Positions 1 through 64,000 of a stretch of 64,000 bases of DNA are shown here, piece by piece. Each line of letters opens with the position of its first letter. Within the stretch, counting starts at the first letter, position 1. A model generated the notes under the pieces. It did no database searches. It was not told where the DNA came from and worked only from the letters and a program-made list of their open reading frames with translations. A program made the translations under genes and the position numbers. Source of the stretch: Bacteroidales bacterium (GTDB lineage Bacteria; Bacteroidota; Bacteroidia; Bacteroidales; Rikenellaceae); assembly GCA_910574205.1 (NCBI GenBank), contig CAJSYJ010000003.1, positions 186,001-250,000 on the forward strand, given 5' to 3'.

Positions 1-68
1 GAGCGTTACCGCTCGCACGACAAGATGGATTTCTCGCAAATATCATAATAGTTTGCAACGAATTTCGT

Positions 69-76
69 TATCTTTG
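69..76 (+). promoter_or_regulatory. Bacteroidetes -7 box upstream of the 103 gene
   Basis: TATCTTTG matches the Bacteroidetes TAnnTTTG -7 consensus and lies 26 nt before the ATG at 103. No TTTG stands at the usual 19-21 nt upstream (a TTTG at 52-55 is too close), so the -33 part is weak. Confidence 0.5.
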
Positions 77-102
77 CAGATCGGAATAACAACATATCGA
101 AT

Positions 103-1473
103 ATGGCACTCACAAGATGCAGCAAATGCGGAAACCTCGTATCGGACAAAGCCTCGGCATGCCCGATATGCGGCCATGAAGTATCGGCGGCGGCCGCAAC
201 GACGGCGCCGGCCTCTACACCCAAGACGCTGAACGACATTCTGGCCGAGCGCGGAGCCGTGCCCGAGACCCTCAACGACAGACTCCAACGCGAAGCCGCG
301 GCGAGCACAGCCCCTGCGGCCGAAGCCGACGCCACAGCCGCACCCCGCCGCACTCACGAGCCGACAGCCGAGCGGCATGCTCCGGCGCAGCAGGTTCCGG
401 CTCAGCAGACCGCGACATCCTCAACTGCGGCAGCCTCCGCATCCCCGCGGACGGCATCGCGCGCAGCGGAGCCTATCTTACCCGACCCACGTGCTGCCGA
501 CAGCCGATATGCACAGGATGCCGGCACGCCCGCAGAGGAGCCGTGGCGCCGCGACGACGATGACGACGAGAGCTACGACGACGAGCGCCGCCGCCGTGCG
601 GCTACGGGCTACCGCATAGCGCTTATCATACTCGTACTTATCATAATCCCGCTGGCATTCTTCTTCGCCAAGTATGTCAGCAAGGTGCGCGACGTCGAGC
701 GCAATGCCGAGCTGGTAGCCTCGGCCAAGCAGATGCTCGAAGAGGAGAACTCGCAGTTGGAGGCCGATGCCAAAGACCTCGTGGCCGAGTTCGAGAACAT
801 GAAGATACAGAACGACACTATGCTCGTCAAGTACCAGCAGGCTACGGCGATGCTCGAACAGTTGCAGAAGGAAAAGACCTACAACTACAACCAGATCAAC
901 AAGTACAAGCGCGAGCTGGCTACATTGAAGGATGTCATGAAGGGTTATCTGCGGCAGATCGACTCGTTGAACAGCATCAACCGCCACCTGCAACAGGAGA
1001 ACATATCGTTCAAGAAGGATATCGCCACGGCGCAGCTGCGTGCCGACGTAGCCGAGGAGAAGGCCGAGGAGCTGAACACCAAGGTGCGCATCGGTTCGGT
1101 CATCCGTGCGCGCAGCATAGCCCTCGCATCGCTGGGCGCCAAGAGCAACCCCGTCTCGCGAATCAAGAATGCCAAACGCCTCAGAGTCGATTTCGAGCTC
1201 ACGGCCAACGAGCTGGCCGAACCGGGACAAAAGACCGTCTACGTGCGCATACTCTCGCCCGAGGGCTATCTGTTGTCGGGCGACAACGTGATAACGTTCT
1301 CGTTCGAGGGCGAGGCGCTCATAGCATCCGCCGAGCGTACCGTCGACTACGAGAACAACGACGTGCCGGTCAGCATCTTCTACACCGGCAACGGCTTCAC
1401 GCAGGGCACCTACACCGTCCAGCTCTATACCGAAGGGCGCCTTATCGGCGAGAACGAAATATATATGAGATAA
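103..1473 (+). CDS. zinc-ribbon membrane protein with long coiled coil
   Basis: 456 aa. The N-terminus is a zinc ribbon with Cys6, Cys9, Cys20 and Cys23. A long Ala/Pro/Thr-rich, then acidic (Asp/Glu/Arg) linker leads to one transmembrane segment at about residues 173-190. Residues roughly 195-330 are Glu/Lys/Gln-rich and look like a coiled coil, followed by a folded C-terminal domain with a beta-rich, Ig-like look. The layout suggests a cytoplasmic zinc ribbon anchored in the inner membrane with a periplasmic rod. The function is not known to me. It is a host gene: GC-rich codons throughout. A related zinc-ribbon protein begins at 63230 on the far side of the prophage. Confidence 0.85.
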   Translation: MALTRCSKCGNLVSDKASACPICGHEVSAAAATTAPASTPKTLNDILAERGAVPETLNDRLQREAAASTAPAAEADATAAPRRTHEPTAERHAPAQQVPAQQTATSSTAAASASPRTASRAAEPILPDPRAADSRYAQDAGTPAEEPWRRDDDDDESYDDERRRRAATGYRIALIILVLIIIPLAFFFAKYVSKVRDVERNAELVASAKQMLEEENSQLEADAKDLVAEFENMKIQNDTMLVKYQQATAMLEQLQKEKTYNYNQINKYKRELATLKDVMKGYLRQIDSLNSINRHLQQENISFKKDIATAQLRADVAEEKAEELNTKVRIGSVIRARSIALASLGAKSNPVSRIKNAKRLRVDFELTANELAEPGQKTVYVRILSPEGYLLSGDNVITFSFEGEALIASAERTVDYENNDVPVSIFYTGNGFTQGTYTVQLYTEGRLIGENEIYMR

Positions 1474-1960
1474 CGGCGCGGCATGGGATGCGAATTATCG
1501 TGAAGATATTCGCATCCCTGCTGCAATAACCGCAGCCGACGGCACTTGCGACATATCCGCTCGCCGGCAGCATGTATCAGCGCAGCAGCAGACAACACTC
1601 GCGCGATACGCCGATAAATGCCGTAGCCTGATATTCGGCACTACCGGATACGACCGCAACACCCCGGCGGCTTAGCAGCATATACCGGTGCGACAGCAGG
1701 CAGCGATCCTATATTCCGGCAACTCCGCCGCACGATAGATCAACCGGGTACACCCGCAATATGCCACTGACAGCCCAGCCTGCACGGCAGCCACAGCAGC
1801 AGTGCGAGCACAGCCCCGACAAACGACATCCCCTGCATGAAATGTCATGCAGGGGATGAATCTTTTAGGGTACAGATGATCCAACACTCTCGGCCGACGC
1901 CAGTTGAGCCCCCGACCGATACGGCCGCAACTCAGAAACTGCCGGTTATCATCTGCACTG
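1474..1960. other. intergenic stretch, no supported gene
   Basis: 487 bp between two host genes. I see no ORF with coding character. The only structured element is the perfect hairpin at 1828-1857 listed separately. Confidence 0.6.
1828..1857. terminator. 13-bp perfect hairpin, likely terminator
   Basis: ATCCCCTGCATGA and its exact reverse complement are separated by AATG. A short T run (TCTTTTA) follows on the + strand. It lies about 100 nt past the stop of the minus-strand gene at 1961 and 355 nt past the 103 gene, so which gene it ends is unclear. Confidence 0.5.
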
Positions 1961-2818
1961 TTACAACGCTATCAATCTGTATTTCTTACGGATTTCTGCA
2001 ACCCCGGATACATCGGCCTCGGGCAACGACGCAATCAACTCCGCCAGACCGTAATCATTTATTATCCTGCTATCGAAAAGCGTGTAACCGATCAACTCGC
2101 CGGATACATCATCATGTGTCAGCAGATATGTTTTACCTGTCAGCGGGTCTACATAACGTCTCATGAAATCTACATCGAACTCGCTTCTATCAGCCTCCTG
2201 GAAACTTTGCGGATAGATTACGGCAAGCGAATTACGCGCATGTATGGCCAGATGAGGGAACAGAGCACCGACACGCTGCCGCTCCTCGCTATAATAACGG
2301 TCATAATCGTTATTATCTGGCAAATATCGCGTTCGGATCAATACATCCTCGCCGTAGCGAGTTACAAGATGAGTATAATATTGCGTTCCCTCTTGCAATA
2401 TCTTTTTGGACAAATATATTTTCGGCTCCTCGAACTTCGTAAGCGGCCATACGCATGTACCGGTCTTATAATACTCGTAAAGTATTTCTTTAAGATTATC
2501 CTCCTCGATAGCCTCTGTAATAGGGATCAGACAACCTGCCGGCAATTCCGCTATCGCAAGATTCGATTCATTCGACAGTGAATTGCACCATGTCGAAAGA
2601 TCGACAGTAGGAGCACACAACTCTCTGGCATCTGTAAAGTTAGCATATACCGGCAATCCACCGACGGTATTGATAGAAAACTCTATTTTACGAAATTGAT
2701 TCGTTTCAGACACGAATTTCTGAGTGGACTTACCGATGCTCAAATTACTGCTAATCGATTCCGAATCGTTGCCGTCCGACGATTTTTCCGATATACAAAC
2801 AGACATTTCTGTGTTCAT
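1961..2818 (-). CDS. unrecognised host-side gene next to the prophage left end
   Basis: 285 aa from the ATG at 2818. I do not recognise the family. An in-frame extension to 3016 exists and contains a hydrophobic, lipobox-like stretch ending in VCCS, but it runs into AT-rich DNA that I assign to the prophage end, so it may be an accidental fusion. Base composition (mid-40s percent GC) resembles the lipoprotein genes at 55502 and 56230 on the other side of the prophage; the three probably formed one minus-strand cluster before integration. If the true gene needs a signal peptide, the prophage may have cut off its 5' part. Confidence 0.6.
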   Translation of the reverse strand: MNTEMSVCISEKSSDGNDSESISSNLSIGKSTQKFVSETNQFRKIEFSINTVGGLPVYANFTDARELCAPTVDLSTWCNSLSNESNLAIAELPAGCLIPITEAIEEDNLKEILYEYYKTGTCVWPLTKFEEPKIYLSKKILQEGTQYYTHLVTRYGEDVLIRTRYLPDNNDYDRYYSEERQRVGALFPHLAIHARNSLAVIYPQSFQEADRSEFDVDFMRRYVDPLTGKTYLLTHDDVSGELIGYTLFDSRIINDYGLAELIASLPEADVSGVAEIRKKYRLIAL

Positions 2819-3110
2819 ATTCTTTTCAAGCACTGTTTTCTCAATGTATTGAGAATACTTTCTCTTTCCGATACAGAACGTGAAATTTGATGTGTAACTT
2901 GTTGATTGTTTTGTGATTATTGCAAACATTGAAATTGGCGAGCAACAGACCAGCAACAGAATTGAAATAGCTATTATTGAATAGGTTGAATAATATGGCA
3001 AAGATAGTGATTTCAAAGTTACTTTCTAAATTGGCAAGTAAGGTTACTTTCTGTCCAGTATAACGTCCGTGATAATTTCGCCTATTATTTCTGACAGGTG
3101 TTGGATATAG
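2819..3110. other. AT-rich prophage left end / attachment region
   Basis: About 290 bp without a supported gene. It holds repeated GAGCAACA/CAGCAACA motifs (2939-2959) that echo GAGCAACAAATTAACAACAA at 55345, upstream of the integrase start. Such repeats at both prophage ends could be integrase arm-binding sites; this is inference. Confidence 0.4.
2885..2891. repeat. candidate attL core (ATTTGAT)
   Basis: ATTTGAT here and at 55486 would place the insertion between the lipoprotein gene at 55502 and the gene at 1961. Seven bases can match by chance in AT-rich DNA, so this is tentative. Confidence 0.22.
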
Positions 3111-3114
3111 GCAC

Positions 3115-3140
3115 GGAAAAGGGCGGTATTGCCGCCCTCT
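3115..3140 (-). terminator. terminator after the 3145 gene
   Basis: GGGCGG and CCGCCC flank a 5-nt loop (3121-3137). On the minus strand the hairpin is followed by TTTTCC. It lies just past the stop of the secreted-protein gene and ends the leftmost prophage transcript. A near-identical hairpin core recurs at 30891. Confidence 0.7.
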
Positions 3141-3144
3141 CCTT

Positions 3145-3891
3145 TTATTTGTAACTGTTCTTTTTGTCTGCCGTGAATAGGTTTTTATAAACGGCAAACT
3201 CTACTTCGAAATAGCAACTGTCGATTAATTCAGATGCAGCGTGTGGGTATAAAACAAATCGGACGACATCATGGCCGTCATCCCCGGTTACTCGTTTTAG
3301 AACCATGAAATATAACAGGGGGTATTCCGATTCCCAATAGCGGTTTGCATAATCTTCTCCGTTTGTTCGTGCGTATGATTGATACATTGTTTCAGCGGAC
3401 GAGCAGAGAGTTTCACCGAGCGATAGGAAAAACGGGAATGAATACTCGGCGTGCCCTTTGAACATTTTGTGATAGAACCGAGGTGTTATTGTAACTGTAT
3501 CGTTCGGGCGGATATTGCTCATGCGGATATAGTCGTTCTCAGATATGAGTGCTGCCATTATAGTCCGAGATACAATCCATTCGGTTTGTAATACAGGGTA
3601 ACGCCAACTGTACTCTTTGAAATCATAAAAAAGGTATCGTCGTCCTGCATATTCCCCGATGAATAGACTGTTGAAATTATCGACGGCAACTCCTTCGCCG
3701 AGATAGACGAGCGTCGTATTTTTACGGCTTACCCATTTCCCCGTTTTTCTGTCTTGTTGCCAATACAAAGCCGATTTTATTTCTTTTGATTTTTCCGATA
3801 GTTGTGCTGGGGCGGCATTGATTCTATCCTGTGCTATACTGCTGGCCGATGTTACAAGAACAGCCAAAAATACCATGAATATCTGTTTCAT
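3145..3891 (-). CDS. secreted protein, possible lysogenic-conversion gene
   Basis: 248 aa. The first about 20 residues form a signal peptide (hydrophobic core, then SIAQ). The rest has many aromatic residues and no motif I recognise. It sits past the lysis cassette, at the very end of the prophage, downstream of the TPR-like gene by 1 nt. Genes in this position that encode exported proteins often alter the lysogen rather than build the virion; that role is inferred from position only. Confidence 0.65.
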   Translation of the reverse strand: MKQIFMVFLAVLVTSASSIAQDRINAAPAQLSEKSKEIKSALYWQQDRKTGKWVSRKNTTLVYLGEGVAVDNFNSLFIGEYAGRRYLFYDFKEYSWRYPVLQTEWIVSRTIMAALISENDYIRMSNIRPNDTVTITPRFYHKMFKGHAEYSFPFFLSLGETLCSSAETMYQSYARTNGEDYANRYWESEYPLLYFMVLKRVTGDDGHDVVRFVLYPHAASELIDSCYFEVEFAVYKNLFTADKKNSYK

Positions 3892-3892
3892 A

Positions 3893-4354
3893 TTATATGC
3901 TTGTTTTTAAGATTAAATTCTCGACTTTTTCCAATCGTTCGAGGTATTCCATTTCTGCCGGAAATATCTCTAACGCCCTTAAAATTACCCGTCTTTCATT
4001 GTGGTAATCTCCCTGCTTCCGGTATAGTATCATTAATCGTTTGTAGGCGTGATGTGCAGAATATCCGAGAGCTATATTGGTTTCATATGTGGTTATGGCG
4101 GCCTCGATTTTCCCTATTTTTTCATAGGAAATTCCCTTGTTGTTGAGTTCGACACAATGTCGTAGAGATGCTCCACGCTTGCGGTTTTTGGCTCGAATCT
4201 CGGATAATTGTTCCCGTGTGATTGAACTCGCAAGACCCTGTTTTGCGGCGGGAGGAGATTTGGTTTGTCGCTTTGAATTATAGATGCCTTGCAGTATGCC
4301 TCCGATAGCGGCGACAATAACCCCGAACAGAATGAGATAGAAGAATGTGCCCAT
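3893..4354 (-). CDS. membrane-anchored TPR-like protein
   Basis: 153 aa from the ATG at 4354; a longer frame to 4459 runs into a palindromic noncoding element and is not used. The N-terminus is a transmembrane helix (about residues 3-24). Residues about 65-140 carry helical repeats with TPR-like spacing (NNKGISYEKIGKIEAAITTY). It is followed after 1 nt by the secreted-protein gene, so the pair is likely cotranscribed and may act together at the inner membrane. Function unknown. Confidence 0.6.
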   Translation of the reverse strand: MGTFFYLILFGVIVAAIGGILQGIYNSKRQTKSPPAAKQGLASSITREQLSEIRAKNRKRGASLRHCVELNNKGISYEKIGKIEAAITTYETNIALGYSAHHAYKRLMILYRKQGDYHNERRVILRALEIFPAEMEYLERLEKVENLILKTSI

Positions 4355-4419
4355 ATTTTGTCGTTTTGGCGGTACTATCGTCTTGACAGGGGCACACAAA
4401 AAAGTGTGGGCGTCCTTGG

Positions 4420-4537
4420 TTGGTTTAGAGGCATCGCCAAACGCCCGAAGTCTCAACAAAGGAAACGCCCACGTGTATCACGTAGGCGTCCACCATTGTT
4501 CCTGAGACCTCTAAAAAATTTGGCGATTTTCTAAACC
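4420..4537. repeat. 118-bp nested palindrome upstream of the TPR-like gene
   Basis: Outer arms: GGTTTAGAGGCATCGCCAAA at 4422 pairs with TTTGGCGATTTTCTAAACC ending at 4537. Middle arms: GTCTCA...ACAA at 4450 pairs with TTGTTCCTGAGAC at 4496-4508. Inner arms: ACGCCCACGTG pairs with CACGTAGGCGT around a TAT loop (4466-4490). A further small hairpin, CACAC/GTGTG, sits just outside at 4394. The three nested stems imply a structured RNA or a foldback DNA element. Confidence 0.6.
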
Positions 4538-4636
4538 TCAAAACAATAGCAAACGCTATATTACAATAATTCAGCCCAAATATAAACAAAGTTTTTGATT
4601 CGGGATTGATTCATAGCGGAGAATATTGTTGCGATG

Positions 4637-5110
4637 TTAGATAAATCGCCGAATAATGGCGAAAATCTTTTTTCTGAACGTTATCACCAATAATGCAACC
4701 ACAATCCAAAAGCCTTTTATCTGTGTCTGTTGCCACCATGTCAATTCCCTTTCAACCTGCACGGGCTTTTCTACGATTCTATCCCGATACACGATACTAT
4801 CCCGATAAATTATCTCTTTTTCGGTCGGTACGGGCTTTTTCTGTGGCTTATTTGTCAGCGAGTGGAATAATGCCCCGTCGGGTGTTATTCGGGCGTCAGA
4901 AGTGGCAAAGGACGTTTCCAAATGGCTTGTTGTGTCCCGCACGGTCTCCCGCACGATTTCCACAGGGACGTCCATATAGACCGTATCGAGTACACGTTCG
5001 TATCGAACGACGGTTTCCACCCGAATACTGTCGGAGGTAGTAGTCGAAAGGTGGCGGCACGGACAACATGCCGTAACCGCCAAAATGAAGATGAGCAATA
5101 GTTGTTTCAT
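4637..5110 (-). CDS. candidate unimolecular spanin (lysis)
   Basis: 157 aa. The N-terminus is a lipoprotein signal with the lipobox VTAC at Cys15. A charged middle region rich in Glu, Arg and Asp (residues about 25-125) looks extended. One transmembrane helix lies near the C-terminus (about residues 132-148) with a basic tail. An outer-membrane lipoprotein end plus an inner-membrane end in one chain is the design of unimolecular spanins such as T1 gp11, which fuse the two membranes at the end of lysis. It overlaps the endolysin stop, which fits. No sequence homology is claimed. Confidence 0.6.
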   Translation of the reverse strand: MKQLLLIFILAVTACCPCRHLSTTTSDSIRVETVVRYERVLDTVYMDVPVEIVRETVRDTTSHLETSFATSDARITPDGALFHSLTNKPQKKPVPTEKEIIYRDSIVYRDRIVEKPVQVERELTWWQQTQIKGFWIVVALLVITFRKKIFAIIRRFI

Positions 5111-5616
5111 TACGCTGAAAATTTGATGTCGTTGATTCTATTTTTCCAACCTTTAAGGAACCGGCCTTGCGTCGGGTTGCGCCGCACAATGTCCTCTACG
5201 AACTTGATACGTTCATCTTTGATTCGGACAAAGAACTCGGCAGGGTTTTGAGAGTTGAGTGCCGCCATTGTCTTGGAGCCAACGATGCCGTCCACGGCTA
5301 CACCCAATATCCGTTGCGGAATCTTGATGCCGTGAATTCCAGATGCCCACACCCAATCCACGAGAATGTTGGCGACCGATTGATTTTTGATTTGGTCGGC
5401 CTGCCACCTGTCCCAATAACCGGATTTGAAGATGTGCAACCATTGAGCGTCGGTAATACGCTTCAACTGCTCTACGGATGCGTCTTTTCCGTAAAATTGT
5501 CGGAATGTTCCGATTGTGATACCTTTGTTTGTTGCTCCACCTCTATCGAGAGGGTCGTTTACGAATCCACCCTCCCATTTCAGGATAAAGGGCTGCAATA
5601 GTTCTGCTCGTGCCAT
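5110..5616 (-). CDS. endolysin, GH108-type lysozyme with PG-binding domain
   Basis: 168 aa from the ATG at 5616, 2 nt after the stop of the upstream membrane protein; the longer frame to 5739 has a non-coding-like N-terminus. The start matches the glycosyl hydrolase 108 family: [19 protein letters not shown], in which Glu15 is the expected catalytic acid. The C-terminal half ([13 protein letters not shown]) matches the peptidoglycan-binding domain usually paired with it. It cleaves the cell-wall glycan at lysis. No signal peptide is visible, so it needs a holin for export. Confidence 0.9.
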
Positions 5617-5618
5617 AA

Positions 5619-6221
5619 TTATTTGTATTCGGGTAAAATGTACTGAATGTGGTCGGCCGCCTCTTGCAACTGCTGCCGCAGGGATGCCGGTTGTAACTGC
5701 TGCTCGTGGGTGAAACCGCAGAAGATAGACCCTATCCAATCGTGTTCGTCGTCAGTCAGCCGTTTCACGACAACCGAGCAACAGCCGTTCGTCGTCATGA
5801 TAGCCCGTGCTCGTTTATCTTTGACCTCGGTATCGATATTGCGATAGAGAAGAAAATCACGAGCGGATAGTTCGGCGGAGAATGCTGCCACATCCGACAT
5901 TGGCAGCCGTTGTACGTTCGGCTTCATGGCAGATACGCCGTTTCGTTTCACTTCCAAACTGACTGACAAAAACAAATTGTTCACGAGTGGGTGCGGTTGG
6001 ACAATATATACACGGTCGGCCTGCAATTCGTGCAGGAGCTGCCACAGCACACCGTATATTTTGGCGATATTGTCGCTGCGCTTGACTGACTTTACCTCTT
6101 CTTCGGCTTTCCACTTTTCGATTTTGAGGTCAGTCAGCTTGTTCTTAGCATACTGATTATATGAAAACCAAGCCGATAAAATGACGGCTATCGAACTGAT
6201 AATTGCAGGTATATTCTCCAT
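5619..6221 (-). CDS. membrane protein of the lysis cassette, possible holin
   Basis: 200 aa. One transmembrane helix at about residues 6-22 is followed by a basic, helical stretch and a globular soluble domain. It directly precedes the endolysin by 2 nt and is preceded by its own promoter with the 19-bp dyad (6241-6272). Position suggests a role in timing or release of the endolysin, but the large soluble domain is unusual for a holin, so a regulatory or exclusion role is also possible. Confidence 0.6.
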
Positions 6222-6240
6222 AATCCTATTTTATTTCCCA

Positions 6241-6272
6241 CAAAGGTATTGAAATGATTGTATTATAATCAT
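6241..6272 (-). promoter_or_regulatory. lysis promoter with 19-bp dyad (site 1)
   Basis: On the minus strand the dyad ATGATTATAATACAATCAT (6254-6272) is followed after 5 nt by TACCTTTG (6241-6248), a perfect TAnnTTTG -7 box. The dyad occupies the -33 region. The next start codon is at 6221. Confidence 0.7.
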
Positions 6273-6287
6273 ATTTTTAGATGAAAA

Positions 6288-6743
6288 TTAAATTAATAAT
6301 GCTTCTAACGCATTGATTTTATCCCGTATATTTTGGCGTTGATCGTGCAACTTTTCAATATCATACGGTGAAGTTGCTCGTGTTAAGGACGCTTCATAGC
6401 ACTTGATGATTTTGTAGTCGCTATTCGATAATTCGGCTTTTAATGCTTCGATTTCTCTCCGCACTTTTTGAGTATCGAATACCGGTTTGTAATGATAAGC
6501 AATCCGGTTGCCAGCATCATAGGGCATGATGCGCACAACATATCCGTCCTCGCATTGTAATCGAGATTCATCAAGTCGCTCGACCGGTTTCCAGCCGTTG
6601 GCCGACAACTTCTTTATTTGTTCCTCGACGGTAATCGTTCGGCTTTTTATTTTACCGTCGGTATCTCGATAGCGTTCCTGCTGTTCTTCGATATTCCGAG
6701 ATACGAGGTAGCCTGCATCGTTTATATATCCGTATTCTGTCAT
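6288..6743 (-). CDS. phage protein with tail-fibre-assembly-like C-terminus
   Basis: 151 aa. The C-terminal third (SDYKIIKCYEASL ... RQNIRDKINALEALL) resembles the ending of XkdW/tail fibre assembly proteins, in which a conserved DYK..K..E segment is followed by a helical R...R..IN.LE segment. It lies immediately downstream of the large tail protein (13-nt gap). A chaperone role for the tail tip or fibre is a reasonable guess. Confidence 0.55.
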   Translation of the reverse strand: MTEYGYINDAGYLVSRNIEEQQERYRDTDGKIKSRTITVEEQIKKLSANGWKPVERLDESRLQCEDGYVVRIMPYDAGNRIAYHYKPVFDTQKVRREIEALKAELSNSDYKIIKCYEASLTRATSPYDIEKLHDQRQNIRDKINALEALLI

Positions 6744-6755
6744 AATTCTGATAAG

Positions 6756-9700
6756 TTAAAATTTCCACCGGCTGACTAACCAAGCCTCCTTTTTCACGTC
6801 GTTCAAATAAAAGATAGCAAAGGTGAATTTTGCTTCCCAACCCTCCGGCACATCGTAGTAATCATTGGCACTGATGTCATCAAAAATGAATTGCCCTGTC
6901 CGAGCGCGGAAACGCATACCGCCTTGACCTATCTGTTTGGCGAAAATTACCTTTCCTTCCATTTCGCCGGTAGGTAGATAAACAGTAGCAGTTTTTCCTG
7001 AATTAGAGAAACCGAGGCATTGGGTATATCCGTCGTACAGATAGTATGTTCCTGCATCTCCGATGTATTTGGGGCGAAGAATAAGGCCTGCGGCCATCAA
7101 ATCCCAAAAATAGCCGCCATAGGCAGGGGCATTGCCTGAATTGGACGCTCGTCCGTAGACGCCTGCTATAATGGTACTCTCTTTCTCGAACATCCAATCA
7201 TTGTTCACGTTTCCAACCCCCAGCCCGACAACTGCTCCGTAGTGTGTATAGCCAGTCGATATGGGCAGGGCATTAGTTTTGGCATTGTTACAAAATACCC
7301 CGCTTGCAGAAAGATAGGCAACGCCATTATCGTTTCTTGCCGAAACCTCACCCAATGCGGCATCAATGTCGATCTCCGAACCATCGTTGTCGAGCGAATA
7401 ATCCCCGCCGGTCGATGTTGATTTCAGGTGAATTTTCCCCGTCTTGCCATTCAGGTACATTGCTGGGACGTTCCCCGATTTCATCGTGGATTTGATAACC
7501 TCGTCCGAAAAATAGAATCCGGCAATCAAGGCTTCGCCGATGACTTTAAGCCGTTCTTTGATTGTGGCATTGCTCATTATCAGCGTGGCGAGTTCTTCAT
7601 TATTCCAGTCTATGTAAACGCCATTCGTGCCTATACGGACGGCATTTTTCAGCAGGTCGATGAAACTTTTGCCGTCGGAGCTGACAATTCGGTCGGTCGT
7701 GATACGTCCCGGAAGAATTTCCGTGAAACCATATAACGAAGCATAACTCCGTTCGCCGTCGAACTCGCTGTTCAGGATTCCCATAAGCAGGTAATAGGAA
7801 TCGCTTTCAGCGTTCATGGGTTTCGCTTGTTCGCTGATGTAGAACACGCCTGTTTGATTGGTGCGGCTAACTTTGGCATAGAGGTAGTATTTGCTATCCA
7901 CGGCAGTTAATGTCGGCGTCTGAAATGCAGGTAACGACCAAAATTTGTACTCGCCAACTGCATGACTTGCCGATATAGACGTAATGCCGAGTGTCAGGTG
8001 TTGGACAATTCCGGCCGGAACGGACAAAACTTTTCGCTCCTTATCGTAGGCCACTTCGTGAACAACCGGCATCGGGTTTGTCATGCTGTTTACGAAGCGA
8101 AATTGCAGGCTTTCGTCCCCGACGAGCATAGCCATTGTCTGTACGGCAACGGGGTTTATGGATTTCGAGAAGTTGTCGAGTAGGGCATCGCCCAACATTT
8201 CGATAGTTTCCAACGAATCCCGATAGCGACGTTTAGTGAATTGTAAAGCCTCTTTGTGGAGGGTGTCCATAACGACCTCGTTGCTTTCGATTTTCCGCAA
8301 GTCGCTCGATACCGTTCGTCCGACGGTAGAGTTCGACAATTCGATTTCGGGGCTGTGGGGATTGTTGATGTAATCCTTTATCCCGATAATCCTGACAAGA
8401 ACTCCCTCCGGTTGGAATCGTTCGTCGGCAAATTGAACAAATCCCCCCAATTTTATCCGCCCGCCTATATTGAGCCAATCTTTCTTTGCCCATATTCCGT
8501 CCAACTCGCCGGTGAACGTGAACTTCTGTTCCTCATTATCATACAGGTACTTCACTCCCTGTCGGAACATATCCCACGATGCTCCGGTTTTTGTGGCGTT
8601 GTCGCAGATGTACGCAGCGGGCAGCATACAATGAAATACGGCGTATGTATCTCCGACTTTGGGTATGTAATTCCCGCCTGGCATTGTTTCTCCGTCTATG
8701 TCCTGCGGAACGATTTCAAACCGGCGGGCGGCTTTCCCTCCGGTGGCATTGTGGATATACTTTGCCTCGAATTCTTTTCCGGCCAACATTCCCGTCTGTG
8801 GAATGATTGTCAGCGTTTCACCCGCTATCAGACACTCTTCGAAATTCAACGAGGCAGGGATGCTGTTATCCACGATGTCGTAAAAATGCTTGTTGGCATC
8901 AACTACCGTAACGGCACTGATCGTCCCCACGCGGGAGGGGTATATTTCTGTGCAATCAAGGCTATCTTCTGCCTGTGAGGATAGCGGTTTATCGGCACGA
9001 CGGATTGAGAACCCGTCCGCATCCGTTTGGTAGGTTCGTGCCTTACTGCTGTTAAATTCCTGCTCGCCCTCAAAGTGCTCTCCGTCGAATCGGATTGTTT
9101 GGTTTTTGGGCAACAATAACTCGGAGCCACCGTATTGGCTGGCGTCTATATTTCGCTCCCCGCCTTGAACATACAGGATTTCGATAGGTGTAGAATCTTC
9201 GTAGTTAGAGCGTCCGATACCGGGCTTAAATCCATTCCCTTTGCCATACGACAACGGCAGCGGATTGTCTCTGTTGTACTCGACTTTCCATAATGACACC
9301 TGCTTGCCGACAAATTCATATTCCGTTTCCCACTCATCCGCCATTTGAGATAGTGCGTCTATGCAATACGCATGGTTGTACGATATGGCCTTTTCAGGAG
9401 CATCGATACACCGCCCGATAGTCCAACCGCTGTCCCGTTGGTTCATGTTATCCACGAACATTTGCAGGTGTTCGATAGGCTTGGCTGTCAGAGGAAATTT
9501 TAGCCGTCTATCTACGGGGTTCCTAAATTTCCACTTGCCCGCCTTTGCCTGTGGCGAATCGAATACGACGGTGTACTCGAAATAGCGGCTGTGCTTCATT
9601 TTCAGGCTTTCGGGCTTTTCGAGCGTATAGGTCTCGTTCTCATAGACACAATACGCTCCGACAGGTATTTCGACGTGTTCTGCCAGCGAAAAATAGAGCG

Positions 9701-9794
9701 TTAGATTATGGTCGCCTTTAATTGCCCTATATCGGTAGCTGTTGTCATCAACCTGTATGTCGAGTATTTCGGTATTGTTATGGAAAATCTTCAT
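6756..9794 (-). CDS. large tail protein (tail hub / spike, Tal-like)
   Basis: 1012 aa. The start ATG at 9794 overlaps the upstream stop as ATGA, which fixes it; the longer frame to 9827 is rejected. The first about 350 residues look like a tail hub or tail-associated (Tal) domain, then a long middle with an oligosaccharide-fold-like insertion and a central helical segment (SDLRKIESNEV). The last about 350 residues are Gly/Tyr/Ser-rich beta structure, typical of a receptor-facing tip. It follows the DGR, so the variable protein upstream is probably its partner at the tail tip. Confidence 0.75.
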   Translation of the reverse strand: MKIFHNNTEILDIQVDDNSYRYRAIKGDHNLTLYFSLAEHVEIPVGAYCVYENETYTLEKPESLKMKHSRYFEYTVVFDSPQAKAGKWKFRNPVDRRLKFPLTAKPIEHLQMFVDNMNQRDSGWTIGRCIDAPEKAISYNHAYCIDALSQMADEWETEYEFVGKQVSLWKVEYNRDNPLPLSYGKGNGFKPGIGRSNYEDSTPIEILYVQGGERNIDASQYGGSELLLPKNQTIRFDGEHFEGEQEFNSSKARTYQTDADGFSIRRADKPLSSQAEDSLDCTEIYPSRVGTISAVTVVDANKHFYDIVDNSIPASLNFEECLIAGETLTIIPQTGMLAGKEFEAKYIHNATGGKAARRFEIVPQDIDGETMPGGNYIPKVGDTYAVFHCMLPAAYICDNATKTGASWDMFRQGVKYLYDNEEQKFTFTGELDGIWAKKDWLNIGGRIKLGGFVQFADERFQPEGVLVRIIGIKDYINNPHSPEIELSNSTVGRTVSSDLRKIESNEVVMDTLHKEALQFTKRRYRDSLETIEMLGDALLDNFSKSINPVAVQTMAMLVGDESLQFRFVNSMTNPMPVVHEVAYDKERKVLSVPAGIVQHLTLGITSISASHAVGEYKFWSLPAFQTPTLTAVDSKYYLYAKVSRTNQTGVFYISEQAKPMNAESDSYYLLMGILNSEFDGERSYASLYGFTEILPGRITTDRIVSSDGKSFIDLLKNAVRIGTNGVYIDWNNEELATLIMSNATIKERLKVIGEALIAGFYFSDEVIKSTMKSGNVPAMYLNGKTGKIHLKSTSTGGDYSLDNDGSEIDIDAALGEVSARNDNGVAYLSASGVFCNNAKTNALPISTGYTHYGAVVGLGVGNVNNDWMFEKESTIIAGVYGRASNSGNAPAYGGYFWDLMAAGLILRPKYIGDAGTYYLYDGYTQCLGFSNSGKTATVYLPTGEMEGKVIFAKQIGQGGMRFRARTGQFIFDDISANDYYDVPEGWEAKFTFAIFYLNDVKKEAWLVSRWKF

Positions 9795-10108
9795 CACGTA
9801 AATTGGTATATCTTCCCGTTGCCACACTTGGTGCAGCGGATTGTGGTTATAAACGGAAATTCCTCTTTGGGAATTTGGTCGAGAACACTTTTAATGGCGG
9901 ATGAGTTTGTGAAGAACTTACCCTCTGTTCCGTTCTGCGTGAACTTAATGAGGTAGCGTCCCTCCCCGTGTTGCGTTTTCATTCCGGGGATAAAGTCGAT
10001 AACCTCTATTTCGCTGTTCAGAACGTCCGTGATAGACACCTGTTGGCAGTTGAAAATCTTGCGGTCGTCTTGCTGTGTGATGCCGAGTTCGCTGAAACGC
10101 TTTGCCAT
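9794..10108 (-). CDS. small beta-rich protein between DGR and tail hub
   Basis: 104 aa from the ATG at 10108 (8 residues shorter than the longest frame). Alternating hydrophobic strands, a basic/aromatic surface (KFTQNGTEGKFFTN) and a TIRCTKCGNGK motif suggest an OB-like or ssDNA/RNA-binding fold, but I do not recognise the family with certainty. It is translationally coupled to the tail protein by ATGA. It lies in the same transcript as the DGR reverse transcriptase, where accessory proteins such as Avd are often found; no Avd is otherwise visible. Confidence 0.6.
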   Translation of the reverse strand: MAKRFSELGITQQDDRKIFNCQQVSITDVLNSEIEVIDFIPGMKTQHGEGRYLIKFTQNGTEGKFFTNSSAIKSVLDQIPKEEFPFITTIRCTKCGNGKIYQFT

Positions 10109-10109
10109 A

Positions 10110-10493
10110 TTACCGGATATTAAGAGTTTCACAATCGTCGTCGATTTGACGTTTGATAGCTGCTCGCTCGGCTAAAAAGGCTTTGTATGCAGCGATTTTC
10201 GGCTGGGCGTCGGAACTTGATTTCGCCCCGTAAATGCCCATTGATGCAGCATTGTAGTCGTTGATAAGTTTCTGCTCGTAATCCCTCGGCCATAGGTGGT
10301 TGATTACAGCCTCAGTCAGTTTGTCGCTCGTTACCGTACCCCACACGACAACTTCCTGACACTCCCATTTCGTTGTGGTTTCTTCCGTGTCAGTTCCGGC
10401 AGGAATTTCAACTTCTTTAATGTCCCAACGGTAGGTGTAAGAACCGTCCCCGTTTGCCTCATAGATAGAGGGCTTTTTGTCATAGGTTGCCAT
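10110..10493 (-). CDS. tail-fibre-assembly-like small protein
   Basis: 127 aa. The N-terminal half is polar; the C-terminal half (PRDYEQKLINDYNAASMGI ... AYKAFLAERAAIKRQI) matches the pattern of small fibre-associated proteins found after fibre genes in Bacteroidales phages. The start overlaps the end of the RT gene by 14 nt. Role inferred from pattern and position. Confidence 0.55.
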   Translation of the reverse strand: MATYDKKPSIYEANGDGSYTYRWDIKEVEIPAGTDTEETTTKWECQEVVVWGTVTSDKLTEAVINHLWPRDYEQKLINDYNAASMGIYGAKSSSDAQPKIAAYKAFLAERAAIKRQIDDDCETLNIR

Positions 10494-11514
10494 AGAAATT
10501 CGGTTTAATTATGGTTTTCAATAAATGTTTTGAATTGCTGTGCTTTGCCCAGCCGAGCCAACTGCACACACCTTGTTTGTAGTCTTTGGCAGATAGGTTA
10601 GGCTGCTTGTTGAGCCGGGCGGCAGCACGGCAAAAATTCTTTTTGATGCTCTTGCGAATTAGCTTGTGTTCATGGTAAAAAACAAACCCTACGAAATCCA
10701 ATCCTCGTCCGTGCTTATCGCTACGGCTTTTGGCGATAGGAAATACCTGATAATTGGCCTTAATCGTCAAATGCAGGTTATCACGGAGGTAGGTATCTAT
10801 CCGTGTAAGTAAATCATGTAGGAATGCTTTGTCCTTATGTAGAAAGACCATGTCGTCGGCGTATCTGAAATAATATCTAACACCAACCTCCTCTTTTATC
10901 CAATGGTCGAAGTATGCGAGGAACAAGTTGGCGAAATATTGGCTTAAATAGTTGCCGATAGGGACACCGGCAGCGCTATCTATGATTTGGTCGAGTAGAG
11001 CCAGCGTGTCCGTGCATTTTATTTTTCGGCGCACGATTTGTTTCAGCACATCATGGTCGATACTCGGATAGAATTTCTTTACGTCGATTTTCAAGCAATA
11101 TCGGGTGTTTTCTACGTCTTTCAATGCTTTGTCCACTTTCTGCATACACCCGTTTATACCCCTGTTTTTGATGCAGGAGAACGTGTCCGTCGTGAATACC
11201 GAAACCCATATCGGTTCGAGAATGTTCATTATTGCGTGATGAACGATTCTGTCAGGGAAATACGGCAACCGGTATATCTCCCGCTCTTTGGGGTCTTTGA
11301 TGATGAATGTTTCGTACTGTGATGTTTTGAACGTCTTATTTTTTAGTGCTTCGTGCAAAGCGAGAATATTGGCCTCACGGTTTTTGTCGTGGCGACGTAC
11401 TCCGTAAGAGCGCAGTTTTCCTCGTCTCGCTTTTTGGTCGGCGAGCTGGAGATTTTCTACTGCGATAATCTTGTCATATAAATTTCCTATCCGTTTCATT
11501 GCTTTGCTTTTCAT
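10480..11514 (-). CDS. DGR reverse transcriptase
   Basis: 344 aa from the ATG at 11514 (MKSKAMKRIG; a second ATG at 11499 is also possible). The polymerase motif YADD is at about residues 218-221. Motif 4 reads VPIGNYLSQYFANL, the IGxxxSQ form typical of DGR and related retron/group II-like RTs. C-terminal residues carry the basic thumb. The enzyme copies the template-repeat RNA at 11624-11733 with errors opposite adenines, and the cDNA replaces the variable repeat. Template, target and RT are colinear on the minus strand, a standard DGR order. Confidence 0.95.
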   Translation of the reverse strand: MKSKAMKRIGNLYDKIIAVENLQLADQKARRGKLRSYGVRRHDKNREANILALHEALKNKTFKTSQYETFIIKDPKEREIYRLPYFPDRIVHHAIMNILEPIWVSVFTTDTFSCIKNRGINGCMQKVDKALKDVENTRYCLKIDVKKFYPSIDHDVLKQIVRRKIKCTDTLALLDQIIDSAAGVPIGNYLSQYFANLFLAYFDHWIKEEVGVRYYFRYADDMVFLHKDKAFLHDLLTRIDTYLRDNLHLTIKANYQVFPIAKSRSDKHGRGLDFVGFVFYHEHKLIRKSIKKNFCRAAARLNKQPNLSAKDYKQGVCSWLGWAKHSNSKHLLKTIIKPNFYGNL

Positions 11515-11623
11515 ACTTGGAGCCGTCGGTTTCCCTACCAGCACCTTTTTGTGGTTCGTGTTTTTTTGCCAAGAGGCAAGGTCGTCGTTCTATATTTTTG
11601 TTTCTTATAACCTTGAAAATCAG

Positions 11624-11733
11624 AGGTGAGAGCCGATGTTCGCATTCGTATTCGAGGGGGTGTTATTCGAATTCGCATAGCTGAAGCCTGCATTCGCACC
11701 GTTATTCGCATTACCGCTGAACAGGACACCACG
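11624..11733 (-). repeat. DGR template repeat (TR), 110 bp
   Basis: 110 bp aligned without gaps to 11810-11919. Read in the target frame it encodes Asn-rich sequence (AGFSYANSNNTPSNTNAN), i.e. AAY codons at the positions to be varied, the hallmark of DGR templates. It lies between the target gene and the RT gene. The ends are set where identity stops other than at template adenines. Confidence 0.95.
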
Positions 11734-11787
11734 AAGAACGACCAACCTTTTTTTGTTTTATGTCATAACTGCTTATTATTAAATTAT

Positions 11788-13221
11788 TTACAAATTCGGT
11801 ATAAAGCAAAGGCGAGAGCCGATGTACGCAATCGCAGACGAGGGGGCGTTATTCGAATACGCACAGCCGAAGCCCGCACTCGCACCGTAATGCGCAAAAC
11901 CGCCGAACAGGACACCACGTAATACTGTTCCCGACGAGGGAATGTTAGTATAGTGGTAGTCCGCCCAATAGGTTGTTGAACCCCCGCCGACTACAGCAGG
12001 CATGATGTCGCCGAACTCACCGAAGACAAGTTCTTTAACATAGGATTCGGTTCTGGCTTCCAATCCTCGGAGGGTATAACCATTGTAATTGCTGTCGTTG
12101 TAGTTGGCCGGATTGTCCGCCACATACACTTTTGATGTTCCGCCGTTAGCCTCCGAGGCGATTTGAATGTTGATGCCGTCACTCCAACCCCAAATATGGC
12201 CGAACGGATTTTCTATGCCTCGATAGCGGGGAACCATGACCGTCCCGTGCGTACTTCCGTCGGCTTTTTGCATAACGTAGGCTATCTCGCCCGAAGCGTT
12301 GCCGAGTTCGTCGGTGTAACCGCAGGGCACGAACGGATAATAACCGTTAAATCCGTTCCAATCCGGTGTGTTGGTAACACCGTTGCCGAGACCGCCTTGT
12401 GCAAAGCCATTTGCGTCCTTTTGGGCGTTGAAAGCCGTTTGGCAGTTACGGTTGGCGTATTCCACATAGTAAAGCCAAAATACGGCCTTGTATGCGTTGT
12501 AATCAAGGCAATTCCACTCGCTCGTAGCCGACGCATTGCGGAGGCGGGCTGCGCTGCGGAATGCTGTGCGGCTCTTAACCGTAACAGGGCGTCCGAGGAG
12601 CGACCGATACGTTCCGTCCCAATCCGATTGGTTGTTGCCGCCTCTGTAATCTGTTCCGGCATTGACAACCGAACAGAGTTTGCCCGTACTTCGCTCCATG
12701 GCGGCCTCATACGCCGAAATATACATTTTGGGAACGGCGTGATAGCCGGGCAGAGGGTATTCCGATATTTTGCACCGGCGTATCGTTCCCTCTGTTTCGA
12801 ACTTGCGGTAGTGAGCCGGTATTTCGACCATGACCTGCCCGCGCGAACCGTCCAGCGTGTGGGCTTTCCAGTTTGTCGGGTTCAGATACTCGACGACCGT
12901 TCCGTTGTCGCTCAACAGGCAGCCCCGCATCCGGTTTTGAATGGGGAGGCTTTTATGGAGTGCAATGCTGCCGATACGGGTACACGTCGGTGTCGATACG
13001 GTCGTGTCCCATTGGATGCCGTAGGCGCATTGGTCTTCGACATAAGGGAGCAAGGCGGCTATTTTGCTCTGCTTGGTTTCTCCGTCCGTGTCCATAACCT
13101 CGACAATGAGTTCGAGGGGGTTTACATTCCCAATGTGCGGGAGTTCATTCAACCGCTTGCCGTTGTCGAAAGCGTTGATAATTTGAAGCACTTTTGCTTC
13201 CTGTTCAGGTGTTAATGCCAT
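11788..13221 (-). CDS. DGR target: variable receptor-binding tail protein
   Basis: 477 aa. The C-terminal half has the Trp/Gly/Asn-rich pattern of the formylglycine-enzyme/C-type-lectin fold used by DGR target proteins (for example NPFGHIWGWSDG, YTLRGLEAR, TVLRGVLFGG). The last about 40 residues are encoded by the variable repeat and end IGSRLCFIPNL. The N-terminal about 100 residues are likely the tail-attachment part. The protein should present a hypervariable ligand-binding surface at the tail tip and so change host range. The coiled-coil protein encoded just upstream is a likely stalk. Confidence 0.92.
   Translation of the reverse strand: MALTPEQEAKVLQIINAFDNGKRLNELPHIGNVNPLELIVEVMDTDGETKQSKIAALLPYVEDQCAYGIQWDTTVSTPTCTRIGSIALHKSLPIQNRMRGCLLSDNGTVVEYLNPTNWKAHTLDGSRGQVMVEIPAHYRKFETEGTIRRCKISEYPLPGYHAVPKMYISAYEAAMERSTGKLCSVVNAGTDYRGGNNQSDWDGTYRSLLGRPVTVKSRTAFRSAARLRNASATSEWNCLDYNAYKAVFWLYYVEYANRNCQTAFNAQKDANGFAQGGLGNGVTNTPDWNGFNGYYPFVPCGYTDELGNASGEIAYVMQKADGSTHGTVMVPRYRGIENPFGHIWGWSDGINIQIASEANGGTSKVYVADNPANYNDSNYNGYTLRGLEARTESYVKELVFGEFGDIMPAVVGGGSTTYWADYHYTNIPSSGTVLRGVLFGGFAHYGASAGFGCAYSNNAPSSAIAYIGSRLCFIPNL
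11810..11919 (-). repeat. DGR variable repeat 1 (VR1), 110 bp
   Basis: Same length as the TR with an offset of 186 bp. I count 17 differences and every one is a T in the TR on the + strand, i.e. an adenine on the coding strand. The stretch just outside the repeat on the low-coordinate side (AAGCAAAGG) is shared with the second variable repeat at 49681 but differs in the TR (ATCAGAGG), as expected for the initiation-of-mutagenic-homing region. Confidence 0.95.
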
Positions 13222-13234
13222 AATTGTCTTGTTA

Positions 13235-14065
13235 TTAAGTTAATCTGAAATTGCCGTTCCCCATAAGACGCAGCGAATTGGATTTTACCTTTCGCAACTC
13301 CGGTTCCGCAACCGTAATTTGTATGGTTCGGTAAATCGACGTGTTCTCGGTCGGGATGACGTGGATTTTACTGATACCTGTCCGATTGACCATGATACTG
13401 CCGTCAGGTTGCACCGAAACGGCATTGTCGTCGCCAAGAAACAGTACGTTGCGCCCCGTGTTCGTCGGAAGCAGTTCGTATTTTATGCGTCCCGGCACAG
13501 TGTTCCGAAATGTTATACGAGGCGGATAGTCGAGGTTGATACCTGTCGGAATCATTTTGTACTGACCGACGAGCGATTTTTCCAGCTCCTCCAACCTTAC
13601 AATAGTGGCTCGTGCCTCCTCTGTGGTCTCTCCCGCGAGATTTGCGGCGGTGTCGGCGGCTGTGGCTTTTTGGTCTGCGAGGTCGGCTTTGGAGTTAGCG
13701 TTGTTTGCCGCTGCTGTTGCTGCTCCGGCTGCTTTATCCGCTGCTCCTGCTTTCGTGTTTGCATTTTGGGCAGCTGTGTCTGCCGCCGTTGCTTTCTCCG
13801 TTGCATTTTTAGCAGCTGTATTGGCTGCCTCCGTTGCAGTATTGGCATTTTTAGTCGCTGTCTTTGCATCCTCCGCAGCCGTTTCTGCGGCTGTCTTGGC
13901 TTTATTGGCCGCCGTAGCAGCTTCATTGGCCTTGTCTGCTGCGGTTTTTAGAAACTCCAAACTCACCTTGACGCTCTTGTTAAGAGCATTTACCCCTATG
14001 GTATACAATCCAACAAGAGTATCTGCCAAAGGCAATTCGCTGATTTTTATTTTCTTGACGCCCAT
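13235..14065 (-). CDS. Ala-rich coiled-coil tail protein
   Basis: 276 aa. Residues about 42-155 are a long Ala/Thr/Lys/Asn array of seven-residue-like repeats (TAAETAAEDAKTATKNANTA and similar), typical of trimeric coiled-coil stalks in phage fibres. The C-terminal about 100 residues are beta-rich, Ig-like (NTGRNVLFLGDDNAVSVQPDG). It lies between the Dit-like gene and the DGR target gene and probably forms the shaft that carries or anchors the variable tip protein. Confidence 0.75.
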   Translation of the reverse strand: MGVKKIKISELPLADTLVGLYTIGVNALNKSVKVSLEFLKTAADKANEAATAANKAKTAAETAAEDAKTATKNANTATEAANTAAKNATEKATAADTAAQNANTKAGAADKAAGAATAAANNANSKADLADQKATAADTAANLAGETTEEARATIVRLEELEKSLVGQYKMIPTGINLDYPPRITFRNTVPGRIKYELLPTNTGRNVLFLGDDNAVSVQPDGSIMVNRTGISKIHVIPTENTSIYRTIQITVAEPELRKVKSNSLRLMGNGNFRLT

Positions 14066-14069
14066 ATTG

Positions 14070-14996
14070 TTATTGTTTTATCTCCTTTAAATCAATCGCA
14101 AAATCACCCTCCTCCGTTATAACCCATTCACCTGATTCGGCTGCAAGGAGGTAGTGCTCATCTTCTACTCGGAACGACGTAAAAACCAGCGTAACGGTAA
14201 ATTTCAGCCAAATTTTCCCCGACGCATAGAACTCCGAAACTGAACCACTTTTATAATGACACGGATATTCCAGCCCTGTCGCATTGACGTATAACAACCG
14301 TTCGTCAGGGCGCACCAAGTCATACAGGAAAGCGTCATAATTGCGCCATAATTCGGTTTGTGTCGTCGCCCGCATGAGGCAAGTTACCTTTACCTCTTTT
14401 GTCTTGAATGTAACTCGTTCTCCGTCGTATAATGCGCCGCTTCGTGTTCCGATATTGCGGAGTAGGTTTTGTTTCACGGCGGGGGATTTTTCTATTTCGG
14501 ATAGTGTCCCATCCAAAACACGTATGCCATAATCCGTCATATTGCGCCCGTCGAGTTCGTAATCCCCGTATGGGGGAACTGTGCTTACCGGAGCGACATA
14601 GGTGTAGCTGTCCAGCGGGAAGTCATCGGCAAGTCGCAGCGTAATGAAGCCGAGGTATAGAGCGGTATCAATGTTCGTGTGCGACACCATGCGGAGGCGG
14701 TATGTACGCCCGATTTCCTTGAAATTAAACGTGTGGTAGGCTTTGTCGGATAACAACTCTATGAAGCCCCCAAAACGGTAATTTTCGCCCATAAACACGA
14801 ACTTCATGGCAAATTCTTTGGTGTCCAATACAGGCTCAGATAAATCCGCCTCGATACCGTCCTCCTCTTGCCAATCGTTGCTTTTGACAGATTTCAACGA
14901 CGGAAAGGCCACAAGTTCATTGTAGCCGTTCTCCTGCACGAAAACACCGTATTCCGTGAAAGCGTCTTTCCCGTCTATGTAGAATCTACCTGTCAT
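14070..14996 (-). CDS. distal tail (Dit-like) protein
   Basis: 308 aa. Two beta-rich halves: a galectin-like first part and a second part (MTDYGIRVLDG ... WLKFTVTLVFTSFRVEDEHYLL). Size and place, after the tape measure and one small gene and before fibre genes, fit Dit, the hub that joins the tail tube to the tip. The start overlaps the upstream stop by 4 nt. Assignment by position and fold pattern, not by a signature motif. Confidence 0.6.
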   Translation of the reverse strand: MTGRFYIDGKDAFTEYGVFVQENGYNELVAFPSLKSVKSNDWQEEDGIEADLSEPVLDTKEFAMKFVFMGENYRFGGFIELLSDKAYHTFNFKEIGRTYRLRMVSHTNIDTALYLGFITLRLADDFPLDSYTYVAPVSTVPPYGDYELDGRNMTDYGIRVLDGTLSEIEKSPAVKQNLLRNIGTRSGALYDGERVTFKTKEVKVTCLMRATTQTELWRNYDAFLYDLVRPDERLLYVNATGLEYPCHYKSGSVSEFYASGKIWLKFTVTLVFTSFRVEDEHYLLAAESGEWVITEEGDFAIDLKEIKQ

Positions 14997-15481
14997 AAAA
15001 TCATTGCTCTATCTGTTGCTTTTTTGATAACTTGACACCCGTGTTCGCTCGTTACGAAAACCACCGCCCACGCCGAGGCTTGGATAGAGGCTTGCGCTCC
15101 GTGCATTAGCATAACTTCATGGCGGCCTTTGCTGTTGTATGACAGGTTGGCCGAGGTATTGCCAATAAGCACTATTGTCCGCTCGTTTTCGAGCCGTATA
15201 TGTCCCGCATCAATATAAACCCCATATCGTTCTACGCCGTACTGCTTGAACCGCCGGAGGGTGGTTATGTCGGGGAAGTGATATTTCTGACAAAACTCAA
15301 CTCCCTGCGGCGAGGTGAACAGCCTGATGATTTGTTCGAGGTTCTCCGTGCCTTTGAACATACTGCACAACCGATATTTCTCCGCAATGTTGAATAGTGA
15401 GCGGCTTTCGCATTCCCGCTGCGCTTGTTGCTTGACGGACTTCCATTGTGCGTATATTTCGTTAAGTAGCGTTCGTTCCAT
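14993..15481 (-). CDS. phage protein between tape measure and Dit
   Basis: 162 aa, unrecognised. N-terminal half is helical and charged; the C-terminal half has repeated short beta turns (ERTIVLIGNTSANLSYN, RHEVMLMHGAQASI) that look like a right-handed repeat. It follows the tape measure by 9 nt and overlaps the Dit-like gene by 4 nt, so it is part of the tail operon, perhaps a tail-tip component. Confidence 0.6.
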   Translation of the reverse strand: MERTLLNEIYAQWKSVKQQAQRECESRSLFNIAEKYRLCSMFKGTENLEQIIRLFTSPQGVEFCQKYHFPDITTLRRFKQYGVERYGVYIDAGHIRLENERTIVLIGNTSANLSYNSKGRHEVMLMHGAQASIQASAWAVVFVTSEHGCQVIKKATDRAMIL

Positions 15482-15490
15482 AGTCAGTCA

Positions 15491-18400
15491 CTATTTTTTC
15501 AGTTTTATGCCTTTTAGGGCAATGTCGTTTACTGTATTTTTGACCGCTTGCATATCGTTCTCAATGCGTTCCAACTTCGACAGATGCTTGGTATTGTCCT
15601 CAATTCCTGCGAGGTGTTCAAGCATCCGGGCACTATTGGCAACAAGGAGTTTTGCGCTCTCCATAAGGGAGTAGGTATGCCCCTGTATGGCCGTCGCCCG
15701 TCCGTTTAGTTCATCGACGCTATCCTGCGAAGCGGTGGCGATTCCTTTTTCCGATGCCTCACGGGTGGCGTCGCCCGTTACGGTAAACATATTTTTTACC
15801 GAATCGGGGAGGTTGTCCCATATCATTTTGAACTCGTCGCCTACGGCGTTCAAGTCGTTGGCGAATCCGCTCATCGAGCCTATGATAGCATCAATCCCGG
15901 CAAACTCGCCGTCTTTGTACCATTTCGCTTTGTATTTGTCGAAAATCTCTCCGAGCGGTTCTTCGAGATACTTGCTTACCAGCATTCGTTTAATGACATC
16001 AGCAACAATTTCGTTTACTTTGTCGCCCCATGCTTCGGCAGCATCCTCGCCCGCTTGGAATGCGTCGATAAACGCATCGGCCAATTCGTTTGCGATGTCT
16101 GAGGCACTACCACCAATAATCTCCTCGACAATCTCGTTGATTATTTTGTTGGCCTCCTCGCCGAGTTCTTGTATCTGTCGTTCTAAATCAGCAATTTTAT
16201 CATGGTCGGTTTTTTTCTTGGCGTCCTCTTTCTTTATCTGCTCTTGGATGAGTAACTGTTGTTCGGCAATGTTTCGGAGTTGCTCTTTTGCATTGTCAAA
16301 CTTCTTTTCTCCAAGAGCCTTATCAGCCGTGTATGCAATATTGGCATAGGCAACCGCCAATTTTTCTGCCGACTTCTGCATTATCTCGTTCTGATAGACA
16401 ACCCGTCCCGTAATCATATATATCGAAAGGGCATATCGGTTTGTGGCGGTGTGAAGTTGCAGTACTTCTTTCGTCGTTTCGGCGTATACCTGTCGTACTT
16501 TCTGCAACACATTGAACGTGTTGTTCTGCAATCGCACCACATCGGCATTGTCGAGTTCCCATTGGAGTTGGTCAATACGACCTTGCAGCCTTTCAATCTC
16601 TTTCTGATATTTCTCGTCGTTGTTGAACAGTCCGATAATAGTTGTCGCTATGGACATTGCCGCCGAAATAATCGTCAGGATTACACTGGCTTTCTCCACC
16701 GTCTGAATTGCCGATGATGATGCCAACGCCGCAGTTAGCATCCCCGTTGTGGACGCCGTTGTAAGCGACACAATGCTATTTATCATGCTCAACGTCGAGG
16801 AAAGAATTGTCCCCGCCGTGCTGATAATTTCACCCGCCGTGCCGCCGACCGCATCTCCGATGCTTTCAAACTCACGCTCTGCCTCCTGCAATGTTTTGTA
16901 GAGGTCTTCCCATTCCTTAATAGAGCGTTTGCCCGGTGATACTTCATTTTCAGCCTTTGCCTGTGTTACCTTTTTACGGGCGGTGTTCACTTTTGCACGG
17001 GCGGTGGACAGTTGCTTGCTGTCGGCTGTCCCTGATTTTTCGAGGTCGGCCAATTCCTGCTCGGCTTTCTCTAACACTTGCTCCAACTGCCGCAATGTCA
17101 TATTGGCTATGGCATTCATCCAAGCCTGATATGTCGCCTCCCGTGATGCAAATTGCTCATCAACCGCCTTTAGAGCCTCTTGCTCGTTACGATTAAGTTC
17201 ATCGACATTACCTTGCGTAACACCTTTCCTCAATGTGCCGTCTTCGTTATGCAAGGCTTTACGCTTCCGCTCGTATTCTTCCGTTATTTTATTCCGTTGC
17301 TGTTCGTAGGTCATAAAATCGGCCAGCATCTGTTCGAGCGAGGTTTTGTTGGCTTTGTTGCGTATTTCTTCGGCTACCTTATAATATTCGGCGATTTGAG
17401 CCTGTTGCTCCGGCGAGAGGTCTGCGGCGGTAACGGTCGATCGGTCGAATGTCTCTCCTTTGGCTTTCGCTTTGGGGTTTTTGTTCTCCCATTCGAGTTC
17501 ACGGGCATCACGCAGAGCCTCGACCATTTCTGCTTCTCGCTGCTGGTTGGCGAAAATCAATCGTCGATATGCAAGTTCCATTTGGGCTTGCTCTTTGGCA
17601 AACCCCTCATCCATAGCGTCAATACGAGATTGGGAAATATCCAATTCCGATTGCGTTATCTGTTTCTTGACATTCGCCTCATACTCTTGTATTTTTTGAT
17701 TCCGCTCGGCGGTTTCTCGCTTTATTCTTGCGGCCTCGTTTTCCGCTTTGCCAGATTGTCCATCCGTGAGTGGTAGTTTTGTTTTTAGGACTTTTATACG
17801 GGCTTCAAGAGCTTTGTATTCAGCATCGTCTTTGCCGTATTTCAACTGCTCTTTTTGCAGCGTATCTATTTGTGCCTTAACATCCTTGATTACCGATAAT
17901 TCCCGTTCACGTGCGAGGGTTTTATCTTTAATCTGCTGTATCTCCTGCTCTTTGGCTGCGATTGCCGCAGTGTCAGGGGTATCGGCTTTTTTTAGAGCCG
18001 CAAGTTCCTCTTGGGCTTTGGGAAGCCTGTCCATGAGTTGCTGTAAAGAAGCGGTAGCGGCATCGAATGTCGTTTCTTCCCCATTGTCCGTCGTCGGATT
18101 CTCGCCGAATTTCATACGGGCTTGCTCCATAGAACGATTGAAAATTACCCGTGCTTTTACAGCGGCGTCAATCTGCTCTTGGAGGTCATTTACAACAATT
18201 TCCGAATATACGGGGGCATCTGAACCGGGTATAATCCCCGTCTGCACTGTTTTTGTCCGGTTGAATGCCCCGATTATTTCTTTAATTTCATCGGTTATTT
18301 CAGCCTCACCCTCGATTACCGGCTTTATTTTCCAATAGTAAGTCTCTGACAGGCTTATGCCGTCAGTTCCCTTTTGCCCTTTGAACTGTTTATCAAGAAG

Positions 18401-20305
18401 TTTTTTTACTTCATCTTTAACGTCGCCCTCTTTTTCGGCCAGCGTATCCGCAGCATCTTTGGTAAAGGTTTCCATTGCCCGAGCTCGGGCAGCTTTCTTT
18501 GCTTCCTCTGTAATAAGAGCATAAGCGGCAGCAATGTCGTTTAGGGCAGTTTTTTCGTCGCCGAGTTTTTTCAGGTATTCGCCATATCGGTTTATTATGG
18601 CGTCTTTGGCAGCTCGATATTCATTCGTACCCTCTTTGGCTGCTTTCAATCGGCCAAACATTGCATCAATCTGATGCACCTCTGAATCAATCTCTTTGTT
18701 GGTGGCTTTGATTGTGTCATTGAGTTTGCTTTGGGCTTTTTCTGCATCTGTTTGGTAGGTTATGAGTTTATATAATCCATAACCGAGAGCGATGACAGCT
18801 GCTGCCGCCAACGCATAAGGATTCGCCATAATTACGGCGTTAAGTTTAGCGGCAACAGCAGTCAGACGGGTTTTAACGACGGCCAAAAAACCGCTCGCCG
18901 TAGCGTTGGCCGTCTGTGCCGCAGTATTTACAGCGGTTGCAGTCGTATTGGCTGTGCGGGCGGCGGTTTCAACTGCTGTTTTCTTGGCGTTGAAATCACG
19001 TGCGGCAGACTGATAGGCGAGGGCAGCGGTTTCCCGTTGTGTTTCTGCGGCGGCTAATTTGCGTTGTGCCACCTCTACCTGTTTTGCATTGCCTGTTGCC
19101 CCGATGTGCATTAATTCGGCAAGCCGTTGTTGCTCTAATTGCTTGGCGGCTATGTATTCAGCACGGCGAGCTGCAACGGCTTGGTTGGCAGCGGTAACAT
19201 CTGCACGGGCTTTCGTCAATGCACTTTGGGCTGCTTGTACATTGGCGGCGGTTTCTGCTTTGACGGCAGTATAATACTCGACAGAGGCTTTCGATAATCC
19301 CATTTTCGAGATTTGCGCCTGTTGCTCTGCCGAAAGGAGTTTATATAATTCGGCAGCCTCCTCTGTGTGTTTTACCGTGGCGACGGATTGACGCACGGCC
19401 TCGGTTGCAATAAGTGCAGCACGATATGTTCCGTATGTGGCAACGATAACCGACAAGATTTCGCCGATTTGTTCGTAATGGCGTACAACCGTTGTAGCGG
19501 CAGAAATCGACCCCGTGATGATGTCTTGATTCGACGTGCCGATGTCGTTCATCATATCGTCGATAGCACCTTTCAGGTTTGATATGCTACCATTGATGCC
19601 TTTGCTCTGTTTTTCGAGCATTCCGTGGAACTTGCCACCCTCGGCGGTAGCAGCAGCGAAAGCGTCGGCAACCATTTCCGAAGAAATTGCACCGGCCTCC
19701 ATATCCTTTTTGAGCTGGCCGATACTCTTACCGGTCTTTTCGGAAATAACGGAAAGCGGGTTGAATCCGGCGTTAATCATCTGCAAAAGGTCTTGCCCCA
19801 TGAGTTTGCCGGTAGACATCATCTGTGAGAACGCCAGCGTCAGCGAGTTGAATTTTTGGGCATCGCCCATTGATATGTCGCCAATCTGTTTAAGGATTGG
19901 CATGACACGGTCGGCCTCAATGTTGAACGATAGAAGCATCTGCGCTCCTTTTGCAAGGTCGTTCAACATCATAGGGGTATTAACAGCAAAAGTCCGTATT
20001 TCAGAAAATAGGGCTTGCGCTTTTTGTTTGTTGCCCCCTAAAAGGGTCTCGAATGATATGGAAAGAGCTTCAACCTCTCCACGAACTTGAATGACTGATT
20101 TGGCGAACGTCGTAGCCTGCTGGACTGAAAATGCAACGGCAATAGCGGCTCCAATTCTTTTGGAAATGCTATCAATACGGCTTCCCTCCGATACTGCCGT
20201 ATCGCCAATACCCTTGATGATATTACGAGATTCGGCGGCGTCTGCTCGCAGTTGGTTGTTATCCAACCCCAAACCGTAGTATAATTTGCCCTTGTCGTTT
20301 TGCAT
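15491..20305 (-). CDS. tail tape measure protein
   Basis: 1604 aa. The N-terminal about 260 residues carry the tape-measure family core (FAKSVIQVRGEVEALSISFE, LAKGAQMLLSFNIEADRVMP, GQDLLQMINAGFNPLS). Long Ala/Lys/Glu/Gln helical arrays follow, with hydrophobic segments near residues 480-520 and 1140-1230 that could insert in the host membrane at DNA entry. At about 1.5 Angstrom per residue the tail would be roughly 240 nm. The start overlaps the end of the frameshifted chaperone frame, giving translational coupling. Confidence 0.93.
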   Translation of the reverse strand: MQNDKGKLYYGLGLDNNQLRADAAESRNIIKGIGDTAVSEGSRIDSISKRIGAAIAVAFSVQQATTFAKSVIQVRGEVEALSISFETLLGGNKQKAQALFSEIRTFAVNTPMMLNDLAKGAQMLLSFNIEADRVMPILKQIGDISMGDAQKFNSLTLAFSQMMSTGKLMGQDLLQMINAGFNPLSVISEKTGKSIGQLKKDMEAGAISSEMVADAFAAATAEGGKFHGMLEKQSKGINGSISNLKGAIDDMMNDIGTSNQDIITGSISAATTVVRHYEQIGEILSVIVATYGTYRAALIATEAVRQSVATVKHTEEAAELYKLLSAEQQAQISKMGLSKASVEYYTAVKAETAANVQAAQSALTKARADVTAANQAVAARRAEYIAAKQLEQQRLAELMHIGATGNAKQVEVAQRKLAAAETQRETAALAYQSAARDFNAKKTAVETAARTANTTATAVNTAAQTANATASGFLAVVKTRLTAVAAKLNAVIMANPYALAAAAVIALGYGLYKLITYQTDAEKAQSKLNDTIKATNKEIDSEVHQIDAMFGRLKAAKEGTNEYRAAKDAIINRYGEYLKKLGDEKTALNDIAAAYALITEEAKKAARARAMETFTKDAADTLAEKEGDVKDEVKKLLDKQFKGQKGTDGISLSETYYWKIKPVIEGEAEITDEIKEIIGAFNRTKTVQTGIIPGSDAPVYSEIVVNDLQEQIDAAVKARVIFNRSMEQARMKFGENPTTDNGEETTFDAATASLQQLMDRLPKAQEELAALKKADTPDTAAIAAKEQEIQQIKDKTLARERELSVIKDVKAQIDTLQKEQLKYGKDDAEYKALEARIKVLKTKLPLTDGQSGKAENEAARIKRETAERNQKIQEYEANVKKQITQSELDISQSRIDAMDEGFAKEQAQMELAYRRLIFANQQREAEMVEALRDARELEWENKNPKAKAKGETFDRSTVTAADLSPEQQAQIAEYYKVAEEIRNKANKTSLEQMLADFMTYEQQRNKITEEYERKRKALHNEDGTLRKGVTQGNVDELNRNEQEALKAVDEQFASREATYQAWMNAIANMTLRQLEQVLEKAEQELADLEKSGTADSKQLSTARAKVNTARKKVTQAKAENEVSPGKRSIKEWEDLYKTLQEAEREFESIGDAVGGTAGEIISTAGTILSSTLSMINSIVSLTTASTTGMLTAALASSSAIQTVEKASVILTIISAAMSIATTIIGLFNNDEKYQKEIERLQGRIDQLQWELDNADVVRLQNNTFNVLQKVRQVYAETTKEVLQLHTATNRYALSIYMITGRVVYQNEIMQKSAEKLAVAYANIAYTADKALGEKKFDNAKEQLRNIAEQQLLIQEQIKKEDAKKKTDHDKIADLERQIQELGEEANKIINEIVEEIIGGSASDIANELADAFIDAFQAGEDAAEAWGDKVNEIVADVIKRMLVSKYLEEPLGEIFDKYKAKWYKDGEFAGIDAIIGSMSGFANDLNAVGDEFKMIWDNLPDSVKNMFTVTGDATREASEKGIATASQDSVDELNGRATAIQGHTYSLMESAKLLVANSARMLEHLAGIEDNTKHLSKLERIENDMQAVKNTVNDIALKGIKLKK

Positions 20306-20541
20306 TACTCTCCGAATAATATTGCTCGGACTTTGTCCCTGTTGCGGGGGTCGTCCGCATTTATAACTTCATTGTCATCACCTTTATCCGCTCCATTTTC
20401 CTTTTTGCTTTTGTAACTCGGAAGAACTGCCCCGTACATAATCATGTTGGCATAGCTCATTTCGTACAAGACGTATTCGAGCGGAAGATTGAACCCTTTG
20501 ACAGTTCCTGCGATTACTGCCCAGATGCTGTCGTTTCGGTC
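20305..20541 (-). CDS. tail assembly chaperone extension read by -1 frameshift
   Basis: Open frame in the -1 register relative to the 179-aa gene upstream. It encodes NDSIWAVIAGTVKGFNLPLE, then YEMSYANMIMYGAVLPSY, a segment typical of the second tail-chaperone product (lambda GT-like) of Bacteroidales siphoviruses. There is no good start codon before the conserved part; the first ATG (20460) would cut it. The -1 frame is open far upstream to 20853, so the slip site could lie anywhere in 20515-20853. I found no perfect X XXY YYZ heptamer. Confidence 0.65.
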   Translation of the reverse strand, partial: DRNDSIWAVIAGTVKGFNLPLEYVLYEMSYANMIMYGAVLPSYKSKKENGADKGDDNEVINADDPRNRDKVRAILFGE

Positions 20542-21053
20542 TCCACTTCCCTCGTCTGTCGCAGCAGATTTATCTCGGTCAGGAAAGTGGTAAGCCCGAA
20601 AAAATCGGCAACCTGCGACCTCTGTAATAGCCGTGCGGCCAGGTTGTGAAGTTCTCTTGGCGTGATGTCTTCCAGCAGAGATTTTGCGAGTTCGGATTTG
20701 TGGTCGATAGTTTCCTCGACTTCCACTTGCCCGGGTTCTTTGAGAAGCCCCCAAAAACGCCGTTTTTCGATTGTTTTGACCGTTTTGCGTGTCTCGGTTA
20801 AGCCTTTCGCTCCGAGTATCAGAATGGCGACGATTTCCCCAATAGGGCGGCAATCTCTGCCTATGGATAGAACCTCGTCCACAATGCGTTCTGCGTCGAG
20901 TTGCACTTTCGGCATCCGTGCAACAGCTTCTGACACCAAAATCAGTGTAGCTGCGCTTGGAGGGGCGGCCTGATATACTTTGTCGCCGACCATAATTTCC
21001 TCCGGTTGTTGGAGGATTGTTTGAGCGACCTTACGTTCGATATTTTCCGGCAT
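20514..21053 (-). CDS. tail assembly chaperone (lambda G-like)
   Basis: 179 aa, placed between the tail tube gene and the tape measure, the standard place of the chaperone that coats the tape measure during tail assembly. Central residues are basic (TRKTVKTIEKRRFWG) and the C-terminal part is helical. Its 3' end overlaps a -1 frame that encodes a conserved phage segment (20305-20541), so a minority of ribosomes probably make a longer GT-type product. Confidence 0.75.
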   Translation of the reverse strand: MPENIERKVAQTILQQPEEIMVGDKVYQAAPPSAATLILVSEAVARMPKVQLDAERIVDEVLSIGRDCRPIGEIVAILILGAKGLTETRKTVKTIEKRRFWGLLKEPGQVEVEETIDHKSELAKSLLEDITPRELHNLAARLLQRSQVADFFGLTTFLTEINLLRQTREVETETTASGQ

Positions 21054-21094
21054 AACTATAATTCTTATTTATGGCGAATCCGCCGTAATTAACT

Positions 21095-21169
21095 TGGTGC
21101 GGGAGCTGGATTTGCACCAGCGACCTCCAACTTATGAAATTGGCGAGCTACTACCTGCTCTATCCCGCC
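21095..21169 (-). tRNA. phage tRNA-Met (anticodon CAU), imperfect acceptor
   Basis: Minus strand. D stem GAGC/GCUC; anticodon stem CCAAU/GUUGG with loop UUCAUAA giving anticodon CAU; T arm GCUGG-UGCAAAU-CCAGC; CCA encoded at the 3' end. The acceptor pairs 6 of 7 positions (GGCGGGA with UCCCGCA; first pair G-A) and a separate discriminator base before CCA is missing, which is odd. It lacks the three G-C pairs that mark initiator anticodon stems, so elongator Met or a lysidine-type Ile are the options. Confidence 0.7.
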
Positions 21170-21209
21170 ATGTGCGGAGGTTTAACCCCCTCCGCATGGG
21201 TATCGAGCG

Positions 21210-21674
21210 TTACGCTCCGGCAGCCGTCTTGACGTATTTTTTCAACGTCTTGCCGGTCTTCGGCTTCTTGGCGTCGAAAGTATACTTCCACAACTTACCG
21301 TCAGCCGACGACCACGATTCCGATACCGAGACGGATGCGTTCTCGATAAGGAAGCCCTCGCACTCCTCGTCCTCCGGCGTCAGGCGCACGGCGTAGTTGT
21401 CGATAACCACACCGTCCTCGTCTTCGATAGGCTTCTCGTCGCCTTTCTTGACGAAGATTTCCAACTCGAAGACGTACTTGTTTTTGCCCTTGCGGGTATC
21501 AACAAGGTCGCCGCCCTCCTCGGTGGCCTCTTTCTTCGTTCCCTCGGTCGTTGTCAGTTTGGCGGTGTCTTCCTTGATTTCGGGCATCTTATCCCACGTG
21601 GCAGAGGTTTCCGGTGCGCCGTCTTTGCTTTTGGTAAACTCTACCGTCGGTTTACCCCAACTTAATACAGACAT
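21210..21674 (-). CDS. major tail (tube) protein
   Basis: 154 aa, beta-rich with an acidic/basic central region (residues about 35-60) and a conserved-looking end (SWSSADGKLWKYTFDAKKP). Position between the tail terminator-like gene and the tail chaperone is that of the tail tube protein in siphoviruses. A 153-bp gap that holds the tRNA separates it from the chaperone gene. Confidence 0.75.
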   Translation of the reverse strand: MSVLSWGKPTVEFTKSKDGAPETSATWDKMPEIKEDTAKLTTTEGTKKEATEEGGDLVDTRKGKNKYVFELEIFVKKGDEKPIEDEDGVVIDNYAVRLTPEDEECEGFLIENASVSVSESWSSADGKLWKYTFDAKKPKTGKTLKKYVKTAAGA

Positions 21675-21697
21675 ATTCTTAATGTTTTAATGGTTTG

Positions 21698-22111
21698 TTA
21701 ATCAATGTATTCGTATTTCAATTTAACCACGACGAAATGCTGCTGGGTTTCAGGCTCTTCCTCCGTGTAAATTGTCTGCTGCAACTTGAACTTGTAATTT
21801 GATACGGCTACCGTCAGGCTATCAACCCAATCCGATGCGGCTTTTTCGAGCGTTTCGCAACGCTGGCCGTTCTCCACGAGAACCCCGTTTTCGTAGGGGT
21901 CGATGTCAGGAACATAGATGTTTATGGTTACGACGCCTGTTTGAAGCTGACCGGGGAGGCCTGCTGTGAAAATTACGATAGCATCCTCTGCTTTGGAATC
22001 CCTCGGACGGTAACCCTTGCGATATACTTTCCCCGATATGAGTGCGGGGAGGGAACTGCTTTTCAGCAACGCCAGCACATCGCTTTGTATCTGTTTTCCT
22101 GTCTTTGCCAT
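21698..22111 (-). CDS. tail completion / terminator protein
   Basis: 137 aa. The pattern (helical start, VTINIYVPDIDP strand, helix around CETLEKAASDWVD, then paired C-terminal strands EEEPETQQHFVVVKLKYEY) matches the fold of tail terminator proteins. It starts on the last base of the upstream stop (22111) and precedes the tail tube gene, which is the expected order. Confidence 0.65.
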   Translation of the reverse strand: MAKTGKQIQSDVLALLKSSSLPALISGKVYRKGYRPRDSKAEDAIVIFTAGLPGQLQTGVVTINIYVPDIDPYENGVLVENGQRCETLEKAASDWVDSLTVAVSNYKFKLQQTIYTEEEPETQQHFVVVKLKYEYID

Positions 22112-22557
22112 TATCGTTTTGTAAATCCAAGTTGTTTCATAAGGCTCGGCACGAGTTGTTCGGCCAAAAGTTCTGCGCTATCCAATACGTTATATCCTCT
22201 TGCTGATACATGGGCGGCATAGTTCATACCTGCCACCACAATCAAGACAATGCCGGACGGAAATTCCTTTGCAATTTGGCGGGCGAATGCTGCTCCGCCT
22301 TGCGACCCCTCACGCCCTTTTTTCACGGTGGCAAAATCGCTCGTCTGAACAATCTTGCCGTCCTTGACTATCACGTAGCCGATAGAGCTACGGAGGTTTC
22401 CCGTTTGGTCTTTGTAGGAGTTGGTCGATCGGGCTTCATTGATGCAGCGTTCACCGACGTAGGACAGATTATAGATTGTTTGTCGTTCAATCCTCTGTAT
22501 CTGTTCTTCGAGGTACGCATTGACCTCCGACATCGGTGTTATCTGCTTTGCTCCCAT
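22111..22557 (-). CDS. HK97 gp10-like neck protein
   Basis: 148 aa. Helical N-terminus with IYNLSYVGERCINEAR, then a small beta domain with YKDQTGNLRSSIGYV and a late AGMNYAAHVSARGYNVLDSA segment. The DxTGxLRxSI and YAxxVExG-like motifs are those of the HK97 gp10 family of head-tail joining proteins. Order in the operon agrees. Confidence 0.75.
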   Translation of the reverse strand: MGAKQITPMSEVNAYLEEQIQRIERQTIYNLSYVGERCINEARSTNSYKDQTGNLRSSIGYVIVKDGKIVQTSDFATVKKGREGSQGGAAFARQIAKEFPSGIVLIVVAGMNYAAHVSARGYNVLDSAELLAEQLVPSLMKQLGFTKR

Positions 22558-22558
22558 A

Positions 22559-22879
22559 TCAGACCAAAATCCGTAATTGACAAACCGCCGGTAACGGCTC
22601 TATTTCGATGACGGAAAATTCTCCGAGCATTTTTCCTCCGGCATCCCGCAACCGTAGCATTTCAGCATCATAAGGCTGTTCGTCTATGAGGATTTCATAG
22701 GAAGCGATAGTAAATGCCTCGCCGTTTGCCCTGCCTTTGTTGCTGTATTTATTTGCCCGGTATTGGCACGGGATAGGATTACCCCAAGAAACAGACGGGG
22801 CGATAGGATAGTCCGTTTTAGGGTCTATCCCTCCGCCTGTCTTTATCTTCGCTTCGATTGTGCCGTTTGCGATAATCAT
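22559..22879 (-). CDS. head-tail joining protein
   Basis: 106 aa from the ATG at 22879, which overlaps the upstream stop as ATGA; the longer frame to 23041 is basic, low in order and rejected. Short beta-rich protein in the position of a head closure (stopper) protein between the adaptor and the gp10-like gene. Family assignment by position. Confidence 0.6.
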   Translation of the reverse strand: MIIANGTIEAKIKTGGGIDPKTDYPIAPSVSWGNPIPCQYRANKYSNKGRANGEAFTIASYEILIDEQPYDAEMLRLRDAGGKMLGEFSVIEIEPLPAVCQLRILV

Positions 22880-23205
22880 AGCCTTGAACCTTTGTACCCG
22901 TAAATGGATTTCGGTTTGTTGCCCTCCTCCTGACATTCTCCGTATAGGGCGTTTGCCCTGTTTCGGAACTGTACTCGTTGTTCGTCTGTAAAGCTGTATG
23001 ATTGCCCGCCCTGCGTAACGTCGGGGGCGAGGGAGAGCCATAATAGGAGGTCTGCTTGGGTGAGTTTGTATGCCGTCGTTTGCATAACCTCCTGCGTTGC
23101 CTCTGCCGTCATATCAAGCCCACGATATTCCGCTGCGTCCACGAGGGAACGCAACGGAATAGGGTAGGCATTGATGCCTTTCAGCGATTCGAGAACTGTT
23201 GCCAT
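22876..23205 (-). CDS. head-tail adaptor-like protein
   Basis: 109 aa, mostly helical (RSLVDAAEYRGLDMTAEATQEVM; YKLTQADLLLWLSLAPD). Placed directly after the capsid gene, as the head-tail connector/adaptor is in siphoviruses. Overlaps the next gene by ATGA. Confidence 0.55.
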   Translation of the reverse strand: MATVLESLKGINAYPIPLRSLVDAAEYRGLDMTAEATQEVMQTTAYKLTQADLLLWLSLAPDVTQGGQSYSFTDEQRVQFRNRANALYGECQEEGNKPKSIYGYKGSRL

Positions 23206-23210
23206 GACGT

Positions 23211-24563
23211 TTAGGCGTTACCTGCGGCCTGTGTTACTGATACCTCGACGGAGTTGTCCTCTTTGTCGGTTACGGTAACCTTGCCGGTTCGTTCGGCCTC
23301 TGTGTTGGCAGCAGCCTTTACGGTTACTTTGTTGCCCGAAAGCGTAACGGACAGCCATTCCTCGTCGGCCTCAATGGTCAGCTCGGAAGCATCCCCGTCG
23401 TAGTGAACATCGAACGTCTTGCTCGAACCCGATTTCGGGAACGCCAAAGAGGTCGGATTGACGCTCAACTCCTCGCCGGTTGAATCTGCATGGAGGATGT
23501 AGATGCTATCCACACCGTCGATAACCGGTAAGGCCAAAGCCTGTGCGGTGGTGAACTCTTTGAGCGGGTCGGTCTTCGAGTATTTTGCAACGAGGATATG
23601 CGAACCGGATTTCTGATAGTTCACACCGGCAACGGGGTTGGTTTCCTCGGCCAGCGTACCATACACGAGGCGTCCTACGTTCTCGCTGGGCAAACCTACG
23701 ACGTTGGCCTCTGCCCAGGGCTTCACGGATACGCGGGAGCCGTCCGGCTTTTCGATTCTGAACGACGAATCGACGATGCGGAACGTGGCTCCATACTCGT
23801 CAGCTAACGCTTCCAGCATGGTTTCCCGTGACGGAACCGGCAGCGTATTTTCGTTCGTGATGACCTGCTTGTTGTAGTTCGCAGCGAGCAGTTTTCCCTG
23901 TTTCGAGTTGCGGAACAGGTTGAAATACTTTTTCGACAACATCACGAGAGTAATCGAGTTGCCGTCCTCCTGTGCCTTGTCGAAAAGCTGCTGCACGTCG
24001 TCCTGCGGAACTGCGTTAGCCTCACCCCATTTGGCCGTGGTTGCGTGGAACGTGTTTTCGGCCTTGTAACCGAAATCGGCTCGGACGCCCGTGCCTACAT
24101 TTTCCTCGTCAGGGACAAGGGTTACGCCGGTGGACAGAGCTTGCAGAAACATGATTTCCTTGCGGACATCCACACCCTTGATTGCTTTCGGGGCGTCGTC
24201 GAAGATTTTACCTACGACGGTGGTTTCGTCGGCTCCTCTTGCCCGCATCACATTGATGTCGGAAATGGCTTTCTCGCCCTTGCTGAACTTGATACCAATT
24301 TTCGGGATAACGCCACTTGCGTTGCTGATTTTATCCCGCTTTTTCAAGGGCAGGGAGCTGTCCATAGCCACGACATCAGCGGCCACGACGGAGGTGTTCA
24401 GCTCGGTCGAACCCCAAGTGAGGTCAGCGGAGTATTCCTCCGTGAGCATCGTCTTGTGCAGAAGCTGCTGCTCCTTTTTCTTGTCGTTGATTTTTTCGGT
24501 AATCTTTCCGATTACGAGACGGAAGTACTTGTCAATGTACTCGATGAATAATGACGGATTCAT
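23211..24563 (-). CDS. major capsid protein with C-terminal BACON domain
   Basis: 450 aa. Residues 1 to about 350 are the capsid protein: conserved-looking N-arm (HKTMLTEEYSADLTWGSTEL), spine helix (KSKAISDINVMRARGADET-like) and the end PVAGVNYQKSGSHILVAKY that is typical of gpE-like capsids. Residues about 365-448 form an Ig-like BACON domain: SVNPTSLAFPKSGSSKTFDV, then EEWLSVTLSGNKVTVKAAAN and SVEVSVTQ. BACON domains are thought to bind mucin or glycans. Preceded by decoration and scaffold genes. Confidence 0.85.
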   Translation of the reverse strand: MNPSLFIEYIDKYFRLVIGKITEKINDKKKEQQLLHKTMLTEEYSADLTWGSTELNTSVVAADVVAMDSSLPLKKRDKISNASGVIPKIGIKFSKGEKAISDINVMRARGADETTVVGKIFDDAPKAIKGVDVRKEIMFLQALSTGVTLVPDEENVGTGVRADFGYKAENTFHATTAKWGEANAVPQDDVQQLFDKAQEDGNSITLVMLSKKYFNLFRNSKQGKLLAANYNKQVITNENTLPVPSRETMLEALADEYGATFRIVDSSFRIEKPDGSRVSVKPWAEANVVGLPSENVGRLVYGTLAEETNPVAGVNYQKSGSHILVAKYSKTDPLKEFTTAQALALPVIDGVDSIYILHADSTGEELSVNPTSLAFPKSGSSKTFDVHYDGDASELTIEADEEWLSVTLSGNKVTVKAAANTEAERTGKVTVTDKEDNSVEVSVTQAAGNA

Positions 24564-24583
24564 AATTTAATCTCCTTTCTGTT

Positions 24584-24973
24584 TTAGACGTTAAGGAACT
24601 CGATGCGGGGCAATCCCGTTTTGATTGCCGCCGTCACGGGGTAAGGACTTGCCGCTGCATTGACCTGGCCGATGGTCAGGATTGCAGCTCTCGGGTCTTT
24701 TTTCAGCACAGAGGCTTTCAGAACGCCGAGATACGAATGTCCCGCCGGCAGCGTTTCGTACGCATTGCTGGCCACTCCGAGCGGCTTTACTGCTTTCGTC
24801 TTGTCATCCTGAATCAGGATATGGCCTGACTTGACGACATCGACATCTGCGGGCAGCCCCGACACGTCAAGGGTGCGTCCGCCGGGGACATCACCCAAGT
24901 CGTTCACAATGACGATAGCATCCAGCCCGTCATTCACCTCGTTAGAGGTTCTTTTCAAATCTGCGGTAGGCAT
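24584..24973 (-). CDS. head decoration protein
   Basis: 129 aa, small Gly/Ala/Val-rich beta protein (HILIQDDKTKAVKPLGVASN, YETLPAGHSYLGVLKASVLK) immediately before the capsid gene. Size, composition and place match lambda gpD-like/decoration proteins that stabilise the expanded head. Confidence 0.7.
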   Translation of the reverse strand: MPTADLKRTSNEVNDGLDAIVIVNDLGDVPGGRTLDVSGLPADVDVVKSGHILIQDDKTKAVKPLGVASNAYETLPAGHSYLGVLKASVLKKDPRAAILTIGQVNAAASPYPVTAAIKTGLPRIEFLNV

Positions 24974-24993
24974 TGTCTTTGAATTTTAATGGT

Positions 24994-25674
24994 TTAACCT
25001 AAGTTCATGCCGTCCACGACCCGCTGTGCCTCCTCGTCCGTCGCTTCCTTGACGCCGTTCGTTGAGGTCTTTGCTGCGCCGCCGGTGGCCGGTCTTCCGA
25101 AAACAGCTCCTTTCGCATTTGCGGTCTTGGCAAGTTCTTCGACTTCCGTTCCTACCTCGGACAAAAGGGTGTCGAACTCCTCGTCCGAAATGCTCTTGAT
25201 GTCCGTGCGGGCGTAAGGCTTGCGGAGGTCTTCCGGCAACTTGCCGATGATTGCATCGAATTTCTGTTTTCGGCTGCTGGTAACTTTGTCGCCCTCGATT
25301 GCAGAAAGGCGGTCGGAAAGGCTTTTTTGCCCGTCGATGATTGCCTTTGCCCACGCAGGAGTTTCGTCGCCTCCGTTACCGGATTGATTGCTGGGTTCGC
25401 CGTTTTGTTCAGCAGATGCGCCCCCTTTGACCTGCTTGCCGTCTTTCAGACCATGTTTCTTTTCGTAGTTCGATACTGCGGTCTGCTGGGCTTCCGTCGC
25501 TCGGCTGTCGCCGTAGCTTTCGAGAACCTGTTGGAACGTTACCCCCTCTACTGCGGTTGCAACCTGTTCCTGCGTTGTTGCAGTCTTCGCCAACTTGTCG
25601 GCTATCCTGCCCAAGATTGCTTCGCTGACCCCCGTGAATTTGGCTTTCAGCGCATCCAAAATCTCTTTTCTCAT
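24994..25674 (-). CDS. capsid scaffolding protein
   Basis: 226 aa, highly charged, helical, with a Gly/Ser/Asn-rich linker near residues 80-105 and no cysteine. It starts the capsid operon and precedes decoration and capsid genes, the usual place of the scaffold. No protease motif is seen, so it does not look like a scaffold-protease fusion. Confidence 0.7.
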   Translation of the reverse strand: MRKEILDALKAKFTGVSEAILGRIADKLAKTATTQEQVATAVEGVTFQQVLESYGDSRATEAQQTAVSNYEKKHGLKDGKQVKGGASAEQNGEPSNQSGNGGDETPAWAKAIIDGQKSLSDRLSAIEGDKVTSSRKQKFDAIIGKLPEDLRKPYARTDIKSISDEEFDTLLSEVGTEVEELAKTANAKGAVFGRPATGGAAKTSTNGVKEATDEEAQRVVDGMNLG

Positions 25675-25708
25675 ACCGTTAAAAATTAACTGTTCATATT
25701 ATATGCGA

Positions 25709-25750
25709 CAAATATACTCAAAAATCGGATAGTGATTATAATATAATCAT
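25709..25750 (-). promoter_or_regulatory. capsid-operon promoter with dyad (site 2)
   Basis: TATATTTG on the minus strand (25709-25716) is a perfect -7 box 35 nt before the scaffold start. The 19-bp dyad (25732-25750) lies 15 nt further upstream. Confidence 0.65.
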
Positions 25751-25845
25751 AAATTTTATTTCAAATGTTTGGTTTTGAATATCAACGCCATAAAATGCTG
25801 ATTGAAAATAAATAACCTATTCAGTTAAAAATTCTCCGTGAAAAA

Positions 25846-25900
25846 TTTGTTATAGCAAATATACTTCACTTACTTTGCAATGTGATTATAAAACAATCAT
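25846..25900 (+). promoter_or_regulatory. accessory-island promoter with dyad (site 3)
   Basis: TTTG (25846-25849), 20 nt, then TTACTTTG (25870-25877; one mismatch to TAnnTTTG). The dyad GTGATTATAAAACAATCAT (25882-25900) starts 4 nt later and so covers the transcription start, as a repressor site would. It drives the plus-strand genes from 25926. Confidence 0.65.
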
Positions 25901-25925
25901 AGCGAAAACCAAAAATAACAGAGAT

Positions 25926-26291
25926 ATGACACAGCAAGAATTTGAACAGCGGACGGGATTTATAACTACCCCTGAACTCTATACAGAGATTGAAGCCGAA
26001 TATATGGCAAGCGAACTCGATAAGGATAAGTTCTGCAAGGTATGGATTAAGCAGGGAGGCATTGAGGAGATGAGCAACCGGATGAGAGGGCAAATCCTTA
26101 CGCTTCGGCGAGAACTCGCAGAAGAACGCCGCAAAAGAGAGGCAGAACGTGAACACGCAGACAAAGAACTGACTGCTGCACTCACAGAAGCAAACGCCTA
26201 CGCAAAAGAACTTACCCGCATTTTTAATCTCGAAAAGGACGACAAGGCGATGCGGGCAATGTTAAACAAACTGATTGCCGAGTACAAATAA
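25926..26291 (+). CDS. coiled-coil early phage protein
   Basis: 121 aa from the ATG at 25926. The second half (TLRRELAEERRKREAEREHA) is a charged coiled coil; the first half has TPELYTEIEAEYM. It starts with the pattern common to small regulatory phage proteins in Bacteroidales but I cannot name a function. First gene of the plus-strand island; stop shares a base with the next start. Confidence 0.65.
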   Translation: MTQQEFEQRTGFITTPELYTEIEAEYMASELDKDKFCKVWIKQGGIEEMSNRMRGQILTLRRELAEERRKREAEREHADKELTAALTEANAYAKELTRIFNLEKDDKAMRAMLNKLIAEYK

Positions 26292-26416
26292 TGGCTATGA
26301 CACAGATAATTGAAGCGGCATATATGGCAGGGTTCGAGCCAAGCTCGGACAACCTGCCCGCCGAGGAACTCTACAATGAAGCCCTCGCATATCTCACGGA
26401 TTTGACAATTCATTAA
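26291..26416 (+). CDS. 41-aa small protein
   Basis: ATG at 26291 overlaps the stop of the upstream gene (TAATG). 41 codons with an acidic, helical product (MAMTQIIEAAYMAG ... PAEELYNEALAYLTDLTIH). The tight coupling, and the 19-nt gap to the DUF932 gene, support a real gene. Function unknown. Confidence 0.55.
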   Translation: MAMTQIIEAAYMAGFEPSSDNLPAEELYNEALAYLTDLTIH

Positions 26417-26435
26417 CAACCAAAAAATAACAGAA

Positions 26436-27575
26436 ATGGAAACAGCAATGACAACGCAGCAAGGTTTGAACGAAGTTGTAATCAACAAGGTTCAGCGCAT
26501 GATTGAAAACAAGGCCGTCGGCGTACAGGCCACAATGGAACGCTTGGTAAATGAGGGGAAAATCGCACAGGATTATATCGCCCCTATCGGAGTGGAACTG
26601 CGCCGCAACGACCACTCACCGATAATCACGTTCAGCGGAAACGGCCACGTCCTGATGAATATGAAGAGCGGGCAATACACGCTCCACGACAACGCTATCG
26701 GACAGTTGGCCGATAAAATGGGAATCCCCTCCCGCTATCTCCGGCAGCTTGCCTCCGGCGACGAATGGCAACGACAACTCGCCGCAACAGTTCTGAACGA
26801 ACACAGCGGCTGGACGCAACGCACACGGGTTCTTATCCGCACGGTCGGCCAGCAGGTTCGAGGTGTGTTGAGCGATAGCTACCGCCGGTTGAACAGCGTT
26901 GAAATCCTTACTGCTTTCGTACAGGAAGCGAGCCAGCAGGGGGCTGTTATTGCCGACGCCTATATGAGCGACACGAAAGTATGGGCGGAAACGATACTGC
27001 CGCAGCCCATCGTTGTCCCGACGGTAAAGAACGGCGAGGTGGTGATTTTCGCAGGGGCGAGGTTCAGCACCTCCGACTATGGCGACGGAGCGGTTGATAT
27101 GCGGGCATTTCTGCTTAATGGGGCTTGCCTTAATGGTATGGTTCGGGAGAGCGTGATGAAACAGGTACACCTCGGCTCCCGCCTCCCTGATAACCTGCAA
27201 CTCTCCAATCGTACCTACGAACTTGATACCCGCACGACGGTTTCCGCAGTTCGAGACCTAACGAGGGGCTTGTTCAGCAAGGACAATATCATGCAAAAGG
27301 CTATCGAGATTCAGGGGGCAGCCGAAATCGACGTAGACTTCGACCAAGAACTGAAACGGCTGGTAAAAGCCGGTTCGTTGCTGAAATCGGAGGGTGAGAG
27401 CGTTGAAAAAATCCTCATGCGTAACGACCCCGACGACGGAGTACAGGGCGGGGCAACCCTTTGGAAGCTGACGCAGGCTATCACGGCACACGCACGGGAA
27501 CTTGAACCCCGCCGCAGCCGAGAATTACACGAGATTTCGGGGGCTTTGCTCAATCGTGTAAAAGTAACCGCATAA
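26436..27575 (+). CDS. DUF932-family phage/plasmid protein
   Basis: 379 aa. Contains the features of the DUF932 family common on plasmids and phages: an early IPSRYLRQLA segment, VRGVLSDSYRRLNSVEI at about residue 140, and FAGARFSTSDYGDGAVDMRA. The biochemical role of the family is not established. Largest gene of the plus-strand island. Confidence 0.8.
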   Translation: METAMTTQQGLNEVVINKVQRMIENKAVGVQATMERLVNEGKIAQDYIAPIGVELRRNDHSPIITFSGNGHVLMNMKSGQYTLHDNAIGQLADKMGIPSRYLRQLASGDEWQRQLAATVLNEHSGWTQRTRVLIRTVGQQVRGVLSDSYRRLNSVEILTAFVQEASQQGAVIADAYMSDTKVWAETILPQPIVVPTVKNGEVVIFAGARFSTSDYGDGAVDMRAFLLNGACLNGMVRESVMKQVHLGSRLPDNLQLSNRTYELDTRTTVSAVRDLTRGLFSKDNIMQKAIEIQGAAEIDVDFDQELKRLVKAGSLLKSEGESVEKILMRNDPDDGVQGGATLWKLTQAITAHARELEPRRSRELHEISGALLNRVKVTA

Positions 27576-27640
27576 ACAATAACCGCCCGCCATTCGGCTT
27601 GAAAAGGTGTGAATGGCGGGCTGCTTAAAACCAACGAAAC

Positions 27641-27832
27641 ATGAAAAGGACAGATTTGAAATTTATCGGCATCGATAGCTGGGACAGGCCGGTTTACCAA
27701 GACCCCAACGGACAGTTGTGGAAAGACACCACGCTGGGAAGTGATACGCCCTCTTTCGCTTCCGCCTGTAATAACGAGTTCGAGGGAGAGCCGGATATGC
27801 CTATCGAAATGACATATCCCGATTTCGAGTAA
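27641..27832 (+). CDS. small phage protein, 63 aa
   Basis: Acidic, with an early segment (FIGIDSWDRPVYQDPNGQLW) that resembles small plasmid/phage proteins found with DUF932 genes. No function known to me. Confidence 0.6.
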   Translation: MKRTDLKFIGIDSWDRPVYQDPNGQLWKDTTLGSDTPSFASACNNEFEGEPDMPIEMTYPDFE

Positions 27833-27834
27833 TT

Positions 27835-27918
27835 ATGGCACGCCGAAACCCCGCCATAATACACAAAACAATGAATTACGGCGTAGTTTCGGCGTTTCAA
27901 TACCCCATAGTAGAGTAA
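27835..27918 (+). CDS. possible 27-aa ORF
   Basis: ATG two bases after the upstream stop, ending at the start of the AGTAAAG repeats. Could be a leader or chance. Weak. Confidence 0.2.
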   Translation: MARRNPAIIHKTMNYGVVSAFQYPIVE

Positions 27919-27968
27919 AGTAAAGGAGAGTATAGTAAAGTAGAAATATAAAATACCCTTACGGGTAT
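27909..27968. repeat. AGTAAAG-type repeats and small hairpin
   Basis: 27909-27946 is built of AGTA(A)AG units in a noncoding gap. It contains AGTAAAGGAGAG (27919-27930), the same 12-mer found inside the replication gene at 46362-46373 on the other strand. A hairpin ATACCC/GGGTAT follows (27953-27968). Confidence 0.5.
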
Positions 27969-28010
27969 TCCAAAATCGCCTACGATTGTCAGGCGGCAAA
28001 ATCTGAAAAT

Positions 28011-28235
28011 ATGAGCGACAAAAAGCAAATTTATACCGTCCCTGTTCGGTTTGTGTTCAAGGGCGAGTTCAAAATTAAGGCCGTCAGCAGAGCGCAGGCG
28101 GAAGAATATGCCGAGAATGATTGCGGGTTGGTTCTCGGAGGCCGCATCCACTCGACGTTACCAGCAGAAGTGGTTGATTGGGATTTTCCCGTACACCCTG
28201 AAAAAATCGTAGGACATGGCAAGATTGAACATTGA
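28011..28235 (+). CDS. small phage protein, 74 aa
   Basis: Beta-hairpin-like start (YTVPVRFVFKGEFKIKAVSR) then an acidic helix (AQAEEYAEND). The pattern, a strand pair followed by AxExxA helix, is common in small phage proteins of Bacteroidales. Overlaps the next gene by 20 nt. Function unknown. Confidence 0.6.
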   Translation: MSDKKQIYTVPVRFVFKGEFKIKAVSRAQAEEYAENDCGLVLGGRIHSTLPAEVVDWDFPVHPEKIVGHGKIEH

Positions 28236-28458
28236 ACGACAGGAGCGGCTGGAGCCGGAGCGAATATCCCATGCAGTCCGGCGCATTGAGCAGCTTGGTT
28301 ACACAATCACGCTGCGGGACAACAAAAAAATACAGTTCGTTCACAAAGGTAAGACCGTTACGTTCTTTCCGTACAGCGGCTGGGCAACCGGCAAAACGAT
28401 ACAGGACGGACGAGGACTTGGCAAACTCATAAACCAGTTGAAAAATGGACTTGATTGA
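28216..28458 (+). CDS. small basic phage protein, 80 aa
   Basis: Contains a helix-strand pattern ending HKGKTVTFFPYSGWATGKTI then GRGLGKLINQL. Resembles small DNA-interacting phage proteins, not HicA. Overlaps both neighbours, so it belongs to the same transcript. Confidence 0.6.
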   Translation: MARLNIERQERLEPERISHAVRRIEQLGYTITLRDNKKIQFVHKGKTVTFFPYSGWATGKTIQDGRGLGKLINQLKNGLD

Positions 28459-28798
28459 ACAGATTACGACCGTAGCCACAGGTTTGGGCTGGCAAGTTGA
28501 TACCGATACCCCCACACCCGGTATTGTTGTATTTGAGTTTTCCCAATATACGCCGGCTGGACAGGACTTCAATTTCAGTGTCGATATGAAAGGTGATGAC
28601 CCCGATAGCCTTTTGACTGAAATCGAGCGATATTACGAGGGGTTCGACCCGGATTATGAAGCCTCCTTGTGGATTGGCGATGATGGCCACGGCAAGAACG
28701 GTGCGCCTTACCATATCGCAGATATAGTTAGCGATATGAAAGCGGCGGAGACGATGATAGATACCCTTTACGAAACCTTGAAAACAGCATTACAATGA
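28445..28798 (+). CDS. acidic phage protein, 117 aa
   Basis: Strongly acidic with a repeated aromatic pattern (EIERYYEGFDPDYEASLWI) and a C-terminal helix (MKAAETMIDTLYETLKTAL). I recall similar small proteins in Bacteroidales mobile elements, without a known role. Overlaps the neighbours on both sides. Confidence 0.6.
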   Translation: MDLIEQITTVATGLGWQVDTDTPTPGIVVFEFSQYTPAGQDFNFSVDMKGDDPDSLLTEIERYYEGFDPDYEASLWIGDDGHGKNGAPYHIADIVSDMKAAETMIDTLYETLKTALQ

Positions 28799-29058
28799 AA
28801 AGCGAAAATGCAAGAAAATATCTTGATAAAGATGCGGTCATTATGAATAACGGCGATCGCATGGTTGATGCCTCGATTGCATACACCGCAATAGATATTG
28901 CAGAACAGGAGGCCGAGGAGCGGATGCGGCAGAAAGCGGTAAAAGCATATTGCTCTGATTGTTGTTGCACCGTTGTAGGCACTTGCGGGATAGGGGCAGA
29001 CGATTGTGTCGCATTGCGAAATTTTATCCAAAAACTGAAAGACAATGAAATCGATTGA
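28795..29058 (+). CDS. Cys-rich small protein, 87 aa
   Basis: A helical N-terminal half and a Cys cluster CSDCCCTVVGTCGIGADDC that could bind zinc or iron. Starts by ATGA overlap with the upstream stop. Confidence 0.6.
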   Translation: MKSENARKYLDKDAVIMNNGDRMVDASIAYTAIDIAEQEAEERMRQKAVKAYCSDCCCTVVGTCGIGADDCVALRNFIQKLKDNEID

Positions 29059-29353
29059 GGAAAGAGCAAAAGAATATGCCGTAAAATGCCCCGGATGTCA
29101 AAATACGGAATGGGGATTTATAGCTGGAGCACAATCTGAACGAGGAGAAATGCTCCGCTGGCGAGACGCCGAAAAAGAGTTGCCGGAGGATGGCGCAACC
29201 GTATTGGGCAAAACCTCTTGTGTGCAGCACCCTTTCGTCATAATGAGATATATCGATCGCAAATGGTGGGTGTGGGCATATCCCGGTTGGGCTGCCCCTG
29301 CCGGTGAAGTTATCGGTTGGAGGCCTATTTACGAAATAGAACAGATGCCATGA
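29045..29353 (+). CDS. DUF551-like phage protein
   Basis: 102 aa. Begins with a CxGC-type pair (KCPGCQNTEWGFIAGAQSE) and ends with WRPIYEIEQMP, resembling the DUF551 family (W...P..GE-like core and final W.P.P). Function unknown. Overlaps neighbours. Confidence 0.6.
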   Translation: MKSIEERAKEYAVKCPGCQNTEWGFIAGAQSERGEMLRWRDAEKELPEDGATVLGKTSCVQHPFVIMRYIDRKWWVWAYPGWAAPAGEVIGWRPIYEIEQMP

Positions 29354-29541
29354 GAACGAAAACCCTATACAAAGCAGACGGAGAGCGTCTGAAAATCGAC
29401 CGGTTTCCCTGCTTCCATATAACCGGCAGCATCGCAGGTATGAGAAAGATGTTCTATGGCAAGGATGCCTTGTTGGTGCGTTGCGGAAGTTGGATTTACA
29501 ACGTGTCGCAAGAACCAAGTATTTATTATTTAGCACATTAG
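29350..29541 (+). CDS. small basic protein, 63 aa
   Basis: Start ATG at 29350 overlaps the upstream stop (ATGA). Contains FHITGSIAGMRKMFYGKDA and a C-terminal beta strand. Unrecognised. Confidence 0.55.
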   Translation: MRTKTLYKADGERLKIDRFPCFHITGSIAGMRKMFYGKDALLVRCGSWIYNVSQEPSIYYLAH

Positions 29542-29543
29542 TT

Positions 29544-29873
29544 ATGGAGCGAAGTTATAAAGCGGAATTTCTGCGTTGGAAAGCAGAGTTAGAGAAAAAA
29601 CATGGCAGGATGATTTATGCCCGCCTTTCGGAAGTTATCGACACAAATAACAATTTGTCCGTTGGCGATATGGTTATGTTTACCAACGATTACGGGGTAA
29701 CGTTCGGTCCCAATGAGGTATTGGGTTTCTGCAAGCCGGACAGTTTCCTATGCCCGCACCGTTATTCCAAAGACGAAGATTGCGGCATCGTGTTTTTGGA
29801 TAGCGACGCATATTGGTTTCCCGACCGTCTCGACCAATTAACGCTGGTAAGAAAGGGAGGTAGCAATGAGTGA
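29544..29873 (+). CDS. phage protein, 109 aa
   Basis: Start ATG at 29544, 2 nt after the upstream stop. Contains a strand-rich middle (VGDMVMFTNDYGVTFGPNEV) and DSDAYWFPDRLDQL, a pattern seen in small phage proteins that I cannot name. Overlaps the next gene. Confidence 0.6.
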   Translation: MERSYKAEFLRWKAELEKKHGRMIYARLSEVIDTNNNLSVGDMVMFTNDYGVTFGPNEVLGFCKPDSFLCPHRYSKDEDCGIVFLDSDAYWFPDRLDQLTLVRKGGSNE

Positions 29874-30108
29874 ACGGGAGTTTATCTATCGGGTGTCGTT
29901 CAAGGAACCACCCGTGCCGGACGAACCATCCCGCACAGATTGGTTTTTCACCTCGCTGGCGGCGATATACGACCAATTCAGCAAGGAGGAAATAGGGTGT
30001 CAAGTATCACGTCTTTGGAATCTGAAAATCACTCCCGGCAATCCCTACAACGGGCGGCGATGCACTATCACGAAAGAACCCGTACAGAGAAAAAAACGGA
30101 GAAAATAG
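29866..30108 (+). CDS. phage protein, 80 aa
   Basis: Contains the segment DWFFTSLAAIYDQFSKEEIG and a basic tail. Last gene of the small-gene run; the toxin-antitoxin pair follows after its own promoter. Confidence 0.55.
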   Translation: MSEREFIYRVSFKEPPVPDEPSRTDWFFTSLAAIYDQFSKEEIGCQVSRLWNLKITPGNPYNGRRCTITKEPVQRKKRRK

Positions 30109-30137
30109 GCACATTTCTTGTGAAAGATTTGTATAAA

Positions 30138-30153
30138 TGTAACTAATTAGTTA
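30138..30153. promoter_or_regulatory. 16-bp palindrome, likely HigA operator
   Basis: GTAACTAATTAGTTAC is a perfect palindrome 27 nt before the toxin start. It overlaps a promoter (TTTG at 30128, then TTACTTTTG at 30150). Autoregulation of HigBA operons by antitoxin binding to such palindromes is well known. Confidence 0.65.
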
Positions 30154-30180
30154 CTTTTGCGGTGTAGAAATAACGATAAG

Positions 30181-30513
30181 ATGAAAAGAGATTTGATATT
30201 TTCGCCGGAATACATTGAGTTTGAACAGAGTTCAAATACTCGCACCCGTGAAAAATTACGCTATGCGGTATCAATTTTGGAGTCCGTACAGCCGATACCG
30301 ACCAAGTTCGTTAAGAAATTGACGAACACCGATTTTTACGAGTTGCGGGTTTCGGTTGATAATGAAGTTCGGGTTATCCTGTTTTCGGCGGACAATGAAA
30401 ATATCAACCTCGCATCGAGCGTTATCCTACTGAATGGCTTTGTGAAGAAAAGCACAAAGGATTACGACAAGGAGATTACAAAGGCTATCAACATTTTAAG
30501 AAAATTGCTATGA
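30181..30513 (+). CDS. HigB-like toxin (RelE superfamily)
   Basis: 110 aa from the ATG at 30181. The pattern of strands and the motifs KFVKKLTNTDFYELRVSVDN and EVRVILFSADN are those of the HigB/Gp49-like RelE superfamily mRNA interferases. The antitoxin gene overlaps the stop by ATGA. Toxin-first order is typical of higBA. Likely stabilises the prophage or acts in defence; the role is inferred. Confidence 0.85.
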   Translation: MKRDLIFSPEYIEFEQSSNTRTREKLRYAVSILESVQPIPTKFVKKLTNTDFYELRVSVDNEVRVILFSADNENINLASSVILLNGFVKKSTKDYDKEITKAINILRKLL

Positions 30514-30872
30514 GTACGACAAACAACCGATTAACAGCAGAGGAATTGCAGAAACTCCGGCAGACGGATTTCAGCAAGAAACCGGGGTTCGTAAAGGCCG
30601 AAACGGTACTCGCCAAAGAGGTTGGCGAGGTCGGCACTCCGGAACGGGAAGAGTTCGACGCAAAGGCTCGTGCCTGGTATTATGGCGAAATGCTGCGGGA
30701 GCGGCGCAAAGAACTCGGCATGACGCAAAAGGAACTTGCCGAGCGTGTCGGGCGGGAACGCACCTACATCAATCGCATCGAGAAAGGGGAAACAGATTTG
30801 CAGCTCTCCTCGTTCATCCGCATTGCTGCGGCATTAGGCATTATGCTACGCCTTGACGTGAACTTGGCGTAA
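30510..30872 (+). CDS. HigA-like antitoxin (XRE)
   Basis: 120 aa. The C-terminal half is a helix-turn-helix of the XRE type (LGMTQKELAERVGRERTYIN, then RIEKGE). The N-terminal half is the extended toxin-binding part. Encoded 4 nt inside the toxin stop. Probable autorepressor at 30138-30153. Confidence 0.85.
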   Translation: MSTTNNRLTAEELQKLRQTDFSKKPGFVKAETVLAKEVGEVGTPEREEFDAKARAWYYGEMLRERRKELGMTQKELAERVGRERTYINRIEKGETDLQLSSFIRIAAALGIMLRLDVNLA

Positions 30873-30890
30873 GGTAGAATCTGAAAAAAG

Positions 30891-30918
30891 GAGGGCGGTC
30901 ATTGGCCGCCCTCTTTTT
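30891..30918. terminator. bidirectional terminator between island and packaging operon
   Basis: GAGGGCGG and CCGCCCTC flank a 7-nt loop; TTTTT follows on the + strand and a TTTTTT run follows on the minus strand. It separates converging genes at 30872 and 30899 and overlaps the minus-strand stop codon. Confidence 0.8.
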
Positions 30919-31987
30919 GTGCGTATTGTCTGTTATCTTTCAGGAAATAAGGTAGCGTCCCGCTGTTGGTGGCCTTTTCAATCCTGTCGTGGTTCTTGTT
31001 TCTCCATTCCTTGAAATTTTGCGGTACGTCGGACACCCTGTTTGCGCTTTCCCCGTTCAACGGTTGTCCGAGCATTATTTGCTCGTTGTCTGCCTCGATT
31101 TCCTCCAATGTTTTGAGTATCGTAACGGCGTGGCAGCGGCAATACGGATGCCAGCCCGTGAACTTGAAATTCTTGGGATAACGTCCGGCCAACTCATCGC
31201 AAATGTCGGTAAACGCCCGCCCATTGAGGGTGTGGTTGTTCGACAGCCGAATTTCTATGCCCACCACGAAATCGAGTTGTTGCCAGCGTGTATAATCCGA
31301 AGTCCGATAGGCGATGTTGGTTTCGGTCGCAGCCAAACGGTGGGCATTTTTGTATGAGGAGCGGTAGACCCCTTGGCCGGGACTGAATGCAGCTGCTCGT
31401 TGCGATAGGTGCAACTGCCCGTGCTCATCCCTAACACGTCGAAACAACTTGTCCGGGTGTTGTAGGTATTGCCGTAGTGTCCGGCTCATTTCATCGGCCG
31501 AAAGCCCATCCCGCAGACCGAGGTCGATGCCCATTTCTATCTCCGTTTTGAATTGCTCCGTGTACCGCCATACCCTGTCGGATAGCTTCAAACCGCCGAT
31601 TTTGCGCTCCATGAACGCTTTACGGGCATTGTCGTTGGGGTTGTAATACTTGCGAGCCTGTTCCGGCGATAGCCTCTTGGCATATTCACCGAACACGATG
31701 TTGCACAATTCGCTATTTTTATTGTTCGCCAACGTCCACTCGGCCTCGATGCCGTTAAGAATGACCGTCGATATGCCCGTTTTCAACGTGTGTAGCAGCT
31801 TTTCGATGCGAGCCTTTGTGCTTGGATAGCTGGCGAACGAAAAGGGCTTGTCGGGGTTGAAATGGGGCACAGATGCCCCGATAGCAGCAGCCTCACGCAC
31901 GGCAGACCGATAAATAGCTTCAATCTGCCGTGCATAACGCTCCACGTCTTTCAGGTGCTTACTCTCCCATTTATCCAGCCGTGCCAT
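30899..31987 (-). CDS. MuF-like minor head protein
   Basis: 362 aa. The middle holds the SPP1 gp7/MuF pattern: YRSSYKNAHRLAATETNIAYR followed by FVVGIEIRLSNNH and GWHPYCRCHAVTIL, the conserved WHPxCRC motif. It follows the portal and small genes in the packaging operon and should sit inside the procapsid near the portal. Confidence 0.85.
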   Translation of the reverse strand: MARLDKWESKHLKDVERYARQIEAIYRSAVREAAAIGASVPHFNPDKPFSFASYPSTKARIEKLLHTLKTGISTVILNGIEAEWTLANNKNSELCNIVFGEYAKRLSPEQARKYYNPNDNARKAFMERKIGGLKLSDRVWRYTEQFKTEIEMGIDLGLRDGLSADEMSRTLRQYLQHPDKLFRRVRDEHGQLHLSQRAAAFSPGQGVYRSSYKNAHRLAATETNIAYRTSDYTRWQQLDFVVGIEIRLSNNHTLNGRAFTDICDELAGRYPKNFKFTGWHPYCRCHAVTILKTLEEIEADNEQIMLGQPLNGESANRVSDVPQNFKEWRNKNHDRIEKATNSGTLPYFLKDNRQYAQKEGGQ

Positions 31988-32186
31988 TACCTCTCAATTC
32001 AAATACATTGCATTGCGGGTCGTCCAAGAACTTCGAGAACTTCCCCTCCTTGTAGTGCGGGCAGCGGCACATAAACAGTTCTCCCCGCCAATTCTTTTCG
32101 TGCCAATCGTAGCTATGAACGCAGTCCCGACACGCATATTTCGGTCGTTCCCGCTGTTGCTTTTTTTTCGCTGCGGCCATTGTCAT
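31971..32186 (-). CDS. small zinc-finger-like protein
   Basis: 71 aa. Start at 32186 overlaps the upstream stop by ATGA. Two Cys pairs (ACRDCVH and MCRCPHY) with a His suggest a zinc site. Such proteins often lie between portal and MuF genes. Function unknown. Confidence 0.6.
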   Translation of the reverse strand: MTMAAAKKKQQRERPKYACRDCVHSYDWHEKNWRGELFMCRCPHYKEGKFSKFLDDPQCNVFELRGNGTAG

Positions 32187-32548
32187 TCCTCCTCTATGCG
32201 GTCGGGGGCAGGCATTTCTTCCAACCGTATCGCTTTTATGGTTTCACGTCCCTCCAAAATCGCTTTGCACAGGCGGTGATAACCGTCGGCAATCTGCCCG
32301 CAATCGTCGAGGATGATAGGATAGTCCAGCGAGCAATCCTGCACCCGTTTGCATTGGAAGATAAACTGCGATAGGTTGTCTGCCGAAAACGGACTGTCGG
32401 TCAAATCCACAGCCCACAGCGGGAGGTCTCGCACTTCGTAGCCTTTGGCCTGTGCAAACAAGTACAGCGATTCAGCCCTCCAAACCTTATTACCCCGGAC
32501 GAACTCGCTTTCTCCGAACGTCATTTGTGATATACGTACTTTTGTCAT
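32183..32548 (-). CDS. ParB/sulfiredoxin-fold-like phage protein
   Basis: 121 aa from the ATG at 32548. The segment DYPIILDDCGQIADGYHRLC matches the ParB N-terminal/Srx nucleotide-binding pattern (I...G.I.DG.HR). Many phages encode such proteins near terminase and portal. Whether it binds DNA, CTP or ATP is not shown by sequence. Confidence 0.65.
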   Translation of the reverse strand: MTKVRISQMTFGESEFVRGNKVWRAESLYLFAQAKGYEVRDLPLWAVDLTDSPFSADNLSQFIFQCKRVQDCSLDYPIILDDCGQIADGYHRLCKAILEGRETIKAIRLEEMPAPDRIEEE

Positions 32549-32552
32549 GGGT

Positions 32553-33947
32553 CTACTCGGATAAGTTGAACGCATCGACGGTTTGTTCTTCGGCGAGTTC
32601 CTGCATCGTTTTATCGACATCGCTGCTCTTGCCGTACATTTCGACGCTCTGACGCTGTGAAATGATAGGTTTGCCACCGTTGGCCGTCGTGAGGCATGTA
32701 ATCGTGTCCTTTTCATCGGTAATCGTGAACGGCGTTATCTTCATTTCCACTTGCAGGCTATCCACGTCTTTCCATTGTTTCTCGGGCAGCATCGTTTTGA
32801 GGAACGCTTTGACGACGTTCATTTCACGGTCGAGGAATTCAAGCAAACGCCCGCTCTCGTCCTCGACTTTGAGTTGGGCATCAATGAATAGCTGCTTACG
32901 GCTCTCGCCCGACATGGGGTTTGATTTCATGCTTTCGTAACTCCAATCCGGCAACTGCAACTGCGTGAAGAACGATTGTCGCAGCTCTGTTATGTGGAAT
33001 TTCAGATTTTCAACAGCCTGCGGCCATGTTATATAATTGGCTGATGAACCCTTGGGGTATTGCAACACGCTTTTGAACTCCTTGTTTTCGGATTCTTCTC
33101 CGCCGAACTTTATTTCTTCGTCTGCAAAGACGCAGAACACCGGCCTACTGTTTTTGCGGAGGTAATTACCGTTGCGGCTCAACGCCCATTCAATTTCGAA
33201 CACAATTTTCGAGGTGTCCTCCCAAATAGGCGTCGGGCGAAACATATATACGCCGGGGATTTTGCCGAGGGTAATATCATCATCCTCGATAAGCTGCCAA
33301 CCGTTGTTTTCGTTCGACCATTTCAGGTGCTTGTTGTCGGTGTAGGTGTCGAAGTATGAAACGGTTTTGCCGAGTTTCTTTCGGGTGTAACCAACGGATA
33401 GGGCAATCAAATCGCCATACTCATCGAACAGCGGGTACAATTCGTCTCCCTGCATCGGCGAGTAGTTTTTGCACCGCAATTTCAACGGGCTATCAAATCC
33501 GTAAAGGTTGTGCCGTTGTTCAACGGCATACCACAGCGTCATGACTTCACAACCGGCGAACAGCATGTTGCTCCGTTCGATGTTCACGCTGTCAATGCGA
33601 TTCCGCTTGTAGATTGCCTCCAACATTTTGGCAATTTTCTGCTCCCCGTCGTTTTGGGGGTTATAGATGCGCTTAACAGGTATGCCGAAGCACAGTTCCG
33701 TCATGCGTTTTACTGCCAATCGTTGCAGGTCGTATGTGATGCGAGTAACGTAGTCAATAGTGCCGTCATCTTTCACAATGTCGGGATATTTGGCTTTGTT
33801 CATTACGGGGTGTTTCTTGGGGTCGTACTCGTGTATCAAACCCCAACGTCCCGTCCATGCCGGTACGCAAACGGCTTTTTCTTTCAAGTCGGAGATTATC
33901 TCCGTTACCGGTCTGTTCTTGTCGATGATTTCTTGGATTGTCGCCAT
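32553..33947 (-). CDS. portal protein (SPP1-like)
   Basis: 464 aa. Typical SPP1 gp6-like pattern: N-terminal YVTRITYDLQRLAVKRMTEL and FGIPVKRIYN, a middle wing (ADEEIKFGGEESENKEF) and a C-terminal helix with SGESRKQLFIDAQLKVED. Follows terminase by 39 nt. Forms the dodecameric DNA entry channel. Confidence 0.9.
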   Translation of the reverse strand: MATIQEIIDKNRPVTEIISDLKEKAVCVPAWTGRWGLIHEYDPKKHPVMNKAKYPDIVKDDGTIDYVTRITYDLQRLAVKRMTELCFGIPVKRIYNPQNDGEQKIAKMLEAIYKRNRIDSVNIERSNMLFAGCEVMTLWYAVEQRHNLYGFDSPLKLRCKNYSPMQGDELYPLFDEYGDLIALSVGYTRKKLGKTVSYFDTYTDNKHLKWSNENNGWQLIEDDDITLGKIPGVYMFRPTPIWEDTSKIVFEIEWALSRNGNYLRKNSRPVFCVFADEEIKFGGEESENKEFKSVLQYPKGSSANYITWPQAVENLKFHITELRQSFFTQLQLPDWSYESMKSNPMSGESRKQLFIDAQLKVEDESGRLLEFLDREMNVVKAFLKTMLPEKQWKDVDSLQVEMKITPFTITDEKDTITCLTTANGGKPIISQRQSVEMYGKSSDVDKTMQELAEEQTVDAFNLSE

Positions 33948-33949
33948 AA

Positions 33950-33968
33950 CTGTTTATATTATAATCAT
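33950..33968 (-). promoter_or_regulatory. degenerate dyad (site 4)
   Basis: TATTATAATCAT matches one full half of the prophage dyad; the other half has three mismatches. It lies 3 nt before the portal start, with no room for a promoter, so it may act on translation, or be a relic. Confidence 0.35.
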
Positions 33969-33986
33969 TTTGTTTGCAAAAAAAAA

Positions 33987-35540
33987 TTAGTACACAGCTC
34001 CCGCAATGCGTCTTTTATCCACCGGACGCCTGATGACAACCGGATAGAACGTGTTGGCCAGCGCATCAAATTTGTCGGTAGAGCGTCCGAGCCGTTTTTT
34101 GATGTCCTCTTTGGGTTCGATGACTATTTTGCCGTCGGAGCGGAACGACCATCGGATTTCGGCTGCTTCTTGGGCAAATTCTTCGTCCGGCGGCAACATG
34201 GCTCCCGTGTTATTCTTGGGGTTGAGCCAATCTCGGATGCACCAAAACAGATATGCTCGCATATTGAGGAACTTGTATTGCCCCGTGATGTCGGTCAGCT
34301 CTTTATCACGGGCTTTCGCTCCCTCGCTGTATTTGCAGCTTATGATATACGGGCTGTCGTCAATCTCGTGTGCCCGAGAATAGACACCCGCACCCTCGCC
34401 GATTGTGTCGATGCTGACAAACGACGCATGGTGCTGGCGGCGGTGGTTGATGATGTCGCCCGCAACCCTCATGTGGTCTGCCGTGCCTCCTGAATTATGC
34501 TTTTTGAATGGGGCAACCCAATTCTCGATGCGGTTGCAGTAGACAGTTGCGTCCCGTCCCATTCCGGCCACATCGACACCGAGCCAATTTGTGCCGGTGT
34601 GTTCCCCTTTATGTTTCCGCCAGCGTTCCTGTGCGGCCTCAATCCACTGCATCGGGATAAGCACATCGTCAGCTACTTTCGGGAATTTGCCGAGAACCTT
34701 TTTGCGAAATAGGTCTTCCGGTCGATACCATTTCCCCTCGAAGCAGAAGTCGTCGAGTTCTTCTTGCACCTCCGATTTGTCGATACGGGTACACCATTGT
34801 TCGAGTTTATCGGCTACCCACTCGTAATCAACCTGGCCGGGAATGATGATTTTATGCTCGATGACGTTAGGGGCTGTAAGGCTGTTCAGCCGAAATTTCG
34901 TCCAGCGTTCCCCTCGTTGGCTGCGGGCTGCATACCCGATAGGGGTGTTGGGGTTGAACACCAGCAAAACACGGCTATTGCCTTGCAAGTTACCCTCGAT
35001 TGCCTCGAACGTATTATCGCTGATACCGGACGCCTCCGTGATGACAAACATCGTATTTACGGCGTGAAAGCCTGACCATGCCTCGTGATTATTCTCGTCG
35101 GCCTTAAAACCGGTCAAGAACCATTCGTCGCTGTCCGTGCGAATGTCATAGGCGTTCAGGCGTCCGGGCAGTACGATGCCTCGTGATTTTGCTCGATTGT
35201 AGAGCCTTGAAATCTCCGGCATCATAATGTTTTTTACCTGCCTGTCAGTCGGAGCGGTGAGGGCAACTTTCGTGTTCTCGATGAGTTGGCGTTGGGTATT
35301 CCACCGGGGCGTCAGGTACAGAAATGACATGGCAGCACAAGCAGCGACGAAGTCTTTGCCACGAGCCGTGCCGGAAGCAACCGACGTGCGAGGGTTGAAT
35401 TGGACGCTGGACAAAATCTCCTGCTGCTCCCTGTCGAGGGTAACGCCGAGACCGTCCCGGACAAACCGGTTCCAATCCTCTCTCCACGAACGCATCAGGT
35501 CGATGCCTCGCTGCCGTAATATGTCGTTATTTCTCTTCAT
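33987..35540 (-). CDS. terL: terminase large subunit
   Basis: 517 aa from the ATG at 35540, overlapping terS by 14 nt. Walker-A-like SGTARGKDF is at about residues 56-64 (deviant, as in many TerL), Walker B at VNTMFVITEAS, nuclease acids at TNWLGVDVAGMG and FVSIDTIGEGAG. Powers DNA packaging and cuts the concatemer. Confidence 0.9.
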   Translation of the reverse strand: MKRNNDILRQRGIDLMRSWREDWNRFVRDGLGVTLDREQQEILSSVQFNPRTSVASGTARGKDFVAACAAMSFLYLTPRWNTQRQLIENTKVALTAPTDRQVKNIMMPEISRLYNRAKSRGIVLPGRLNAYDIRTDSDEWFLTGFKADENNHEAWSGFHAVNTMFVITEASGISDNTFEAIEGNLQGNSRVLLVFNPNTPIGYAARSQRGERWTKFRLNSLTAPNVIEHKIIIPGQVDYEWVADKLEQWCTRIDKSEVQEELDDFCFEGKWYRPEDLFRKKVLGKFPKVADDVLIPMQWIEAAQERWRKHKGEHTGTNWLGVDVAGMGRDATVYCNRIENWVAPFKKHNSGGTADHMRVAGDIINHRRQHHASFVSIDTIGEGAGVYSRAHEIDDSPYIISCKYSEGAKARDKELTDITGQYKFLNMRAYLFWCIRDWLNPKNNTGAMLPPDEEFAQEAAEIRWSFRSDGKIVIEPKEDIKKRLGRSTDKFDALANTFYPVVIRRPVDKRRIAGAVY

Positions 35541-36093
35541 TGTCATCCACGATGCCGCTCTCAATGAGGAATGCCGCAAAACTCATATCGCCCGAAATAT
35601 CTTTCTTTTCGGGGGCATACAGGCCGAGCAACTTCCGGCGTTCTGCAAGCTGCTGTCTGATTTCCGCAATGTATGACGGGTCGCCGAGACGTATAACCTC
35701 CGTTTCTTTTCGTTCGGTTTGGTAGGTGCGGATAGATGTTTCTCCCGTCTTGCTGTCTCTTGTTGGCGAGCCTTTCTGTTTACGGTCGGTCTTGGTGTAG
35801 TCGGTTTTCGACTTTTCCCATTGTTCCCACAACTCCCGGCAGGTTTCGTCGATGCGTTCCAATTCAAGCTGCAAGGCCAAATCCATATTCTCCAAGCGGC
35901 TTTCCCGCCACTCTTTGAGGAGGGTTTGGATGTCCCTGTTCACGGTGGCCGTCGAATAGGTTTCCAGTCCGAGGCGTTTCATTACCTCGGACTGGATTTT
36001 CCGTATGCTGTAACCACGTTTGTAGAGTTGCGCCACGATTTCGAGGCGGGATAATTTCAACTGCCGACGCTTTCTCTGTTGTGCCTCGCTCAT
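35527..36093 (-). CDS. terS: terminase small subunit
   Basis: 188 aa. The N-terminal about 60 residues form a helix-turn-helix (SRLEIVAQLYKRGYSIRKIQ), the rest is helical and charged. Adjacent to TerL with a 14-nt overlap, and separated from the upstream SAM decarboxylase gene by 1 nt. Recognises the packaging site. Confidence 0.8.
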   Translation of the reverse strand: MSEAQQRKRRQLKLSRLEIVAQLYKRGYSIRKIQSEVMKRLGLETYSTATVNRDIQTLLKEWRESRLENMDLALQLELERIDETCRELWEQWEKSKTDYTKTDRKQKGSPTRDSKTGETSIRTYQTERKETEVIRLGDPSYIAEIRQQLAERRKLLGLYAPEKKDISGDMSFAAFLIESGIVDDNEEK

Positions 36094-36094
36094 T

Positions 36095-36373
36095 TTACAA
36101 CTCTTTTGTCATTTCCAAAAAACGCTGATAGTATTCGAGGTTGCAGCTTGACAACTCGATGTACGATTTACCATATTCCGGAAAGGTGTGTACGGCAAAG
36201 TGGCTTTCTGAGAGTAACCACAAAGCCGTATATCCTTGCGGTTCGAAATGGTGGGCTGTAAAGCGGAGAATATTGAATCCGGCCTTGCGTAACAGATTTT
36301 CGAAATGCTCTCTAATCTTCTGCGGATTCGTCTCCGCTATCCACTCTGAATAGTTCCAAATCTTCGCTTGCAT
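36095..36373 (-). CDS. SpeD-like pyruvoyl SAM decarboxylase, short form
   Basis: 92 aa. The core SESHFAVHTFPEYGKSYIEL matches prokaryotic AdoMet decarboxylase. Ser57 (cleavage site that becomes the pyruvoyl group), His62 and Cys77 keep the exact spacing of Thermotoga Ser63/His68/Cys83, and Glu66 of the PE motif is present. Cellular enzymes are about 120-130 aa, so this is a short version. It overlaps the methyltransferase gene upstream by 62 nt and ends 1 nt before terS. It would make decarboxylated SAM, but related proteins have also become arginine or ornithine decarboxylases, so the substrate is open. Confidence 0.8.
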   Translation of the reverse strand: MQAKIWNYSEWIAETNPQKIREHFENLLRKAGFNILRFTAHHFEPQGYTALWLLSESHFAVHTFPEYGKSYIELSSCNLEYYQRFLEMTKEL

Positions 36374-37850
36374 ATTCGATTTTTTTGTAGTTGTTCTTGA
36401 TTTCTTTTGTGTTGCCTTTGTAGAACACGAGGATATTTTGGTGCATCTTGGCTACCTTGCGGCTCTCCATATAGCGGGCGGCACGGAGGGCTGTGCTGGC
36501 TCCTGTTTCTATGAGGATAAGTTCGTTATACAGGGCTGCTCCGTTCTCTTTGAAGATGCGTTTCATATCGTCAATGAAATTGTAGTAGAAGCCCGTTTTC
36601 TTATCCCGAACGTCCCCGACGACAATAACTGCAAACCGGTTTTCTTTCAGACAGCCGAGGGCGGATTTGAAAGCGTTTGCCAGAATTGTGAGAAACTCCT
36701 CGTATGTTCCCTGATTGGACGCATCGTTTTCGAGATCGGAGTATTTTTCGAGGTCATAGTACGGCGGGCAGCTAAACAGTAAATCCATGCTGTTCGGCTC
36801 AATGTGTTGTCCGATATTTTGCCCGTCGTCACAGATATACCGTGCGGACATTCCCTCGACCCGCTCGTTGTTGAGTTGAGCCTGTTCCGGCCGGAGTTCG
36901 ATGCCGGTGAACTCATTGCCGAGATAGGCCGATACATAGCCGAACACGCTATCGCCTGCGAAGCAGTCGAATGTCTTGCACCGTTCTAACCCAAACCAAC
37001 GGCAAATAAGTTCAGCCATAACGGGGTCAAGCAACGACACGCCCGCCGACAGGACTTTGGCCGCCTCTCGCTCTTTGACTTCCTCCGGCACATATTTGTC
37101 GAGGTATTCCTTGAATGAAAGGCCGAGCGATTCTCGATGCTCCCGTGTCTTTTGATAGATGTCTTTGTACTTGATTTCGGGGCTTGTTATCAGCGTATCG
37201 TTGCGGCTTTCGCCCATATCCCCGATAAGTTCCCGCCACACCTTTTTACGGGCTTGCCAATAGCCTTTGCGGGTGTCGAGGATAGAGAACGGCGGAATAA
37301 CGAAACGGTCGGTCAATGAACCGTTGGCGGGTTTGCTGCTTTCGCTTGCCTCTCCGCCGCCGTTGTTGTTATCGGTCTGCCATACATCCAATCCCCAATC
37401 TTCGAGGTCTTCTGCATCCCAATCGTTTGCCAACATATCGAAGTCCCATTCACCGTAGCCTACGTTATCTTTGATGATGAACTCCTTTTGTTCGGCATCC
37501 GATAGGTCAGAGGCTCGGATAACGGGGGCGGTAGGATTGTCCTGCCAACGCTCCCAATAAGAAATCAAAACCTCTTTCTCGGCCTCTGTCTTTTTCTGAA
37601 AATCTCGGATGTCGCACAGCCTGGCTTTCAGGTCGTCGAAAGACATCCCAGCGATGAACGTCAATGCCCGATAGCGCATGTTACCACCGAGAGAAACGAA
37701 CGTGTCGTCTACCACAATAGGGCGGAGTTCCAACATTTTCGGCAAAGCGAGTATCGAGTTTACCAGCTTGTCGAACTTGTCGTCCTTGATGACACGGGGA
37801 TTTGCCCCGTTGGTCTGAATTTGCGAGAGTTTTGCAATTTCGGTTTTCAT
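36312..37850 (-). CDS. ParB domain - DNA methyltransferase fusion
   Basis: 512 aa from the ATG at 37850, 4 nt after the metK stop. Residues about 1-110 are ParB-like (LRPIVVDDTFVSLGGNMRYRAL); the C-terminal part is an amino-methyltransferase with TFDCFAGDSVFGYVSAYLG (SAM binding) and LLFSCPPYYDLEKY, the (S/D)PPY-type catalytic motif. Such fusions are known in phages. It should methylate N6-adenine or N4-cytosine; the target site cannot be read from the sequence. Confidence 0.85.
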   Translation of the reverse strand: MKTEIAKLSQIQTNGANPRVIKDDKFDKLVNSILALPKMLELRPIVVDDTFVSLGGNMRYRALTFIAGMSFDDLKARLCDIRDFQKKTEAEKEVLISYWERWQDNPTAPVIRASDLSDAEQKEFIIKDNVGYGEWDFDMLANDWDAEDLEDWGLDVWQTDNNNGGGEASESSKPANGSLTDRFVIPPFSILDTRKGYWQARKKVWRELIGDMGESRNDTLITSPEIKYKDIYQKTREHRESLGLSFKEYLDKYVPEEVKEREAAKVLSAGVSLLDPVMAELICRWFGLERCKTFDCFAGDSVFGYVSAYLGNEFTGIELRPEQAQLNNERVEGMSARYICDDGQNIGQHIEPNSMDLLFSCPPYYDLEKYSDLENDASNQGTYEEFLTILANAFKSALGCLKENRFAVIVVGDVRDKKTGFYYNFIDDMKRIFKENGAALYNELILIETGASTALRAARYMESRKVAKMHQNILVFYKGNTKEIKNNYKKIEYASEDLELFRVDSGDESAED

Positions 37851-37854
37851 AGCC

Positions 37855-38880
37855 TCATTCCCATACTTTGTCCTGTTGATACTCGCCGAACAGTCCCCAG
37901 CGGCACATTGACGCATAAATAGGGGTATTCAACTTGAACTCCTTGCATATCTCCTGCGGGTTGATGTCCATTGTCCCCTCGGCCAACGTGTTTCCCGCCG
38001 TGTCTTGAACGATGAAATCCACCGCCTGTTTGCCGATGCAGCAGGCGAGGGCAGTCATTACGTCCGTTTTGTACTTCATCGAGTAGTTGATAGCGAGACG
38101 GCGGGCTGCGAGGTTCAGCGTAAGGTCGGCCTTGCTTGCGTCTTTCGTCCAAGGGGAACCGCCGCCGATTTTACTGTTGCCGCCGTAGAAATCCACAGCC
38201 AATTTGCGGCCTGTCGTGCCGCAGTCTGCGATAGACGAGTGCTTGACATATCGTCCCGTGCCGTTGATGATGAGTTGATACCGGCCTTTGATTCGTGAGC
38301 GCACGAAATGTTTCACGGTCTTTTTGCTGGTGTCGTCGAGCAGCGGTATTGCCACGATGACCTTTTCGACCTTATCGTTGCTGGTTATGACCTGCGTTTT
38401 GATGTCGAGGCCTCCGATGCCGCTCTCGAACAGGTCTTTGCACAGTCTTTTGGCGAGGGTATGGTCAAGAGGCATTCCGCAGGTGTCAGGCCGGTATTCG
38501 CAGTACCCGAAGAAAATGCCTTGGTCGCCCCAGCCGGACAGCCCTTGTGCTATATCGTTGCTCTGCTGGGTGATGAGGCTTTCAACGTCCAAAAGGTCGC
38601 CGCAAATTGTGTTCTCTGCACCCCAGCGTTCCTGATACTCTCGTGTGTATCCGATTTCATTGACGGCCTCCCGAACGAATCGGCGAATCTCCTCCGGGCT
38701 GAAAAGGTGTGTGCTCGATACCTCGCCGCCGAGCGTTACCCGATAATCCTTGATTTGCACTTCCACCGCATATCGGGTTTGCGGGTCGTGTTCGATGTAT
38801 CGGTCGAGGAGGTATTGCGAAATATAGTCCGCAATCTTATCCGGGTGTCCGAGCGATACAAATTCTGAAAATTTTATCAT
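37855..38880 (-). CDS. metK: S-adenosylmethionine synthetase
   Basis: 341 aa, shorter than the about 380-430 aa of cellular enzymes. Signature motifs are present: GHPDKIAD at residues 11-18 (ATP/methionine site), GWGDQGIFFGY at about 117 and GGGSPWTKDASKADL at about 239, the P-loop-like GGG(A)FS..D..K motif. It makes SAM from methionine and ATP. First gene of the operon that continues through a methyltransferase, SpeD-like protein and terminase, driven by the dyad promoter at 38903-38935. A phage-encoded MetK is rare enough to suggest heavy SAM use. Confidence 0.92.
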   Translation of the reverse strand: MIKFSEFVSLGHPDKIADYISQYLLDRYIEHDPQTRYAVEVQIKDYRVTLGGEVSSTHLFSPEEIRRFVREAVNEIGYTREYQERWGAENTICGDLLDVESLITQQSNDIAQGLSGWGDQGIFFGYCEYRPDTCGMPLDHTLAKRLCKDLFESGIGGLDIKTQVITSNDKVEKVIVAIPLLDDTSKKTVKHFVRSRIKGRYQLIINGTGRYVKHSSIADCGTTGRKLAVDFYGGNSKIGGGSPWTKDASKADLTLNLAARRLAINYSMKYKTDVMTALACCIGKQAVDFIVQDTAGNTLAEGTMDINPQEICKEFKLNTPIYASMCRWGLFGEYQQDKVWE

Positions 38881-38902
38881 CCTTTGAATTTGTTAGTTTC
38901 GA

Positions 38903-38935
38903 CAAAATTAGCCAATATGATTGTATTATAATCAT
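38903..38935 (-). promoter_or_regulatory. SAM/packaging operon promoter with dyad (site 5)
   Basis: Minus-strand dyad ATGATTATAATACAATCAT (38917-38935) is followed after 6 nt by TAATTTTG (38903-38910), a perfect -7 box, 22 nt before the metK start. Same geometry as site 1. Confidence 0.75.
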
Positions 38936-38958
38936 TTTTTGAGCAAAAAAATGAATTT

Positions 38959-39327
38959 TCAACCGGAAATCGCCTGTTTTATCAATTCCAGCGTCTTCAA
39001 CCTGCATAGGTCGTCGGGCGTTACTCTGAATATCCGCCAGCCGAGCAAAGTCCCTGCATTGTACTTTTCAATGTCGCCGAGAAACCCTTGCGGACGTGTA
39101 TGTCGTCCGCCCGTCCATACGCCGCCCTCTACTTCGAGAGCGATTTTATGGTCGGGTATCGCATAATCAAACCGCCATTTGCGGGTCGGGTGGAATATGT
39201 ACTCTTTGACGACCTCTATTTTCAGGTCGCTTTTGCAGATAGCCGTGAACATATCCATTTTGGGTTGTTTTGGTGGCTTCTGCGCCTTTCTTTTGGGCTT
39301 GCCGTGTGTTTGGTTATCTGTTATCAT
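38959..39327 (-). CDS. PD-(D/E)XK-type endonuclease-like protein
   Basis: 122 aa from the ATG at 39327. The core KWRFDYAIPDHKIALEVEGG carries the D...ExE pattern of restriction-endonuclease-fold nucleases, followed by GRHTRPQGFLGDIEKYNAG and WRIFRVTPDDL, as in small DUF559/VRR-like phage nucleases. Could be a resolvase or a nuclease for DNA repair. No cognate recognition domain is visible. Confidence 0.75.
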   Translation of the reverse strand: MITDNQTHGKPKRKAQKPPKQPKMDMFTAICKSDLKIEVVKEYIFHPTRKWRFDYAIPDHKIALEVEGGVWTGGRHTRPQGFLGDIEKYNAGTLLGWRIFRVTPDDLCRLKTLELIKQAISG

Positions 39328-39413
39328 ATCGTTTGAATTTGGGGCTATTTGGGGGCAAGACAACAAAACGGGGATTGCTCCCCGAATTGTGTCGTGCTGT
39401 GAACCGCCCGATG

Positions 39414-40124
39414 TTAGAACGGGAGGTCGTCAGGGTCTTCGACAGCCTCCGCTGCGTTGGTGGTCTGCGTTACTTCCATTTGACGCTGTTGGCTTTCGAT
39501 AGGCTTCAACGCCCCGACTATGGGCTGCGCCATGCGTTCCTCCTCGCTCATGGCTTGGTATATCTCTTTCGAGAGGCTTTGTTTGAGGACGTGCGTGTCG
39601 CCGTACCTCTGTTCCCGCATTTCGACGGCTGTGAGGTTCAGATATACGCCTTTCTCTCCGAGGTAAACCCCGCTGTCATCGATGTCGATAACTATGCCCT
39701 CGCAGTAAGGTTCTCCGTCCCGCTTGATTGTGAACGGTGCGTAGGGCATATTGGAGGAAATACGCCAGCTCAATTCCAGTTGATCGTCGGGACACCACTC
39801 GGCTCGAATGAGGCGTGGATTGTCGTCGTTGTCGTACTCGTCCGAAAGCGGCAGAATTTCGTTGCCTATGGCCTTGTGGTAGGTGTTTTCCTCCTCACCG
39901 TCGGCATACAGTTCACCGTCCAAGGCCAGCGCATACTCGCCGCCGTCATACGCTCCGGCCTCATCATAGATAGCCCCTCGCATTTCAAGCAGGTCGTCCG
40001 ATGCCCCGAACAGCACCAGCAGATTGTTCTCCTCGGCAGCCTGTTCCTGTTCCTTTGTCATTTCATCACGGTATTCGTTACCGTTCAGCAGCTCCGCAAG
40101 CTGCTCTTTCGTCATTGTTTTCAT
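39414..40124 (-). CDS. phage protein with SSB-like acidic tail
   Basis: 236 aa. The first about 150 residues match a DUF common on Bacteroidales elements (LLVLFGASDDLLEMRGAIYD; YCEGIVIDID). The C-terminus runs VEDPDDLPF, like the SSB tip DDDIPF that recruits replication proteins. The combination suggests it joins the replication machinery; the body is not an obvious OB fold. Start overlaps the upstream gene by 4 nt. Confidence 0.65.
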   Translation of the reverse strand: MKTMTKEQLAELLNGNEYRDEMTKEQEQAAEENNLLVLFGASDDLLEMRGAIYDEAGAYDGGEYALALDGELYADGEEENTYHKAIGNEILPLSDEYDNDDNPRLIRAEWCPDDQLELSWRISSNMPYAPFTIKRDGEPYCEGIVIDIDDSGVYLGEKGVYLNLTAVEMREQRYGDTHVLKQSLSKEIYQAMSEEERMAQPIVGALKPIESQQRQMEVTQTTNAAEAVEDPDDLPF

Positions 40125-40366
40125 TTTCTCGATTTTTGTTTTGTGAGTTTTTTGATTATCCTATTGAGATAGGCGTTTTCGTGTTCCAAATCCTTTATTT
40201 CCGCCCGCAGAGCCTTGACGGTTTCATTGTATCGTTCCCGCTCGAACCCAGCAAAGGTCTTTTCAGGGCGGCAGGTGCAATTCTCTATACCCATTGCCGC
40301 TGTGCCCATACAGCCTGGGATAAGTACCTTTTCGCCGTCCTCGGTGTATATGTAGTGGCATTTCAT
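40121..40366 (-). CDS. small coiled-coil protein, 81 aa
   Basis: Short beta start, a pair of Cys (GIENCTCRPEK), then a helical, leucine-spaced C-terminus (KALRAEIKDLEHENAYLNRI) likely to dimerise. Overlaps both neighbours by 4 nt. Confidence 0.6.
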   Translation of the reverse strand: MKCHYIYTEDGEKVLIPGCMGTAAMGIENCTCRPEKTFAGFERERYNETVKALRAEIKDLEHENAYLNRIIKKLTKQKSRK

Positions 40367-40560
40367 TTCAATATGTCAATATCTCCGCAGAATACCCATA
40401 TCGGGCGACGGGTAATAAAAGTCTTTATCTGTACTCGATAAGTTTCAAAATCAACCCCAAGTACTGTTTCTTTACGTTGCATAATGCGAGGTAAGTGGTT
40501 GGGGAATGTTATTTTTGTGCCTTTCCCCCATTTATAAAGTTCAAATTCTTGTCGTGTCAT
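40363..40560 (-). CDS. small phage protein, 65 aa
   Basis: Basic, beta-rich, with ETYRVQIKTFITRRPIWVFC. Unrecognised. Part of a tight operon with the next gene (4-nt overlap). Confidence 0.55.
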   Translation of the reverse strand: MTRQEFELYKWGKGTKITFPNHLPRIMQRKETVLGVDFETYRVQIKTFITRRPIWVFCGDIDILK

Positions 40561-40607
40561 AATTCGATGATTTATAATGCGTTTTTTTTATTTGCGTTTC
40601 GTTTTGG

Positions 40608-42224
40608 TTATGCGACCGCCCGAATCGGTCTGATGTCCTCCTCAATCAGTCGGGTGCAAAGAGCCTCGCAGAGTACCCGTGCCATATTGACTTCCACAGC
40701 GTTACCGATGAATTTCTTTTGGTCGGCCTGTGTCCCGACGAGAACATAGTCGGAGGGGAAACCCATAATCCGTTTGAGTTCGGGGATGCGTAGCATTCGC
40801 ATTTTTATGTCGATAATGCCATATAACGCCATGAATTGTTTGATTTTTACCATTGCAGGTGTGTCGTTCGGTTCGATAATGATAGCCACTTCGCCCTGTT
40901 CCGTTTGGATGAGGTAAGGTGGCATTTTATCCATGCGAGCGATAAGCGTGAAACACGGCTTATCAACGGAGCCACCAGCGGATTGGAACTGTGGGTTCAT
41001 CAGGTAGTGCCGTTTGCAGGTGACGAGTTGGTGTTTGGGGTTGGTTGTAACGGTTGGAGCGGGTGTCTCGATGTCGCAGGGTGTCCCGTTACCGTACTGC
41101 ATATCGACAAATGCAAGCCGGTCTTTCGTCGTTACCGTTGGAGCCGGTTCGTCTATGCTGTGATTGTGCCCGTTGCCATAATAGGCCGTGATGAACGAGT
41201 GGTGGTCTCGTGTGGTTATTGCTCCCGCAGGCTCCTCTACCGATACACTCTTACCCTCAGGACTACCGCCGTAATACTTGGAAAGGAAACTCACCTGTGC
41301 CACGCCGAGCCGACTTTGCGTTGCAACAGTCGGACACGGCTCGTCGATGCCCGGAGCCTGATATTTTCCCGTGCGGCTCATGCTGTTCCATTTTACCATG
41401 AATGCCTCTTTGCCACCCGCAACGAATTTTATCAGCCCTGCATATATCCGTTCCAATGTTGCATCGACGAGCGGCTTTTTACGCCCGAAAATACTTTCTC
41501 CCTCATCCGAAAAGTTCAACACCTCCCGCACGGGCTTCCAGCGTTGCAATCCGCCGAATAGTCCTGCCTCCCCCTCTTTGCTGTGCGTCGGTTCGGGGAA
41601 TACAATCGGGAGGTCGCCTTTGGCGAAGATGCCGAAGAACCGGCGGCGGGAGGTGTACGCTCCATAATCAGCAGAGTTGAGTATGCGGTGTGCGAACCGG
41701 TAGCCATATTCGCAGACGTTCGCCACCCATTGCTGATACAACCGCCCTGCGTCTTTGCTTATCGGCTTCCCGTTGTCGTCAAGGTCGCCCCAACTCATAA
41801 ACTCCTCGACGTTTTCAATCTGAATGTAGTCGGGATTGATAGCCTCAATATACCGGAACAGATGTTCGGCCAGCGTCCGGCTGTCTGCATCACGAGGCTG
41901 CCCACCTTTGGCCTTGCTGAAATTCGTACATTCGAGGCTCGCCCATAACACGACGAATGCGTCGGGGTATTGTTTTCGCATTTGGGCAATGTGGGCTATC
42001 AGCGGGGAGAGTTCCAGCGTTCGAATATCCTCCGTGAAGTGCATAGCGTCGGGGTGGTTGGCTGCGTGTGAGGCTATGGCGTTGGTGTCATGGTTAACGC
42101 ATCCGATAACCTTTGCACGTTGCCGGCCTCCATACCGAGCGTTCTCAACGCCGGTAGAGGTTCCGCCCGCCCCGCAGAATAAGTCGATATAAAGCAGTTT
42201 CATGGCTGTCATTGTTTTATCCAT
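40608..42224 (-). CDS. DNA cytosine-5 methyltransferase
   Basis: 538 aa from the ATG at 42224 (one at 42203 is possible). Motif I DLFCGAGGTSTG, motif VI QIENVEEF, motif VIII RRRFFGIFAK and motif X FIGNAVEVNMARVL are clear. Motif IV reads ECTNFSKAKGG instead of the usual PPCQ.FS; the Cys is the expected nucleophile. The long target-recognition region (about residues 210-430) has repeated TVTTK/AITTRDHH-type turns. Methylates C5 of cytosine; no matching restriction enzyme is seen, so likely self-protection. Confidence 0.9.
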   Translation of the reverse strand: MDKTMTAMKLLYIDLFCGAGGTSTGVENARYGGRQRAKVIGCVNHDTNAIASHAANHPDAMHFTEDIRTLELSPLIAHIAQMRKQYPDAFVVLWASLECTNFSKAKGGQPRDADSRTLAEHLFRYIEAINPDYIQIENVEEFMSWGDLDDNGKPISKDAGRLYQQWVANVCEYGYRFAHRILNSADYGAYTSRRRFFGIFAKGDLPIVFPEPTHSKEGEAGLFGGLQRWKPVREVLNFSDEGESIFGRKKPLVDATLERIYAGLIKFVAGGKEAFMVKWNSMSRTGKYQAPGIDEPCPTVATQSRLGVAQVSFLSKYYGGSPEGKSVSVEEPAGAITTRDHHSFITAYYGNGHNHSIDEPAPTVTTKDRLAFVDMQYGNGTPCDIETPAPTVTTNPKHQLVTCKRHYLMNPQFQSAGGSVDKPCFTLIARMDKMPPYLIQTEQGEVAIIIEPNDTPAMVKIKQFMALYGIIDIKMRMLRIPELKRIMGFPSDYVLVGTQADQKKFIGNAVEVNMARVLCEALCTRLIEEDIRPIRAVA

Positions 42225-42583
42225 ATTCCGTCGCCTTTCTTCTCGAACCCTTGTAAGCACATAACCTCGTCTCGTTTGCTTGATAGGAGGTGATATACCC
42301 CTTTATAGTCCTGCTTTTCATACAATTCAGCGAGTGTTGCCCAACTGTCGATAATAGGCTTATACCAAGGGAAAATCTCACAGATACGGGGCAGGTCATA
42401 AACCGGAGAAACCTCCGCAAAGGTTACGAGGTCATAGCAGCGGGAAAAGTCGTCCGCATCACTCGGCACGTCAAACCTACCTGCCGAGCCGGAACCTACG
42501 CCCATTAAGCCACACCACATTGTTCTCGACGAAACGCCTACATTGTGAGTGCCTATCCATTCGATCATTTTCTGTGTGTTCAT
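42209..42583 (-). CDS. phage protein, 124 aa
   Basis: Start ATG at 42583, 1 nt after the upstream stop. The segment WIGTHNVGVSSRTMWCGLMG and the DxxDFSRCYDLV pattern are seen in small proteins of Bacteroidales phages; the role is unknown. Overlaps the methyltransferase start. Confidence 0.65.
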   Translation of the reverse strand: MNTQKMIEWIGTHNVGVSSRTMWCGLMGVGSGSAGRFDVPSDADDFSRCYDLVTFAEVSPVYDLPRICEIFPWYKPIIDSWATLAELYEKQDYKGVYHLLSSKRDEVMCLQGFEKKGDGIWIKQ

Positions 42584-42584
42584 A

Positions 42585-43088
42585 TCAGTAACGGAATTTG
42601 GTGAAATGAATAATTGCCATAGGCTTTGCGAAGTCGTGTGCGTTAAACCAATCAAGCCAATCGGCTGGGTGTAGGCCATCATTTTGAGCAACATCATAGT
42701 AGTTATAATATTGGCCTCCGATAATGCACTCCGAAAAATCATTGGTGATTTCTACTTTTTGAATGCCTACGCCGTCCTCCTTTGTCAGCCGGGCAATTTC
42801 AGTCTGTTTGCTGTGGTATGGCTTGCCCATCCATTGTCGGATTGATAGGCAAGCCTCGCCCCGCTCAACCTCGGCGATGCGTTTTTCCCAAAGGGGATAA
42901 TTTACCCGCATCGTGTGGATTTTCCAATCGCATATTTGAATTGGCGTATCATCTGCATCGTCTACGGTAAGTGTCGCTTCGGCGTCGTCAAGAGCATTTG
43001 CCAGCTTTTCATGGAAAAATGTAAGGTCGCCAGCACGTCTATGTCCGGCAGGAAACCGCTTTGAGAGTGTGATTACATACGTTTTCAT
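42585..43088 (-). CDS. phage protein, 167 aa
   Basis: Contains KRFPAGHRRAGDLTFFHEKL and CLSIRQWMGKPYHSKQTEIARL, a pattern like ASCH/PUA-type small nucleic-acid-binding domains, though not certain. Lies between two methyltransferase genes. Confidence 0.6.
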   Translation of the reverse strand: MKTYVITLSKRFPAGHRRAGDLTFFHEKLANALDDAEATLTVDDADDTPIQICDWKIHTMRVNYPLWEKRIAEVERGEACLSIRQWMGKPYHSKQTEIARLTKEDGVGIQKVEITNDFSECIIGGQYYNYYDVAQNDGLHPADWLDWFNAHDFAKPMAIIHFTKFRY

Positions 43089-43103
43089 ACTGTTATTGAG
43101 GTG

Positions 43104-44054
43104 TTAAATGAATAATCCAAGTTCTTTTTTCAACCGCTTATCGGCGATTTCTATGTATTCAGGGTTCAACTCGAACCCAATGTATTTGCGGTTGAATTTT
43201 CGGGCGACTATGCCTGTCGTTCCGGAACCCATGAAAGGGTCAAGGACGATTCCATTTTCGGGGCATCCGGCTAAAATGCAATCGGCTACCAATTTTTCGG
43301 GGAATGTTGCAAAATGCGCTTCTTGCAGCGGTTGTGTCGGTACTGTCCATACGTCTCTTTTGTTCCGAAATTCCCTGTCGATATATGCGTTGCCGCTTTT
43401 TGTCCGGTAAAACTTTTCGGGGGTCGCCGTGTATTTGTTTCCACCATACCGAGGAGCATCGGTCGGAATTGTGCCGGTTGTTACGGCTTTTTCATGAATA
43501 GCCTCACAATCGAAGTAATATTTCGGGGACTTGGTGAGCAGGAAAATATATTCGTGGGATTTCGTACACCGGTCTTTCATGCTTTCCGGCATGGGGTTAG
43601 GCTTCGCCCAAATAATATCCTGCCGTAGGAACCAACCGTCCGTCCGTAGCGCAAAGGCCAACATCCAAGGTATGCCAATAAGGTCTTTGCTCTTGTAACC
43701 GTCGAATTTCTTGACTATGGTCGAGCAGCCAACAGTTCCTCGATTTGTCCCCTGCTTGTATTTCACGGCATTGTCGGGATAATTGGCCGCCCCTTTCCCG
43801 CTGCCAGCGTAACAATCCCCGATATTTATCCACAATGTCCCAGCCGGGGCTAACACTCGCTTTACCTCGTGGAATACGCCGACCAATTTCTGAATGTACT
43901 GTTCGGGGCTTTCCTCTAATCCGATTTGGCCGGTTACACCGTAATCCCGCAGGTTGAAATATGGCGGAGACGTAACACAGCAATCTATGCTATCGTCAGG
44001 GAGATTGCGCAACCCCGTAAGGCAGTCTATATTGTATATTATATTCGTTTCCAT
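43104..44054 (-). CDS. DNA adenine/cytosine-N4 methyltransferase (beta class)
   Basis: 316 aa from the ATG at 44054. Catalytic motif TSPPYFNLRDYG at residues 28-39 precedes the SAM motif LDPFMGSGTTG near residue 275, the beta-class order. Close to solitary phage and CcrM-like enzymes by layout. Third methyltransferase of the prophage. No restriction partner seen. Confidence 0.88.
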   Translation of the reverse strand: METNIIYNIDCLTGLRNLPDDSIDCCVTSPPYFNLRDYGVTGQIGLEESPEQYIQKLVGVFHEVKRVLAPAGTLWINIGDCYAGSGKGAANYPDNAVKYKQGTNRGTVGCSTIVKKFDGYKSKDLIGIPWMLAFALRTDGWFLRQDIIWAKPNPMPESMKDRCTKSHEYIFLLTKSPKYYFDCEAIHEKAVTTGTIPTDAPRYGGNKYTATPEKFYRTKSGNAYIDREFRNKRDVWTVPTQPLQEAHFATFPEKLVADCILAGCPENGIVLDPFMGSGTTGIVARKFNRKYIGFELNPEYIEIADKRLKKELGLFI

Positions 44055-44058
44055 ACTT

Positions 44059-45891
44059 TTAGAATGGGCAGTCGTCATCCGGCATGTCGTCGTCATGGAA
44101 GTCAAACACGCTGTTTCGGCATGCTTCCTCCAATAGTTCTTGTTGGTGTTGTTGCAGGTGGTTGTCATTATCCCACTTGATAGCATCGAAGCTGCTACCG
44201 TCGAAAGGCACATACCGCCCGTTATTTATGTTGTACTTGAATTGGCAAGTCCCGCACTCTCCGAGGTGCCGGAACTTGACTTTTTGAACGTGAACCTCGA
44301 CCGTGTTTTCCAAGCGGTTCCGGTGTACCACGATGCCGAAATCGGCTTTGTTGTAGAAGTTGGCCGAGCCGCTGATGTCATACAACGTCGGGGCTTCAAT
44401 TACACCGTCTTTATTCTTCGGCTGCTTGGTCGGGTGCGCCATTAGAATTATGAGGATGTCGTTGATTTGAGCGAAATTCGTCAGCTTGTCGAGCAGTTCG
44501 CTGATGTACTGCGTTTCGTTCCGGTTCCCCTGTTGGCTTTCCAAACGGTTGTATGGGTCGATTACGAGGGCTTTGATGCCCCGCCGCCGGACGAGGAATT
44601 TGGCTTTTTCGAGGATTGTATCTACTCGGAAATTGTCCGCAGGGCTGATGAAATAGAAATTATCTTCGAGGTGTTCTTTTACCAGCCGATACTCCCCGAA
44701 TTTAAGCGTTTCCTTGCTGAACCGCTTGCCGGTGAACTTCTCTATCAACTTGGAGGCGTGATAGGCGAGCGGGGCATTTTCAGGGCTGAAATAGGCAAAT
44801 CTCCACCCGTACCGCATATTCAACCGCTCGGCAATCTCGTCGATAAACTCCGATTTACCACTGCCCGGAATACCTGTTACGATGCAGAGGCGTTTTGTCT
44901 CGAAAGAACACAACCGGTCAAAGTTGTCATGCCCGATTGTTACTCCCTTTTGTAGACCGTGTTCAAAAATGGCGTCCAGCGATTGTTCAAAGTCTGAAAC
45001 CGTGAAAATTCCCTCTACTTTTACCTCCGGCGCATCGTTGAGGCATTTCAGGAGGCTATCCCGCCCGAATTTCATCAGGTGTTCGTTGGCATCTTTGCAC
45101 CCCTCCCCGTATTCGAGAATGCGGCAGCGGTCAGCTCCGAATCGCCGCAACAACTCATCACGCAGGATGACGCCTTTGGTGTCGGTGTCCGATGCAATGA
45201 AAATCGTATCTTTGTCCTCAAAATACTCCTCGATGTAATCGTCAAGGTAAGAGAGATTAGCATTTGCTCCGTTCGGAACACTTACAACGTCGGTACGCCC
45301 GCACTCAACAAAGGAAAGGGCATCCATTTCACCCTCCGTGATGATACACTCCTTTTGCCCTTTAATAGCGTCAATGTTGTACGGTAGCAGTTCTGCTCCC
45401 GATACCATTTTGAAGCATTTGTCGCCTGTGCGGAACTTCGTGTTCACCAATTCGCCCTTGTGGTAGTAGTTGAATTGGATAGTGTTGGCTTGTCCGTTTT
45501 TCTGCGGCATCCACTCCATGCCCTCCGTAATCCGCATTTGTTCGAGCGTCTTTTGGCTGATTCCCCGGCCGGCAAACCAAGCAATAGCCTTGCTGCCCAT
45601 TGTGGTATTACCCGTCTGTTTGGGCTTTTTGTATTCGGGTTTCTGCCGAGCCAGCGGGCGAGGGTTGTAGAATGGTTTATCCCACCGCTGTTCTTTCTCG
45701 GCGGCGCAACCCGCCCACCCGCAGTAATGGCAGTTGAATACACCGGTAGCCAAGTCCACCGAAAGGCTTTTATCCCGTTTATTGTGGCGACTATCCCTGC
45801 ATTGAGGGCAATAGGTCTTGATGTTGCCGCTCGTGCGATTATACGGGATTTCGATTCCCAACTCTCTCCACCGCATCATAACAGCACCCAT
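44059..45891 (-). CDS. primase-helicase (T7 gp4/Twinkle type)
   Basis: 610 aa. Zinc ribbon Cys28/31/54/57, then TOPRIM motifs CIITEGEMDALSF and IFIASDTDTKG, then RecA/DnaB helicase Walker A IVTGIPGSGKSEF. The C-terminus ends DDDMPDDDCPF, an acidic tail with a terminal Phe like T7 gp4 and SSB. It would prime and unwind at the phage fork. It overlaps the upstream DUF4373 gene by 16 nt. Confidence 0.93.
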   Translation of the reverse strand: MGAVMMRWRELGIEIPYNRTSGNIKTYCPQCRDSRHNKRDKSLSVDLATGVFNCHYCGWAGCAAEKEQRWDKPFYNPRPLARQKPEYKKPKQTGNTTMGSKAIAWFAGRGISQKTLEQMRITEGMEWMPQKNGQANTIQFNYYHKGELVNTKFRTGDKCFKMVSGAELLPYNIDAIKGQKECIITEGEMDALSFVECGRTDVVSVPNGANANLSYLDDYIEEYFEDKDTIFIASDTDTKGVILRDELLRRFGADRCRILEYGEGCKDANEHLMKFGRDSLLKCLNDAPEVKVEGIFTVSDFEQSLDAIFEHGLQKGVTIGHDNFDRLCSFETKRLCIVTGIPGSGKSEFIDEIAERLNMRYGWRFAYFSPENAPLAYHASKLIEKFTGKRFSKETLKFGEYRLVKEHLEDNFYFISPADNFRVDTILEKAKFLVRRRGIKALVIDPYNRLESQQGNRNETQYISELLDKLTNFAQINDILIILMAHPTKQPKNKDGVIEAPTLYDISGSANFYNKADFGIVVHRNRLENTVEVHVQKVKFRHLGECGTCQFKYNINNGRYVPFDGSSFDAIKWDNDNHLQQHQQELLEEACRNSVFDFHDDDMPDDDCPF

Positions 45892-46826
45892 TTTTGTGTT
45901 GAACTATCCCAAGCATATTTATCGCCCGGTCGAGGGGGAGCATTCATCGGGATTGTAACCTTTCCCGACCCATACGTCCGGCGTCCGTTCTCGATGCGCT
46001 CATCACAGCCGAGAGTTGCGGAACCGGCTTTGCGTTGCTGGCCTTTGTTGGCGTAGTTTCCCTCCATGACCTTAACCCAGTTCGTGCCGTTGTTAAACAG
46101 CCAATCGAACGTCGCTTGCCAATTCGATTTGTTTTCGCCCCGTAGAAAGTTTGATGATTCAACCTCCTCAAACAAAGCCTCGCAGGTCGGCATCCAGCTT
46201 TCAGGCTTGCCGAACTCGTTGAGCCTGGCTTTTATCTTTGCCCGCCGAGGGTCTGATAACTTCGATATTTTCGGGAGGCTCTTGCATATCGAGTTCCACA
46301 GGTTGGCAATATCCTGATAAGGATATTTTATTTCTCCTTTCTTTTCCTCTCCTTTGCTCTCCTCTCCTTTACTATGTTGTTTCGGGCTGCCATTTGCATC
46401 GGCTTCGTCTATTTCGACGGGGTTTTGGCTCGCCATAACTCCGCCATTATTCGATTCACCTGCATTTTGGTTGTCAGAAATGCGCTTCCGTTCTCTGTTG
46501 GCGAGCAGAGAGGCAAACCGTTGCTGGTGGGCTTGGGAAACGAGTTTATTCCCAGCCCGCTGCAACAGTCCGATTTTTACGCAGTATTCAACAATATCGG
46601 TCAGTTCGCTAACCGATACATCATAATCCGCCGCAAGGAGTTCTATGTTTATTTCCTCCCACTCAACCTCGAAAAAGTCGCTGTCTGTGAGTGTTTCCAA
46701 CAAGTAATTCCATACGGCATACCCTGTGTGGGAAAATTTACGGCGGAGAGCCTTTATTTTCACGTCATTACGCATATCGGCGTCATGCGTGAAATACTCT
46801 GCATTATTTTTCTTGGGTCTTGCCAT
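45876..46826 (-). CDS. DUF4373-type replication initiator candidate
   Basis: 316 aa. The N-terminal about 110 residues match DUF4373/Lin1244-like winged-helix domains (FTHDADMRNDVKIKALRRKF; GYAVWNYLLETL). A Lys/Glu-rich linker (SKGEESKGEEKKGE) is encoded by 15-bp repeats. The C-terminal half (IANLWNSICKSLPKISKLSD) is the segment common to phage replication proteins. Upstream of the primase-helicase, it is the likely origin-binding protein, as lambda O. Confidence 0.8.
   Translation of the reverse strand: MARPKKNNAEYFTHDADMRNDVKIKALRRKFSHTGYAVWNYLLETLTDSDFFEVEWEEINIELLAADYDVSVSELTDIVEYCVKIGLLQRAGNKLVSQAHQQRFASLLANRERKRISDNQNAGESNNGGVMASQNPVEIDEADANGSPKQHSKGEESKGEEKKGEIKYPYQDIANLWNSICKSLPKISKLSDPRRAKIKARLNEFGKPESWMPTCEALFEEVESSNFLRGENKSNWQATFDWLFNNGTNWVKVMEGNYANKGQQRKAGSATLGCDERIENGRRTYGSGKVTIPMNAPPRPGDKYAWDSSTQKWVLL
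46311..46373. repeat. iterons and palindrome inside the initiator gene: candidate origin
   Basis: On the minus strand three units start AAAGGAGAG/AAAGGAGAA at an exact 15-bp spacing (46327-46373) and are followed by AT-rich DNA and a palindrome ATATCC-TGATAA-GGATAT (46311-46328 on the + strand). Iterons within the initiator gene recall the lambda origin in gene O. Confidence 0.5.
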
Positions 46827-46830
46827 ATCC

Positions 46831-48210
46831 TCAATTTTTAAGTGTCGCTAAAAGAGATTGACGGAGGTTTTCGTTGTGGGCTTTCCACTCGAAATTTGCC
46901 AAACACCATTGTCGATAGCTGGCCGGAATGTTGGCTATGCGCTCGCCTTTGTACTTTCCGAAAGGCATAACCTCGATGATAGCTTTGTTTCCGGCATCCA
47001 TAGCGTCCACGTCTTTTTTCGTTACCCGTCCGATGTCGCTGATAGGAATACCGCTCAACAACTTGCCGCCGCTGCCGAACATTCTCCATATTTTTCCCCG
47101 TTCAAATGTGATGTCCTCGACCTTGCCGAAACGTGCTACGTTGCCGCCGAGGTCTATGATGAGGGCGTCTTGTTTGCTCTCGTCGATTCGTGTTGCTCGT
47201 CCGATGATTTGGTAATACAGGGCGATTGAGGCCGTCGAAATTCCGAGAACGATACAATCTATTCCCGTGTAGTCGAAACCCGTTGAAAGTACCCGCACGT
47301 TGAAAATTACCCGTATGCGTCCGGCTCTGAACTCCGAGATTACATAATCCCGCTGCCGTTTATCCATATCGCCGTAAATCACGGCTGAATTTTCATACCG
47401 CTGCGATAGGTCTATAGCGTCCTGTACGCTTGGAACAAATGCGAGAATGTGCCTGCGGTCTTGATTGCTGTCGAGAGCGTTGATTATACCGCCTGCTCCG
47501 TTGTTGGCGTTGTAGGCTTGTTGTACGCTGGATTCTGTGTATTCGGATTTTGAGGTGTTGAACACGAGCATACTGTCGTCAAAATCGGCAGCTTGATATA
47601 CGAGTTTACTCCAAAATCCGAGTTCCACCATTTCCCGAACCTGCCCGACATGGATAATGTTCTTGAAAAAATTGCCTTTCTTGCTGCGAGATGTCAGCAT
47701 CACGAGTTTGGAAAACGTGTTGCCGTCCATATCTCGGTTGGTCTGCAATTTGACCGGCGTGGCCGTTATGCCAAGAACGTGTGTAATTCCGCTTTCTTCG
47801 AGAAACTTGCCGAGCATACTATCGGATTCACGAGGGTATAGATGTGCCTCGTCAATGAGCATTTTTGTGAAGCCCATTTGCTTGAATGTCGCTCCGAGTG
47901 ATTTGATACTGCCGATAGTGGCGTAGGTTATTTGGGCGATGTCCTTTCGCCCGAATGATGCGGAGTAGATACCGGCGTTGGTTACGAATCCGCATAACGA
48001 GAGGTATTTTTTGTAGTTCTGCTCCAACAGCTCCTTTGAGGGTTGCAAAACGAGCAGTTTATCCGTGCAGTTCTTCGCAACAAAAGCCGTAAGGATTGAT
48101 TTTCCCCACGCTGTGGGGAGGACTATCAAACTTGGTTTCGGGTTCTTTTCGTTGAAGAATGCAATCGCCTTTTTTATCGGCTCTGATTGGTTGCTGCGTA
48201 ACGTAATCAT
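46831..48210 (-). CDS. SF2 DEAH helicase with DUF3820-like C-terminus
   Basis: 459 aa. Walker A LPTAWGKS at residues 31-38, DEAH in MLIDEAHLYPRES, motif III GITATPV, motif V VLSTGFDYTGIDC and motif VI IGRATRID are intact. The last about 45 residues (MPFGKYKGERIANIPASYRQ) form a DUF3820-like module found in several nucleic-acid enzymes. Likely branch migration or recombination helicase; it neighbours the exonuclease. Confidence 0.88.
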   Translation of the reverse strand: MITLRSNQSEPIKKAIAFFNEKNPKPSLIVLPTAWGKSILTAFVAKNCTDKLLVLQPSKELLEQNYKKYLSLCGFVTNAGIYSASFGRKDIAQITYATIGSIKSLGATFKQMGFTKMLIDEAHLYPRESDSMLGKFLEESGITHVLGITATPVKLQTNRDMDGNTFSKLVMLTSRSKKGNFFKNIIHVGQVREMVELGFWSKLVYQAADFDDSMLVFNTSKSEYTESSVQQAYNANNGAGGIINALDSNQDRRHILAFVPSVQDAIDLSQRYENSAVIYGDMDKRQRDYVISEFRAGRIRVIFNVRVLSTGFDYTGIDCIVLGISTASIALYYQIIGRATRIDESKQDALIIDLGGNVARFGKVEDITFERGKIWRMFGSGGKLLSGIPISDIGRVTKKDVDAMDAGNKAIIEVMPFGKYKGERIANIPASYRQWCLANFEWKAHNENLRQSLLATLKN

Positions 48211-48344
48211 AGCCGTATAGTGTTAAAAAGCACCGTATTTAGGGCTACCACGCATAACAGGAGCGTAGGGATGCCTTTCGGCCATTCCCACCCATATACA
48301 GTGCTATATTCTTTCTTATTCATACTCTGTTACTTTTGGTTTTG

Positions 48345-48375
48345 CGAAAATAACAAATGATTATAATACAATCAT
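48345..48375 (-). promoter_or_regulatory. dyad (site 6) upstream of the helicase
   Basis: Dyad ATGATTGTATTATAATCAT on the minus strand (48357-48375), followed after 4 nt by TATTTTCG, one mismatch to the -7 consensus (48345-48352). The helicase start is at 48210, giving a long leader. Confidence 0.55.
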
Positions 48376-48433
48376 ATTTTGAGCGATAAAAATTTAACTA
48401 TTCAGTTTATCTTCCCATGATTGTCCTAAAAAA

Positions 48434-48598
48434 TCACTTGGTGTCATTTTCTATCTGCTTTTTACTGTTCAACTTTCTTATCAATATGCCTGCCCGCCGC
48501 TTGATATTGATTGTCTTGGTATCTTTTCCGGGCAGGTCTTGTAAAGCAGCGAGAAGTTTGATGATTTCCTCTCGCTGCTGATTCGATATTGCATACAT
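48434..48598 (-). CDS. 54-aa small basic protein
   Basis: ATG at 48598, stop at 48434. Product begins MYAISNQQREEIIKLLAAL and has TINIKRRAGILIRKLN. Similar short basic proteins follow exonuclease genes in Bacteroidales phages as far as I recall. 5 nt after the exonuclease stop. Likely real; role unknown. Confidence 0.6.
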   Translation of the reverse strand: MYAISNQQREEIIKLLAALQDLPGKDTKTINIKRRAGILIRKLNSKKQIENDTK

Positions 48599-48603
48599 TC
48601 TCA

Positions 48604-49542
48604 CTATTTTAGGATAAAGCGACGTGTGCCCGGCACAATTTTCGTGAACTCTTGTGCGAGGTCGGGGTGGGCTTTCCCGAAAGCCTTGCTATCGAATTTT
48701 GCGCTGTCCTTTGCGGCTTTCCATGTTGCGAGTGTTTGCCCGCCGTAGCTGATAGCCTCAGCATCCCCGAATCCGAGTTTTATTTTTGCTTCAAGTTCTT
48801 CTTTGGTGGCTTCGAGTTGTGCGAGTTCTGCTTTTACCCCTTTCAGTTGATTACAGGCCGTCAGAATGTCGTCGGAAACTTCGATGATTTTACCCTCTGT
48901 GTGGCGAGCGTATTTCGTGATGACGTCGGTAACGGTAGTGGCTTCCGGTTCCACGTTCCCTATGATGTTGTCCACCCAAAAGCGTTCAACCTCCTCAATC
49001 ATCCAGCCGAAGAAGTCAGGGACAAATGCGATGTCCTTATATCCGAATTCTCGGCCGGAGCATAGCCAAGCCAGCGAACCTTGCTTAAACTCCGAGACAC
49101 CGAGCAGGTATTGAACCTGGCAGAACCAATGTTTCGGCAGGTCGTCGGGGTCGATTGACATTTGGGTTGTCTTGCATTCCAAAATTCCCTTGTTGTTCGG
49201 ATTTCGGTGGTCGTCCAACCAATATGTACGGTCGGGAGAAGCCTGCAAGAAGCCCTTTTCGTTGTTCTTGAACAGCCAATCTCCGGCTGAACTTTTGATT
49301 ACCTCTCGGCCTGTTGCGTCAGCCCAAAACTGCGATACGGCATCTTCGAGGTAGTGCCCGGCTTTCATCGCAAATGTTTCGTCTTTGGGGGCATCCAACC
49401 CCTTTTTACGTCTCCATAATTGGTATGGAGTTTCCCACGGATTGAGGCCGAGAATTGTTGCTACTTCGGAACTTCCGATACCGTCTTTGCGGTATTCGAG
49501 CCATTCGGCTCTGTCTTTGGGGCGTATTACTGTATTGCTCAT
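48604..49542 (-). CDS. YqaJ-type recombination exonuclease
   Basis: 312 aa. Starts with EWLEYRKDGIGSSEVATILG and NPWETPYQLW, the YqaJ/lambda-exonuclease signature; catalytic acids at ASPDRTYWL and GILECKTTQ. C-terminal about 90 residues are helical. Degrades 5' strands to give 3' tails for the annealing protein encoded two genes upstream. Confidence 0.92.
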   Translation of the reverse strand: MSNTVIRPKDRAEWLEYRKDGIGSSEVATILGLNPWETPYQLWRRKKGLDAPKDETFAMKAGHYLEDAVSQFWADATGREVIKSSAGDWLFKNNEKGFLQASPDRTYWLDDHRNPNNKGILECKTTQMSIDPDDLPKHWFCQVQYLLGVSEFKQGSLAWLCSGREFGYKDIAFVPDFFGWMIEEVERFWVDNIIGNVEPEATTVTDVITKYARHTEGKIIEVSDDILTACNQLKGVKAELAQLEATKEELEAKIKLGFGDAEAISYGGQTLATWKAAKDSAKFDSKAFGKAHPDLAQEFTKIVPGTRRFILK

Positions 49543-49595
49543 TGTTGTATAAAATTGGGGGATAGACCGAAACCTATCCCCGTTGATTGTTTCTA

Positions 49596-50168
49596 TTACT
49601 TTTTAATCAGGTTGAAATCAGCCCATAATTTGATGAACTGCTTCCCGCAGTAAATGGCGAGGTCGCTGCTTCGCAAGCAAAGGCGAGAGCCGACGTTCGC
49701 ATGCGTAATCGAGGGGGCGTAATCCGAAATCGCAGAGCCGAAGCCCGCATATTCAGTTACATAGTCGCCGGTGTCAATCATTCGCCGCTCCTGCTTTTCC
49801 CCGTCGCCCATGTCGTCGAGTTCCGCCTGTGTGTAGAGGTAGAACCAAGGATAATACCGCCATTCATCCTCAGTAAACTGCGGTTCCCAGCCCTCGTTGA
49901 TAGCGGCACAGATGATGCGGAGTTTGAGGTAGGCGGCAAGGTCTGCGGAGCAGCATCCCTGCCAATAGTTCCACTCTTTTACAAGAGGATGTTCATCGCC
50001 AAGCTCCTTGCAGGCATCCTCGAACGTCTTGATACGTTCTGTTACGGGACGGTTGTCTGTGGCGGTTACTGCATCGCCGAACAATGTGGCGAGCAATTTT
50101 TTCGTGTTGTCGTCAGCCTGTTTGTAAGCTGCTTCGAGGTTCGTTTTTTTGATTTCTACGTTATCCAT
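49596..50168 (-). CDS. second DGR target protein in the recombination operon
   Basis: 190 aa. Residues about 1-135 are conserved-looking phage sequence (TERIKTFEDACKELGDEHPL; WYYPWFYLYTQAELDD-like). Residues about 139-163 are encoded by a stretch that matches the DGR template with adenine-only differences, in the same frame as the tail target (AGFGSAISDYAPS ... ANVGSRLC). Unlike the tail protein, about 25 residues follow the variable part. I do not know the function. Proteins of this family occur in other Bacteroidales phages. It lies between the annealing-protein and exonuclease genes. Confidence 0.85.
   Translation of the reverse strand: MDNVEIKKTNLEAAYKQADDNTKKLLATLFGDAVTATDNRPVTERIKTFEDACKELGDEHPLVKEWNYWQGCCSADLAAYLKLRIICAAINEGWEPQFTEDEWRYYPWFYLYTQAELDDMGDGEKQERRMIDTGDYVTEYAGFGSAISDYAPSITHANVGSRLCLRSSDLAIYCGKQFIKLWADFNLIKK
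49681..49751 (-). repeat. DGR variable repeat 2 (VR2), about 71 bp
   Basis: Aligns to TR 11624-11694 without gaps. I count 11 differences, all at T of the TR on the + strand (coding-strand adenine). The low-coordinate flank AAGCAA is shared with VR1 and not with the TR. Identity stops at about 49751. Confidence 0.9.
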
Positions 50169-50198
50169 TGTAATGTTGAGTTATGCTCTTGCGAGCGG

Positions 50199-51089
50199 TT
50201 ATTTATTGGTCATTTCACCGGTTTCGGGGTTTACAGCCTCCGGAGTAGCGGCGGGTTGCCCGTCGCCTTGTACTGTGGATGAAGATGCTGCGGCGGCTTC
50301 CGCAACCTTTTGGCGTTTGGCTTCGGCCTGTTTTCGGGCTTCCTCGTCCAACTTCTCTGCGTCGGCGGTGTTCTGCTTGAATGTCTCGGCTACGGTCGTT
50401 GTACCCTCCTTTATGGCGTTTTTCAGGCCGCTCAACTCGAACACCATTTCGCTGGTGATTTCTTCAATGCGTTTCACTCCGCAGTAGGTGAGGATGTCCG
50501 CCTGCGATACGCCCAATTTGCCGAAGTAGGCAATCATATTCTGTCTGCGGGTTTCGAGGTCTATGGATTTGCCGAGTGCAACCTGTTTGATTTCGTCGAT
50601 AACCCGCTTCGTTACGGCTTTCGGAACTACTTTCAGAACTGCATTTCGGAAAGCGATTGCCGATGCTGCGTTGCCGGTTGTAACCTGCATATCTTCCGAG
50701 TAGGTTCTGCCGGTTTTATCCGTTATGCGGCGTTTCACTTCGACCGAAACGGCAAGGTTGGTTTCGAGGTCATGGCATACGCCTTGCGCCGTGATAGTCT
50801 TGCCGTCGTTTCCGATGATGCGGGTTTGTACCCGCATATTTCCCCATGCCCCTGCGATAATTTCTGCGAGGCGTACCGATACGCCCTCAATGAGAGTTCC
50901 CTGTCGGCGCAGGGCATAGAAACAATCTTCCGCCGTCGAGTTATCAAGTGTGGCGATTGTTTTGATGTTGTTCAATGCCCCGTAAATATCACGGGGATAC
51001 TGCTTTGCGGTGGCGATTTGCGTATCTACCTCCGCCCGGTTGATTGCTTGCAGCATATCAGCCTGTTTGATTTCAATAATATCACTCAT
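50199..51089 (-). CDS. candidate single-strand annealing protein
   Basis: 296 aa. Pattern fits phage annealing proteins (Erf/RecT-like): VRLAEIIAGAWGNMRVQTRI, SVEVKRRITDKTGRTYSEDM, GNAASAIAFRNAVLKVVPK. C-terminal about 60 residues are Ala/Glu/Gln-rich and disordered. Location one gene before the YqaJ exonuclease supports it. I cannot assign a subfamily. Confidence 0.65.
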   Translation of the reverse strand: MSDIIEIKQADMLQAINRAEVDTQIATAKQYPRDIYGALNNIKTIATLDNSTAEDCFYALRRQGTLIEGVSVRLAEIIAGAWGNMRVQTRIIGNDGKTITAQGVCHDLETNLAVSVEVKRRITDKTGRTYSEDMQVTTGNAASAIAFRNAVLKVVPKAVTKRVIDEIKQVALGKSIDLETRRQNMIAYFGKLGVSQADILTYCGVKRIEEITSEMVFELSGLKNAIKEGTTTVAETFKQNTADAEKLDEEARKQAEAKRQKVAEAAAASSSTVQGDGQPAATPEAVNPETGEMTNK

Positions 51090-51132
51090 AATTGCTGATT
51101 TTTTGCCCTCTTACAGCTTCGGGCTTTGCTTG

Positions 51133-51230
51133 TGCTGGGGGCAGGGTTCGAACCTGCGAAATAGAGGTGGCAAAGTCCGTGAGCGCACTTAAATCGCCAC
51201 CTTAGCGTAATTCCGCCTCGCCTCCCCAGC
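51133..51230 (-). tRNA. tRNA-like element, class II shape (Leu-UAA-like) or structured RNA
   Basis: Minus strand. Acceptor GCUGGGG pairs perfectly with CCCCAGC, and the T arm GCAGG-UUCGAAC-CCUGC is canonical. A short D arm (GCG/CGC) is present. Between them 47 nt can fold as an anticodon arm with loop UUUAAGU (anticodon UAA, Leu) plus a long variable arm, or as one long hairpin (GGUGGC ... GCCACC). At 98 nt it is longer than a normal tRNA-Leu, and CCA is not encoded. Confidence 0.55.
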
Positions 51231-51233
51231 ATG

Positions 51234-51500
51234 TTATAATGGTAATTTGGATTGCCCCAATTCACTCATGCGTGTTCCTTTCATCGGTAGCGGGTGTTGG
51301 TGGTAATAGGTTTTCCAGCGTCGCCCGTCTTTTTCATTCCAATAGCTTTGTATCTCGAATCCCTCGCTTTTGAGGAGCGATACAATCTTGCGGAAATCGA
51401 CGGTCTGCCCGATTCGGTTCCCTTGTGCCGTTGTCATCCTGATTCCTGATTCAAAGGCTGCTCGGATGCGGGCTTTTGCTGAATTGAGGCTATCTTCCAT
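51234..51500 (-). CDS. small phage protein, 88 aa
   Basis: Helical with a winged-helix-like pattern (DFRKIVSLLKSEGFEIQSYW, then RRWKTYYHQHPLP). Ends 4 nt before the tRNA-like element. Function unknown. Confidence 0.6.
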   Translation of the reverse strand: MEDSLNSAKARIRAAFESGIRMTTAQGNRIGQTVDFRKIVSLLKSEGFEIQSYWNEKDGRRWKTYYHQHPLPMKGTRMSELGQSKLPL

Positions 51501-51503
51501 AAC

Positions 51504-51836
51504 TCACTTCTTTTTGTTGATTGCTGTATAGGTAGTAGCTGCACTTTCAATCTCGGCATTCGTCTGTATCTTGTTTTGCAGCATCCAATCTTCGATTTCA
51601 TCTTTCTTGAAATAAAGAGTGCGTCCGTTAGGCTTGTAGTGCGGTATTTTTTGTCCGCTTGTCAGGCGGTATATATGCCCTTTCGTAAACCCTGTTATCA
51701 GGGCAACATCATCTATCGTCAGAACATTTTTTGCTCCCAGCAGTGTTATTTTTTCAAGCCGGTCTATTTTGGAGGTCAACTCTTGGAATTCCTCCGATCG
51801 GTGTTGTTTGTCTTTATCATTCATTGCGTTAGTCAT
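51504..51836 (-). CDS. excisionase-like HTH protein
   Basis: 110 aa from the ATG at 51836 (upstream ATG at 51848 possible). The core NVLTIDDVALITGFTKGHIY, then RLTSGQKIPHYKPNGRTLYF and KKDEIEDWM, is the MerR-like/excisionase helix-turn-helix of Bacteroidetes elements. Probably controls excision with the integrase or regulates early genes. Confidence 0.8.
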   Translation of the reverse strand: MTNAMNDKDKQHRSEEFQELTSKIDRLEKITLLGAKNVLTIDDVALITGFTKGHIYRLTSGQKIPHYKPNGRTLYFKKDEIEDWMLQNKIQTNAEIESAATTYTAINKKK

Positions 51837-52065
51837 AATCAGGTTCATAAATATCTTCTATGCTGCCCATCCCGTCGCATTCGCCGCAACTTTCAATCTC
51901 TCTTGCCTCGGCTGGCAATATGGCGTATGCTTCTTCGGAAATCCGGTCGCCGTTCTCGTTGTAGTAGATTTCTCCCGTACCATTGCAGGCTGGGCAGGTT
52001 ATCATTCGAGGTTCCGGAGTGCAACATGGGCAACCGGGGTAGCCGTTACATACCGAGCAGCTCAT
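51829..52065 (-). CDS. DnaJ-type zinc-finger protein, 78 aa
   Basis: Carries paired Cys motifs CSVCNGYPGCPCC, CPACNGTGEIYYNENG and CGECDGMG, the CxxCxGxG repeats of DnaJ central domains. Such small free-standing proteins are common in phages; partner unknown. Overlaps neighbours on both sides. Confidence 0.75.
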   Translation of the reverse strand: MSCSVCNGYPGCPCCTPEPRMITCPACNGTGEIYYNENGDRISEEAYAILPAEAREIESCGECDGMGSIEDIYEPDYD

Positions 52066-52301
52066 ATCTCACAATCATTTTCATCGTTCAAATCAGGTAG
52101 CAGTCCTGCTTTGTCGAGCCTTTTTCCTACGAGGCAACATAACCCCAGCGAGACCAGCCCGCCTCCTTTCAGCAAGCAGAATTTCCCCAAGGACATATCG
52201 TCTATCGGTTCGCCGGAGAGCCAAAGGATAGATAGGATTCCCCATAAGCCTATCGCATACATACGGGCATATTTGGCGATTGTCTGTTTGTCTGTTTTCA
52301 T
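52062..52301 (-). CDS. small membrane protein, 79 aa
   Basis: Two hydrophobic helices (YAIGLWGILSILWL and LVSLGLCCLVG) with an acidic C-terminus. An early gene that puts a small protein in the inner membrane; exclusion or signalling roles are possible but not shown. Confidence 0.65.
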   Translation of the reverse strand: MKTDKQTIAKYARMYAIGLWGILSILWLSGEPIDDMSLGKFCLLKGGGLVSLGLCCLVGKRLDKAGLLPDLNDENDCEI

Positions 52302-52582
52302 AGAGCAGGAACTATTGATTGAGCGATAATTTTCTGATAGTTGTGCAAAAGCCTGACGAGGCGGCGATTTTCGCTGTTGAGCGTTTTGTTCGAAGTTTCG
52401 AGAGCAGTTATGTACCGTTGGTCATCCATGCCGTTGCGGGCAACTGAAACCTCCTCCGTCTGTATTTGCTGTTGCAGGGTATTCTGTTTGCCCGCAGCCT
52501 TTTTCTCCCAATACCGTTGCTGGTATTTTTTGTTGTATTCGTACTTGGCTCGTGCAGCTTCGGGGCTTAATTTCGTACTCAT
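52298..52582 (-). CDS. coiled-coil early protein, 94 aa
   Basis: Basic N-terminus (EAARAKYEYNKKYQQRYWEK), Gln-rich linker and a C-terminal leucine-spaced helix. Unrecognised. Overlaps both neighbours by 4 nt. Confidence 0.6.
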   Translation of the reverse strand: MSTKLSPEAARAKYEYNKKYQQRYWEKKAAGKQNTLQQQIQTEEVSVARNGMDDQRYITALETSNKTLNSENRRLVRLLHNYQKIIAQSIVPAL

Positions 52583-52848
52583 AATTTGCCCTCCTTTTTA
52601 AGCCGATTTTCGGCTCTTTTACGCATAACCCAAATAGTTGATGAGGAATGGATATTGTACTTTTGCATCAGATGCTGGGTTACGCCGGTTGCGCTTTGTC
52701 CAGGGACGGACATTAACTCGTTCCATTCATTGTAGATAGCCATATCTCTGGCTTCCTGCTCTTCCTGATAGGCCGTTTTGAAAACCTTTTGCTCCATTAT
52801 TTTTGCATTTACTGTTTGGTTTATTTTCGATTTCAAATTTTTATTCAT
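52579..52848 (-). CDS. early HTH-like protein, 89 aa
   Basis: From the ATG at 52848 (an ATG at 52797 is possible). The C-terminal part (GVTQHLMQKYNIHSSSTIWV, then MRKRAENRLK) looks like a helix-turn-helix. First gene of the early minus operon, just after the divergent promoter; a Cro-like role is possible. Confidence 0.55.
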   Translation of the reverse strand: MNKNLKSKINQTVNAKIMEQKVFKTAYQEEQEARDMAIYNEWNELMSVPGQSATGVTQHLMQKYNIHSSSTIWVMRKRAENRLKKEGKL

Positions 52849-52881
52849 ATTTTTGAATGCGGTTTTATTAAAACCCGTGTG

Positions 52882-52914
52882 CAAATATAAACTTTGTTTC
52901 GATTTCAAACAAAA
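52882..52914 (-). promoter_or_regulatory. early leftward promoter
   Basis: Minus strand: TTTTG (52910-52914), 20 nt, then TATATTTG (52882-52889). A strong Bacteroidetes promoter for the early operon. An operator half-site fills the spacer. Confidence 0.75.
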
Positions 52915-52930
52915 TTTTCGACACAAAGTT
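52890..52930. promoter_or_regulatory. paired operator in the lysogeny-switch region
   Basis: AACTTTGTTTCGA (52890-52902) and TCGACACAAAGTT (52918-52930) are inverted copies with one mismatch. One lies between -7 and -33 of the early promoter, the other towards the repressor gene at 52958. Confidence 0.65.
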
Positions 52931-52957
52931 GCGATTTGATTTTAAGAATGATTGTAA

Positions 52958-53380
52958 ATGACGGAAATACAAAGAGTTAGAAAAATAATAAATTGGCTCG
53001 TTTTTATGGAATACGCCGAAAACGAGCGTGAATTGGCCGAGAAATTAGGCTATACAAAATCCTCATTTTCACAGATAGTAAATGGGAAAGTCCCTTTATC
53101 GGAAAGGTTTGTACAGAAATTGGCGTCTGTCGATAAAAATATAAACGAAGTTTGGATACTGACGGGCGAGGGTAATATGCTTAACTCTTCGGAGGCGGGG
53201 GGAAGTGTTGTAACTATTCCGTCAAATGTTTGGGAGGTGATACAAACGCAGGCCGAAAGCCTGAAAAGCAAGGACAAACAGATAGACGAATTGGTCGCCA
53301 TACTGAAACAGCAGATTGCGGAAAGCAAAAAAACATCTGTCCAGCAGGAAGACAATGCCACCTCTGCCGTTGCAGGATAA
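52958..53380 (+). CDS. XRE-family repressor candidate 1
   Basis: 140 aa. N-terminal helix-turn-helix (ENERELAEKLGYTKSSFSQI, then VNGK) followed by the phage-repressor motif VWILTGEGNML at about residue 66. The C-terminal half is a charged helix (LKSKDKQIDELVAILKQQ) that can dimerise. Diverges from the early operon, so it is the likely lysogeny repressor. Confidence 0.85.
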   Translation: MTEIQRVRKIINWLVFMEYAENERELAEKLGYTKSSFSQIVNGKVPLSERFVQKLASVDKNINEVWILTGEGNMLNSSEAGGSVVTIPSNVWEVIQTQAESLKSKDKQIDELVAILKQQIAESKKTSVQQEDNATSAVAG

Positions 53381-53426
53381 TAGAGTTCGGACGAACTCAA
53401 TATAAAGTACCGTTATATTGAATTTT

Positions 53427-53903
53427 ATGAATACAAGGTTGCTCGAAATAATCAAATACAAGACAGGCGGGCGGCAACGAGAATTTGCAGATTTATTGGG
53501 CTGGACGCCTCAATATCTCACAAAATTGCTCAAAGGGGAGAATTTCGGTATTACGCCGGTAATGACGATTGTTTCTAAAATGCCCGACATCAATGCCCGT
53601 TGGTTCCTGACCGGTGAGGGGGATATGATTGAAGAACCCAAGTATGCCGACATTCGAAAAACAATGCTCGAAAATATGCTGGCATTGCTCGATATTGAGA
53701 AATATATGCCTGTAATGACCCCCGAAGAATTGCGAAACTACGAGTTTGTTGTCATAGGACATAAGAAGCCAGATTTCAGCCCTGAATTGGTTTCAAAATG
53801 GCAAAGGTTATTACAGGAGCGAGAGGATAAAATAGGTGCAAAATTCAAGGCCGCAAACGCCCATTCAGAAACGATATGCAGCAAAGTGAAAACGAAGAAA
53901 TAA
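53427..53903 (+). CDS. XRE-family repressor candidate 2
   Basis: 158 aa from the ATG at 53427 (a TTG 9 nt upstream is less likely). Helix-turn-helix GGRQREFADLLGWTPQYLTK, then the motif RWFLTGEGDMIEE. The C-terminal half has no obvious peptidase motif. Second of three tandem genes with the same W.LTG.G.M element. Confidence 0.8.
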   Translation: MNTRLLEIIKYKTGGRQREFADLLGWTPQYLTKLLKGENFGITPVMTIVSKMPDINARWFLTGEGDMIEEPKYADIRKTMLENMLALLDIEKYMPVMTPEELRNYEFVVIGHKKPDFSPELVSKWQRLLQEREDKIGAKFKAANAHSETICSKVKTKK

Positions 53904-54145
53904 CAGCCCGATTCTTTGAGGCTTTATACGCCCTGAAAGCAAAGGGAATGATACGAGGAAAAAAGACTTTTACCGACCGATATAATATCAACCGGTGGAA
54001 CTTGAATGCCCTCGAAGCAAAAAATCCTAATGCCACGCAAAATAGCGCACAGTTGCCGTGGCTTGTGTATCTCGTCAGAGATTATGGCGTATCTGCCCAT
54101 TGGTTGCTTACAGGGCAAGGAGAGATGTTCCGAAAAACGCCGTAG
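53876..54145 (+). CDS. XRE-like regulator candidate 3
   Basis: 89 aa. Helical DNA-binding-like N-terminus (FEALYALKAKGMIRGKKTF, DRYNINRWNL) and the C-terminal motif HWLLTGQGEMFR. Overlaps the upstream gene by 28 nt. Converges on the integrase with a 3-nt gap. Confidence 0.75.
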   Translation: MQQSENEEITARFFEALYALKAKGMIRGKKTFTDRYNINRWNLNALEAKNPNATQNSAQLPWLVYLVRDYGVSAHWLLTGQGEMFRKTP

Positions 54146-54148
54146 CCG

Positions 54149-55315
54149 CTATTCCGTATCGGGTTCCTCCGGCAAGATGTTCGGTATCATCGACACGGCC
54201 TCTTGCTTCTTTTTGTCGAGGATTTTGGCATATATTTGGGTGGTCTGAATTTCTTTGTGTCCGAGTAATTTTTGCAGGGTGTAAATTTCTGCTCCGAGGT
54301 CGAGCATCAATACAGCAAACGTATGCCGGCCGGAATGAAATGTGATGTCCTTTGTTATGCCGGCACGCACAGCCCACATTCTTAACTCTGTTATCATATA
54401 GGAGCTGTATTTGAAGCCGACGAATACTCTGTCGTCGGGTTTACCCCGTTTGCCCAAGTAGGAGGCCGCCTGCGGGTTGATGTCAAGGTATTCTTGCCCG
54501 CCTGTTTTTTTCTGTTTGAAAATAATGCGAGTGAACTCCCCTTGCTGCTGAACTTCTTTCCACCGCATTTTCTCGATGTCGCTTTTGCGGATTCCTGTCA
54601 AGCAACTGAACATAAATGCCTTTTTCAACGCCGGATATTTGCAATGTGCCGCAGCCATAGCCTTGACTTCATCGAGCGTAAGGTAACAGCGTTCCGATTC
54701 CCCTGCTCTGAACCCCTCAATACCACGCAGGGGGTTATGGGGTATAATGCGGTCGTCGAACGCCTGATTTATGCACGCCCGTAATTTGTTGAAATAACTT
54801 ACTTTTGAATTTTGCGACAATGGCTTTGAAACCTCATCCGTTACTATCTTCTTGCGCTTATCCCTGCAACGGGCGGTTTTATCCAAATATTCACGAAAGC
54901 CCTCTATCCATTCCGGCGTGATGTCTTTGAACGAGGTGTTCGGCCTGCAATACCGTTCGAGGTGTTTTAAGCAGCTATGCCAATTTCCCCAATTTCCGTT
55001 GCTGTCTGTGCTTCCATGCCGTTTTTCGCACATAGCCCTGTAATAGTCGAGGAAATTGGTTTCGAGTTTGTATGCTGCATTGAACCCAAATTCCCCGTTC
55101 TGTAATTCGACAATCCGTTTCGCTTTCACGGCTTCTGCCAACTGCCAAGTCTGTCGGTTCTTCTCTTTGTCCGCTTTTGTCTTTTCGGGGACGAGATACA
55201 TTTTCAGATACTCATACGACCGTTTTCCATTCAAATATATGTCCAGGTATAGCGACACGTTGCCGGTCGGTGTCGCCCGCTTTCGGAGGCGGATTGGTTC
55301 TTTTGCTGCTCCCAT
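54149..55315 (-). CDS. tyrosine integrase
   Basis: 388 aa from the ATG at 55315. N-terminal arm-binding domain of the Bacteroidetes type (LRKRATPTGNVSLYLDIYLN), then a SAM-like core-binding domain, then the catalytic domain. Catalytic Arg in LTGIRKSDIEKM (about residue 242), HxxR in HSGRHTFAVL (about 330) and Tyr in TQIYAKILD (about 361). Integrates and excises the prophage. Confidence 0.95.
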   Translation of the reverse strand: MGAAKEPIRLRKRATPTGNVSLYLDIYLNGKRSYEYLKMYLVPEKTKADKEKNRQTWQLAEAVKAKRIVELQNGEFGFNAAYKLETNFLDYYRAMCEKRHGSTDSNGNWGNWHSCLKHLERYCRPNTSFKDITPEWIEGFREYLDKTARCRDKRKKIVTDEVSKPLSQNSKVSYFNKLRACINQAFDDRIIPHNPLRGIEGFRAGESERCYLTLDEVKAMAAAHCKYPALKKAFMFSCLTGIRKSDIEKMRWKEVQQQGEFTRIIFKQKKTGGQEYLDINPQAASYLGKRGKPDDRVFVGFKYSSYMITELRMWAVRAGITKDITFHSGRHTFAVLMLDLGAEIYTLQKLLGHKEIQTTQIYAKILDKKKQEAVSMIPNILPEEPDTE

Positions 55316-55485
55316 ATTTGTTGCTTTTGTTGCTTGAATTATTACGAGCAACAAATTAACAACAAAAAATCGATAAATCAAATACAACGTATGTAAAATG
55401 AAACGCCACCAATATGGCAGCGTTAATCATTTATTTATAGGTGTTTATTTGACTTTATTAGCGGTTTGTTTGCGCATCGTTTGAC

Positions 55486-55492
55486 ATTTGAT
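55486..55492. repeat. candidate attR core (ATTTGAT)
   Basis: Matches 2885-2891. It lies 10 nt past the stop of the lipoprotein gene at 55502. Tentative for the reasons given there. Confidence 0.22.
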
Positions 55493-55501
55493 TTCTCCGC
55501 T

Positions 55502-56233
55502 TCATTTTCCTCTGAACAATCCCGTAACTTTTCCGCCCGAAATGAATTTGGTCAAAATAAAAGCGCCGAAACTATCTATAAACTCCTTAGGCGTATAATA
55601 ATAGGTAAACTTGACAAATCCCGGACTCAGATACTTATATAATATCTCATTTTTAAGATATTCGGGCATGAACAGCTCATACTTACGATCGCAAAACTTT
55701 ATATTCATCTCGCCGTAAATGTACTCTGCTTCGGATGACGATTCTTCTGTGAAGACCTTACTATATGTCTTTTCCGTACCTATTTTGAACAACAGACAAT
55801 TTATTTGATAACCGTCCTTAATCACATCCTTAACCTGTGATTTCGTCTCGTATCTATCGAATCCATAAAATGAAAAACTTGTCGACCGGCTCTCCTTGAT
55901 CGGCACGGAATAATAGGCATCTGGATAATCGTCCGAATACTTATCTATATCGATAACCCGTATTCCGATATTTTTCAGACTTTCCAACGGGTAATCTGCA
56001 ACCTTGAACGAACGGCCTACCATATTACCGAAATATATGTCTCCGACAATATTGAGACGATTGGTCAATCTCTCCGCTACATAATCTGTCAGCGGATAGT
56101 CGGGATCACGTTCGCGCAGGATTATGTCACCTTCATCATCCGCTATCGGAATACTCTTATCTTCATCTGTTTTATTACATCCGCAAAGCCATACCAACGA
56201 TGACAACGCCAGAACGGACCATATCTTTTTCAT
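55502..56233 (-). CDS. lipoprotein, 243 aa
   Basis: Signal peptide with lipobox WLCGC (Cys19); mature protein starts NKTDED, an acidic lipoprotein export-like signal. Beta-rich, no family recognised. The start overlaps the upstream lipoprotein stop (ATGA). Lower GC than the DsbD and transporter genes nearby, perhaps a transferred host cluster. Confidence 0.75.
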   Translation of the reverse strand: MKKIWSVLALSSLVWLCGCNKTDEDKSIPIADDEGDIILRERDPDYPLTDYVAERLTNRLNIVGDIYFGNMVGRSFKVADYPLESLKNIGIRVIDIDKYSDDYPDAYYSVPIKESRSTSFSFYGFDRYETKSQVKDVIKDGYQINCLLFKIGTEKTYSKVFTEESSSEAEYIYGEMNIKFCDRKYELFMPEYLKNEILYKYLSPGFVKFTYYYTPKEFIDSFGAFILTKFISGGKVTGLFRGK

Positions 56234-56628
56234 TTATATATTCGTTTAAGGATCATATAATCGTAATTCTCATTGAGCATAGGATATTCTATAAGCCGCA
56301 TCCGATTATCTGTTCTGCTGTCTATCCACCAACTCCCTGTAATCAATGTAGCGTAATTGAATTCGACTACTCGATCCGTGTGGATGTACTTGAATGAATA
56401 GGCTCCATCACCATTATTGATCGTATAGCACCCGCTATTTTCTACATTGAACAGTATCCGAATGTCGAATGTTTCGCCATTCCTAATGAGCGTGCCCTCC
56501 CAGTTGGTCTGTTCGAGCGTGGCTGAACAGTCTACGGGTCTGCCAGGTGCATCGTCATCCTTATCGCACGACATGCAAAAGACCGATAACAGCACGACGG
56601 CCGCCAGACGCAAGAATAATTTTTCCAT
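56230..56628 (-). CDS. lipoprotein, 132 aa
   Basis: Signal peptide with lipobox FCMSC, then acidic KDDDAP. The rest is a small beta-barrel-like domain (NWEGTLIRNGETFDIRILFN) resembling small Bacteroidetes lipocalin-like lipoproteins. Couples to the 243-aa lipoprotein. Confidence 0.75.
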   Translation of the reverse strand: MEKLFLRLAAVVLLSVFCMSCDKDDDAPGRPVDCSATLEQTNWEGTLIRNGETFDIRILFNVENSGCYTINNGDGAYSFKYIHTDRVVEFNYATLITGSWWIDSRTDNRMRLIEYPMLNENYDYMILKRIYK

Positions 56629-56758
56629 AATGATTCGATTCTATTTATTGGTTAGTTTATTCACAAATATACGAATAAGCCGGGACAAATGCAAACACCG
56701 ATGCGCAAATATCGCATCTTAGCACAACAATCCCGCCGATGCCATATATATCTGCATG

Positions 56759-56798
56759 TCAAAAAAAAATACCCCGACAAGAGAGTCCTTGTCGGGGT
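56759..56798 (-). terminator. terminator of the dsbD gene
   Basis: Perfect hairpin ACCCCGACAAG...CTTGTCGGGGT (56770-56798) followed on the minus strand by a run of nine Ts. 79 nt past the dsbD stop. Confidence 0.85.
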
Positions 56799-56876
56799 AA
56801 AAACATCTGCCCGTGCCGGACATTGCGGCTCGCGGCATAATATAGGTTTGTCTGCGGGTGCAGACCTCCGCGACCT

Positions 56877-58877
56877 TTAACGCTCACGCATCTTGGCCAG
56901 TCCGCCTTCGAGGAAAGTCACGAAGCCGTCCACATCGAGATCGTATCCGCGCACGGGCATCAGCTCCTCGTCCTCGGGCGAGAGCAGCACGTATGCCGGC
57001 TGGGCGTTTACACCGAAGCGCGACTGCACGATATACGAATTTTTGCGGCCGAGCTGCTTCAACGTCTTGCCGTCGGGCGTAGTCAGATAATCGGCCTCGG
57101 CCAGATCCATTTTGTCGTCTACATAGAGTGCCACTACGATATAGTCGTTGCGCAGGATATCCAGCACGCGAGGATCGCTCCATACGCGCTGCTCCATTTC
57201 GCGGCAGTTGACGCAGCCGTGACCCGTGATATCGACGAACAGCGGCTTACCCGTGCGCTTGGCCTCCGTGAGAGCCTCCGGCAGATCGAAATAGCCCGAC
57301 AGCCCCAGCGGCAGATGCAGGTCGTCGCCGTACTTGACGCTCTTGACCTCGGCCTTTTCCGATCCGAGAACGAAATCCTGCGTCTGCAACGGCGGCATAT
57401 ATCCCGACAGAGCTTTGAGCGGAGCGCCGAACATGCCGGGTATGAGATATACCACGAACGAGAATGCGACGATCGACAGCGCCAGACGCTTTACAGTCAG
57501 ATACTCCATTTTGTCGTCGTGGGCGAAGCGTATCTTACCCAGCAGATAGAGACCCAGCAGCGAGAATACGACGATCCATATCGCCAGATAGACCTCTCTG
57601 TCGAGCAGATTCCAGTGATAGGTCTGGTCGGCGACGCTGAGGAACTTGAAACCCAGCGCGACCTCGATGAAGCCCAGAACCACCTTCACGGAGTTGAGCC
57701 AGCCGCCGCTCTTGGGCAGGTTCTTCAAAACCGACGGGAACCAGGCCAGCAGCGTGAAAGGCAGCGCGAAAGCCACGGCGAAAGCGCCCATAGTGACGAT
57801 CGGCGACCAGAACTCGCCCGAGGTCGACTTTATCAGCACCGTACCTACGATAGGACCCGTGCACGAGAACGACACCAGAACCAGCGTCAGCGCCATGAAG
57901 AATATACCCAGCAGACCGCCCTTGTCGGCACCCTGATCGCTCTTGTTGACCAGCTTCGAGGGCAGCGTGATCTCGAACGCACCGAAGAACGAGGCGGCGA
58001 AGATCATGAATACTACGAAGAATATGATGTTGGGCAACCAGTGGGTAGCCAGCCAGTTGAATATGTCGGCCGTCACGGCGTCGCCGCCGGCAAAGCGCGT
58101 GATAAGGATTATCACGGCGATAGGCACGACATAGAGCAGCACGATGAAAAGGCCGTACATCAAGGCCTTGAAGCGTCCCGCCGCAACCGACGAACTGCCC
58201 TTCATGAAGAACGACACGGTCATCGGCACCATAGGGAATACGCACGGCGTCAGCAGCGCGGCGAAGCCCCAGATCACGGCCTCAATGATAAGAGCCCAGC
58301 TGAACGGCTTCTCGGCCGGCGACTCCGGCTCGGCCGCAGCGATACTCTCGCCCGTGGCGGCCATGTCCTCGGCGGGTTCGACGCTCTGCGCATCGCCCTC
58401 GACGGCAGGCGCGACGGCTGCCGAGGCGTCGCCTACGACTACTTCGAACTCCCAATACTCCGGCGAGTGGCATGCGCCCTCGACGCAGGCTATCCACATT
58501 ACCTCGCCCTTGACAGTGGCCTGAGCCGCCGTCAGCCGCAGATTCTGCGTCAGTACGATCTTGTCGAAGTAGACCGGATCGCCGTCGTAGTCGCGCGTTG
58601 CGGCAGGTTCGGCGATTGCGCCGTCGAGCGTGTAGCCTACCGCATCGGCGAATGTTACCTCAGTGGGCGAATAGGGGTTGTCGGTACGATAGGTGTGCCA
58701 CCCCTCGGTTATGTCGCCCGTCAGCGTCAGACGATACAGATCGCCCTCCAACCGCTCGGCCGACGCCGACCACTCGACAGTGGTCGCATTCTCGTCGAAC
58801 GCGGGCACCTGAGCACCGGCCGTCGTCGCAACCAGCGAGACGATCAGTGCCGAAATAATTGCTGTAAATCGTTTCAT
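56877..58877 (-). CDS. dsbD: DsbD-type thiol:disulfide interchange protein
   Basis: 666 aa. Signal peptide (about 22 aa), N-terminal DsbD-alpha-like domain with ACVEGACHSPEY, then about eight transmembrane segments with the CVFPMVP and FSCTGPIVG cysteine motifs, then a C-terminal thioredoxin domain with HGCVNCREM (about residue 555). Carries electrons from cytoplasmic thioredoxin to periplasmic proteins. Monocistronic, with its own promoter and terminator. Confidence 0.93.
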   Translation of the reverse strand: MKRFTAIISALIVSLVATTAGAQVPAFDENATTVEWSASAERLEGDLYRLTLTGDITEGWHTYRTDNPYSPTEVTFADAVGYTLDGAIAEPAATRDYDGDPVYFDKIVLTQNLRLTAAQATVKGEVMWIACVEGACHSPEYWEFEVVVGDASAAVAPAVEGDAQSVEPAEDMAATGESIAAAEPESPAEKPFSWALIIEAVIWGFAALLTPCVFPMVPMTVSFFMKGSSSVAAGRFKALMYGLFIVLLYVVPIAVIILITRFAGGDAVTADIFNWLATHWLPNIIFFVVFMIFAASFFGAFEITLPSKLVNKSDQGADKGGLLGIFFMALTLVLVSFSCTGPIVGTVLIKSTSGEFWSPIVTMGAFAVAFALPFTLLAWFPSVLKNLPKSGGWLNSVKVVLGFIEVALGFKFLSVADQTYHWNLLDREVYLAIWIVVFSLLGLYLLGKIRFAHDDKMEYLTVKRLALSIVAFSFVVYLIPGMFGAPLKALSGYMPPLQTQDFVLGSEKAEVKSVKYGDDLHLPLGLSGYFDLPEALTEAKRTGKPLFVDITGHGCVNCREMEQRVWSDPRVLDILRNDYIVVALYVDDKMDLAEADYLTTPDGKTLKQLGRKNSYIVQSRFGVNAQPAYVLLSPEDEELMPVRGYDLDVDGFVTFLEGGLAKMRER

Positions 58878-58949
58878 AATATGGTTAAATGTTTTGTAAA
58901 AATCTCTCTTCTCCTCCGTGCGTCATATCCGCGGATACCGAGTCCGGGA

Positions 58950-58957
58950 CAAACATA
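58950..58957 (-). promoter_or_regulatory. -7 box of dsbD
   Basis: TATGTTTG on the minus strand, matching TAnnTTTG; the -33 element is not clear. About 70 nt before the dsbD start. Confidence 0.45.
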
Positions 58958-59317
58958 CAAAAGTAATGATTTTTTTCGAGCAGGCAAATATCTGCGACAT
59001 AATTATTCGATTTAAGAGCGTGTTACGGCTGCCGCAACCATACGCGAGCAACGCGTCCCCGGCCTCGACGCCGGCCGAAAGCATGGCCTGCGAGAGGGCG
59101 AAGCCGACAAGAGAGCAAGGGCGGACGATCACAGGAGCAGAGACGAGCGGAGAGGGTGTTGGAGGACAATCGGAATAACTGGCACAAGCGGGGAGGAGAT
59201 CGGGAAAACCGGCATAGACTAAGGGAGGATAGAGCTGCCGGACGCAGCCGGCGTAGACGACATCCGCAAAAGACAAGGAGGAGCGACAAGAGCGGGCTGA
59301 AACGAGGCGGGCGCGCA

Positions 59318-59455
59318 GGGAGCTGGCGGGCAGGGAGCTGTGGCCGGCGGACAGGAAACAGTGGCCGGCGGACAGGGAGCTGTGGCTGGCGGGCATGGAG
59401 CAACGGTTGGCAGGCATGGACGCAGCGACAGGCGGACATGGAGCAGCGACAGGCG
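59318..59455. repeat. degenerate 21-bp tandem repeat array
   Basis: About six copies of units like GGGAGCTGTGGCCGGCGGAC, diverging toward the right end. Period 21 keeps a reading frame (a CPPATAP-like repeat on the minus strand) but flanking sequence gives no convincing gene. Confidence 0.55.
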
Positions 59456-59463
59456 TGAAAATC

Positions 59464-59498
59464 GAAAAAAAATCGCGCCCGACAAAAGCCGGGCGCGA
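59464..59498 (-). terminator. terminator of the peptide transporter gene
   Basis: TCGCGCCCG and CGGGCGCGA (59473-59498) with an 8-nt loop; followed on the minus strand by eight Ts. 25 nt past the stop. Confidence 0.88.
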
Positions 59499-59522
59499 GA
59501 GATCAGCTCCGATGAGCGGATA

Positions 59523-61079
59523 CTATTTGGTAACTCTTTCGAGCCACTTGACCATAGAGAGCATGACCAGCATCGACAGACCGCATGCAGCCACGAATAC
59601 GAACCACGTAGCCCACATCGGAACGCTCGTGTAGAGCAGACCGCCGACGAAGAGCAGCGAGTTGCCCACGGCCGTGGCAGCGAGCCAGCAGCCCTGCATC
59701 AGACCCTGCATGTGAGGGGGAGCCACCTTCGAGACGAATGCCAGACCCAGCGGCGATATGAACAGCTCGGCAACGGTAAGGATGAAGTAGAGACCCACCA
59801 TTACCCACGGCGTAACAAGAATGTCCCTGGTCTGGTCGGCAGTCATCGTAGCCAGCTCGGCCTTAGAGGGCAGTGCCAGAGAGAAGAGCATCAGGAAGAG
59901 ATATGCCGCAGCGGCGATACCCATACCCATAGCGATCTTCATCGGCGTAGAGATCTCCTTGCCGCGGTTGCGCAGCCAGCCGAACAGCCACATGATCAGC
60001 GGCGTCAGCGTAACGACGAAGAAGGGGTTGACGCTCTGGAATATCTCGGCGCCCTTTATAGTCGTGAATCCGAGGTTAATATTGATAACGTCCAGATTGA
60101 CGTAGTCGCGAGCGAAATATGTCAGCGAATAACCGTTCTGGTGGAACGACACCCAGAAGAAGATTACCACGCCGAATACTGCGAACAGAGCATAGATGCG
60201 CTGCCTGATCTCCTGCGCGTCCATCTTGATCTCCTCGGCCGATACGGCTTTCTTGCCAGCCGCTGCGACGCACTTCTTGGCGGGGTCGGGGAAACGCTTG
60301 CGGTTGGTAATGTAAATTACCAGCGACACGAGCATCATGACGATAGCCGCCATGAACGCATACTGGAATCCGCGGTTGAACACTTCGAGATAGTCGTTGC
60401 AGAATGCGCCGAGATCGGCTACGGGCGAACCGTCCAGCTGAGCCTCGCCGGCGAACTGTTGCAGGTTGGCCATGCTGCTCGACGACATGGCCTCGCCCTT
60501 GTCGATATACTCGTGGCAGAGCTCGGGCAACTTGGCGTTATAGTCGAAGTTATGCACCTTCAACCACCAGTTGCGCACGCCGATCGCAATGAACGGAGCG
60601 AAGAAACCGCCGATGTTGATGAACATGTAGAATATCTGGAAGCCCGATTCGCGCTTGTCGCTGAACTCCTTGTTGTCGTACATCTGACCCACGAGCGCTT
60701 GCAGGTTGCCCTTGAACAGACCGTTACCGAATGCGATTACCAGCAGGCCCAGACACGTCAGCATCAGATAGAGTCCCTTGTTGGGCACGGGTGTCGGCGT
60801 GGGAATTGCGATAATCAGGTAACCGACCGCCATGACGATCAGGCCCCACATGATAGTGCCCTTGTAGTTCTTGGTCTTATCGGCGATGATACCGCCGACC
60901 AGCGCAAGCAGATAGATAGAGGCATAGAAGCCCGAGTAGATGTAACCCGCCGTCTTCTCGTCGAGCCCGAACTTGGCCGAGATGAAGAGCGTCAGAATAG
61001 CCATCATGATGTAGAAGCCGAAGCGTTCGCCCATGTTGGCCAGAGCGGCGGCGATCAAACCTTTTGGTTGTTTAAACAT
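59523..61079 (-). CDS. POT-family proton-coupled di/tripeptide transporter
   Basis: 518 aa, 12-14 transmembrane helices. Family signatures are seen: NMGERFGFYIMMAIL (the ExxERFxxY motif), GGIIADKTKNYKGTI and FQIFYMFINIGGFFAPFI (the FYxxINxG motif). Imports small peptides with protons. A soluble loop at about residues 180-235 is larger than in many homologues. Has its own promoter, divergent from glgB. Confidence 0.92.
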   Translation of the reverse strand: MFKQPKGLIAAALANMGERFGFYIMMAILTLFISAKFGLDEKTAGYIYSGFYASIYLLALVGGIIADKTKNYKGTIMWGLIVMAVGYLIIAIPTPTPVPNKGLYLMLTCLGLLVIAFGNGLFKGNLQALVGQMYDNKEFSDKRESGFQIFYMFINIGGFFAPFIAIGVRNWWLKVHNFDYNAKLPELCHEYIDKGEAMSSSSMANLQQFAGEAQLDGSPVADLGAFCNDYLEVFNRGFQYAFMAAIVMMLVSLVIYITNRKRFPDPAKKCVAAAGKKAVSAEEIKMDAQEIRQRIYALFAVFGVVIFFWVSFHQNGYSLTYFARDYVNLDVININLGFTTIKGAEIFQSVNPFFVVTLTPLIMWLFGWLRNRGKEISTPMKIAMGMGIAAAAYLFLMLFSLALPSKAELATMTADQTRDILVTPWVMVGLYFILTVAELFISPLGLAFVSKVAPPHMQGLMQGCWLAATAVGNSLLFVGGLLYTSVPMWATWFVFVAACGLSMLVMLSMVKWLERVTK

Positions 61080-61125
61080 AGCTTTCTTTCTATTTTTTAA
61101 TTGACTAATTAAGTTTTAATCTCTA

Positions 61126-61159
61126 CAAAGATATAAAAATTTCGTATATTTGTGCAAAA
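61126..61159 (-). promoter_or_regulatory. promoter of the peptide transporter
   Basis: Minus strand TTTTG (61155-61159), 21 nt, TATCTTTG (61126-61133). Its -33 end touches the glgB -7 box, so the two divergent promoters may interfere. Confidence 0.7.
61145..61152 (+). promoter_or_regulatory. -7 box of glgB
   Basis: TATATTTG, perfect TAnnTTTG. It overlaps the GTG at 61152, which rules that codon out as the start. Confidence 0.6.
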
Positions 61160-61175
61160 TCGATCACAAAAAGAT

Positions 61176-63206
61176 ATGGAAGCGCAAAAAAAGCGTTTGG
61201 CCGTCGTCGAAGCCGACCCGTGGCTCGAACCCGTCGAGGGAGAGCTCGAACGTCGGCACGCCATGTACCGCGGCCGGCTCGACGACATAGCATCGTCGGC
61301 CGGCTCGATCGTCGACTATGCCAACGGATACCGCTACTTCGGCTGGCAGAGAGACGACCAGATGTCGGGCTGGTGGTTCCGCGAGTGGCTGCCCGAGGCC
61401 GCCGACGTCTATCTGTTCGGCGACTTCAACTCGTGGCAGCGCACGCAGCTGCGGCTCGACAAGGACCGCAACGGCGTGTGGAGCATATTCCTGCCCGACG
61501 CGATGTATGCCGGCCGGCTCGTCCACGGCTCGCTCTACAAGATACACGTCCACGGTGCCAACGGCTGGCACGACCGCATCCCGGCCTGGGCGCGGCGCGT
61601 GGTGCAGGACGAGGCGACGAAGAATTTCACGGCGCAGTTCTGGGCGCCCGAACCATATGTATGGCGCGACGGCGGATACCGTCCCGCGGACGAGCCGCTG
61701 CTCATCTACGAGGCCCACACGGGCATGGCGCAGGAGCGTCAGGGCGTAGGCACCTATCGCGAATTTTCGGACCGCATACTGCCTCTTATAAAGGAGGAGG
61801 GCTACAACGCCGTACAGCTCATGGCCGTGGCCGAACACCCCTATTACGGCTCGTTCGGCTACCACGTATCGAGTCTGTTCGCACCCTCGTCGCGCTTCGG
61901 CACGCCCGAGGAGCTTAAAGCGCTCGTCGACCGTGCGCACGCGCTCGGACTGAGGGTAATCATGGATCTGGTGCACGCCCACTACGTCAAGAATCTCAAC
62001 GAGGGCATAGCCGCGCTCGACGGCTCCGACCACCTCTACTCCAAAGCCGGCGAGGCGGGTTACCAGCCCTATTGGGACTCGATGATCTTCGACTACGGCA
62101 AGCGCGAGGTGCAGCACTTCCTGCTCTCGAACGTCAAATACTGGCTCGACGAATACCACTTCGACGGCTACCGCTTCGACGGCGTAACGTCGATGCTCTA
62201 TCATCATCACGGCTATGTCGACTTCGATTCGCGCGAAAAGTTCTTCGACGAGGGTGTCGACCGCGATGCCGTGGTCTACCTCTCGCTGGCAAACCGTCTG
62301 GTGCACGAGTTCCGCCCCGAGGCGGTTACCGTCGCCGAGGACGTGAGCGGCATGCCCGGCATCTGCACCCCCGCCGACGAGGGCGGCATCGGCTTCGACT
62401 ACCGTCTGGGCATGGCCATACCCGACTACTGGATCAAGATACTCAAAGACCAGAGCGACGAGGAGTGGAACCTGTGGGAGATGTGGTCGGTCATGACCAA
62501 CCGGCTGCCGTCGGTCAGAACGGTCGCCTACGCCGAGTCGCACGATCAGGCGCTCGTGGGCGACAAGACCATCGCCTTCCGACTTATGGACAAGGAGATG
62601 TACTACGCCATGGATCGCGCCTCGCAGAGCATCGTCGTCGACCGCGGCATGGCTCTGCACAAGATGATACGCCTGATGACGATCTCAACGGGCGGCGAAG
62701 CCTACCTCAACTTCATGGGCAACGAGTTCGGCCACCCCGAGTGGATCGACTTCCCCAGAGAGGGCAACGGCTGGTCGTATGCCCATGCGCGCCGGCAGTG
62801 GTCGCTTATGGACGACGAGAATCTGCGATACGCCTTTCTGGCCGGCTTCGACCGCGCCATGCTCGCACTCGTAAAGCGCTTCGGCGTGCTCTCGGACGGC
62901 TACCCCTACAACCTGCTCATCGACGAGAAGAACAAGACCATGGTCTTCTCGCACAGCTCTCTGGTATTCGTATTCAACTGGCACCCGACGGCCTCGATCC
63001 CCGACTACGAGATGCCCGTGCCGTGGCCGGGCAAGTATACCCCGCTGCTGTCGACAGACGAGGAGCGGTTCGGCGGGCTGGGGCGCACACGCACCGGCGG
63101 CGAACACTTCTCTATCGACGTCGATAGCGGCGACGGCACGCCGCGCCACACCATACGCATATATAATACGTCGCGAACGGCCGTGGTGCTGGAATACAAA
63201 GGATAA
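61176..63206 (+). CDS. glgB: 1,4-alpha-glucan branching enzyme (GH13)
   Basis: 676 aa from the ATG at 61176; a GTG start 24 nt upstream lies in the promoter. N-terminal CBM48 (VYLFGDFNSWQRTQLRL) then a GH13 barrel: MDLVHAHYVKN (about residue 263), nucleophile Asp335 in GYRFDGVTSM, acid/base Glu388 in VAEDVSG and Asp457 in ESHDQ. Eukaryote-like GH13_8 type by MLYHHHG after the nucleophile. Makes alpha-1,6 branches in glycogen. Confidence 0.93.
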   Translation: MEAQKKRLAVVEADPWLEPVEGELERRHAMYRGRLDDIASSAGSIVDYANGYRYFGWQRDDQMSGWWFREWLPEAADVYLFGDFNSWQRTQLRLDKDRNGVWSIFLPDAMYAGRLVHGSLYKIHVHGANGWHDRIPAWARRVVQDEATKNFTAQFWAPEPYVWRDGGYRPADEPLLIYEAHTGMAQERQGVGTYREFSDRILPLIKEEGYNAVQLMAVAEHPYYGSFGYHVSSLFAPSSRFGTPEELKALVDRAHALGLRVIMDLVHAHYVKNLNEGIAALDGSDHLYSKAGEAGYQPYWDSMIFDYGKREVQHFLLSNVKYWLDEYHFDGYRFDGVTSMLYHHHGYVDFDSREKFFDEGVDRDAVVYLSLANRLVHEFRPEAVTVAEDVSGMPGICTPADEGGIGFDYRLGMAIPDYWIKILKDQSDEEWNLWEMWSVMTNRLPSVRTVAYAESHDQALVGDKTIAFRLMDKEMYYAMDRASQSIVVDRGMALHKMIRLMTISTGGEAYLNFMGNEFGHPEWIDFPREGNGWSYAHARRQWSLMDDENLRYAFLAGFDRAMLALVKRFGVLSDGYPYNLLIDEKNKTMVFSHSSLVFVFNWHPTASIPDYEMPVPWPGKYTPLLSTDEERFGGLGRTRTGGEHFSIDVDSGDGTPRHTIRIYNTSRTAVVLEYKG

Positions 63207-63229
63207 TAAAACTCTAACCCAATAACGTT

Positions 63230-64000
63230 ATGGCTTTAATAAAATGCCCCGTATGCTCGGGCACCATATCCGACAAAGCCGCAAAGTGTCCCCACTGCGG
63301 CACGCAGTTCGAACAGCGGCCGAAAGCACCCGCTGCGACGGCAGAGCCGGCCGCGGCACCTGCGCAGCAGCAGCCTGCACAGCTCCGGCCTGCACCGGCC
63401 GCGGCACCCGCCCCCGCCGCGAATCGCAACGGCTCGCACGCATGGCTCTACGTTCTGCTCGCGCTGCTGCTGGCCGCAGCGTGCGGTGCAGGCGTCTACT
63501 TCTACAAGAAACACGACAAGGCTGCCGAACGGCCGAGCGCGGCCGACAAGATCGCCGCACTGGTAGACCGATGCGATGACAGCAGCGGCGACGCTTACGG
63601 ATACTGCGAAGAATATTACGTTGAAAACAGCGACGAATACTGTTGCGAGGAGCCTGCGCCGATGCCCTATGGGGAGGTGTGGAGCATGGACGAATATCCG
63701 CAACTCGCCACGCACCGCTACAACGACATCTACACCGTATCGACCCTCAGTCTGACGGGCGATCCGGAATGGATCAAGCCGCTGCTGCCCTTCGGCACCG
63801 GCCGCGCCGCGGTCTTCGCCGATCGCATCTGGCTGCGCGGCACGACGGATTCATCGTCAGACAACAATAAAATAGCACTTCTCGAATACGGCACCCTGCT
63901 CGACGTGGTGTCGGTCGTAAACGACAAATGGGTGCAGGTCGAAGTCGTCACGGGCGAGAACCGGCTGCGCCGCGGATACGTCGCGCAGGAGTTCGTCATC
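63230..64000 (+). CDS. zinc-ribbon membrane protein with SH3-like domain (cut by window end)
   Basis: At least 257 aa; no stop before 64000. Zinc ribbon Cys6/9/20/23, Ala/Pro/Gln-rich linker, transmembrane helix at about residues 67-90, acidic Cys-containing stretch (YGYCEEYYVENSDEYCCEEP), and a C-terminal SH3-like domain (LLEYGTLLDVVSVVNDKWVQ). Same design as the 103 protein: cytoplasmic ribbon, outside sensor part. It starts 23 nt after glgB. Confidence 0.8.
   Translation, partial: MALIKCPVCSGTISDKAAKCPHCGTQFEQRPKAPAATAEPAAAPAQQQPAQLRPAPAAAPAPAANRNGSHAWLYVLLALLLAAACGAGVYFYKKHDKAAERPSAADKIAALVDRCDDSSGDAYGYCEEYYVENSDEYCCEEPAPMPYGEVWSMDEYPQLATHRYNDIYTVSTLSLTGDPEWIKPLLPFGTGRAAVFADRIWLRGTTDSSSDNNKIALLEYGTLLDVVSVVNDKWVQVEVVTGENRLRRGYVAQEFVI

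What the first reader, a model, noticed from the sequence alone, without database searches (positions are those of the whole stretch)
49596..50168. A second, remote DGR target inside the phage recombination operon
The stretch 49681-49751 aligns gap-free with the DGR template 38 kb away. All 11 differences fall on coding-strand adenines of the template, and the reading frame is the same as in the tail target (both read AGFG...APS...GSRLC). The low-coordinate flank AAGCAA is shared with VR1 but not with the TR, as expected of a homing signal. The host gene is not a tail protein: it sits between a candidate annealing protein and a YqaJ exonuclease, and about 25 residues follow the variable part. 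A DGR that also diversifies an early or lysogeny-stage protein would be a different use of the system, for example varying an anti-host or anti-phage surface.
Basis: partly seen in the sequence, partly recalled or inferred. Interest (0 to 1): 0.92.

Follow-up and report, generated by a model that had tools for sequence, protein, structure and literature searches.

The report
Phage mutator's second, non-tail target
In a prophage of a gut bacterium, a small gene beside a DNA-recombination nuclease gene carries, 38 kb from the phage's built-in mutation machine, a repeat that differs from that of a near-identical phage only where the machine's template has adenines, so the machine that varies the tail apparently varies this gene too, and its protein likely binds changeable targets inside the host cell.

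Summary
A 40 kb viral contig almost identical to this prophage differs at 33 of 40,250 aligned bases: 13 in VR1, 12 in VR2, none in the TR, 8 elsewhere; all 25 VR differences lie on template adenines. The host gene belongs to an unnamed family (phrog_11581; 7,254 relatives) that is a recurrent DGR target in Bacteroidota phages. Two layouts recur: one remote copy with the tail target beside the RT (window, LoVEphage, Versailles, others), or tandem copies beside TR and RT. In ten contigs whose VRs lie only in family members, no third VR was found. A remote, non-structural second target was reported before (Quimbyvirus, PMC8008677; four prophage species with a distal second VR, PMC12629997), so the kind is known. 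I found no description of the family's breadth, or of DGRs devoted to it, in the papers I could read. Function is unproven; an intracellular hypervariable binder in phage-host or phage-phage conflict is my best guess.

The parts
49596..50168 (-). 190-aa target protein of family phrog_11581 (unknown function), carries VR2
   Evidence: phrog_11581 E 1.8e-76 over residues 1-189; no Pfam or NCBIfam match at E 0.1
49675..49751 (-). VR2, remote variable repeat; AAGCAA at the low-coordinate end is the likely homing signal (IMH)
   Evidence: 12 of 12 mismatches to TR on template A over 49681-49751; 12 of 12 differences from a sister phage on template A
11618..11733 (-). template repeat (TR); the high end is approximate
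   Evidence: the pairing offset to VR1 is 186 nt
11804..11919 (-). VR1, variable repeat at the end of the tail target
   Evidence: 13 of 13 sister-phage differences on template A
11788..13221 (-). tail-type target protein, 477 aa
   Evidence: phrog_5302 tail protein E 1.1e-152
10480..11544 (-). DGR reverse transcriptase, 354 aa, with IGNYLSQ and YADD
   Evidence: RVT_1 2.1e-16, phrog_1423 7e-127, sequence; reading IGxxxSQ as the DGR form is recalled
9794..10132 (-). 112-aa small protein, candidate DGR accessory gene (one ORF, 10110-10493, lies between it and the RT)
   Evidence: related (phmmer 7e-9) to a 98-aa protein directly after the RT in G032; relatives of that protein occur in 54 of 164 family loci, 53 of them within 3 kb of the target
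48604..49542 (-). YqaJ/RecE-like exonuclease, next gene downstream of the target
50199..51089 (-). 296-aa phrog_3657 protein, next gene upstream; annealing role unconfirmed
   Evidence: relative found in 22 of 164 family loci, median distance 31 bp
54149..55387 (-). phage integrase, marks the element as a prophage
   Evidence: phrog_1 3.3e-51

Best explanation
The 190-residue protein at 49596-50168 carries a second variable repeat of the prophage's own DGR, 38 kb from template and reverse transcriptase, and between two near-identical phages its differences fall only on template adenines, so the DGR apparently diversifies it in trans alongside the tail protein. Inferred steps: TR RNA is copied with adenine errors by the RT at 10480-11544, and the cDNA replaces VR2 at the homing signal CGCCTTTGCTT, which lies inside coding sequence because a conserved segment of about 25 residues follows the VR. 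The family is a recurrent DGR target in Bacteroidota phages, either remote from the cassette (as here) or as tandem copies beside it. Inferred and untested: it is made early from the recombination region, stays inside the cell, and presents a randomised surface that binds variable host-defence or rival-phage proteins.
For: Window TR/VR2: 12 of 12 mismatches on A, 50 of 50 non-A positions kept. Sister phage contig: 33 differences in 40,250 aligned bases; VR1 13, VR2 12, TR 0, rest 8; all 25 VR changes on template A. LoVEphage-type genomes: 23 of 23 variable VR columns on template A. Records: RVT_1 found in 21 of 36 family-bearing records; an A-type TR was found in 19 of these 21, not in two (G015, G022). 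Whole-record scan of 19 TR-bearing records including the window: 28 family VRs in 18 of them, 385 of 404 mismatches on A (in the 19th, BT-TP2, the family gene is cut by the record start and was not counted). Genomes: of 34 family genes in 29 chosen genomes, 28 have an RT on the same contig (27 within 65 kb, one at 88 kb), and 25 of those 28 match a TR beside that RT with 339 of 360 mismatches on A (coding strand of five pairs checked; match accepted at 75% A or more). Non-tail: the protein matches the tail PHROG only over the VR (residues 140-167, E 0.0093); 49 of 93 single-copy loci have a recombination-module marker within 3 kb.
Against: 15 of 36 records hold a family gene with no RVT_1 match, some of them long (96.8 and 80.1 kb), though they may be fragments; 6 of 34 family genes in genomes lack an RT on their contig, and 3 of 28 with one gave no A-type TR. 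44 of 93 single-copy loci show none of the recombination markers within 3 kb. Avd was not recognised beside the RT. The target's cellular location, timing and partner are untested; it could be a virion or injected protein. Fold models are weak in the VR (pLDDT 41-43 for the window protein's VR, about 60 for a short relative).
Confidence: 0.72

Rival explanations
1. The protein is a DGR target but belongs to the virion or is injected with the DNA, so that its variation serves adsorption or entry like the tail protein.
For: Viral DGR targets are mostly annotated as tail proteins (PMC8144416, section 9 read); the VR core of the two targets aligns (hhalign probability 85 over 65 columns).
Against: No similarity to tail families outside the VR; gene next to a YqaJ nuclease here, near a recombination marker in 49 of 93 single-copy loci, and between recombination and replication genes in Versailles; ten contigs carry family VRs without any detectable tail VR.
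Confidence: 0.17
2. VR2 is an old duplication of the tail gene end, frozen, with no current mutagenesis.
For: Only the shared motif itself.
Against: 12 adenine-only differences against a phage with 8 differences outside the two VRs in about 40 kb; 23 of 23 in LoVEphage-type genomes.
Confidence: 0.02
3. The protein serves the phage's recombination or the DGR itself (for example a cofactor of retrohoming or of the annealing protein) and variation is a by-product.
For: Lies beside YqaJ and, in other phages, near SbcC, NinB and possibly RecT relatives.
Against: The VR is open and varied in all 28 family VRs of the whole-record scan, and ten contigs hold DGRs whose only detected targets are these proteins, which a by-product would not explain.
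Confidence: 0.09

Closest known systems
Quimbyvirus / LoVEphage DGR with two targets (PMC8008677, section 17 and passages read; LoVEphage PMC8525569, passages read)
   Same: Tail-type target beside the RT plus a remote non-structural target with adenine-only variation; in LoVEphage the remote target is a member of this family (19 of 19 mismatches on A). That Quimbyvirus ORF 80/84 is the same gene is my inference: both phages are about 95% identical to the same B. dorei prophage (CP011531) and share a methyltransferase and tRNA ligase neighbourhood.
   Different: There the gene lies among methyltransferases and a tRNA ligase; here beside a YqaJ exonuclease, in a prophage whose genus-mate is titled Alistipes. 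The section read does not describe the family or its tandem layout.
Second VR distal to the RT in four prophage species (PMC12629997, passages and legend read)
   Same: Remote second VR, reported near counter-defence genes. The paper has three LoVEphage members; three LoVEphage records with AUSP locus tags carry this family, and that these are the paper's phages is my inference.
   Different: No family, fold or tandem arrangement described in the passages read; the figure and supplement were not readable.
Bordetella phage BPP-1 DGR / Mtd (recalled)
   Same: TR-VR adenine mutagenesis, IMH at the VR end.
   Different: One tail target, beside the cassette, VR at the C-terminus, Avd present.
DGR phages with two targets and C-type lectin 'tentaclins' (PMC10743442, Results part 1 and Discussion read)
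   Same: One TR serves two unlike target genes.
   Different: Both targets lie in the cassette and carry C-type lectin domains; by description they are not this family (no sequence comparison was made).

Membership tests
Diversity-generating retroelement (DGR) | Reverse transcriptase beside a template repeat | tested here: met
   RVT_1 2.1e-16 at 10480-11544, TR from 11618
Diversity-generating retroelement (DGR) | VR differs from TR at template adenines only | tested here: met
   VR2 12 of 12 over 49681-49751; extending to the homing signal adds one non-A mismatch
Diversity-generating retroelement (DGR) | Ongoing adenine-specific change between close relatives | tested here: met
   25 of 25 VR differences
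Diversity-generating retroelement (DGR) | VR-side homing signal differing from the TR side | tested here: met
   CCTTTGC in both VRs against CCTCTGA in TR; function not tested
Diversity-generating retroelement (DGR) | Avd-type accessory protein | tested here: inconclusive
   The ORFs at 10110-10493 and 9794-10132 match nothing in Pfam or NCBIfam; other ORFs were not tested for it; a different small protein recurs
Diversity-generating retroelement (DGR) | VR change depends on the RT | not testable with these tools
   needs a gene removal
C-type lectin variable domain | VR lies in a C-type lectin fold | tested here: inconclusive
   Two models, PDB searches without a credible match; low confidence in the VR; weak profile match to the tail target, best over the VR end
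phrog_5302 tail protein | Similarity along the protein | tested here: not met
   E 0.0093, residues 140-167 only
phrog_11581 | Full-length match | tested here: met
   E 1.8e-76, residues 1-189

The most novel reading that the evidence does not exclude
Bacteroidota phages carry a large family of small intracellular 'phage antibodies': proteins of an uncharacterised fold whose surface is rewritten by DGRs so that they bind changing host-defence or rival-phage proteins, with some phages giving their whole DGR to these proteins and none to the tail.
Probability: 0.33. Interest if true: 0.92.

Novelty: new variant of a known kind. Interest (0 to 1): 0.64.

Why it matters
Phage DGRs are usually explained as tools for changing receptor binding. 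A family this widespread (7,254 relatives found), often near recombination genes and in ten contigs the only DGR target detected, suggests that phages also hypermutate a protein that likely acts after entry. It gives one defined protein family, with members in phages induced from isolates (BI-TP1 and PV4-TP1, records stating antibiotic induction), on which the question 'what does a non-tail DGR target bind?' can be tested.

Tried and rejected

Filters told: 86 counts 55 VRs in 38 loci chosen at 80% A or more (748 of 787 mismatches on A); without that choice 821 of 944 over 63 matches in 42 loci. Record sets overlap, and near-duplicate loci were not removed from the 164. The 29 genomes were picked by me from the 78 loci for single copies and long contigs.

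Full report
What is there. The window lies in a 2.33 Mb genome. A genus-mate holding a relative has the same contig place as a record titled uncultured Alistipes sp., so the host is likely Alistipes; 4 of 151 genomes searched in the genus, the window's own included, hold a relative. The element has an integrase, terminase, tape measure protein and replication genes. At 9.8-13.2 kb lies a DGR: tail-type target with VR1, TR, RT. At 49.6-50.2 kb a 190-aa protein carries VR2. VR2 keeps all 50 non-adenine template positions and differs at 12 of 21 adenines over 71 nt; no other place in the window but TR and VR1 does this, the next best having 22 mismatches of 50.

Is it active? IMG/VR contig 3300006217_003254 (40,249 bp) is nearly the same phage, apart from a 10 kb stretch it lacks. 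Over 40,250 aligned bases there are 33 differences: 13 in VR1, 12 in VR2, none in TR, 8 elsewhere. All 13 and all 12 fall on template adenines; outside VR2 the 573-nt gene is identical. Two further contigs carry the same VR2 as that contig, so this is one independent comparison. A second lineage, six LoVEphage-type genomes (two of them identical here), shows 23 variable VR columns, 23 on template adenines, and 31 variable columns in the other 1,069 bases. The pattern shows adenine-templated replacement in nature; that this RT does it is inferred.

The family. phrog_11581 covers the protein end to end. A protein search found 7,254 relatives, 120 listed, 34 of which I aligned with the window protein: the 97% identical one (P0001) differs only within the variable stretch. 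No Pfam, NCBIfam or PADLOC family matches it at E 0.1. Of 36 records that hold a relative (chosen by me from those), 21 have an RVT_1 match. An A-type TR was found in 19 of the 21; G015 and G022 gave none on a second scan. Scanning 19 TR-bearing records (window included) whole gave 38 VRs, of which 28, in 18 records, are in family members, with 385 of 404 mismatches on adenines.

Two layouts. (A) Window, its sister, four further IMG/VR contigs, Versailles, BT-TP2 and LoVEphage: one VR in a large tail-type protein (430-477 aa; 2,262 aa in BT-TP2) beside TR and RT, and one in the remote small protein (in BT-TP2 the small gene is cut by the record start). (B) Ten other IMG/VR contigs: two VRs, both in small family members of about 120-217 aa, beside TR and RT in nine and elsewhere in the record in one (G023); no third VR was found by full-length or local scan, though the contigs may be incomplete. 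Among 163 loci with a strong family ORF, 70 hold two or more such ORFs (55 with RT within 5 kb, 7 with a recombination marker within 3 kb) and 93 hold one (49 with a recombination marker within 3 kb, 5 with RT within 5 kb); near-duplicates were not removed. Each of the 28 family VRs is followed by 23-35 residues, so the homing signal sits in coding sequence; PMC8144416 (sections 8, 9 read) treats VRs at the C-terminus, where homing elements can be intergenic, as the rule.

Whole genomes. In 29 genomes chosen for single copies and long contigs, 34 family genes were found; 28 have an RT on the same contig, 16 of them 33-45 kb away (distances from the printed places). 25 of these 28 match a TR beside that RT, 339 of 360 mismatches on adenines (strand check). 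Against: 6 of 34 have no RT on their contig, and three with an RT gave no A-type TR.

What it does. Shown: it carries the marks of a DGR target, it lies beside a YqaJ/RecE-like nuclease gene, and outside the VR it matches no tail family. In Versailles genes annotated as SbcC-like, recombinational repair, metal-dependent hydrolase and NinB precede it; in G023 it lies between an SbcC-like gene (matching the annotated Versailles one) and one that I read as RecT-like. Inferred: early expression and a cytosolic place (no signal peptide is evident by eye; no predictor was run). A DGR that serves only this protein would be hard to explain by adsorption, so an intracellular binder in phage-host or phage-phage conflict is the reading I commit to, at moderate confidence.

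Prior work. Benler et al. 2021 (PMC8008677, section 17 read) reported a second, non-structural DGR target in Quimbyvirus near nuclease, methyltransferase and tRNA ligase genes. LoVEphage (PMC8525569, passages) and Quimbyvirus align to the same B. dorei prophage, and LoVEphage's remote VR is in this family, so that report likely concerns a member. PMC12629997 (passages, legend) reports four prophage species with a distal second VR near counter-defence genes. PMC8143477 (passages) reports a distant target in B. uniformis phages with the VR at the 3' end, in a protein with DUF1566 or Fib_succ_major motifs. Passages of PMC12386605, PMC6199706, PMC10053308 and PMC6642488 were also seen. In searches (open-licence PMC only; no supplements) and the parts of papers named here I found no description of the family as a whole or of phage DGRs devoted to it. 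The case in the window is thus a member of a reported kind; the family-only layout and the internal VR make the family a variant.

Noticed in passing
G000:C1:640471-641517 (L001, L086): A second RT in the same genome with a TR-like match to the window's TR (72%) and a 124-nt direct repeat pair at 86% (L086 1480-1603 and 1853-1976): likely a second, related DGR elsewhere in the chromosome.
   Followed up: partly
window 38833-48838: IMG/VR contigs L004, L005 and L006, which otherwise match the prophage at over 99% in the aligned stretches, lack this 10 kb with the same junction, which falls inside the YqaJ gene.
   Followed up: no
window 9794-10132; G017 17590-17886; G020 2215-2514; G027 17579-17875; G032 40633-40929: A small protein of about 98-112 aa recurs in these DGRs, directly after the reverse transcriptase in the four contigs and one ORF further on in the window; relatives are in 54 of 164 loci, and in G009 and G013 the match lies within the RT ORF itself. 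It may replace Avd as accessory gene.
   Followed up: partly
G023, G024, G027, G031, G032, G033, just downstream of the TR: A shared motif GACCTTGCC with a short hairpin (such as TTGCCAACACGGCAA) follows the TR, possibly part of the template RNA.
   Followed up: no
L006 5772-6341: In this contig the family gene differs from its sisters at the start codon and in the fifth codon, where a stop is read; error or decay.
   Followed up: no
L092, L093 (LoVEphage RT): The LoVEphage RT matches in two separate pieces, as overlapping frames were reported for Quimbyvirus, yet its remote VR varies at adenines.
   Followed up: partly
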